A stretch of 31,581 nt of DNA, from positions 1 through 31,581 of the IMG/VR virus record IMGVR_UViG_3300046787_000331; one strand, written 5' to 3'. Source of the DNA: a virus. Shown in pieces: positions 1 through 31,581 of this stretch. Numbering within the stretch: position 1 is the first letter of the stretch; each line of letters begins with the position of its first letter. A program made the position numbers and the translations under genes. A model generated the notes under the pieces. That model saw only the letters and a list, made by a program, of their open reading frames with translations, was not told the DNA's origin and searched no databases.

Positions 1-131
1 TCTTTAGGCTCATCATTATCATCATATACGATGAGTTTATCAATCTTTTTAGTTTGATTAATCACCGCGGACATTGCCATCGGCAATGTCGTATCGTATC
101 TACCCCTCGTAGATATTGAACAAAGTATCAT
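1..131 (-). CDS. Partial GT2-like glycosyltransferase, N-terminus only
   Basis: This frame runs open from an ATG at 131 to the left window edge, giving about 43 residues. The translation begins MILCSISTRGRYDTTLPMAM and continues with INQTKKIDKLIVYDDND. This is the typical first strand, helix and second strand of a GT2-type (GT-A fold) glycosyltransferase: an S-x-x-T-R-x-R start, a helix, then a strand ending in acidic residues. The ATG overlaps the stop of the large upstream glycosyltransferase by four bases (ATGA), so the two are probably translationally coupled in one operon. Family placement is an inference from a short N-terminus; the catalytic part lies outside the window. Confidence 0.6.
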   Translation of the reverse strand, partial: MILCSISTRGRYDTTLPMAMSAVINQTKKIDKLIVYDDNDEPK

Positions 132-3100
132 ACACGCTCCCATTTTTCAACATAAACACCAATCTCGTACTGATTTACGAGTGTGCCATTTGCGTCCCAT
201 TGAAAATTCATAATGGGAACACAACTTACTCGATTATATCCTAACGATATCATACGATTCCTTACCACTTCTACATTTTTGTATTCGGGATTCTCATTAA
301 TATGAGAATGAATTTCCATGTGAACTGTTCTGAACTTACGAATGACTTCACGTTCGGTATTCAATAAAATATCAAATTCAGATCCTTCACAATCTAGTTT
401 CAACAACATATTGTTATCGTCAATATCACCAACTAGTGTTTTCAACGAAACAGTCGCCACTGCCTCGCCTGCGCCTGAAGTCAAGGTTGACATTACATCG
501 CTATCGGTAATGTGCACAATCTTACCATCAATATCTAGTGCAGCATTGTTCATAGCAACAACTCGTGGATTACCAGCAACATTAGTTAGTAATCTTTTAT
601 ACACATTGGGATTTGCTTCAACAGTGATACATTTTTTTGCGCCCATCTCTAAACATTTGAGAGTGAAAAATCCAATGTTTGCACCAATGTCAACAACGAC
701 TTTATCCTGTACGTCGGCCGGAGTTAATCTATATGAATCGTTCATAAAAATCTCATCATACAGAGCCATGCTCTGTTTCTTTAAATCATCGTGATTTAAA
801 CTAAATCCAGGCTTAAACGCTTCCACCCGGAAATTGCTTTCTGGATGAGGGATCTTTTCATCCATGAACACGATATTAGTATATCCAGAATTCACTAAAT
901 GATCGTACATACTTTGTGGCCACCAGCCAAACAAGTGAGGACTGGTGATATCACCAGGTTCTCCAGAGCTAGTAGTATTAACACTGCCGTATATAGCATT
1001 CAGAATGCCATATCTCTCTCCAGTCGATGCAGTTGCGAATCGTTTGCATAGTTGTTCGATATCTGGCATTTCCATCACAAGCTTGCCGCCTGGTTTAAGT
1101 ACTCTGAGCCAATCTGTTAGAATGTCGATACTCTTGTATGGATTAAGATGCTCGAATACGTGGCTAGCCAAAATTTCAGTAACACTGTTGTCTTCGAAAT
1201 CTAGCTTGGTGATGTCCATATCGATATGTGCTCGACTATCATATTTGTCTACACTTAGATAGCCCTCATACTCAATACCGCCGGCGCCCAAATTCAACTT
1301 AATGTTTTTGTTGAAGCGCTTACAGTTAATCAATCCATTGCGTTTGACAATGTGTCTGCTGTATTCTGGGATATCACGGAATGTTCGATTGTCTTTGTGC
1401 CAGATAGGGAATGAACCAGTGTTCGTGCCGGCGGTGTTACTGAAGCTTGTAGGTGCAACTAACTTGGACTTGTAACCAGCAAGATTGGCTCTAACAGTGA
1501 AGTCAATATCTTCACCACCGCCTGGAGTAAATATTTCATCTAATACACCGATCTTGGCAAATAGATCGCGTTTGATCATCACACAGAAGAAAATCAGAAC
1601 GTTGCTTGCAGCATATCGATCATACAATTCTAGCGGGCCGGTCAGACCAACATTTTCTTCTTGTTTAAACGGATTTTCTAGCATGTCAAGCCATTGATTG
1701 GTTGGCTGAGCCAGTAATTCCGTATCATTGTTGAGTAATACCACATATTCGCCTGTAGACTGTGCGATACCCAAGTTGGTTGCTTTGGTGTATCCTAATG
1801 CTTCATCGGACCATACTAATTTTACATGATCACCTAAACTCTCCACGTACTCACGTGTGTTATCTGTGCATCCATTAGCTGACACGATAATTTCTGTCGA
1901 TGTCATATCAGTATACTTTTCAATACTCTCGATACATGGCCGCAACAAATCATCACAATGATTATAGGTAGGAATAACAATACTATACTTTATACTCGGC
2001 TTAACTCGCTCAAGTACTAGCAATCCGTTGCAATTAGTGAAACGTTCTTTGATTACCCAGGACTTATCTTTTTCTAGAAATTCTTCAACTGCCTTCATCA
2101 GGCCGCCAGGACTGCCATCTTCGTCTATACGACCATAGGTCTCCGTATCGTGCATGATAATATACTTGCGTGCCTTATTAGCATGCATGTTTAGCTCTGT
2201 TATCAATTGCTTATAGGAATGCTCTGTGTCAATAAAGAGCAAATCAGTTGGTTCGATTTCTACTTGAATAGTATTTCGTTCCATGAATCCAAACTCAATA
2301 TTGTTTTCGCCAGCAATAGACGCGGCTTTCCAGATATTTGGATGTGGTGTCAGATCATATGACAGCATCTTCTTTGGAAGACCAGCCAAAAATCCGTATG
2401 TTGATACCACGAATCTAGTACCAAATTCAGTGATGTGATCACACTCGGATGCATACTTACGTAGAGTGTGCATATGCTCATGAATATCAATCGGAGTGTT
2501 TGCACAGTAATCAAACATGTACTGCAAACTGGCAGAAATATTCTTCTTACCATGTCGTTTATACAAAATTTCTCTATTGCGCGTTACTATGTCTATATCT
2601 TTGTTTTTGTCCATTGTTTGTACATTTCCTAAGTGCATTACCGGGAAGTTTATAGAAAACACATTGTTCTGATATGTTTTGCTTGGATTATGAGCTGGTA
2701 CTTCCACACATTTATAACCAGCTTTCCAAATACGCATCGAAACATCAGGATCACTAAAATATCCAGGATTGAATATCTCATCGAACATCCCTATGTTCTT
2801 CAACAATCTTGCATCATACATTGCACATCCAGAATGCAGAACAAATCCCATATCCTGATATTCATGCGCAAATGGGCCTGATGCTCCTACTCTAACATCT
2901 TCATCAAATGGCGTTTTGAGTATATTGATCCATGAATCTACTGTCTGAGGCAGCAAAATACTATCGTCATCGAGAAGGACAATGTGTTTCCCACGACTCT
3001 GTTCTATACCAGCATTGTATGCTCGGATAACTCCCACAGGCTCATCAAACCAGATATAGCTAACTTTATCCGCTAGTGAATCTAACATCTGTCTTGACTC

Positions 3101-4633
3101 TTCTGGACTACCATTAGCAACGACGATAATTTCTTTATTGCTCAAATCAGTATAGGCTAATACTGCTTCGAGTCCTGGCTTTAATGCGTTGATGAAATTA
3201 TGACTCGTTGGAATAACGATGGAAATATCAACTTTCTTCTTGCTTTTCGTTCCCCAACGATCTGCAAGAATTCTATTATTTCGGTCGATTACTGCATTCT
3301 TTGATTCAACGTTATCGGCAAAAGTACCATTTCCTTTATGGAAAATAGGGAAGCCAAAGTTTTTAATACCTTCTGTGAATTCACCTGTTACGTCGTTTGG
3401 AACACTGACTAGCTTGTATCCGTGCTCAACTGCCCTTACACAAAAATCTCCGTCTTCTCCCATGCCAGGACTAAAAACTTCATCTAATATGCCTATCTTG
3501 TCGAACAACTCACGCTTCATCATCACTAACCAAAATGCCATAGCTTCACGGTTAACTCCGCCACAATCCCAACTGAATTTTACTGGGCCAGTAACGCCAG
3601 TTGACTTGTCACTAAACGGTTGTTCCAATAATTGAAGCCACTTGTTTTTTTCTTGGGCCAGCAATTCGATATCATTGTTCATCAATATGACATACTCACC
3701 CTTTGCAACTCTAATACCTTCGTTAGTAGCCTTTGTGTAACCAGCTGAATTTTGTATCCAAACTAGTTTATAGTTTGGACCTAGACTTTCTGCATACGCA
3801 CGAGTGTTATCAGTGCAACCATTTGCAACGATTATCACTTCAACGTTCGATAAATCAGTGTATTTCTCGATAGATTCAATACATGGCCGCAACAAATCAT
3901 CACAATGATTGTAGGTAGGAATCACTATGCTGTATTTTGGCGTGTTCATTGTAGTATTATATCTCTTCATTAGAGTTTGTCTATTCTTTTGGACAGCCTG
4001 ACCATAATATTCGGGTAATTCACCAAAAGTTTTATTGGATTTATGCCATAATGGAAAAGTTCCAACATTCATTCCATCAATAAGCGTGGTTTCGTCGATG
4101 CATTTCCATTTATACCCATGATCCAGTACTCTCATTGAGAAATCAATGTCTTCGCCATAACCTGGACTATAGATTTCATCCAAATATCCAATTTTTTCAA
4201 AGATTTCTCGCTTAATCATCGCACAGCAAAAAACAATAAAGTCATGTTGAATATCATGATCAAATAACTTTAGAGATCCAGTCATTGCCATTTTTTCGTC
4301 ATTCAAAAATGGTTTCTCTAGAATTTGTAACCATTGATTGAATGCGGATCCTAGAATTTCCGTGTCGTTGTTAAGCAATATAACATACTCACCTGCTGCT
4401 TTCTTGATGCCGTGATTAACTGATATAGTGTATCCCAGTGGATCGTCGAACCAGAGTAATTTCACTGGCAAATTCAGTGAATTTACGTATTCTTTAGTGT
4501 TATCTGTGCAGCCATTAGCAACTATAACTAGTTCTGTTTGACTGAAATCTGTGTATTTTATTAATGATTCGATGCAGGGCTTTAAAAGATCATCACAATG
4601 ATTGTATGTGGGTATTACAATACTATACTTCAT
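128..4633 (-). CDS. Seven-module GT2 glycosyltransferase / methyltransferase megaprotein
   Basis: The 1501-residue product is a chain of modules. Four GT2 glycosyltransferase domains start near residues 1, 230, 467 and 880, each opening with SIVIPT and carrying the nucleotide-sugar motif as NND (LLNNDTE, LMNNDIE, LLNNDTE) or, in the third, DDD. Each ends in a related FP-x-W/M-H segment. A methyltransferase/CmcI-like module (about 703-880, LFIDTEHSY, IIMHD) lies between the third and fourth. After the fourth come a class I SAM methyltransferase (about 1111-1290, LNLGAGG, HVFEHL, LKPGG) and an FkbM-type methyltransferase (about 1309-1500, VVDIGANIGFFT). The expected role is sequential sugar transfer and O-methylation in the cytoplasm, building a glycan. 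A GGAG Shine-Dalgarno sits four bases before the ATG, and a CTTAAATA box lies upstream. The acceptor is unknown. Family calls are firm; the biological role is inferred. Confidence 0.92.
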   Translation of the reverse strand: MKYSIVIPTYNHCDDLLKPCIESLIKYTDFSQTELVIVANGCTDNTKEYVNSLNLPVKLLWFDDPLGYTISVNHGIKKAAGEYVILLNNDTEILGSAFNQWLQILEKPFLNDEKMAMTGSLKLFDHDIQHDFIVFCCAMIKREIFEKIGYLDEIYSPGYGEDIDFSMRVLDHGYKWKCIDETTLIDGMNVGTFPLWHKSNKTFGELPEYYGQAVQKNRQTLMKRYNTTMNTPKYSIVIPTYNHCDDLLRPCIESIEKYTDLSNVEVIIVANGCTDNTRAYAESLGPNYKLVWIQNSAGYTKATNEGIRVAKGEYVILMNNDIELLAQEKNKWLQLLEQPFSDKSTGVTGPVKFSWDCGGVNREAMAFWLVMMKRELFDKIGILDEVFSPGMGEDGDFCVRAVEHGYKLVSVPNDVTGEFTEGIKNFGFPIFHKGNGTFADNVESKNAVIDRNNRILADRWGTKSKKKVDISIVIPTSHNFINALKPGLEAVLAYTDLSNKEIIVVANGSPEESRQMLDSLADKVSYIWFDEPVGVIRAYNAGIEQSRGKHIVLLDDDSILLPQTVDSWINILKTPFDEDVRVGASGPFAHEYQDMGFVLHSGCAMYDARLLKNIGMFDEIFNPGYFSDPDVSMRIWKAGYKCVEVPAHNPSKTYQNNVFSINFPVMHLGNVQTMDKNKDIDIVTRNREILYKRHGKKNISASLQYMFDYCANTPIDIHEHMHTLRKYASECDHITEFGTRFVVSTYGFLAGLPKKMLSYDLTPHPNIWKAASIAGENNIEFGFMERNTIQVEIEPTDLLFIDTEHSYKQLITELNMHANKARKYIIMHDTETYGRIDEDGSPGGLMKAVEEFLEKDKSWVIKERFTNCNGLLVLERVKPSIKYSIVIPTYNHCDDLLRPCIESIEKYTDMTSTEIIVSANGCTDNTREYVESLGDHVKLVWSDEALGYTKATNLGIAQSTGEYVVLLNNDTELLAQPTNQWLDMLENPFKQEENVGLTGPLELYDRYAASNVLIFFCVMIKRDLFAKIGVLDEIFTPGGGEDIDFTVRANLAGYKSKLVAPTSFSNTAGTNTGSFPIWHKDNRTFRDIPEYSRHIVKRNGLINCKRFNKNIKLNLGAGGIEYEGYLSVDKYDSRAHIDMDITKLDFEDNSVTEILASHVFEHLNPYKSIDILTDWLRVLKPGGKLVMEMPDIEQLCKRFATASTGERYGILNAIYGSVNTTSSGEPGDITSPHLFGWWPQSMYDHLVNSGYTNIVFMDEKIPHPESNFRVEAFKPGFSLNHDDLKKQSMALYDEIFMNDSYRLTPADVQDKVVVDIGANIGFFTLKCLEMGAKKCITVEANPNVYKRLLTNVAGNPRVVAMNNAALDIDGKIVHITDSDVMSTLTSGAGEAVATVSLKTLVGDIDDNNMLLKLDCEGSEFDILLNTEREVIRKFRTVHMEIHSHINENPEYKNVEVVRNRMISLGYNRVSCVPIMNFQWDANGTLVNQYEIGVYVEKWERV
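230..4633 (-). repeat. Four diverged GT2 repeats with near-identical starts
   Basis: The starts of the GT2 modules are still alike at DNA level. The segments around 1937-1992 (module 4) and 3884-3940 (module 2) share a long stretch including ggccgcaacaaatcatcaca with only scattered changes, and the start of module 1 (about 4580-4633) is a more diverged version. This points to duplication of an ancestral module within the gene, with homology long enough for further recombination. Confidence 0.75.
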
Positions 4634-4655
4634 ATATCTCCGATATTAGTAGAGA

Positions 4656-4663
4656 TATTTAAG
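4656..4663 (-). promoter_or_regulatory. Late-promoter-like box CTTAAATA
   Basis: CTTAAATA on the minus strand lies 22 nt upstream of the ATG of the large glycosyltransferase gene, with a GGAG Shine-Dalgarno in between. It is a weak match to the T4 late core TATAAATA, but its placement fits. Confidence 0.35.
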
Positions 4664-4698
4664 TTATTTCTGACTCAGAGAAATTTTTAGTAGCTAGT

Positions 4699-5517
4699 TT
4701 ATGACCAGCCAGTTATGTTTGTGTCTGCTCCAGTAGAGCCAACATCCCACATTTCAATTCTTGTACCAGCGTATATCGTACTCACTGTTGGAGTAGTCGA
4801 AATATAATTGAACAACGGTATTACAGTACCAGTTGATCCCACATCTATATATCCATCTATATAAACGACATACACCGCAGCAGTTGATGGACTGTTATCA
4901 GTGATTGGGTCTAGTGTAGAAAATCCAGAAGATATTCTATTGGTCATAATACTTGCTGAAGAAATTGTAGTAAGATCAACAGCACTTCTACTAGTAACCG
5001 AGTATTCATGTGCTAGCAGAGATGCAGTGCCTCCGAGTGCATATCCTAGATTTGTTGCGACAGTACTTGATTTTCCTACTATCATAGTTAAACGATAACG
5101 ATATCGATTGGGAGTTAATGTAACTGAATATCCTGTCGTACTACCTAAAATTCCTTGAGCGGTGGTTGAGTTGTTTCCAGTTCTGTCGGCATTCTGTATG
5201 TAAGTTAGTACCGCAGGAGCTGCACTAGATCCAGAATACCCAGAGTAGCCACTTGTGCCTACTCCACTGTATCCTGACTGACCTCTTGCGCCAGTGGTGC
5301 CTGTTACTTCCCATGTGGTACTATTATATATAAATTCATATGTTACATGACTGAGGTCTAGTGCAACAATGTCAGTTAAACCTTCAATGGTGCTACCATT
5401 TGGATCAACAAAACAATTAATGGCGGCAAGATCCCAGCCATCAGTTATTTGAATATAGTCTCCTGTTATCGGCGCTGCTGGAAGATAGATGGTGAAACTG
5501 CCCAGTTGAGTGTTATC
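4699..5517 (-). CDS. Distal half of frameshifted collagen-like fibre protein
   Basis: This frame is open from about 5517 to the stop at 4699 and continues the fibre gene after a frameshift. It first encodes a second copy of the beta-rich domain of the proximal half (NTQLGSFTIYLPAAP, ITDGWD, PNGSTIE, GTTGARGQSGYSG), then a short SGYSG stretch, then about 170 residues of Ser/Thr/Gly-rich sequence ending DTNITGWS. That last part is probably the C-terminal tip or trimerisation domain. The first in-frame ATG is at 5085 and has no Shine-Dalgarno, so independent translation is unlikely. It is either a broken distal part, an assembly error, or reached by recoding. The frame and the repeat match are directly visible; the fibre role is inferred. 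Confidence 0.65.
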   Translation of the reverse strand, partial: DNTQLGSFTIYLPAAPITGDYIQITDGWDLAAINCFVDPNGSTIEGLTDIVALDLSHVTYEFIYNSTTWEVTGTTGARGQSGYSGVGTSGYSGYSGSSAAPAVLTYIQNADRTGNNSTTAQGILGSTTGYSVTLTPNRYRYRLTMIVGKSSTVATNLGYALGGTASLLAHEYSVTSRSAVDLTTISSASIMTNRISSGFSTLDPITDNSPSTAAVYVVYIDGYIDVGSTGTVIPLFNYISTTPTVSTIYAGTRIEMWDVGSTGADTNITGWS

Positions 5518-5899
5518 TATCGTAGTTCGTGGCAGTATAGTTGCTATTAATCACCGTCCACGGAGTTAGGGCGGCGCCACTATACCCAGAAATTCCGCTA
5601 TAACCAGACTGACCTCTTGCGCCGGTGGTGCCTGTTACTTGCCAAGTAGTTCCGCTATAAATGAACTCAAACGTAACTCCCTTAAGGTCTAACGCAACGT
5701 TATCAGCCAAGGTTTCGATGGTACTACCATTGGGATTGACAATGCAATTGTTGACCGCAAAATCCCAACCATCCGTTATTTGTACATAATCTCCAAGATT
5801 TGGACTAGCTGGCAAATAAATAGTGAAACTTCCACTCTGTGTATTCGCTATTATTCTCGCGCCATTGGATGCTGTGTAGTCACTAACTACTAAAATCCA
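5245..5899 (-). repeat. Tandem duplication of a fibre domain, about 331-339 bp
   Basis: The domain from the Trp at 5897-5899 to the GARGQSGYSG segment is repeated from the Trp at 5558-5560. The offset between copies is 339 bp at the start and 331 bp at the end (gacctcttgc at 5611 and 5280). The second copy is therefore 8 bp shorter, and that deficit is what puts the distal half out of frame. Confidence 0.8.
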
Positions 5900-6520
5900 A
5901 TTTGAAACTCCTGAGCCGTTTAACCCGCTAAATCCAGAGAATCCACTAACGCCTATTGTTCCGTCTAGACCAGAATAACCACTTGCTCCGGTTGCGCCAG
6001 AGTAGCCGCTGATGCCATCAGAGCCAGTAGTTCCAGATAAACCAGAGTAGCCGCTTGTTCCGTTGGCACCTGGCATGCCTGAATATCCACTAATGCCATC
6101 AATGCCTGTACTACCACTCGCACCAGAATATCCACTAGCTCCATCAATACCCACACTACCTGAGTATCCAGAATATCCAACTAGGCCGGAGTAACCGCTG
6201 ATACCATCGATGCCTGTCGCACCTGAATATCCAGATGTTCCCATTGCACCAGAATATCCACTAGCGCCTATCTCACCTGAGTAGCCTGAACTTCCTACAA
6301 ATGCGGCGCCTGAATAACCACTAGCACCTGCTGCGCCTGAATAACCACTTATCCCTGTGCCGCCGCCAGAGACGATAATACCACCTGGAGTTATTCCGTC
6401 ACTGATTCTGACCGTATTAGTAATACTGTCATACCATAATCTATCCAGTTGGCCTATTCTTGTATTGCCATCTGCATAGTTACTCCTACTAGTGAATAGT
6501 TCTTGGACGAAATCTGACAC
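5513..6520 (-). CDS. Collagen-like (GYSG-repeat) tail fibre protein, proximal half
   Basis: The 335-residue product starts with a GTG at 6520, six bases after an AAAGG Shine-Dalgarno that follows the upstream stop. Residues 1-56 form a short phage-fibre-type N-terminus (FVQELFTSRSNY, RIGQLDRLWYD, RISDGITPGG). Residues 57-207 are Gly-X-Y triplets dominated by SGYSG with A, T, I and D variants. A beta-rich domain follows (FTIYLPASP, ITDGWDF, NGSTIETL, GTTGARGQSGYSG). The frame then stops early at 5513, inside a second copy of this domain whose remainder continues in another frame down to 4699. Proteins of this kind are common as fibres or appendages in environmental phages. There are almost no Pro or Lys in the triplets, so this is not vertebrate-like collagen. 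The structural role is inferred. Confidence 0.8.
   Translation of the reverse strand: MSDFVQELFTSRSNYADGNTRIGQLDRLWYDSITNTVRISDGITPGGIIVSGGGTGISGYSGAAGASGYSGAAFVGSSGYSGEIGASGYSGAMGTSGYSGATGIDGISGYSGLVGYSGYSGSVGIDGASGYSGASGSTGIDGISGYSGMPGANGTSGYSGLSGTTGSDGISGYSGATGASGYSGLDGTIGVSGFSGFSGLNGSGVSNWILVVSDYTASNGARIIANTQSGSFTIYLPASPNLGDYVQITDGWDFAVNNCIVNPNGSTIETLADNVALDLKGVTFEFIYSGTTWQVTGTTGARGQSGYSGISGYSGAALTPWTVINSNYTATNYDR
5900..6352 (-). repeat. Collagen-like Gly-X-Y coding repeat (SGYSG units)
   Basis: The stretch encodes about 150 residues of triplets built on SGYSG, separated by one to four further triplets such as ATG, IDG, AAG and TTG. At DNA level the units (for example agaatatccact and close variants) recur irregularly, which favours slippage or unequal recombination and length variation of the shaft. 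Confidence 0.85.
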
Positions 6521-6529
6521 TATAAACCT

Positions 6530-6802
6530 TTAATTCAACGGTTGTTCGTATTCGTCTTCTTCAGGGTCTGCATCATCTTGGGTCAGTTCATCAATTACTG
6601 GACTTGTCTTGCCAACGTCTGCTTTATTGAGTTCAATTTGTTGCTGTAATGGCGGTACCATTACAGGATTTGGATTCTCAGGATCTAATTCACTTGGATC
6701 TTTTGGTTGGTCCTTAGTGGCGTCCATATCTACTTCTGGGTCGCCGTCTCCGTTAATTTTGATCGTAATTGGTACGTTTATTGTGAATTCGCGTGCTCTC
6801 AT
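6530..6802 (-). CDS. Small acidic phage protein with MRARE N-terminus
   Basis: The 90-residue product starts MRAREFTINVPITIKING and then becomes strongly acidic and Pro-rich (DPEVDMDATKDQPKD, DDADPEEDEYEQPLN). No enzymatic motif or membrane segment is seen. The ATG is preceded by GGAG six bases upstream and by an AATAAATA box at 6820-6827, so both start and promoter are well supported. It shares the MRARE opening with the 473-residue protein encoded at 9298-10719. It lies 9 bp before the fibre gene, with which it is probably cotranscribed. Function unknown; low complexity suggests a disordered accessory protein. Confidence 0.7.
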   Translation of the reverse strand: MRAREFTINVPITIKINGDGDPEVDMDATKDQPKDPSELDPENPNPVMVPPLQQQIELNKADVGKTSPVIDELTQDDADPEEDEYEQPLN

Positions 6803-6808
6803 GATTTT

Positions 6809-6827
6809 CTCCGATTATGTATTTATT
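6809..6827 (-). promoter_or_regulatory. Late-promoter-like AATAAATA with GGAG ribosome site
   Basis: On the minus strand AATAAATA (6820-6827) is followed by GGAG (6809-6812) and, six bases later, the ATG at 6802. This is a normally led late-type promoter for the 90-residue gene and the fibre gene. Confidence 0.55.
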
Positions 6828-6847
6828 CTTTTCAACTGTGGATATGG

Positions 6848-6871
6848 AAAGAGGCCATATATGGCCTCTTT
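6848..6871. terminator. Palindromic terminator after the zinc-ribbon gene
   Basis: A perfect 24-bp palindrome has the core GAGGCCATATATGGCCTC flanked by AAA and TTT. It lies 18 bp after the stop of the zinc-ribbon gene and would form a strong hairpin on either strand. The T-run is short (3 nt), so termination may be partial. Confidence 0.65.
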
Positions 6872-6889
6872 GTTGGAATCTAACCAATG

Positions 6890-7816
6890 TTATGCAAATA
6901 TTTCCAAACTCGTGCCACACTCGGTACAAAATTTTGCAGTAGCTTTGTTTACCTTGCCACAAGTTACACATGTTGGCTTGTGCTTCACAGTAACTGATTT
7001 TTGTACAGGCTTGTTATCTGCCGTTTCGCCTAACAGTTTTAAAACAATAGTATGCTTTTCAAACTCTAATTCACCCATTGTAGTATTGGTGAACTTTTGC
7101 TCACTCTTGCTTCCTGGAACAGTGATACCAACTTCATTAGCACACCAGTCCATTGTTGAGGCACCGTCGTGATATTCAGTTGTATCTGGTACTAACTTGT
7201 TAATTGCGGCACTAGCAGATGCTTGCATTGCTGCACCGTTCTGACTATAGTCAACACCACGCAGAGCACCGTTAACATTTACTTGACTGTAAGTTGCACC
7301 AGTAGCACTGATCCAACCAGCGTTGACGTTTTTACTGTATTTGTCAGTAACTCCTGAGTACTCGCTGGAACCAAGACCCCCAACAATACCGCCGTGGTCG
7401 CCTCGTATGGCATCAAAGATAGATCGCTTTTGCCAGTCTGGCAGATCACTGACACGCACTGGTGGTTTTTCGTATTGAAATTCAACTCTAACCAAACCAT
7501 CTTCTAGTTTTATGCCACGAGGACCGTTCTCAATTGCGCCGGTACGTTCAATAAACTTTAGTTTGTTACCAGCAGATAGATTACCGTTCTTGATTGATCG
7601 TTCTAGATCAACTTCTTGTCCTGCATTTAGTACCAATCCATCAGGGACAATATCATCTCCATCAATAAACACATGAACTAATGCTCGTGCTGTATTGAGA
7701 TTTTTTAATAGTATGGAGTATTCACTGCCGAATGGAATGTATACTGTGTCTTTGAATTCGCGAAGAATTTTGCCATTGGCTTTTAGACTCGCCACGAGTT
7801 TTGATTCGTACATCAT
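6890..7816 (-). CDS. Conserved phage protein with C-terminal zinc ribbon
   Basis: The 308-residue product has an N-terminal beta-rich region of a type seen in several large-phage proteins (REFKDTVYIPFGSEYSILLK, VHVFIDGDDIVPDG, AGQEVDLERSI, NKLKFIERTG). A Gly/Ser/Ala-rich middle follows. It ends in a four-Cys zinc ribbon at residues 283-301: CVTCG, eleven residues, then CTECG. The start is MM at 7816; the second ATG at 7813 is equally possible, and an AAGGAAA Shine-Dalgarno lies just upstream. There is no catalytic motif. A structural or virion-associated role is plausible by family resemblance, but not shown. It is followed by a palindromic terminator. Confidence 0.75.
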   Translation of the reverse strand: MMYESKLVASLKANGKILREFKDTVYIPFGSEYSILLKNLNTARALVHVFIDGDDIVPDGLVLNAGQEVDLERSIKNGNLSAGNKLKFIERTGAIENGPRGIKLEDGLVRVEFQYEKPPVRVSDLPDWQKRSIFDAIRGDHGGIVGGLGSSEYSGVTDKYSKNVNAGWISATGATYSQVNVNGALRGVDYSQNGAAMQASASAAINKLVPDTTEYHDGASTMDWCANEVGITVPGSKSEQKFTNTTMGELEFEKHTIVLKLLGETADNKPVQKSVTVKHKPTCVTCGKVNKATAKFCTECGTSLEIFA

Positions 7817-7950
7817 TTATTTTCCTTTTACTGCGTACACTCTAAACGCATAATAATTTAAAGAGTGTTGGTGTTGCCCTATACAACATCAGTACTTATT
7901 ATACTACGGGGATTATCAAAAAAGAAAGTATTTTGGCTGAAATATTCTTC

Positions 7951-8409
7951 TTACCCAGGTTTTCCCGAGTATCTACTAGGAGACAAATCTTGTGATAGTC
8001 CACCTTTTACAAACTGTATATATCCTGATGGATCATATACTTTTCCTTGACTATCTTGTAGCCAATAATGTGGAACTTTCTTCCATTCATCTCTGTATTT
8101 TGGGCTGCTTTCGATAAATTCTTTTCTTGCATTGGGATCGTTAAAATCTAAACCCAACTGTGAAAATTCCTTCTTCATCTCTTTTGTAAAGTCTGCTTTC
8201 TCTGATACTACTGAGTCAGCAGTAAAGTAACCATAATATCTTTTTAAATCTATACCCTGACTCTTTGCCCAGACCATCATATCTAATGCAGCAGGACCAC
8301 AGTTATCCCTCCCTGAATAATATCGTAACATCTTTGGGCTAACTGTTTCGAGAAACGAAGATACTAAATTTGATTCAGCGTTTTCGAACAAAATTTCACT
8401 TATCTTCAC
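7951..8409 (-). CDS. Papain/C39-like cysteine peptidase-fold protein with capsid-targeting-like leader
   Basis: The 152-residue product has a Cys-His-Asp set in the right order for a papain-like fold: C37 in DNCGPAALDMM at a helix start, H114 in PHYWLQD, and D126 in KVYDPSGY. The NCGPAA and HxW patterns resemble C39 peptidases and related amidase or deamidase toxins. The N-terminus MKISEILFE-N matches the T4 capsid-targeting pattern, in which the gp21 protease cuts after (I/L)-x-E; cleavage would fall after residue 9. It starts with GTG, overlapping the previous stop as GTGA, so it is coupled to the ART-like gene. Peptidase activity and virion packaging are inferences. Substrate unknown. Confidence 0.6.
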   Translation of the reverse strand: MKISEILFENAESNLVSSFLETVSPKMLRYYSGRDNCGPAALDMMVWAKSQGIDLKRYYGYFTADSVVSEKADFTKEMKKEFSQLGLDFNDPNARKEFIESSPKYRDEWKKVPHYWLQDSQGKVYDPSGYIQFVKGGLSQDLSPSRYSGKPG

Positions 8410-9293
8410 TGCTTATAGCCTTTCCATTTTGCTTTAAGTAGATCAGTTAGCTTTGGCACATCTAAGTTGTTCTTATTCATAAAGTCAGTCATCTTAACTG
8501 CTAACTGATAATCACTGGCGTCTGGCTTTCTAGCATTGGATAAATCATTACCCAGCTGATTGCCCATATCGCCATAGTATTGCAAATTATATCTCAACTT
8601 ATCGGCATCCTTTGATAGTGGCTGTCCTACGCCTGGTTGTTTGCGTATTAGTTCGATCCATTTCAGCAAACTACTTGCTCCATATCCATTTATTCCTCTA
8701 ACAGGTCTAGTAGAATATCCAGTAGAAGTAGGTCCTCTAAGACTCGTTGTATCTTTGCCGATAGTTAATGCTTTTCTAGTATCCTGTAATCTCCATGCAG
8801 CCATATCATTATATAGGTAAGTTCTTATGCCTAGCTTTTTAGCTTGCAGTAGAATACCTCTGACTCTGGCACTATGTCTATCTTCTTGACCTTCTAAAAA
8901 AACATGAATAGCGGTAACACAATCTATAGGTATAGATGCTTGTTTACTGAATACTCTATCTTCTGCTTCTCGCGTTCTGTCTGGACTGTGTTGCCATGCT
9001 CTATTCCAATAGTCAATAGGTTTTACTGGATATCTACTAGAAAGCCAATTGCCGTCTAGTACAAACATTACTCCACCTGAACCTACATATCTATGATAGT
9101 CACCAACTTTCGATCTAGTAGTACTTAAAAAATATGGATATCCTTTAGGAGCATATCCTGCTTCTGATCTGTTACCTACGGTACTACTTAATCTAAATGC
9201 ACCGTCCTTTAAAATCTTGTCGGCATTGTAAACACTAGAGTAGTGATAGACTACACTGGTTGCTGCTTCTATGAGTATTTCTTTTATGTTCAT
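8406..9293 (-). CDS. ADP-ribosyltransferase-like protein with capsid-targeting-like leader
   Basis: The 295-residue product shows three spaced elements reminiscent of ADP-ribosyltransferases: YHYSS at residues 16-20 near the start of the domain, FLSTTRS at 55-61 (STS-like), and REAEDRVF at 108-115 (E-x-E-like acidic motif before a strand, IHVFLEG). The N-terminus MNIKEILIE-A fits the T4 internal-protein leader cut by the prohead protease after (I/L)-x-E. T4 packages and injects its ART Alt in this way, so an injected host-modifying enzyme is a reasonable hypothesis. The C-terminal 150 residues contain a conserved-looking INGYGASSLLKWI segment of unknown role. It starts 4 bp after the preceding stop and overlaps the next gene by GTGA. 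The ART assignment is tentative. Confidence 0.55.
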   Translation of the reverse strand: MNIKEILIEAATSVVYHYSSVYNADKILKDGAFRLSSTVGNRSEAGYAPKGYPYFLSTTRSKVGDYHRYVGSGGVMFVLDGNWLSSRYPVKPIDYWNRAWQHSPDRTREAEDRVFSKQASIPIDCVTAIHVFLEGQEDRHSARVRGILLQAKKLGIRTYLYNDMAAWRLQDTRKALTIGKDTTSLRGPTSTGYSTRPVRGINGYGASSLLKWIELIRKQPGVGQPLSKDADKLRYNLQYYGDMGNQLGNDLSNARKPDASDYQLAVKMTDFMNKNNLDVPKLTDLLKAKWKGYKQ

Positions 9294-9297
9294 ATGC

Positions 9298-10719
9298 TTA
9301 TTTGTCGTATATTGTTGTTATATTCCACTTGCCTACATTACCAATAACATTGATTCGTTTCATTGGATAATTCAAAGATCGGCTGGCCGGAGTTACCAAC
9401 AAGTGCTTATCAACAAATTCTTCTAACCCAGAATTACTAATCTCCTGACTAATCATGTGCTGATATATTTCCGGAAGATCAGTGATACCTGGGGTGGCGA
9501 CGGCTGCATACCCGGATTCTACCCAGTCACTAGCCCATTGTTTGATTTCACTACCACTTGGTGTTCTTATCTTATCAATATCTTGCATGAATTTTCTAGC
9601 TTCGTCGTTGTACTCAATATAATCATTTAGCTCATCGTCTTCGTGTACTCGATCCCAATCTATCTCGTCATCCTCATCCGTGTATCCACGTTCACGTGCT
9701 TGCTCTGCTTGCCATGCGTGATAGTAACTGTCATTTGCTTCCCAATCGCTTATCTCTTCCCATGCAGCTTCTTCTATTCTTTCGCCGATAATTCTTCCAA
9801 GTTGAACGAGCGTGTCGTCAGGCGCAAACGCTACTGAATCTGCGAGTTCTGGTTCTCGTTCCACAAAGAATTCCCGCAGTGTGGGAAATCTACCAGTTAA
9901 CAGCTTACCCAAATCAACTGAATCATCTTGTTCGTCCATGTATTGTGCAGACGGAAAATGCAGTTGATACTTTTCTCCATCATACTTTGGCTGTTTAGGT
10001 AGTATGATGTACATCGGGCCTTGTGAATTATATGTATCGAAATAATTGTTGCCGCGGGTTGCGGCGGTGCACCAACGAGTTCCTTGTCCATAATAGCATG
10101 CTGCTTCGGTATCTTTAGGTTGTATTACTCTGCAATAATTATCATCGTAGACAGTAACAGCATTGCCTCTGTTGGCTTGTTGCTTACTTGCTTCGCCGCC
10201 TAACCGTTCAAGATCATAATTGTTCAGTATGGCATTCTCAAACTCAGCATATGTCTTGAATTTGTTAATATCAGCATGTTCTGGACTGATCAATCGTCTA
10301 CGCTTTCCAAGAGTATAGACGGTGAGTAACCCATTGCGATTCATGTCCTCTATCTTTGCCTGCCCATTTGCGGTAGCCCAGGTCCTAGCTAGCCATTGAG
10401 TGTACTCTTTGGTCGTTGTTGGATCCTGTGCTTCGAGTGTGGATAATATTGCCTCAATTATTTTTTGCTTGAGTTGCTGTAGTATTTGCGGGGCGGTGTC
10501 AGTTCCAACAGTAATTAAATTGCCAAGAACATCAAACTTTACGGGACGATCATAATACATATTCGGGCGTTGTGTCATTGAAACTAGTTCATGTGCGCCT
10601 TGCAGTGCGTCTGGCAGGGCCTCTGGTCGAGTATTTCCCAGTGTCTGCAATAGCTTATCTCCTAATGCCATTGCGGTTTTATCTCTGCGATATTCTAATA
10701 TTATTTCACGTGCTCTCAT
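9298..10719 (-). CDS. Phage protein with GxGTRWCTA domain and acidic middle
   Basis: From the MRAREI start the product has 473 residues. Residues 195-270 contain a conserved block (GQGTRWCTA at 211-219, NNYFDTY, YQLHFPSAQYMDE) of a type known from many phage proteins of unknown function. Residues 320-395 are very acidic with alternating D/E. The N-terminus MRAREIILE-Y again has an I-L-E site like the T4 gp21 cleavage signal, as in the next two genes. I prefer the ATG at 10719 over a longer start at 10758, because CATAAATA (10725-10732) overlaps the longer reading. With the box ending 5 nt before the ATG, the mRNA may be leaderless. Function unknown; virion packaging is inferred from the leader. 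Confidence 0.75.
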   Translation of the reverse strand: MRAREIILEYRRDKTAMALGDKLLQTLGNTRPEALPDALQGAHELVSMTQRPNMYYDRPVKFDVLGNLITVGTDTAPQILQQLKQKIIEAILSTLEAQDPTTTKEYTQWLARTWATANGQAKIEDMNRNGLLTVYTLGKRRRLISPEHADINKFKTYAEFENAILNNYDLERLGGEASKQQANRGNAVTVYDDNYCRVIQPKDTEAACYYGQGTRWCTAATRGNNYFDTYNSQGPMYIILPKQPKYDGEKYQLHFPSAQYMDEQDDSVDLGKLLTGRFPTLREFFVEREPELADSVAFAPDDTLVQLGRIIGERIEEAAWEEISDWEANDSYYHAWQAEQARERGYTDEDDEIDWDRVHEDDELNDYIEYNDEARKFMQDIDKIRTPSGSEIKQWASDWVESGYAAVATPGITDLPEIYQHMISQEISNSGLEEFVDKHLLVTPASRSLNYPMKRINVIGNVGKWNITTIYDK

Positions 10720-10724
10720 ACATG

Positions 10725-10732
10725 TATTTATG
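10725..10732 (-). promoter_or_regulatory. Late-promoter-like CATAAATA, leaderless geometry
   Basis: CATAAATA on the minus strand ends 5 nt before the ATG at 10719, and no Shine-Dalgarno is seen. In T4 the late box sits at about -10, so transcription would start near the A of the ATG. Confidence 0.55.
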
Positions 10733-10746
10733 CCTGAAGTTAAAAC

Positions 10747-10776
10747 AAAAAAGGCCAAGTTAACTTGGCCTTTTTT
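10747..10776. terminator. Strong bidirectional palindromic terminator
   Basis: The perfect palindrome GGCCAAGTTAACTTGGCC is flanked by AAAAAA on the left and TTTTTT on the right. It lies 18 bp after the rubredoxin stop on the minus strand, and its U-tract ends the rubrerythrin-rubredoxin transcript. It also insulates the next minus-strand promoter at 10725-10732. Confidence 0.9.
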
Positions 10777-10794
10777 AGAGATAGTTAGAGTTGT

Positions 10795-10923
10795 CTAAAT
10801 TTCTTCGTAATCTACTTTACCGCATCCACATTCAGGGCAGGTGAAAGTTTCTGGCAATTCATCCCACTTGCCTTCTAGTTCTTCACTGTGCTGATGACCG
10901 CACACTACACAAATATGTTCCAT
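10795..10923 (-). CDS. Small rubredoxin
   Basis: The 42-residue product carries the two iron-binding knuckles of rubredoxin, CVVCG (C5, C8) and CPECG (C29, C32), with the usual LPETFTCP approach to the second knuckle and CGCGK after it. It should bind a single Fe(Cys)4 centre and carry electrons in the cytoplasm. A well-placed AAGGAG Shine-Dalgarno precedes the ATG. It starts 12 bp after the stop of a rubrerythrin that lacks its own rubredoxin domain, so it is the likely redox partner. It is slightly shorter than typical free-standing rubredoxins (about 52-55 residues). Family confidence is high. Confidence 0.88.
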   Translation of the reverse strand: MEHICVVCGHQHSEELEGKWDELPETFTCPECGCGKVDYEEI

Positions 10924-10935
10924 GATATTCTCCTT

Positions 10936-11397
10936 TTAAATTCCTGAATTAACTGCGTCCCACACCTGCTGGTATGCTTCTGCATGTCGCTGCTCAACTC
11001 GCTTTAATGCGGAAAATCGCTTTTCTGCTTTTTCCAAAATAGCTTTGAATTCTTGCGCATGTTGCATTGATTCACGACCTTGCTCGTTGAATTCCTTAAC
11101 TGCTTCAATGTTTTGTTCAGCCTTTGCGTTGTTTTCAAATCTAGGATACATCTCAGTGAACTCGTATGTTTCGCCTTCAATGGCTTTTTCCAAACATTGT
11201 TTAGTATTTGGCTTGCCAATCAATAGTTCCAAGTGCCCCCAGGCATGCAGTAGTTCTTGGTCTGCTGTGTGCTCAAAGTGCTTGGCAACATCCTCATACC
11301 CTTCAGCACGTGCTAGTTTGGCAAAATATCGATATTTGACATGAGCCATTGATTCACCAGCAAGTGCACTTTCTAGATTTTTTAGTGTTACTGACAT
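10936..11397 (-). CDS. Rubrerythrin, diiron domain only
   Basis: The 153-residue product is a four-helix ferritin-like diiron protein of the rubrerythrin type. Ligand-bearing segments are visible in order: AGESMAHVKYRYFA, TADQELLHAWGH (E-x-x-x-H), EGETYEFTEMYPRF, and ESMQHAQEF. Rubrerythrins reduce hydrogen peroxide using electrons from rubredoxin. Here the usual C-terminal rubredoxin domain is absent and a separate rubredoxin ORF follows at once. I choose the ATG at 11397, which has an AAAGGAA Shine-Dalgarno; a longer reading from 11451 has no ribosome site and overlaps the promoter region. Likely role: protection from peroxide during infection. Identification is firm, physiology inferred. 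Confidence 0.92.
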   Translation of the reverse strand: MSVTLKNLESALAGESMAHVKYRYFAKLARAEGYEDVAKHFEHTADQELLHAWGHLELLIGKPNTKQCLEKAIEGETYEFTEMYPRFENNAKAEQNIEAVKEFNEQGRESMQHAQEFKAILEKAEKRFSALKRVEQRHAEAYQQVWDAVNSGI

Positions 11398-11422
11398 ATT
11401 TTTCCTTTTAAAGTTACTTGAA

Positions 11423-11451
11423 TTGTAACACAACTTATCGTTGTAATACAA
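11423..11451 (-). promoter_or_regulatory. Promoter/operator candidate with twin TTGTRTTACAA motifs
   Basis: On the minus strand TTGTATTACAA (11441-11451) and TTGTGTTACAA (11423-11433) are repeated at an 18-bp step, and each is itself nearly palindromic. They also provide TTGTAT and TACAAT hexamers 18 bp apart, a plausible sigma70-type promoter for rubrerythrin. This is unlike the ATAAATA boxes elsewhere in the window and could mark earlier or redox-controlled expression. Confidence 0.45.
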
Positions 11452-11507
11452 CCATGTAATCTAGCAATTGTTGCTATTATTTTTTAGCAATTTATCCAAA
11501 ACAGATT

Positions 11508-11714
11508 TCATGTTGATCTTCCCCACTTTACTAGATTCCATATTCTTTCGTGAACGAAATACAATACGGTATTCACAACAAATTGTATTCCAAAAATGGT
11601 GCCGGCAATTTTAATGTCACCGGTTACTAACCAAGACACGACCAAGGTTGACAAGCTACCTGATAGGCGCCAGGTTAACGCCTTCACTAGACTACGGTTA
11701 ATTGAATCAATCAT
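11508..11714 (-). CDS. DUF2061 family small membrane protein
   Basis: The 68-residue product matches the DUF2061 pattern: SLVKALTWRLSGSLSTLVVS, WLVTGDIKIAG, IFGIQFVVNTVLYFVHERIW. Two hydrophobic transmembrane segments are joined by the short TGDIK loop, with a conserved YFVHER-W end. The family is widespread in marine bacteria and found in some phages; its biochemical role is unknown. It begins two bases after the stop of a 30-residue membrane peptide gene, so the two are coexpressed. Family identification is good; function unknown. Confidence 0.8.
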   Translation of the reverse strand: MIDSINRSLVKALTWRLSGSLSTLVVSWLVTGDIKIAGTIFGIQFVVNTVLYFVHERIWNLVKWGRST

Positions 11715-11716
11715 GC

Positions 11717-11809
11717 CTATTCATTATTTTCTTTATCTTTAACATCGACTAGAAAATATAGTAGAACTCCTATAACGATAATCACCGTCAACCAAACAAT
11801 TATTTTCAT
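11717..11809 (-). CDS. 30-residue single-pass membrane peptide
   Basis: The product opens MKIIVWLTVIIVIGVLLYFL and ends in a charged tail, VDVKDKENNE. It has one transmembrane helix with a probable cytoplasmic C-terminus. It is packed between the repeat-protein stop (5 bp away) and the DUF2061 ATG (2 bp away), which supports it as a real gene despite its size. The Shine-Dalgarno is weak. Function unknown. Confidence 0.5.
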   Translation of the reverse strand: MKIIVWLTVIIVIGVLLYFLVDVKDKENNE

Positions 11810-11814
11810 ATGCT

Positions 11815-13725
11815 TTACTCATATAGTGTTTTATAATGTTCGTTTAGCCAATCCCAAGAGAAAGTTTTCATAAGCTCGACATGCTCTCCATTGACTTTCT
11901 TGTAATAATCAAGTCCATCTCTGGCTCCATCTAAGCTCCATTGTGCATTTTTCCCCTCTGCTATGGTTAACCAAACAAACAGTCTATCTTTACTCTCTTG
12001 ATCGTCATTTTCAGCTGCTACTTGTAACTTAATTACTTCCCTAAACGCGGTGCGCCATGTCATCACGTGATCAGTGTTGTATTCAGCAATACCACTTATT
12101 TCAGGAACAATATCATGTAGCTGACTCATGGTAAAATCCAATCCATAATCAACTGTATCCAAAACTAGTTGTTTGTTGTAGCAAACTGCTGCCATATGTC
12201 CATACGTCAATTGATTAACTGGATTTTTTGCATAGAACACATAATGTTTTGGTTCGTGAAATCTATTAGGCTGAAAGTCGAAATTAAAATTCTCGTTGGC
12301 ACGCAACTTTGCGGGAAACACAAAAAACCAATCAGTATCACTTAGTTCGGCCGCTCTAACTAACGCATTTTCTCGACCTGCTATTCCAGAAACTCTCTTA
12401 ACGTCTCGGTTAGCACATTTAGCCAGCCAGCCGTAATGTTCTTCTGCATCTGTTTCTCCGTTACTAATGAAGAATATATCCAACTGGCTAATAGTCAATG
12501 TAGCCTTCTGATCGCCACAATATTTTATATTTCTTGCGTTTGGCGTAAGATACAGTATTGTAGGAGTTTCTTCAGACTTTCTATGTTGATTACCGAAAGC
12601 GTAGACATATGGTTCTTCAGTGTCATCCGGGTGCCAACTATAATCGAAGTTCTCTATCTCGTGTTGACGAGTACTAAACCAATTCTCACTCGAAGGCAGT
12701 CTGACTACTTTCTGATCATCTACGTATTTTACTACCGTTGCTCCAGGAACCACATATCTAGGGCCACCTGTTTTTTGCCACTGGGTTCCAAATTGATAGA
12801 TGTATGGTTCTGTATCTGTTTCTGGAGGAGTCCACATATAGTCGAATGCGCTATCGTCAATGTTGTCGGGAAATACCCAATTACTTTGCTGTTTATATTT
12901 TATTTGAGTAGCAGAGTCAATTACGTTGGATGCTGATAAATCATTGACATATATTGTCTCTGTTGCGCCAGGAACCACGTATCTTGGGCCTGCATTTTTA
13001 TTCCAGCTCGTGCCGAACTGATAGATATATGGAGGTGATGTATCATCTGGATGCCAACTGAAATCAAAGTTAACATTTAAATTTCCTCTCCATCGCCTGC
13101 TTATCTCAGTAACGAATACTGTTGCTTTTTGATCTTCAACGTATTTTACTGCTGCTGCTCCAGGAACCACATATCTAGGGCCACCTGTTTTTTGCCACTG
13201 GGTTCCAAATTGATAGATGTATGGTTCTGGTTCATATGGACTAGGTACCCAACTAAAATCAAAAGAGGACTTATCTACATTAGGTGGTATTTCCCATTTA
13301 TCCCAATCAGGAGTTGCCAGCACTACAACATCAGTAACATATTTCGTTGATTTTGCTCCTGGCATAACGTATCTAGGACCAGGAATATCCCGCCATTTTG
13401 GGCTATTGAATTGATAGATATATGGTTCTGGCTCTGTATCATCTGGATGCCAGCTAAGATCAAAATCCAAATTATCAATATTTCGCCAGCGTCTATTTTT
13501 TGGCTTTGGCAAAGCCTTTGCTTTCTGCGAATCTTCGTACTTGACTTGAGTGGCGCCTGCTACAATATATCTAGGCCCACCTGTTTTTTGCCATTGAGTT
13601 CCGAATTGATGAATGTATGGTGGATCATGAGGATTGGGAGTCCAGGAAAAATCAAAATCACTTACATCAAGCTGGTTAGGTATTTCCCAGGGAGCCTGAC
13701 TTGATATGTTTGTATAGTTAGACAT
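11815..13725 (-). CDS. Six-repeat protein with C-terminal GT-A-like domain
   Basis: Residues 1-455 of the 636-residue product are six repeats of about 60-75 residues, each with a F-D-x-x-W-x-P motif, a PYIYQFG motif, a GPRYVVPGA motif and a KY-x-x-D end. They alternate between an A type (SWTPNP or SWVPSP, with FGTQWQKTGGP) and a B type (SWHPDDT). Residues 460-636 (DIFFISNGETDAEEHYGWLA, RVSGIAGRENALVRAAELS, DWFFVF) resemble GT-A-like domains found in phage repeat proteins, but the usual DGD metal motif is not visible at the expected place after FVF. It may be an inactive or binding version. AGTAAATA ends five bases before the ATG with no Shine-Dalgarno. Structure-based role unknown. Confidence 0.75.
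   Translation of the reverse strand: MSNYTNISSQAPWEIPNQLDVSDFDFSWTPNPHDPPYIHQFGTQWQKTGGPRYIVAGATQVKYEDSQKAKALPKPKNRRWRNIDNLDFDLSWHPDDTEPEPYIYQFNSPKWRDIPGPRYVMPGAKSTKYVTDVVVLATPDWDKWEIPPNVDKSSFDFSWVPSPYEPEPYIYQFGTQWQKTGGPRYVVPGAAAVKYVEDQKATVFVTEISRRWRGNLNVNFDFSWHPDDTSPPYIYQFGTSWNKNAGPRYVVPGATETIYVNDLSASNVIDSATQIKYKQQSNWVFPDNIDDSAFDYMWTPPETDTEPYIYQFGTQWQKTGGPRYVVPGATVVKYVDDQKVVRLPSSENWFSTRQHEIENFDYSWHPDDTEEPYVYAFGNQHRKSEETPTILYLTPNARNIKYCGDQKATLTISQLDIFFISNGETDAEEHYGWLAKCANRDVKRVSGIAGRENALVRAAELSDTDWFFVFPAKLRANENFNFDFQPNRFHEPKHYVFYAKNPVNQLTYGHMAAVCYNKQLVLDTVDYGLDFTMSQLHDIVPEISGIAEYNTDHVMTWRTAFREVIKLQVAAENDDQESKDRLFVWLTIAEGKNAQWSLDGARDGLDYYKKVNGEHVELMKTFSWDWLNEHYKTLYE
12739..13229 (-). repeat. 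Identical 74-bp copies within the repeat gene
   Basis: The stretch 12739-12812 is identical, as read, to 13156-13229. Both encode the A-type repeat core YIYQFGTQWQKTGGPRYVVP. The identity implies recent duplication or gene conversion, and makes repeat number prone to change. Confidence 0.85.
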
Positions 13726-13730
13726 GACTA

Positions 13731-13738
13731 TATTTACT
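13731..13738 (-). promoter_or_regulatory. Late-promoter-like AGTAAATA, leaderless geometry
   Basis: AGTAAATA on the minus strand ends 5 nt before the ATG at 13725 of the repeat protein. It forms a divergent pair with the plus-strand box at 13758-13765. It is one base poorer than the other boxes. Confidence 0.4.
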
Positions 13739-13757
13739 ACTGTAGATTTTTCATCAA

Positions 13758-13765
13758 TATAAATA
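13758..13765 (+). promoter_or_regulatory. Perfect TATAAATA late box, leaderless geometry
   Basis: TATAAATA matches the T4 late core exactly. It ends 5 nt before the ATG at 13771, so the transcript would begin at or very near that ATG. The earlier in-frame ATG at 13765 overlaps the box and is therefore unlikely to be used. Confidence 0.6.
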
Positions 13766-13770
13766 TGTTA

Positions 13771-14418
13771 ATGAATAACACTGAATTAACGATAAGCACC
13801 TCTGAGTTGGTACATTGGTTTAATGCACTGCGCAATGTCAGCGATGACATGAGATATCGAGCACTTGATTCAGTCTGGGATGGACAGATAACCAGCAAAT
13901 GCTGGCTCGTAAACACGTTAAACAGTGTTGTTGAAAACGACAAGCGCAGTCATAACATTTATGTATTTGGTGGTTGGACTGGCATATTATCAAACATGTT
14001 GCTATCTCATCTTAACCAGCCAGTCAACAAGATACGGTCAATTGATATAGATCCATGGTGTGAAAAAATAGCAGATGATGTGAACAAGATACATGAAATG
14101 GCTGATTGGAGATTTAAAGCAGTAACAGCAGATATGCGCGCATACGAATACGAACATAATTTGCCACCGGATATTGTTATTAACACCAGCAGTGAACACG
14201 TTGACCAGGAAACATATGACTATTGGTATAGGAATATTCCACGCGGAACTATAGTAGTAGTACAAGGCAATAATTTTTTTGAATGTTCGGAACATGTTAG
14301 ATGCACCACTGATCTGACTGAGTTCAATGTGTTAAATCTTTCTAGTAATCTCCTGTATACTGGCAGTCACGTGACCAGTGCTTACACTAGATTCATGAGT
14401 ATATGGCGTAAACCATGA
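13771..14418 (+). CDS. Class I SAM-dependent methyltransferase
   Basis: The 215-residue product has a Rossmann-type methyltransferase core. The SAM-binding loop is IYVFGGWTGILSNML (about 63-77), the acidic end of the second strand is SIDIDPWCEKIA (90-101), and a TADMRAYEY segment precedes PPDIVINTSSEHV, where DPPY-like motifs often sit. The substrate is not evident. It is the first gene of the plus-strand block and is driven by a perfect TATAAATA box. I prefer ATG 13771 to 13765 because the latter overlaps the promoter. No Shine-Dalgarno is present, consistent with a leaderless mRNA. Family confidence good, substrate unknown. Confidence 0.75.
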   Translation: MNNTELTISTSELVHWFNALRNVSDDMRYRALDSVWDGQITSKCWLVNTLNSVVENDKRSHNIYVFGGWTGILSNMLLSHLNQPVNKIRSIDIDPWCEKIADDVNKIHEMADWRFKAVTADMRAYEYEHNLPPDIVINTSSEHVDQETYDYWYRNIPRGTIVVVQGNNFFECSEHVRCTTDLTEFNVLNLSSNLLYTGSHVTSAYTRFMSIWRKP

Positions 14419-14659
14419 TCCTATTCACCATACCATTCATTTTCATCGAATTATTAAATTTGATTCGTTGATCATATATTTTAATAAATAAAAACATCTC
14501 ATTTAAAAGAATGACACTAGAAACAAAAAAGCGCACAATATTCCGGTCCATGGTCAATTGACGAGAAGCTGTAAGTCAGAATTTCGCGGCATTAATTCAA
14601 AGACATTCCTGGTTATGTCGGTGGTGCATGGAACGTAAATGAAGATTTATTAGATTAAT
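14419..14659 (+). other. Non-coding gap with late box and possible gene remnant
   Basis: No complete gene is seen in this 241-bp gap. AATAAATA at 14483-14490 is a late-promoter-like box about 170 nt before the next ATG. In one frame two stop-separated pieces read YSGPWSIDEKL and GYVGGAWNVNEDLLD, which resemble each other (G-x-W-S/N-I/V-D/N-E-x-L) and look like protein sequence. The last ends just before the next start. This suggests a decayed repeat-containing gene, at low confidence. Confidence 0.3.
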
Positions 14660-15289
14660 ATGAAATTAGAAATTTTCGACATACTTCAGGACGAATACTG
14701 GTATAGGAGAGTTATAAAATCTATTCCGGACATTGTGAGCTCCGGGCACTATAATTCTCGGAATTATAGTGACTTAGAATCGAGGTTGACTAGGTATGAC
14801 TGTTTTACGGTAGTAGTGGATACTGACTCCGACACTCTGATGGCTATTAGTGGGTTGTTTAACGGAGGCATATATCCAAAAAACGTTGCAAGAGTTCTAG
14901 ACAGAACTTATTATTATAATTGGAGAGAGAATTTACTGAGTCCATATAATTCAGCAGTTCAATATAACACTAATTTTGCCACCCCATTTCAAATAGAGTT
15001 TGCAAAAACTAAAGGGTATGATGCTGTGTTTTTTAGTATGCAAACAGGAAATAAACGTAACGCCATAATAGCAATGGCAAAAAGGCAAGTTCAATATAAA
15101 TTCACTGTATTGGATGGAATGTATAATACCTGTCCTCTTATACACAATGTCGCAAATCCAGCTGAAAAGTGCTGGCAAAACATAGCTATTCATTACATAA
15201 ATGAAACAGAATTCTTATTGCCGAAATTAACCATAGAAGAATATAATGACACGTATCCAAGACCTAAGGACTTACGCGACACATCGTAA
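14660..15289 (+). CDS. GNAT-like acetyltransferase (tentative)
   Basis: The 209-residue product has features seen in phage GNAT-type proteins: a strand FTVVVDTDSDTLMAISGLF, then ARVLDRTYYYNW, and a GYDAVFFSMQTGNKR segment where the C-terminal strands of the acetyl-CoA fold would be. A clear acetyl-CoA pyrophosphate loop (R/Q-x-x-G-x-G/A) is not obvious, so activity is uncertain. It follows a 241-bp gap containing a late-type box and overlaps the start of the next gene by 44 bp. Likely role, if correct: N-acyl modification of an amino sugar or other metabolite made by the cluster. It could also be an unrelated alpha/beta protein. Confidence 0.5.
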   Translation: MKLEIFDILQDEYWYRRVIKSIPDIVSSGHYNSRNYSDLESRLTRYDCFTVVVDTDSDTLMAISGLFNGGIYPKNVARVLDRTYYYNWRENLLSPYNSAVQYNTNFATPFQIEFAKTKGYDAVFFSMQTGNKRNAIIAMAKRQVQYKFTVLDGMYNTCPLIHNVANPAEKCWQNIAIHYINETEFLLPKLTIEEYNDTYPRPKDLRDTS

Positions 15290-15791
15290 ACTACCCAAAG
15301 CAACTTTTTTAGGAAATCTCTCAAATGATTGGGTTAGTAAATCATTAGATCACTGTAGTGCGTTACCTAGTCAGTTACAAACTACTGTAACAGAGCGCAA
15401 CAGTATACCAATCCATGGAACTAAAATTTACTATGATCAATTAGAGGGTATATATGATCAGCGAAAAATATCACTTGACGTACATGACCTTGATCCGATC
15501 ATTATCAGACTTCAAGGAGTGAATCATTTACGATATGCATTATTGAATCCTAAATCAACTATTCCTGCACATTTGGATGACCCGTATACATTGCGATTCA
15601 TTTGCATGTTGCAAGGTAAACATATACTGTCTAGCGAAGGGACTGATTTTGAGATGACAGCTGGTGAATTATGGTTTGTGAATGGATCTTATAAGCATTC
15701 GATTTTTAACTCCGAAGATTACACAAGAATAGCTTTACTAGGTAATTTTGCGTATAGTGATTTTAATATAAATATGTTGCGATCTATATGA
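15246..15791 (+). CDS. Asp/Asn beta-hydroxylase-like 2OG-Fe(II) oxygenase
   Basis: The 181-residue product shows the double-stranded beta-helix iron triad: H109-x-D111 in IPAHLDDP, H151 in YKHSIFN, and R161 in TRIALLGNF to bind 2-oxoglutarate. LNPKSTIPAH before the first His and AGELWFVNGS before the last are typical of aspartyl/asparaginyl beta-hydroxylase-like enzymes. It would hydroxylate an unknown substrate in the cytoplasm. The ATG at 15246 overlaps the previous gene by 44 bp; a later start is possible, since the catalytic half begins near residue 85. Its stop overlaps the next ATG by four bases, so it is coupled to the radical SAM gene. Confidence 0.8.
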   Translation: MTRIQDLRTYATHRKLPKATFLGNLSNDWVSKSLDHCSALPSQLQTTVTERNSIPIHGTKIYYDQLEGIYDQRKISLDVHDLDPIIIRLQGVNHLRYALLNPKSTIPAHLDDPYTLRFICMLQGKHILSSEGTDFEMTAGELWFVNGSYKHSIFNSEDYTRIALLGNFAYSDFNINMLRSI

Positions 15792-16735
15792 ACTATTACG
15801 AATTAGAACCAGAAAATAACCATTTTAGTGATGTTATGGTAGATGTTACACATCGATGCAACATGACCTGCAAAAATTGCTATATACCGAACCGAGAGAT
15901 ACCTGATCTGGACGCTGATAAAATTATTGAAACTATTAGTAAATTTCCAAAAAGAACAATGATAAGGGTCGTAGGAGCTGAGCCTACGATGCGCAGGGAT
16001 CTACCGACACTGATAAAACGTATCCGCGAAACCGGACATAGAGCAACCTTGTTGACCAATGGGTTGCGTCTAGCTAACAACAATTATGTAAAAACGCTAA
16101 AGGAACATAGATTATCGCATGTATATCTAAGTTTGAATGGCGTTGATAATAATGACTGGTATGAACAAATAGACGAAATGAGATGCGCTAAGAAAAAAAT
16201 ACATGCACTAGAAAATCTCATAGCAAATCGGTTCATCATTGACACTGGTACTATAATTGTCAAGGGCATAAACGATGAAGCACCATCTAGACTATTACAC
16301 TTATATAAGTCAAAAGGACTAGACAATGTAGTGTGCAGAATTAAAAATGTAGGGATTATTGGCAGAAGCATTCTTGATCCAAAAACAAATAATAGTGTGA
16401 TTCCAGTGCATAGCAATTATACCATGCATGGTCTTATTAAGCTAGTTGCTGAACAAGTCGGAGTAAGTTTGGATTACATCGAAAGCTGGAAAAATAAACC
16501 TATATATGAAAATACCGATGCAGAAGAAGATAGTTTTATGTTTCCGTTGAATCCACACAGCGAACATAAAATGCTACACAAGAGCGGCGTGTGGTTTAAA
16601 ATAGCTAACTGGGACACTACTACTAATATAGATGGGGTGCCGTTGCCCGGTAGCGTAAGGCGCGGACGACTAACACCGGACTTCAAGATTGCTCCAATGT
16701 TAGAGCATGTTAAACTGAATGAGTATAAATACTAA
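15788..16735 (+). CDS. Radical SAM protein
   Basis: The 315-residue product has the radical SAM cluster motif C24-x3-C28-x2-C31 (HRCNMTCKNCY). It is followed by VVGAEPT in place of the usual GGEP, then LLTNGLRL and a VYLSLNG strand. It lacks the C-terminal Cys-rich SPASM region seen in many family members, so it should carry one 4Fe-4S cluster. Its reaction cannot be predicted. It starts by ATGA overlap with the 2OG oxygenase gene and ends 25 bp before the next ATG, with a late promoter box overlapping its last codons. Family assignment is firm. Confidence 0.88.
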   Translation: MNYYELEPENNHFSDVMVDVTHRCNMTCKNCYIPNREIPDLDADKIIETISKFPKRTMIRVVGAEPTMRRDLPTLIKRIRETGHRATLLTNGLRLANNNYVKTLKEHRLSHVYLSLNGVDNNDWYEQIDEMRCAKKKIHALENLIANRFIIDTGTIIVKGINDEAPSRLLHLYKSKGLDNVVCRIKNVGIIGRSILDPKTNNSVIPVHSNYTMHGLIKLVAEQVGVSLDYIESWKNKPIYENTDAEEDSFMFPLNPHSEHKMLHKSGVWFKIANWDTTTNIDGVPLPGSVRRGRLTPDFKIAPMLEHVKLNEYKY

Positions 16736-16753
16736 CAATACCCCTAACAGGAG
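16724..16753 (+). promoter_or_regulatory. Perfect TATAAATA late box with AGGAG ribosome site
   Basis: TATAAATA (16724-16731) lies inside the 3' end of the radical SAM gene and is followed by AGGAG (16749-16753), seven bases before the ATG at 16761. It is an internal late promoter with a normal leader. This fixes the start of the 100-residue gene at 16761, against a longer in-frame reading from 16719. Confidence 0.65.
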
Positions 16754-16760
16754 ATTTTTT

Positions 16761-17063
16761 ATGTCAATATATACCGAATCAATTTTTACAACCGTGCAGG
16801 AATTTAACGATTTGTCTGAGTTTATTAGTGCATTTTACAGTCAAATAAATGGAGTCCCTCAGATAGTCATCGATGCTAAACTAGAAGATACGTTGACTGA
16901 ATCCTGGACCCAACTGTCTACTACTTCATTTAAGATAGTCCGAACTTGGGCTGATCCTGATGCATTTATTGCGTACTCCGCTATAGTGCATCCTTTATTA
17001 CAAATACTGAGTGATAATGGGTTTCAGTTGGATAATGACTCCCACATAGAAAGAAATAGCTAA
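16761..17063 (+). CDS. Hypothetical 100-residue protein
   Basis: I do not recognise this protein. It begins MSIYTESIFTTVQEFNDL and reads as a compact alpha/beta domain with the strand PQIVIDAKL and a second, SFKIVRTWADPDAF. It has no Cys, signal peptide or membrane segment. The start is well supported by AGGAG and the TATAAATA box. Its stop overlaps the ATG of the aldolase-like gene by one base (TAATG), so the pair is translationally coupled, and a partner or regulatory role to the aldolase-like protein is possible. Confidence 0.7.
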   Translation: MSIYTESIFTTVQEFNDLSEFISAFYSQINGVPQIVIDAKLEDTLTESWTQLSTTSFKIVRTWADPDAFIAYSAIVHPLLQILSDNGFQLDNDSHIERNS

Positions 17064-17776
17064 TGGACGAACGTGCGGTGCGTCGCACTTTGGCCGCACT
17101 ATATAGAATTATAGATATGTGTGGTTGGACAGACTTTATATATACCCATGTATCTGCGAGGATTCCTGGCACTGATTATATTTTATTAAATAAATTTGGA
17201 CTCCTGTATGAAGAAATATGTGCGTCTAATTTAATCAAAGTTTCACTATCAACACTAGACTCATCAGAAGTCAATGCAGTGGGATACAACATACACAGTG
17301 CCATTCATAATGCCCGGCCTTCTGTAAATTACGTTATACATACTCATATCCCTGATATAGTTGCGGTTAGTAGTCAACAATCAGGTCTGTTGCCCATTAC
17401 TCAACATTCTCTGTTTGTTATTAATTCATTATCGTATCATGATTATGAAGGAATCGTTTATCAGGAAGATGAAGGGCAATTGATGGCGAATGATCTATCA
17501 ACTAACAAATGCATGCTATTAAAAAATCACGGTAGCATAGTTGTAGGTGACACTGTAGAATCAGCATTTTTTCATCAATATATGTTAACCGCGGCATGTA
17601 CGGCGCAAGTTAAGGCGCAATCAAATAATATCAATCTAGTATCTAATGACACTATAAATAGAACGTTAGCTTACAATGGGAGTAGTGCAAACGTACCCAG
17701 ACAACACTCTTCTCCGATGTTATGGGAAGCGATGATCCGTAAGTTAAACAAATTGAACACTGACTACGATAAATGA
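17063..17776 (+). CDS. Class II aldolase/adducin family protein
   Basis: The 237-residue product follows the class II aldolase/adducin fold: WTDFIYTHVSARIPGTDYIL near the start, then YVIHTHIPD with Zn ligands H93 and H95, and LKNHGSIVVGD with the third His, H156. YNIHSAIHNARP precedes the His pair, as in the family. Such enzymes cleave or form bonds in sugar phosphates such as fuculose- or ribulose-phosphate, or act as decarboxylases or dehydratases. The substrate here is unknown. It is coupled to the 100-residue gene by TAATG and to the desaturase by ATGA overlap. A role in making an unusual sugar for the glycosyltransferases is an inference. Confidence 0.82.
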   Translation: MDERAVRRTLAALYRIIDMCGWTDFIYTHVSARIPGTDYILLNKFGLLYEEICASNLIKVSLSTLDSSEVNAVGYNIHSAIHNARPSVNYVIHTHIPDIVAVSSQQSGLLPITQHSLFVINSLSYHDYEGIVYQEDEGQLMANDLSTNKCMLLKNHGSIVVGDTVESAFFHQYMLTAACTAQVKAQSNNINLVSNDTINRTLAYNGSSANVPRQHSSPMLWEAMIRKLNKLNTDYDK

Positions 17777-18426
17777 ATATCACACAACTATACAAGACAC
17801 ACAGATATAAAGTACCGAAAATAGTACATCATTTGCTTTTTATAGCAGGGTGGTATTACTATGGATTTTCGTGGGAATACTTGATTTTGTCAATCGTTAG
17901 CGCATACGTGGGGTTTGGTGTGTTCGCACATCATATTGCACATCATAGATTAAGCCATCAGAAATACGAAGATACGTTTATCAACAAGGTATTGACACTT
18001 GGTGTAATTTTCTTCACAGCATTAACATCACCGTTAAATTTTAGCATTCTACACAGACACCATCATAAATTTTCTGACACGCCAAATGATCCTCATTCAC
18101 CAGTGCAAATCAAATGGTGGCAAGTTTACCTATTAATGTGGAAACATGTTAAGATTAATCCGGTATTAGGGAGAGACTTTATGCGTAGTAAATTTCAAAT
18201 TTGGATACATGAAAACTACGTATGGTTACATTTCGCATTCTGTGCACTACTAGCATGTATAAGCCCAACATTAGTCGTTTTTATTGTAAGTCCGTGTGTG
18301 ATATACACATTTCACGTTAATGGGTTAGTGAATTGGCTGGGGCACCGTGACGGTGTTCCGCGTAACGCTCCTGAATTAGCCTGGCTAACGCCGTTATCCT
18401 GGAGGCACGGTGACCATCACAAATAA
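17773..18426 (+). CDS. Membrane fatty-acid desaturase, short C-terminus
   Basis: The 217-residue product has the three His boxes of acyl-CoA/acyl-lipid desaturases: HHRLSH (57-62), HRHHH (94-98) and HGDHH (212-216). Hydrophobic segments lie between them (LLFIAGWYYYGF, YLILSIVSAYVGFGVF, VLTLGVIFFTALT, AFCALLACISPTLVVFIV). It would insert a double bond in a lipid chain in the host membrane. The protein stops one residue after the third box, whereas most homologues continue, so it is at the short limit for activity. The next gene's ribosome site and GTG lie inside this third box. Start by ATGA overlap with the aldolase-like gene. Family firm; activity uncertain. Confidence 0.85.
   Translation: MNITQLYKTHRYKVPKIVHHLLFIAGWYYYGFSWEYLILSIVSAYVGFGVFAHHIAHHRLSHQKYEDTFINKVLTLGVIFFTALTSPLNFSILHRHHHKFSDTPNDPHSPVQIKWWQVYLLMWKHVKINPVLGRDFMRSKFQIWIHENYVWLHFAFCALLACISPTLVVFIVSPCVIYTFHVNGLVNWLGHRDGVPRNAPELAWLTPLSWRHGDHHK
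18401..18412 (+). promoter_or_regulatory. Internal GGAGG site deciding a GTG start
   Basis: GGAGG (18401-18405) lies four bases before a GTG at 18410, inside the codons for the third His box of the desaturase. It explains why the next gene starts with GTG, 17 bp before the desaturase stop. Confidence 0.6.
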
Positions 18427-18946
18427 TTACTTCAAACTATGTGATTTGCAGTTAGATTCTAATGATGCTGTATTTTTACAGTACATAAAGAGTACGTATA
18501 AATCTAAATGTATGGATTTCCATTCAAAAAATCCAGACGGAAGTGATAGAGTATTCCAATATTATAGAAATTTCTTTTTACGAGATAGTGAAAACAATTA
18601 TTCTAATAATCCATTGTTTCAAAAAATTGCTGAATTTTGTAAAAATACCCCAAATCATCATGATGTAAGGTATGTTTATAACCGAGCACATTTAGCTTAT
18701 ATTCCTGGAACATTGCCGTATCACATAGATATTAGAAAATGTGTTCTATCATTAATAATAGATCCTGTTGTTCATCCTATTCAATGGGCAACTGAAGAGA
18801 ATGAAATATTGTGCGAACATCATTATGAAAATCCAGTGTTAGTGAATACAAAGATTAGACACGGATGCCCTGCAAACGACAGAGATAGATTTTTATTTCA
18901 AATAGGGTTTGATCAAAGTTTTGACGAGATATCTTTATTGGTCTAG
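18410..18946 (+). CDS. 2OG-Fe(II) oxygenase-like protein
   Basis: The 178-residue product has a C-terminal jelly-roll with an iron triad: H105-x-D107 in TLPYHIDIRK, H151 in KIRHGCPAND, and R160 (or R158) in the following strand DRDRFLFQIGF. LAYIPG precedes the HxD as in small phage 2OG oxygenases. It should hydroxylate or otherwise oxidise an unknown substrate. The start is a GTG with a GGAGG site. It ends the plus-strand block and its last 12 bp overlap a convergent gene, which encodes another member of the same superfamily. Confidence rests on motif spacing. Confidence 0.7.
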   Translation: MTITNNYFKLCDLQLDSNDAVFLQYIKSTYKSKCMDFHSKNPDGSDRVFQYYRNFFLRDSENNYSNNPLFQKIAEFCKNTPNHHDVRYVYNRAHLAYIPGTLPYHIDIRKCVLSLIIDPVVHPIQWATEENEILCEHHYENPVLVNTKIRHGCPANDRDRFLFQIGFDQSFDEISLLV

Positions 18947-19528
18947 TATTGCATACTTTTTATATTTGTTATAGCTAGTTTCTAATAATGCGATGTGATC
19001 TTCATAATTTAGTTCGAAATGTAAAAACAGCGTTTCCCTCCCCGGTTCAAAATCAACACCGTGGCGGACGTTTGTGTGGCCTAATACATATACATCAGTA
19101 TCGTCGGGCATCTTAGAATAAATTTTTTCACCTTTACTGTTTACTACATAAAGGCCTGATTTGTTTCCCGATACTAATACTCTGTAACCGCACGGCTCGC
19201 ACATCGAATTATTATTATACAAATCAAGATCATGTAAAGGATTGTCGAAATCGAGGTGCTCTCCTACTTCATGTATCTGTCTGTTAAATTTTACATTGCG
19301 AATGCTCTTGTACGGAAATAGTTTAATCCAGTTGACAAGCTCGTTATGCTGTGTCGTAGCTTCTTCTGTAAAATTACTTACTGTGTACGAATTTTCGCCG
19401 GGCAGTCTCTCAGTAAATCTATAAAAATCCCAACATTTTTTCCAATTTAAGTTTGTGGTAACATTACTTATCGTAGGGAGACGAGGCATAGAAATTGGAC
19501 ACCATAAAATATTTCTATAATTATTCAT
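18935..19528 (-). CDS. 2OG-Fe(II) oxygenase-like protein
   Basis: The 197-residue product has H91-x-D93 in GEHLDFD, a middle strand GYRVLVSGN, and TNVRHGVDFEPGRETLFLHF with H156 as the distal ligand and R164 as the candidate 2-oxoglutarate binder. It is quite different from its convergent neighbour, so it is not a local duplicate. It starts three bases after the stop of another 2OG oxygenase gene and is probably cotranscribed with it from the AATAAATA box at 20188. Substrate unknown. Confidence 0.7.
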   Translation of the reverse strand: MNNYRNILWCPISMPRLPTISNVTTNLNWKKCWDFYRFTERLPGENSYTVSNFTEEATTQHNELVNWIKLFPYKSIRNVKFNRQIHEVGEHLDFDNPLHDLDLYNNNSMCEPCGYRVLVSGNKSGLYVVNSKGEKIYSKMPDDTDVYVLGHTNVRHGVDFEPGRETLFLHFELNYEDHIALLETSYNKYKKYAILDQ

Positions 19529-19531
19529 ATA

Positions 19532-20182
19532 TTATACACTCATAGTATTTCTTATACATTTATATAACGAGTTATTGTTTAACGCGATGTTAAGGACTAA
19601 TAATATCATCGAATCTGAACAACTAAAAACAACATGATTCTGTGCAGTGTTTACAATGTATACGTTACCTTCGTCAAAGTGTATAGGAACATCATTAATA
19701 AGAAAATAATGAACTGCTTTATCAAATTTTATAGGAACAATTACTCTAAAATCCATAAATCGTTGACTATCTCTGTGAGGAGGAAAGAATCCGCCAGCAT
19801 CGAGTCGTAAAAAATGACTTCTTCTAATATATCCGTCGAAGAATGATTTGATAGATTCTAATGACGGAGTTGTATCCGCTACAGAAGTGAATAATTTAAA
19901 GTCGTGCTCGTTATAATTTGTTCCGTGTTCTGTGTTATATTGTCTTAAACTATCTAAACTTACTGGATCTATCACTTCGCCATCTATACTTGTATAAGGT
20001 AAGCCAAATCTATTATTTTTAGGAGTCCTTGGATTATACACCTGCCAACTATCTTTCCACTGTATGAGTTCTTGCCGACAATGAAAATGGTTAATTTTAA
20101 AATTTAAAGGAATAACCTGTCCTAAGGAAAATAATGCATTGTATAGAACACTATTTTGTATCCACATTTCTTCATTTGACAT
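19532..20182 (-). CDS. 2OG-Fe(II) oxygenase-like protein, Asp/Asn hydroxylase type
   Basis: The 216-residue product has H136-x-D138 in FFPPHRDSQ, then DFRVIVPI, HYFLINDVPIHFDEG, and VNTAQNHVVFSCSD with H183 as distal iron ligand. The Arg usually found after the distal His to bind 2-oxoglutarate is not at the expected place (SDSMILLVLNI), so co-substrate binding may differ or activity may be altered. An AATAAATA box ends five bases before the ATG with no Shine-Dalgarno, suggesting a leaderless mRNA. It heads a short operon with the next oxygenase gene. Fold assignment good; reaction unknown. Confidence 0.75.
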   Translation of the reverse strand: MSNEEMWIQNSVLYNALFSLGQVIPLNFKINHFHCRQELIQWKDSWQVYNPRTPKNNRFGLPYTSIDGEVIDPVSLDSLRQYNTEHGTNYNEHDFKLFTSVADTTPSLESIKSFFDGYIRRSHFLRLDAGGFFPPHRDSQRFMDFRVIVPIKFDKAVHYFLINDVPIHFDEGNVYIVNTAQNHVVFSCSDSMILLVLNIALNNNSLYKCIRNTMSV

Positions 20183-20187
20183 GTTAT

Positions 20188-20195
20188 TATTTATT
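20188..20195 (-). promoter_or_regulatory. Late-promoter-like AATAAATA, leaderless geometry
   Basis: AATAAATA on the minus strand ends 5 nt before the ATG at 20182. No Shine-Dalgarno lies between. It also sits just beyond the 3' end of the upstream radical SAM gene (stop at 20208). Confidence 0.5.
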
Positions 20196-20207
20196 AGTAG
20201 AAATATA

Positions 20208-21503
20208 TCACAAATCTTTGCAATAATTGTAAAGATTTGAAAATTCCGGAAATACTTCTAAGAAATTTATCTTTTTCTCTTCGGCTAAGATATTGACATT
20301 CTCATACCACTTTTTTAAAATCACAGGATCAATAGTTGAATTATTTTCTATTCCTATTTTAAGACTAGCTATCAAATCGACATATAACTTAGGATAGTTG
20401 TTTTGAGTTGCATACTCTAATGCGGTGGTTACATAACTAGCAAAATATGGCGGTAAGATAAAAGGATACAGATGCTCAGGATAGGCAACTATACTAGGTG
20501 ATAGATGTATAGTGATCCCATACCTGCTAGCAAGAGAGTTGTGCCATTCTAAGAATTCTTTAAACCTAGGAATAGATAATGCATTTATTGCAGGGTTTAT
20601 AGTAATTTCTATATCAGGTATACTCACTAACAACTTATGAAAATTAGATTCGAACCTTTCCCAAACTAAATTCGTTCTAATAAATTCTGCTTGCTTATAC
20701 AATGCTTCAATGCTTACCGTTAGTTGTAGTTTGAATGTTTCTGCAAGTTTTTTTAAATAAAGGAGAAACTTATCAAACTGTTGAGATTTTGTGTTCAAGT
20801 TAGTAACTATCCATACCCTAGTTGATTTGTCTTTTATTTTTGAATACTTCTCTAATAGCATATCGATTTGATTATAAAATTCTGGATTTATAGAAGGCTC
20901 ACCTCCTATAAATCCTATAAATTTAAGTTTATCTTTATCTAAAGAGTCAAACCATTCTGACGTTTTAGTAGTAAACAAGTTATTTGTAACGGTTGAGGTA
21001 CAATAATTATATTGATCTTGGGTTATTATGTTTTTTTGTAAATCGTGCAATGCCCATTGTGAACTATATGACCTACTACAATACATACATTTCATATCAC
21101 ACAAGTTTTCTAAAGTGAACTCTAATCTTCTAGGTGTATCTACTGTTAATATCTTGCTATCTATAGTTACCAATTTAGAAATAATGCCTAAATCAGTGGT
21201 GCCGAATTCTTGGATTAGTTCGTCACGAAAATATTCTTCAAATCCTTGGCCGTCGCGCAATCTCATACTGGTTCCGCCAGAGTCTTCTATCTTCCAACAG
21301 TTCTTGCAATCAGAATGTCGAATGCCTTGTAGCATCTCTAATCTGCGAGCTTTTTCGTAGTCAGTATTCATAAAGTATGGGTTTGCCTGACTAATATCGG
21401 TAGGCCTATTAGGCAACTTACAACATAACTTAAACTCTGACCTAGCTAGACTTACGACCGCAGATAGCCATTTATTAAGACAAATTGTATTATTCGGATT
21501 CAT
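20208..21503 (-). CDS. Radical SAM protein with N-terminal extra Cys cluster
   Basis: The 431-residue product has the radical SAM motif C135-x3-C139-x2-C142 (LCDMKCMYC), then FIGGEPSINPEF and the strand WIVTNLN. Before it, residues 1-75 carry further Cys residues (C8, C27, C28, and C66-x2-C69 in SDCKNCW), a half-SPASM or twitch-like arrangement placed at the N-terminus rather than the C-terminus. It probably binds two iron-sulphur clusters. Peptide-modifying maturases and other SPASM/twitch enzymes share this logic; the substrate here is unknown. GATAAATA ends four bases before the ATG, with no Shine-Dalgarno. Family firm; permuted layout as read. Confidence 0.87.
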   Translation of the reverse strand: MNPNNTICLNKWLSAVVSLARSEFKLCCKLPNRPTDISQANPYFMNTDYEKARRLEMLQGIRHSDCKNCWKIEDSGGTSMRLRDGQGFEEYFRDELIQEFGTTDLGIISKLVTIDSKILTVDTPRRLEFTLENLCDMKCMYCSRSYSSQWALHDLQKNIITQDQYNYCTSTVTNNLFTTKTSEWFDSLDKDKLKFIGFIGGEPSINPEFYNQIDMLLEKYSKIKDKSTRVWIVTNLNTKSQQFDKFLLYLKKLAETFKLQLTVSIEALYKQAEFIRTNLVWERFESNFHKLLVSIPDIEITINPAINALSIPRFKEFLEWHNSLASRYGITIHLSPSIVAYPEHLYPFILPPYFASYVTTALEYATQNNYPKLYVDLIASLKIGIENNSTIDPVILKKWYENVNILAEEKKINFLEVFPEFSNLYNYCKDL

Positions 21504-21507
21504 TACT

Positions 21508-21515
21508 TATTTATC
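21508..21515 (-). promoter_or_regulatory. Late-promoter-like GATAAATA, leaderless geometry
   Basis: GATAAATA on the minus strand ends 4 nt before the ATG at 21503 of the radical SAM gene. No Shine-Dalgarno is present. Confidence 0.5.
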
Positions 21516-21642
21516 ACAAATATGATGATGAACGATCATGGTTAACCCTTCCGTTCACTAGTGATTTTTTCTGAATCTACATGCCGGAATGATTGCCGCA
21601 ATTTTTATGACTAGTGCATTAATTTCGGATAAATTTGAAAGA

Positions 21643-22458
21643 TCAAGATTTAATATCCATTATTTTAGACAAATATATATTTGCTAGATAGCGTTGTCCA
21701 TGTAAGCTGGTATGATAGCCAGGGTCAATAGATTCATGTGGCCATTTTGATGTAGCATACACGATTGTCTCTTCGTATTTAGATATTAAATTCTTGTCTT
21801 GGATTATTGCAGGAAGCTCATGTCTAATGTTATCATGATCCCAGCAGTTTCCACTAATTACCATATAAGGTATATTCTCGTAGGCCAGGCGCATGATGCC
21901 GTCTCCGAGAATCCATTTATCCTGCTGTAGTTTCCATTCACTATCGTACATATAGTTAATATACTGCTTTACCGCATTCTGAGTTTCTTTTGTTAGAATA
22001 TACGGCACTTGATTTGGCCTATCATTCCATTCGTTTTCTGCCAAACACACCAACTGTTCGGATATTATTCGATATGGTTGGGCATTTTCATAATTAATAT
22101 TTGCTAATCCCAATGATTTATCATACCCCACAGAAGGTTGTTTGCGCTTCAGAAAAGCATCTAAATGTGCGTTCCAACCTCTACGTTTGCTTTCTTCGAA
22201 AGTATATTCAACTGACGCCACTGGTATTTCTATTCTAGAATGCACGGTTGGGTTAATTATTACAAATGACGCTGATTGCTTAATTGCTTCGTCGATTTGT
22301 AATCTAATGCAGCTGTTGCTACATCCTTGACGCGAAAGATTTACTAAATCCCAGTCCATTTCTCGCGCAATAATTTCGCCAAAGGATGTTCCTTTGAATT
22401 CGGAAAGTTTACTAACTGAACTGTCACTGCCGCCGCATATAACAAGTTTATTCTTCAT
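21643..22458 (-). CDS. SGNH-hydrolase-like protein
   Basis: The 271-residue product starts MKNKLVICGGSDSS, a block-I-like GxSDS nucleophile region, followed by NLSRQGCSN (block II Gly). FVIINPTVHSRIEI occupies the block III position, and DPGYHTSLHGQRYLA near the end supplies the catalytic D and H (block V-like). SGNH enzymes are esterases or acyltransferase-like proteins acting on sugars and lipids. I use the ATG at 22458; a TTG at 22464 would overlap the carbamoyltransferase stop. It is the last gene of the SGNH / small ORF / carbamoyltransferase operon, so it may remove or place an acyl group on the same product. Catalysis is inferred. Confidence 0.65.
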   Translation of the reverse strand: MKNKLVICGGSDSSVSKLSEFKGTSFGEIIAREMDWDLVNLSRQGCSNSCIRLQIDEAIKQSASFVIINPTVHSRIEIPVASVEYTFEESKRRGWNAHLDAFLKRKQPSVGYDKSLGLANINYENAQPYRIISEQLVCLAENEWNDRPNQVPYILTKETQNAVKQYINYMYDSEWKLQQDKWILGDGIMRLAYENIPYMVISGNCWDHDNIRHELPAIIQDKNLISKYEETIVYATSKWPHESIDPGYHTSLHGQRYLANIYLSKIMDIKS

Positions 22459-22460
22459 AC

Positions 22461-23942
22461 TCAACTAAACACCTTTACCCCGTATTCTCTTTCAAATCTG
22501 TCAGCATCTGCACGGTCATTTACCATAGGTTCTCCTCTAATATTTAAACTAGTATTCAATAACATGGGACATGATGTTTTGGCGTACCATAATTCTAACA
22601 TTTGTCGTATCCCACTATTACCTGCGGGCACGGTTTGAACTCTACTGGTTCCATCGGCATGCACGATTGCTGGATACTGAGTCGGATATTTGCAAGTTGC
22701 AACAGTTTGCATATACTGACTATTACTCCATCCTCTAGGCATTTCGAAATAATCTTGCGCGTGTTCTTCTAAGATTACTGGAGCAAAAGGTCTAAACTGC
22801 TGTCGTCGTTTTATATGATTGACTTTTTCTTTTATTGTTTGTCCTCTAGGATCAGCTATTAGACTTCTATTTCCCAACGCCCGTGGCCCAAATTCTGCAC
22901 GGCCGTTGGCAATTCCCACTATTCCATGCGTTAACAGGTGATTAACTACATTATCGACTGGATATTTTCCAGAAATATTATGCCCTAAATATGCATCTTT
23001 CCAATTAATTTTTCCGCCATATCCAAGCGCAGCGGCGCCTAAGCTACTTCCGGCATCGCCGGGATTAGGCATGATCCAGATATTTTTAAAAAAATTACCC
23101 AAATTTCTATTGGCCAGACAGTTTAGCGCTACTCCTCCCATGTAAACCAGATTGTCACTAAATGCGAAAGTTTTTGCTTTGTGCATTACTGAATTGATCA
23201 ATTCTTCGACCACTAGTTGGGTTCCGGTCGCGATATCAAATGAATTGTGGTCTGATAAAAAATCTGAACTTATGCCCGTATGAAAATTCTGCCGCATGGT
23301 GATATTTTTCATGTCACCAACTGACGCATCTCTTATTGTATTTTTCAGATGGTTCGAACCATAGGCGGCCATACCCATTAATATGTATTCCTCGTCCAAT
23401 GGCCTAAGGCCAATTCTATCAGTCATAGCACTATAAAATAGTCCTATGCTGTCAGGGTATGATTGTGACCATAGTTTCTTGTATCTGGCAATGCCGTTAA
23501 CATACATAGCTCCCCAAATTGAAATAGTGTCAAACTCTCCGATCGCATCTATTACTACCACAGTTGCTTTATCATAAGGACCCGTCTGAAATCCTGCGGC
23601 GGCGTGACATAAGTGATGACTATGCGTTTGTATCTTTGTAACGCCAAGCATATCAAATATTTCATTACCGACTAGACTTGAAGTTCGTAAGCTAGATATA
23701 GATGGAGATTCTCCTGATCTTAGTTGTCTAATAAATTTTAGCCATGGTCGCTCGTAATAGTGAAGCTTAGATTCATGATCACAATGACTTAGAACATCGG
23801 CCAACAATGCGGAGCATATGTTAGAATCATGTTTCTTTTTACTATATCGTTCACTATGGCCTGCAAATTTAATTTCGCCGGATTCGTCGACCACACTGAT
23901 CGCCGCATCATGAAATCCAGATGATATGCCAACATATCTCAT
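22461..23942 (-). CDS. NodU/CmcH-family carbamoyltransferase
   Basis: The 493-residue product spans both domains of the O-carbamoyltransferase family (NodU, CmcH, TobZ). The N-terminal Kae1-like part opens MRYVGISSGFHDAAISVV, includes the His-rich metal and carbamoyl-phosphate site HHLCHAAAGF (109-118) and VVIDAIGEFD, then EEYILMGMAAYG. The C-terminal part has GRAEFGPRALGNRSLIADPR and NTSLNIRGEPMV. It transfers carbamoyl from carbamoyl phosphate, via ATP, to a hydroxyl on a sugar or similar acceptor. Length slightly below the typical 560-600. It overlaps by ATGA with a 39-residue ORF of a kind often found beside such genes. The acceptor is unknown; phage DNA bases are one alternative to glycans. 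Confidence 0.93.
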   Translation of the reverse strand: MRYVGISSGFHDAAISVVDESGEIKFAGHSERYSKKKHDSNICSALLADVLSHCDHESKLHYYERPWLKFIRQLRSGESPSISSLRTSSLVGNEIFDMLGVTKIQTHSHHLCHAAAGFQTGPYDKATVVVIDAIGEFDTISIWGAMYVNGIARYKKLWSQSYPDSIGLFYSAMTDRIGLRPLDEEYILMGMAAYGSNHLKNTIRDASVGDMKNITMRQNFHTGISSDFLSDHNSFDIATGTQLVVEELINSVMHKAKTFAFSDNLVYMGGVALNCLANRNLGNFFKNIWIMPNPGDAGSSLGAAALGYGGKINWKDAYLGHNISGKYPVDNVVNHLLTHGIVGIANGRAEFGPRALGNRSLIADPRGQTIKEKVNHIKRRQQFRPFAPVILEEHAQDYFEMPRGWSNSQYMQTVATCKYPTQYPAIVHADGTSRVQTVPAGNSGIRQMLELWYAKTSCPMLLNTSLNIRGEPMVNDRADADRFEREYGVKVFS

Positions 23943-24058
23943 TTGTATATGAACGGATCACGTTTTCTTAATTCCTTGATACGCTTTCTGTATTTGATTT
24001 CTCTAAAGATTCTTCCAAAAAGCTTTTCAGTAAAGAAATATTTAATTTTTTCGATCAT
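23939..24058 (-). CDS. 39-residue basic carbamoyltransferase partner ORF
   Basis: The product reads MIEKIKYFFTEKLFGRIFRE and ends RKRIKELRKRDPFIYK. It is a basic, amphipathic peptide with a DPFIYK end that recalls the small DUF5989-type proteins found next to bacterial carbamoyltransferases. A strong AAGGAG Shine-Dalgarno lies seven bases before the ATG. Its stop overlaps the carbamoyltransferase ATG (ATGA), and its start overlaps the upstream SGNH gene by 17 bp, which supports it as a real coupled gene. Its role is unknown; membrane association or assistance to the enzyme is possible. Confidence 0.7.
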   Translation of the reverse strand: MIEKIKYFFTEKLFGRIFREIKYRKRIKELRKRDPFIYK

Positions 24059-24647
24059 TGTAACTCCTTATATAATTACTATTTATTAAAATGCTGTCTA
24101 CTGCGTCAAAGACATGTGCATTTCCAGTTTCTGTCAAGTGATTGATATCTCCTCGATGATTTTTAAAGATGTAATTAAAATTAAAATTCACGTCTACGAC
24201 ATCTTCGAAAAAACTAATGTGGATCGTAGGTCGACAATGACAATGATCAATGATATCCTTCTTAATTAGGGAATACACATCACTGTAGTATTCATGGTCG
24301 TAAATAAATTTAAAATAATCGATCCCTGTTTGTGTTATGATATTTTTATTATTATGCTCAAGATCCTGAAGAATTAAATCACAATTGTCGTGCAGTGTGC
24401 CAGCTTTATGTACTGGATGTGTTTTGATATGTACTCTAGATGGCGATGTATGACATACAATTATTGCATCATGACTCTCGATGTTAGCGGATTTTACTTG
24501 TTTCCATATTTTGTATTCGCTTACTCCGCATTGGGCCAGATTTACGATATTGTGTTTTTTGGATAGCATATTCACCCATCCATTGGCCAATGGATGGACC
24601 ATCTGATAATTTGCAGCAAAGCTGTCGCCACATATTAGTAAATTCAT
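24042..24647 (-). CDS. SGNH-hydrolase-like protein
   Basis: The 201-residue product begins MNLLICGDSFAANYQ with the block I GDS nucleophile motif. It continues with NLAQCGVSEY (block II Gly), AIIVCHTSPSR at block III, and GDINHLTETGNAHV at block V with D-x-x-H. The set is more complete than in the other two SGNH-like proteins in the window. It likely acts as an esterase or as a sugar O-acyl hydrolase or transferase in the cytoplasm. It is the first gene of the carbamoyltransferase operon and overlaps the 39-residue ORF by 17 bp. A CATAAATA box lies 27 nt upstream; no Shine-Dalgarno is clear. Confidence 0.72.
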   Translation of the reverse strand: MNLLICGDSFAANYQMVHPLANGWVNMLSKKHNIVNLAQCGVSEYKIWKQVKSANIESHDAIIVCHTSPSRVHIKTHPVHKAGTLHDNCDLILQDLEHNNKNIITQTGIDYFKFIYDHEYYSDVYSLIKKDIIDHCHCRPTIHISFFEDVVDVNFNFNYIFKNHRGDINHLTETGNAHVFDAVDSILINSNYIRSYNDRKN

Positions 24648-24674
24648 TTTTGTAATTTCATGATTTTTGTTATA

Positions 24675-24682
24675 TATTTATG
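24675..24682 (-). promoter_or_regulatory. Late-promoter-like CATAAATA (minus strand)
   Basis: CATAAATA on the minus strand lies 27 nt before the ATG at 24647 and would drive the SGNH-carbamoyltransferase operon. It faces away from the plus-strand box at 24702-24709, forming a second divergent promoter pair. Confidence 0.45.
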
Positions 24683-24701
24683 AAATCGATTTATTCCGCA
24701 A

Positions 24702-24709
24702 CATAAATA
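24702..24709 (+). promoter_or_regulatory. Late-promoter-like CATAAATA (plus strand), leaderless geometry
   Basis: CATAAATA ends 6 nt before the ATG at 24716 of the sulfotransferase-like gene. No Shine-Dalgarno lies between, so the predicted transcript has almost no leader. Confidence 0.55.
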
Positions 24710-24715
24710 TAGCTA

Positions 24716-25480
24716 ATGAATCCACACAAAGTTTTTATATTAGGCACACAACGGACTGGAAGCACGTTAGCATGTGATATTATTGCTAATAGTAAAGTAT
24801 TCTTGGATCAAGGAATCCAAAGCAATCTTGATATTATCAATGGATACGAGCTGTTGAATAGAATGCAGAAACATGATTTAATATGGCAGGCTGATAATCA
24901 CATCAAACTTCACGTACTCGATGATGTCGTAGAGCTAGATCGGACTAAGTATGAATCGCACAAGAACTCGATTATTGATAAATTAACTACCTGTGATTTG
25001 GAGCAAGCAATCGTATTCAAGGTATTAGCAGAAGGCTTGCTGTCTACCGCTGATTATTCAGACATAATAAAGAAATTTAGCGAAAATGATTTCGTTATAT
25101 TTCGTCTAGACAGAAAAAACAAAGAAGAACAATTACTTAGTTTTATATTAGCAGTGAAATACAATATATGGAATTCATCTAAATTACCAATAGCGCCTAT
25201 TCATGTGTCAGACGAATATATCGAGTATTGTAAGTTTTTGCTAGACTGGGACGAAAAAATAAACACAGCAATAAATGCTAATCCAGATGTCGATATAAAA
25301 TATATACACTACGAGACATTGATATCCGATTTGTCAAAAAATGGCTACAATGTGAAATACAATAATGATACTAGATTCCTTCTGAGACCATCAATTAATT
25401 ATCAGGCAATCATTGAAAATGCTGATTACGTGATGGATAGAATCCATCAACTAGTTATTACAAGTCAACGACATAATTAA
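24716..25480 (+). CDS. Sulfotransferase-like protein
   Basis: The 254-residue product starts MNPHKVFILGTQRTGSTLAC, in which GTQRTGST (10-17) is the PAPS 5'-phosphosulfate loop of sulfotransferases (usually P-R-S-G-S/T). Later, VIFRLDRKNKEEQLLSFILA matches the 3'-phosphate-binding region (L-x-R-x-x-x-x-x-x-x-S). It would move a sulfuryl group from PAPS to a hydroxyl of a sugar, lipid or tyrosine in the cytoplasm. It is the first gene of a plus-strand operon with a 2OG oxygenase six bases downstream. It is likely transcribed as a leaderless late mRNA from CATAAATA. Substrate unknown. Confidence 0.72.
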   Translation: MNPHKVFILGTQRTGSTLACDIIANSKVFLDQGIQSNLDIINGYELLNRMQKHDLIWQADNHIKLHVLDDVVELDRTKYESHKNSIIDKLTTCDLEQAIVFKVLAEGLLSTADYSDIIKKFSENDFVIFRLDRKNKEEQLLSFILAVKYNIWNSSKLPIAPIHVSDEYIEYCKFLLDWDEKINTAINANPDVDIKYIHYETLISDLSKNGYNVKYNNDTRFLLRPSINYQAIIENADYVMDRIHQLVITSQRHN

Positions 25481-25486
25481 TTATAC

Positions 25487-26173
25487 ATGAAAACAACAAT
25501 AATCCCTCAATTCATGACTAGCTCCGAAATTTTCGATATTGAGTACGAATTCAGAAATCGCGCAGATACAAAGGTAATGATTGAACGACTGGGAATAACA
25601 ATGTCGGACAATGAAACACCAAAGATCGTTGAAGCTAGGTCTCATTATTGGTATCCAGGGCCTAGTTACCAAGCAACGCTATCTTCTCGCATGAATACAA
25701 AAGTAAGAAAAATTTTCGGCGAGACTATTCAATGCCAGGATTGGCACATCCTGAACGCATTCAAACCGTACTGGATTCACAGTGATTCGTACTGCGATAG
25801 TGATCCAATTGCGACAAGCATACCTGCTGATATGGATTATAGTTGGACTTTCTTAATTCCTCTCGATGATTATAATACTAATACAATAGTGTTCAACGAG
25901 CAATCTCGCGATACCAAAATTCCAACTGTGTGGATATCACGAACTGATCAAAAAAAACAATATGCAATAACAGACGACACTTATTACCAATATCTCTCGC
26001 ATTTACAAAGAGATATTGTTGATTATTTTTCGATAGACACTATTTTTCCATGGAAAAAAGGAGATTTATTAGCGATGAGTAGACATGCTTTTCACTGTAG
26101 TGACAATTTTACAGTAAAAAAAATATTAGAAAAAAGAGCCATCATTGGATGGTCTTTTACTCCCAAAACTTGA
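25487..26173 (+). CDS. 2OG-Fe(II) oxygenase-like protein
   Basis: The 228-residue product has H98-x-D100 in YWIHSDSYC followed by YSWTFLIPLDD. Near the C-terminus are GDLLAMSRHAFHCSDNF (H200 or H203 as distal ligand) and R217 in KRAIIGWSF. An N-terminal lid of about 85 residues precedes the core. The pattern fits phage 2OG/Fe(II) oxygenases related to the phytanoyl-CoA or prolyl hydroxylase types. It sits between a sulfotransferase-like gene and a B12-type radical SAM gene in one operon. Substrate unknown; a small-molecule tailoring role is inferred from context. Confidence 0.75.
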   Translation: MKTTIIPQFMTSSEIFDIEYEFRNRADTKVMIERLGITMSDNETPKIVEARSHYWYPGPSYQATLSSRMNTKVRKIFGETIQCQDWHILNAFKPYWIHSDSYCDSDPIATSIPADMDYSWTFLIPLDDYNTNTIVFNEQSRDTKIPTVWISRTDQKKQYAITDDTYYQYLSHLQRDIVDYFSIDTIFPWKKGDLLAMSRHAFHCSDNFTVKKILEKRAIIGWSFTPKT

Positions 26174-26202
26174 TATAACTCACAAGGAAAATTATTAATT
26201 TT

Positions 26203-28854
26203 ATGGACAAAGATTCATGGATTGCGGAACATATGTTCCCAAAAAACACAGAAATAGCAAAAAACACAGAGAGAAAAACTCGCCTAAATGTTAAGTCTCT
26301 AAGTTTACTAACGGCAAAAAGAAAAACCAAAATTACATTTTGTGTGCTTGGTAGTTGGGCAATATATATGCCGCCATATGGCTTAGCCAGGCTATCAGCT
26401 CTAACCCGAGAGTCTGGATTTTTAACCAGAGTATATGATTTCAATGTTGACTCGTATCATGCACTTAGACAAGCAAACCCTGAATTAGAAAATGCATGGG
26501 ACAGTGGTCTATATTGGTGGTGGGAGAAAAAGGAAGAATATACTAATAGAATTTTTGAAAGTTATAAACCAATTCTTGAAGAATATCTAGAGATTCTACT
26601 CGCCGATGATCCTGACATTATAGGCTTCAGTTGCTATTACACTAATAAGTGGGCTACATTTTGGATGATGGAGCAAATAAAATTAAGAAAACCTGATATT
26701 ACTATTATCGCGGGTGGGCCAGAGTGCGCGGAGGTCTCCTTCACCCCGGTGGAAGAGATTCAGTACTATTTTGTGGGCGAGAGTGAACAAAATATTCTAG
26801 ATTTTCTCAATAATTGGGAGTTAGGAATCAAGCCTAACTCCAAAAAAATAGGAGGCCTTTACAGTGACACTAGAATTGACATTGACAGCTTGCCATATCC
26901 AGATTACAGTGATTTCGATTTAACAAAATATTTGGGGAAAAACAGCATATGTGCGGAGATTAGCAGAGGCTGTATTGCCAAGTGTACTTATTGCACAGAA
27001 GTTTATTACTGGAAGTTTAGAGATCGTGGCGCAAAAAATGTTGTTGATGAGATAGAGTATCAAGTGTTTTACCATGACATCACATTCGTCAACTTTGTTG
27101 ATAGCTTGATGAACGGGAATCTCAAGGAATTTAGAAAATTTTGTGAAGATTTGAGGAGTAGAAATTTAGGAGTTAATTGGTGGGGATATTTGAGAGCTGA
27201 CGGGAGAATGGACAGAGAATTCTACCAAATCATGAAGGATGCTGGCGCAAGAGGATTCAATTATGGGTTCGAAAGTGGAAGTGATAAAGTTCTGCGTCTC
27301 ATTAATAAGAAAAATACAGTTGCTGAAATTAATCAGAACATTATTGATGCGGATGCATGTGGCATAGAGACTAATGCTTGTTTAGTACTTGGAGCTCCAG
27401 GAGAAGATAGTGAAGCATTCATGCACACATGTAATATGATATGGAATCATAGAGCTAGAATAGCGTCTACATCACCAGGCCCGGGCCTAGGCGACAACCC
27501 AGGATCGGCTTACGACAATCGAGAACAATTTAATATCAGTCCAAGAGATCATGCATGGATGGCGGCGTGGTACACTCTTGATTTAAAAAATACTCGGTTA
27601 CATAGGATGATTCGTGTAAAAGTTATGCACATGTGGGTTTACATGTGCAAAGAATATGGCAATGGCAAAATACAAAATGTGCATGCTCAAGGAGACATAA
27701 CAGATCACTTCAAGGTCAAATTTGACACGGACACTATCAGAGATCATTTGGAATACGAAGAATTTGACTTTAACATTATCAATTCAAAAAGTCACAGTGA
27801 CTTCGCGAACTCTTTGATGAACGAAGTTTTTGTGTTATTACGATTATTATGGCGCGCCAGGGGTGGATATGAGATAAACATAGACTTTTCATGGGATCTA
27901 ACTCTGCGAGATTTTGCATTCACAGTGCATGATCCAGACAGTGTTAGGTATGATTCTTCTATATGGTTTAAAATCACCGAAGATGGAAATTACGAAACAA
28001 ATATGAATTTTAAGTTTGTTAATAATCACCAAAATATCGTACCAGAAATAAATTTTGATTACACATTTAATTCAACTGGAAGCTGGATCGAGACTAAGAC
28101 TAACAAGAGTAGTCACAAAACTATGTATATAAAACAAAAGCTTGTTCCAACCGCTAGCGTAATACCCGCGGTAATACCATATTCAAAAATGCCATTGACT
28201 TCGTGTTGGTCAGGCATATCATATGAAGGTAGGAACATGCTGTATCATCTCGCGAGATTTATTCCTCGTGCAAGTTTGATACTGGAAACCAGTGCTGAAT
28301 TTGGCGGAAGATCGAGTATAATCGCGTCAGTTCAACCATCTGCAACAATCATATCATGTTATGAATCATTTCCTGCTAGTAGAATGCATCATGAATCTCC
28401 ATGGATACCTGAACAAGTGTTAAGTGAATGTGGGAAAAAAGGCATTGCCTCTGAGATAGGAATTCAACTAATAGAGGATATGACTAACGCTATATCCATT
28501 GATAATACTGGCAGAGCTGCTTTCGACAAAGTAACTAGCCAATTTAGTAACATAATTCCAATCGACATGGCAGCCGTCGAGATGTCGCTCGCCACTGGGA
28601 TAGATCATGGATTATCGGTTGATCTGAAGAATTGCGCGATGATTATTTTAAATGCATATAATCTAGAGACGGCACAATATCAGTACGAGAATATAGTACT
28701 TCCTTGTTTACATGAAGATGGCATATTAGTTTTGCCACAATGTCATCCAGGAATTAAAGAAATTGAGCACTTTATAGACATTTTAACAGAGAATGGCTGG
28801 GCAATCACCAAAAGAAAAGATTCAGTAGTAGCGCTCAAAAGAACACTAGCGTGA
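26203..28854 (+). CDS. B12-binding-type radical SAM protein fused to a methyltransferase-like domain
   Basis: The 883-residue product is a fusion. Residues 45-205 resemble the B12-binding domain of class B radical SAM enzymes (MPPYGLARLSALTRESG, DDPDIIGFSCYY, IIAGGPEC), without the classical DxHxxG. The radical SAM core follows with C257-x3-C261-x2-C264 (RGCIAKCTYC), YGFESGSDKVL and LVLGAPGED. A middle beta-rich region (about 560-690) is unassigned. Residues 690-880 resemble a class I methyltransferase (SLILETSAEFGGRSSIIAS, then ISCYES at the end of strand two). Such radical SAM enzymes methylate unactivated carbons or rearrange rings. The AAGGA site is 14 bases from the ATG, which is long. 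Fusion of both chemistries in one phage protein is unusual. Confidence 0.85.
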   Translation: MDKDSWIAEHMFPKNTEIAKNTERKTRLNVKSLSLLTAKRKTKITFCVLGSWAIYMPPYGLARLSALTRESGFLTRVYDFNVDSYHALRQANPELENAWDSGLYWWWEKKEEYTNRIFESYKPILEEYLEILLADDPDIIGFSCYYTNKWATFWMMEQIKLRKPDITIIAGGPECAEVSFTPVEEIQYYFVGESEQNILDFLNNWELGIKPNSKKIGGLYSDTRIDIDSLPYPDYSDFDLTKYLGKNSICAEISRGCIAKCTYCTEVYYWKFRDRGAKNVVDEIEYQVFYHDITFVNFVDSLMNGNLKEFRKFCEDLRSRNLGVNWWGYLRADGRMDREFYQIMKDAGARGFNYGFESGSDKVLRLINKKNTVAEINQNIIDADACGIETNACLVLGAPGEDSEAFMHTCNMIWNHRARIASTSPGPGLGDNPGSAYDNREQFNISPRDHAWMAAWYTLDLKNTRLHRMIRVKVMHMWVYMCKEYGNGKIQNVHAQGDITDHFKVKFDTDTIRDHLEYEEFDFNIINSKSHSDFANSLMNEVFVLLRLLWRARGGYEINIDFSWDLTLRDFAFTVHDPDSVRYDSSIWFKITEDGNYETNMNFKFVNNHQNIVPEINFDYTFNSTGSWIETKTNKSSHKTMYIKQKLVPTASVIPAVIPYSKMPLTSCWSGISYEGRNMLYHLARFIPRASLILETSAEFGGRSSIIASVQPSATIISCYESFPASRMHHESPWIPEQVLSECGKKGIASEIGIQLIEDMTNAISIDNTGRAAFDKVTSQFSNIIPIDMAAVEMSLATGIDHGLSVDLKNCAMIILNAYNLETAQYQYENIVLPCLHEDGILVLPQCHPGIKEIEHFIDILTENGWAITKRKDSVVALKRTLA

Positions 28855-28884
28855 TGCCTGTTGCAGTGTAGCCGTAAGTCTATA

Positions 28885-29769
28885 CTACATATCACATTCT
28901 ATTTTCAAAGAAAACTTTTTAGCGAAATCTATTACTGTTTCCAAATTTGGATGATGATTTTGTTCACTTATATAGAATTTTGGATTAGTTCGATATAAGT
29001 ACTGTATCCAAGAATCGCCGTTCCAGCCCGGTGATTCTTCGTCAAATACATACCATCTACGATTGTCGGTGAAATTGTCAATAATCGGATTAAAATGAGT
29101 TGATTTGGTAAATTCAAACATATCATACATACGATCATGGTCGTCAGTTTTTGGGAATTCCTTTTTAAATTCATCGTATTTCTCTTTGTACGGATATGTC
29201 GGCAGTGGTAGTTTTGATCCGTTTCCACGCATGAATGTATACGTGATGTTTTTGGATTTCAAGTAAGATTCTACTAATATAATACTTTCCATGTATTCGA
29301 GTAAAAAGTCATGATCATGCGAATATCGATAAAAGGTTGACAAAAAATTAGTAGTCCACGGGTCTTGATCTATCCACCATACAGACAGGTCCATGAATTC
29401 ATTTCGAGTGTTGTGATATTTGATTATTCTACCAACGTCGTCCCATCCGATCACTACGTGCAAATGTTTACATTCTTCCTCCGTTAAGGCAGACACATAC
29501 TTGACCGTATTTAACGCAATTCTAGTATTACTGAATCCATCAACTGATATATCAGAGAATGCGGTATTTAATATTTTTGAGCACTGAGATGCGAGATTAA
29601 ATTTTCGCTTGTACATCCAGTGGTAATTTACACTATTTTTTTCACCTTGGATGTCGATATAGGTCGGCGGATATTCGCGATTCGTTAGTCCATATTCGTC
29701 ACAATATTGATTCCATACTATGGCGTCTCCTGCGAATAGGCTAGATCCAGCAAATAATAAAGTTTTCAT
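28885..29769 (-). CDS. SGNH-like hydrolase-fold protein (tentative)
   Basis: The 294-residue product opens MKTLLFAGSSLFAGD, with GSS at 8-10 at the nucleophile position, and has VDGFSNTRIAL at the block II position and VVIGWDDVGRI where block III would be. Near the end, SEQNHHPNLETVIDFA could supply the catalytic His, but the D-x-x-H spacing is not classical. Aromatic and acidic content is high (WIDQDPW, RWYVFDEESPGW). It overlaps the stop of the upstream radical SAM gene by ATGA, so the two are coupled, echoing the pairing of SGNH-like and modifying-enzyme genes elsewhere in the cassette. Activity is uncertain. Confidence 0.55.
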   Translation of the reverse strand: MKTLLFAGSSLFAGDAIVWNQYCDEYGLTNREYPPTYIDIQGEKNSVNYHWMYKRKFNLASQCSKILNTAFSDISVDGFSNTRIALNTVKYVSALTEEECKHLHVVIGWDDVGRIIKYHNTRNEFMDLSVWWIDQDPWTTNFLSTFYRYSHDHDFLLEYMESIILVESYLKSKNITYTFMRGNGSKLPLPTYPYKEKYDEFKKEFPKTDDHDRMYDMFEFTKSTHFNPIIDNFTDNRRWYVFDEESPGWNGDSWIQYLYRTNPKFYISEQNHHPNLETVIDFAKKFSLKIECDM

Positions 29770-30917
29770 GTGCCTACGTGATCAGCTCGAGGCTTCTCTC
29801 TCTCTATTTGTTTACGATGCCAATTACTTATTTGATGATTAACAAAATGATCTAACTTTCCTAAATTTCCAACAGCGATATAATTTTTTTGATCAATTTT
29901 CTCTTTCATAGTAGTGACAATCGGCATTAATGTATCTAGGATGTTCTTTAAATCAGTCGCCGGTAAGCTCCATATACTCAAATGCACAGGATGATGTATT
30001 GTATTATACCATAAATGCACATTATTGTCGGTAGTAAACTTCACAAACTCTGGCATTTCTCTCCAATTGCTTCTCATTGGATTTACCATAACACTCAGTC
30101 CACGCTTGTTATCCTCGCAATATTTTCTAAATATCTGAAAATTTTGCATAAGAGTATCGAAATCTCCATTAACTCGTATCCTCTCGTAGTTTTCTTTATC
30201 CAAGCTATCTATACTAATGTTTAAATGTATATTGCACTTACTTAGTATTTCATGTACTTGCTTATTGTAAACTGTACCATTAGTGGCAATGTTTATACGT
30301 AGTGATGGATTTAATTGATTAACCAACATGCATATATCGTATACAATCTTTTGAGCAAACGGTTCACCTCCGTTAAATCTTAATTCCTCTAAGTGTGGGA
30401 TAAACGATCTTAACTGATCAATGAATGTATCATCGTATGTCATAGGAATTGGAGGTAATTTATCTCGGTGCTTTCTTATTCCGCTACTGAGTCTGCCTTC
30501 ACACATAACGCATTCCAAATTGCATTGATTACTAAGTTCTAACTCTAGTAACGTTGGCCATTCTTTGATGGAAAACCCATCATATGCCATTGCCAACGGC
30601 CATGTGTCAGCTTCAATTTTTTGCTTACACACTCTACACTCTTTCTCAAAGACTCCATTTGCCAAATCTTCGCGTAGTTTCTTGAACTTTTCTCCTTTCC
30701 ATATATCTTGCATTGAAGTGCCATTTTTCCAGCGCTCTATATGGCCAACTAGTAACCAACATGGAGCAACATTACCCTCGGTCGTGAAATACATATTATT
30801 ATACGGAGCGACGCACGGGCTTATCTTATTGATCGTCCTCGAGGTATCAAACTGTTGCCGTTTTTCATTATACCTTGCTAGTGTGTCGTTAGACATGATA
30901 GTAGATGGATTATTCAT
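29766..30917 (-). CDS. Radical SAM protein with N-terminal SPASM-like region
   Basis: The 383-residue product places a SPASM-like Cys set before the core: C35 in SPCVAPYNNMYFTTEGNVAP, C53 in APCW, then IWKGEKFKKLR and C94-x2-C97. This block normally lies at the C-terminus of peptide-maturing radical SAM enzymes. The core follows with C132-x3-C136-x2-C139 (QCNLECVMC), RFNGGEPFAQK and INIATNGTVY. Two or more Fe-S clusters are expected. It overlaps the upstream radical SAM gene by 8 bp and the SGNH-like gene by 4 bp. An alternative start is Met8. Substrate unknown. Family firm; the permuted order is as read. Confidence 0.88.
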   Translation of the reverse strand: MNNPSTIMSNDTLARYNEKRQQFDTSRTINKISPCVAPYNNMYFTTEGNVAPCWLLVGHIERWKNGTSMQDIWKGEKFKKLREDLANGVFEKECRVCKQKIEADTWPLAMAYDGFSIKEWPTLLELELSNQCNLECVMCEGRLSSGIRKHRDKLPPIPMTYDDTFIDQLRSFIPHLEELRFNGGEPFAQKIVYDICMLVNQLNPSLRINIATNGTVYNKQVHEILSKCNIHLNISIDSLDKENYERIRVNGDFDTLMQNFQIFRKYCEDNKRGLSVMVNPMRSNWREMPEFVKFTTDNNVHLWYNTIHHPVHLSIWSLPATDLKNILDTLMPIVTTMKEKIDQKNYIAVGNLGKLDHFVNHQISNWHRKQIEREKPRADHVGT

Positions 30918-31581
30918 TGATATGTGTCCTTAATAAATTTTCCCACTGAGGGAAGATTACTGAAAATTTTTGATTTCGATGCTCATCAAGCACTCGAACA
31001 TTTTCATAAAATTGATTAAAAATATTAGCGTCTCCTGGCAAATTTAAGAAATTTATGACGGAGCTCAGAGCTGGATCAGTTAGTTTTTCTAGTAATATTT
31101 TCTTTATTGTTAGTGGCAAATTCTTGATACTATAGCAAGGATCATAATGTAGGATGTTAAAATACATGAATGAATAGTCTATTGTTTTCGTCCAATCCAA
31201 GTACTCATTTAGATAAAACACATTGAACACGCTCACAGTTGGCGTTAAATTTATAAAAACATTTTTATGAGTAGCCTGGAGCGAGATAAACTTTTTTACG
31301 TTTACTTCAATTTTGGCCCATTCTGATGGATATCGTTGATACTCTATTCTTTCGAATATATCGTCGATACTTAAACAAATTTTTACTACTTTGAATTGTG
31401 TTAGTAAATCAATGAACTTTTTGTTATACTGAGTTCCATTGGTGTTCAACATTAATGATATTTGAGATGCATAACCCGAATGTATTAATATTTCTAAAAT
31501 TTTAGTATTCTCTGGTGACACCATCGGTTCTCCGCCGGTCATGTCGATGTGTTTTATGCCAGATGCCCATTCAAGTAATAC
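30910..31581 (-). CDS. Radical SAM protein, partial (N-terminus beyond the window)
   Basis: The frame is open to the right edge, so the gene starts outside the window; the visible part has 223 residues. It contains KHIDMTGGEPMVSPENTKIL (GGEP motif), ISLMLNTNGTQYN, and VKICLSIDDIFERIEYQRYP, the successive strands of the radical SAM barrel. The C-x3-C-x2-C motif must lie upstream, outside the window. The C-terminal half (NLPLTIKKILLEKL, SVIFPQWENLLRTH) resembles that of the 431-residue radical SAM protein at 20208-21503 (FLEVFPEFSNLYNYC), suggesting paralogues. It overlaps the next radical SAM gene by 8 bp. Confidence 0.85.
   Translation of the reverse strand, partial: VLLEWASGIKHIDMTGGEPMVSPENTKILEILIHSGYASQISLMLNTNGTQYNKKFIDLLTQFKVVKICLSIDDIFERIEYQRYPSEWAKIEVNVKKFISLQATHKNVFINLTPTVSVFNVFYLNEYLDWTKTIDYSFMYFNILHYDPCYSIKNLPLTIKKILLEKLTDPALSSVINFLNLPGDANIFNQFYENVRVLDEHRNQKFSVIFPQWENLLRTHINE

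What the first reader, a model, noticed from the sequence alone, without database searches (positions are those of the whole stretch)
128..4633. One polypeptide with four GT2 and three methyltransferase-like modules
A 1501-residue phage protein strings together GT2, GT2, GT2, CmcI-like, GT2, methyltransferase and FkbM modules. The near-identical DNA at the starts of GT2 modules 2 and 4 shows that modules were copied. This is an assembly-line-like layout in which module number and order could set a glycan sequence, and recombination between copies could change it.
Basis: partly seen in the sequence, partly recalled or inferred. Interest (0 to 1): 0.6.

Follow-up and report, generated by a model that had tools for sequence, protein, structure and literature searches.

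The report
Phage modular glycan-assembly polypeptide family
A phage gene encodes one large protein that chains four sugar-adding units and three methyl-adding units; relatives in other uncultured phages carry different numbers and orders of these units, often close downstream of collagen-like virion-type genes, so phages appear to reshuffle a built-in glycan-making machine.

Summary
The 1501-residue ORF is real (window 128-4633, minus strand). Its modules are GT2, GT2, GT2, CmcI-like methyltransferase (weak assignment), GT2, Methyltransf_11 and FkbM. All four GT2 modules keep the residues that are invariant across the family (NxD/DxD aspartate, ED aspartate, PxxH histidine). GT modules fall into five old paralogous classes (A, B, C, D, T). 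The window's order D-A-B-CmcI-T-MT11-FkbM is a permutation of a relative's A-B-D-T-MT11-FkbM. A T-MT11 core is shared; upstream modules are gained, lost and moved. The cited proof of copying (near-identical DNA at the starts of modules 2 and 4) is weak: synonymous codons match at about chance level. However, homogenised module starts are a real pattern in several relatives. The array usually sits in a cassette (array, a second GT2, a GT9-like gene), enriched downstream of collagen-like genes; a cultured phage has a minimal version. Best reading: a soluble multi-enzyme that builds an O-methylated oligosaccharide, probably on the phage's own fibre protein. Known analogues are PBCV-1 A064R and WsaE. 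Acceptor, sugars and collinearity are untested.

The parts
128..4633 (-). whole modular array ORF, 1501 aa
   Evidence: single ORF
3938..4633 (-). GT2 module 1 (class D), residues 1-232
   Evidence: Pfam GT2; groups with L007 module 3 at 100/99 support
3236..3937 (-). GT2 module 2 (class A), residues 233-466
   Evidence: Pfam GT2; class A, N-terminal in most relatives
2534..3235 (-). GT2 module 3 (class B), residues 467-700
   Evidence: class B; predicted GT-A fold, Z 21 to 6p61
1994..2533 (-). CmcI/Methyltransf_24-like module, residues 701-880
   Evidence: weak Pfam match below cut-off; conserved in L010, L018, L030; confident alpha/beta model
1319..1993 (-). GT2 module 4 (class T), residues 881-1105
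   Evidence: 66-72% identical over T-MT11 in 7 relatives
809..1318 (-). Methyltransf_11 module, residues 1106-1275
   Evidence: Pfam; follows class T in the relatives
131..808 (-). FkbM methyltransferase module, residues 1276-1501
   Evidence: Pfam PF05050
3854..3938 (-). start-of-module DNA repeat, module 2
   Evidence: 84% to 1907-1991
1907..1991 (-). start-of-module DNA repeat, module 4
   Evidence: repeat family D5 reference copy
4547..4631 (-). start-of-module DNA repeat, module 1
   Evidence: 72% to 1907-1991
1..131 (-). first 43 codons of the downstream second GT2 gene (CSISTRGRY family), cut by the contig end; its ATG overlaps the array stop
   Evidence: sequence; same gene follows arrays in 42 of 51 clusters
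4699..5085 (-). 128-aa protein between the collagen-like gene and the array, no Pfam match
5513..6520 (-). collagen-like protein (43 consecutive G-x-y triplets), candidate acceptor
   Evidence: Pfam Collagen E 1.2e-22; location relative to array

Best explanation
The protein is a soluble, phage-encoded multi-enzyme that builds one short O-methylated oligosaccharide. Shown: four GT2 modules with conserved active-site residues and three methyltransferase-type modules in one chain; a family in which such modules are gained, lost and permuted in whole units around a shared T-MT11 core; GTs first and methyltransferases after; location in a cassette with a second GT2 gene and a GT9-like gene, statistically associated with an upstream collagen-like gene. 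Inferred: the GT modules add different sugars in succession, the methyltransferases modify or cap them (the T-MT11-FkbM end caps the chain), and the glycan is placed on the phage's own collagen-like fibre protein, changing adsorption or exposure. Exchange of modules, with recombination at the conserved module starts in some lineages, alters the glycan between phages.
For: Module content. Active-site residues: D90, D162, P196 and H199 invariant in 60 of 60 GT modules. Variable architectures. Five GT classes and permuted class D. Closest pairs differing by one whole module: L024 (A-C-T) vs L026/L027 (A-B-C-T), core 82% identical; L006 (A-B-T) vs L007 (A-B-D-T), core 77%, same upstream genes. GT first in 54/54 complete arrays. 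Cassette: GT2' in 42/51 and GT9-like in 39/51 independent clusters. Collagen-like ORF within 1.5 kb upstream in 14/50 clusters, 5.1 expected from other ORFs in the same loci, none of 20,000 simulations reached 14; downstream 2/50. Cultured phage P19250A: giant collagen-like gene, then MT23, GT2', GT9. No stretch of transmembrane hydrophobicity in the array by a 19-residue Kyte-Doolittle scan (max 1.69). Homogenised module starts: 1.18x expected within arrays vs 1.03x between phages. Precedents: PBCV-1 A064R, two GTs plus a methyltransferase proven to act in succession (PMC9614988); C. difficile SgtA, a GT encoded next to the collagen-like BclA3 that it glycosylates (PMC7157674).
Against: No biochemistry; sugars and acceptor unknown. 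Most arrays (36 of 50 clusters) have no collagen-like gene within 1.5 kb upstream, including L006, L007 and L008/L009/L013. Collagen-like genes are common in these phages, so the link is an enrichment (about 2.7-fold), not a rule. The CmcI-like assignment is sub-threshold. Pelagimyophage authors prefer host O-chain modification for GTs in comparable regions (PMC7029224).
Confidence: 0.5

Rival explanations
1. The array modifies the host's surface polysaccharide (O-antigen or capsule) during infection, preventing superinfection; the GT9-like partner resembles heptosyltransferases of LPS synthesis.
For: GT9-like gene downstream in 39/51 clusters; cytidylyltransferase and epimerase-like genes upstream in L006/L007; a pelagimyophage study interprets GTs in the host-recognition region this way (PMC7029224).
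Against: Arrays often lie next to fibre-type genes, with an enrichment of collagen-like genes directly upstream; no membrane anchor seen in the array; the cultured P19250A minimal cassette directly follows a collagen-like gene.
Confidence: 0.3
2. The modules glycosylate hypermodified phage DNA bases.
For: Some phage GTs do this (noted in PMC12619734, which cites Pyle et al. 2024).
Against: Thymidylate-synthase-family genes (PF00303, which includes dCMP hydroxymethylases) were found in only 2 of 13 larger records; repeated methyltransferases and collagen linkage are not explained. Records are fragments, so this is weak.
Confidence: 0.05
3. Only some modules are active; the rest are scaffold or relics, so module number does not equal sugar number.
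For: Window module 3 (class B) has S in place of the ED glutamate, and the CmcI-like module is divergent.
Against: Every GT module keeps both aspartates and the histidine (60/60); most classes recur as separate clades across phages.
Confidence: 0.15

Closest known systems
PBCV-1 A064R (chlorovirus; PMC9614988)
   Same: One viral polypeptide with two GT domains and a C-terminal methyltransferase that extend a glycan in succession and O-methylate the last sugar; acts on the virus's own capsid glycan.
   Different: Three domains, no variation in module number or order that I know of; eukaryotic giant virus; no collagen-gene link. Homology to it was not tested here.
PBCV-1 A111/114R (PMC7826918)
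   Same: Three GT domains in one viral protein (Gal-, Xyl-, Fuc-transferase proposed).
   Different: No methyltransferase; conserved in all chloroviruses rather than reshuffled.
WsaE of Geobacillus stearothermophilus (PMC2943079)
   Same: Two rhamnosyltransferase domains and a 2-O-methyltransferase that caps the chain, in one soluble protein.
   Different: Methyltransferase is N-terminal (here GTs always come first); bacterial S-layer glycan; repeating-unit polymer.
C. difficile SgtA with BclA3 (PMC7157674)
   Same: GT gene beside a collagen-like surface protein that it glycosylates.
   Different: Single GT domain adding GlcNAc; gene lies upstream; bacterial spore coat.
Mimivirus L230 (PMC9614988)
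   Same: Virus enzyme that glycosylates collagen-like peptides of the virus.
   Different: One GT plus lysyl hydroxylase; acts on hydroxylysine.
Chondroitin synthase K4CP and heparosan synthase PmHS2 (PDB 2z86, 8vh7)
   Same: Two GT2 domains in one chain; among the best fold and sequence matches of the GT modules.
   Different: Polymerases alternating two sugars; no methyltransferases; no module variation.

Membership tests
Glycosyltransferase family 2 (GT-A) | Pfam PF00535 profile over the curated cut-off | tested here: met
   four stretches, each over cut-off
Glycosyltransferase family 2 (GT-A) | GT-A fold | tested here: met
   module 3 model Z 21.1 to 6p61_B, 19.5 to PmHS2; module 4 model matches GT2 structures
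Glycosyltransferase family 2 (GT-A) | NxD/DxD-type aspartate and a downstream ED/SD aspartate in each module | tested here: met
   present in all four modules and in 60/60 family modules
FkbM methyltransferase (PF05050) | profile over cut-off and glycine-rich motif I | tested here: met
   38.5 bits vs 22.7; VVDIGANIGFF in sequence
Methyltransf_11 (class I SAM methyltransferase) | profile over cut-off | tested here: met
   36.3 bits vs 21.2
CmcI / rhamnosyl O-methyltransferase (PF04989) | profile over the curated cut-off | tested here: not met
   17.6 bits vs 23.2; called CmcI-like only
A064R-type viral GT-GT-methyltransferase | several GT domains followed by a methyltransferase in one viral polypeptide | tested here: met
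A064R-type viral GT-GT-methyltransferase | sequence homology to A064R | not tested
   no A064R sequence was compared; only the shared layout is claimed
A064R-type viral GT-GT-methyltransferase | sequential transfer to one glycan | not testable with these tools
   needs enzyme assays
Collagen glycosylation system | GT gene linked to a collagen-like surface protein gene | tested here: met
   enrichment 14/50 vs 5.1 expected; P19250A
Collagen glycosylation system | glycan found on the collagen-like protein | not testable with these tools
   needs mass spectrometry

The most novel reading that the evidence does not exclude
Phages carry an evolvable, assembly-line-like glycan synthase: whole GT and methyltransferase modules are swapped within one gene, with recombination at homogenised module starts, so that module order specifies an O-methylated oligosaccharide displayed on collagen-like virion fibres.
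Probability: 0.25. Interest if true: 0.8.

Novelty: new variant of a known kind. Interest (0 to 1): 0.58.

Why it matters
Multi-domain glycan-building enzymes are known in giant viruses and some bacteria, but in the papers I could search I found no description of a phage family in which GT and methyltransferase modules vary in number and order inside one gene. If each module adds or caps one sugar, the gene layout predicts the glycan, which is otherwise hard to read from genomes. The collagen-linked cassette offers a testable route to phage fibre glycosylation, and a cultured phage (P19250A) carries a minimal version.

Tried and rejected
Assembly artefact: rejected, because comparable arrays occur on many contigs from different metagenomes. 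Recent duplication of modules 2 and 4: rejected on synonymous saturation and the class tree. Cellular origin: one scan of 85k-species genome contigs returned no T-MT11 core among its 80 best loci; the best GT-only hits (L092-L094) look like phage contigs binned into MAGs. Isolated-phage homologues of the array: only weak partial matches. No PDB sequence match for the CmcI-like module; its fold was not searched alone, and the two-domain fold search was filled by the GT domain, so its fold family stays open. Population variants: L047/L048/L049, L018/L019 and L020/L021 are near-identical contigs without module change. A literature search for tandem glycosyltransferase domains in phages returned nothing.

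Full report
What is there. The window is a 31.6 kb virus record. The ORF at 128-4633 is on the minus strand, 1501 aa, uninterrupted. Modules by residue: GT2 1-232, GT2 233-466, GT2 467-700, CmcI-like 701-880, GT2 881-1105, Methyltransf_11 1106-1275, FkbM 1276-1501. GT modules are 34-56% identical to each other. The CmcI-like call is sub-threshold. Its gene neighbour downstream, cut off by the contig end, starts inside the array's last codons (ATGA overlap) and encodes the same second GT2 (CSISTRGRY) seen in relatives.

Active sites. Across 60 GT modules of the family the NxD/DxD aspartate, the ED/SD aspartate, and the PxxH proline and histidine are invariant; window module 3 has E for D44 and S for E161 but keeps the rest. 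Structure models of modules 3+CmcI (pLDDT 86) and 4+MT11+FkbM (pLDDT 80) give GT-A folds closest to GT2 enzymes such as 6p61, heparosan and chondroitin synthases, WrtF and GalNAc-Ts.

Relatives vary. Scans of IMG/VR gave related arrays. Examples: T-MT11 (L008, L009, L013); A-T-MT11-FkbM (L005, 5' cut); A-B-T-MT11-FkbM (L006, L020, L022); A-B-D-T-MT11-FkbM (L007); A-C-T (L024) and A-B-C-T (L026, L027) with MT11-FkbM; L010 with A-MT23-B-CmcI and a separate T-MT11 ORF; a 2494-aa protein in L048/L049 with GT17, MT24 and FkbM modules. Of 54 independent complete arrays holding both kinds of module, all begin with a GT; under random order the chance is about 10^-15 (clusters share ancestry, so this overstates independence). 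There are 26 distinct architectures.

Origin of modules. The tree of GT modules shows classes A, B, C, D and T, with the same class recurring across phages, usually in the order A, B, (C or D), T. Class D pairs window module 1 with L007 module 3 at 100/99 support, so in the window D sits at the N-terminus instead of third place: a true permutation. The closest pairs that differ by one module share 77-82% identity in the core.

The DNA repeat. Modules 2 and 4 share 28/28 start residues but synonymous identity over the full modules is at expectation. Across arrays, however, the first 50 codons of modules within one array match more than expected (1.18x) while modules from different phages do not (1.03x), and the remainder is near 1.04x; L048 (1.61x), L189 (1.48x), L020 (1.46x) and L024 (1.31x) drive this, the window is 1.15x, z 1.8. 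Module starts thus look like conversion tracts in some lineages. Pairs of modules are not independent, so this is a pattern, not a formal test.

Neighbourhood. Independent clusters (70% identity) carry the second GT2 within 3 kb downstream in 42 of 51 and a GT9-like gene in 39 of 51. A collagen-like ORF lies within 1.5 kb upstream on the same strand in 14 of 50, against 5.1 expected from other ORFs in the same loci, sometimes only 2-77 nt away. In the window the collagen-like gene is at 5513-6520. T4-type Gp23 is present in records of L024, L033 and L042. The cultured Methylophilaceae phage P19250A has a 1201-aa collagen-like protein, annotated as tape measure, followed by a methyltransferase, the second GT2 and the GT9-like gene.

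Interpretation. The layout matches proven ordered multi-domain enzymes: PBCV-1 A064R (PMC9614988) and, with the methyltransferase at the other end, WsaE (PMC2943079). Collagen-like proteins are known GT acceptors (SgtA/BclA3, PMC7157674; mimivirus L230, PMC9614988), and virion glycosylation occurs in mycobacteriophages (cited in PMC12619734). The host-surface alternative (PMC7029224) remains open. The step from module order to glycan sequence is inference.

Noticed in passing
window 11815-13725 (-): 636-aa protein with several internal repeats (FDFSWxPDD..PYIYQFGTQWQKTGGPRYVVPGA); no Pfam match and no match in 50,697 phage records.
   Followed up: partly
window 15788-16735, 20208-21503, 26203-28854, 29766-30917: Four radical SAM proteins, one with SPASM and one with a weak B12-binding match, in one phage fragment.
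   Followed up: no
window 22461-23942 (-): Carbamoyltransferase (PF02543/PF16861), possibly a further sugar decoration.
   Followed up: no
window 15246-15791 and 19532-20182: Two Asp_Arg_Hydrox-like proteins (one just above cut-off, one below), conceivably hydroxylases.
   Followed up: no
L287 4759-8364 (KX815270.1 21390-24995): Gene annotated as tail tape-measure protein is a collagen-like protein with 138 consecutive G-x-y triplets; annotation probably wrong.
   Followed up: yes
L092, L093, L094: Array-related GTs on contigs binned into an archaeon, Mucilaginibacter and Nitrosotalea MAGs; L093 and L094 also carry the second GT2 and GT9-like genes, L094 an endolysin-like gene, so these look like misbinned phage contigs.
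   Followed up: partly
L048 3072-10553: 2494-aa array in 370 and 494 kb records with 83-89% identical internal DNA repeats at GT2 starts and within GT17 modules.
   Followed up: partly
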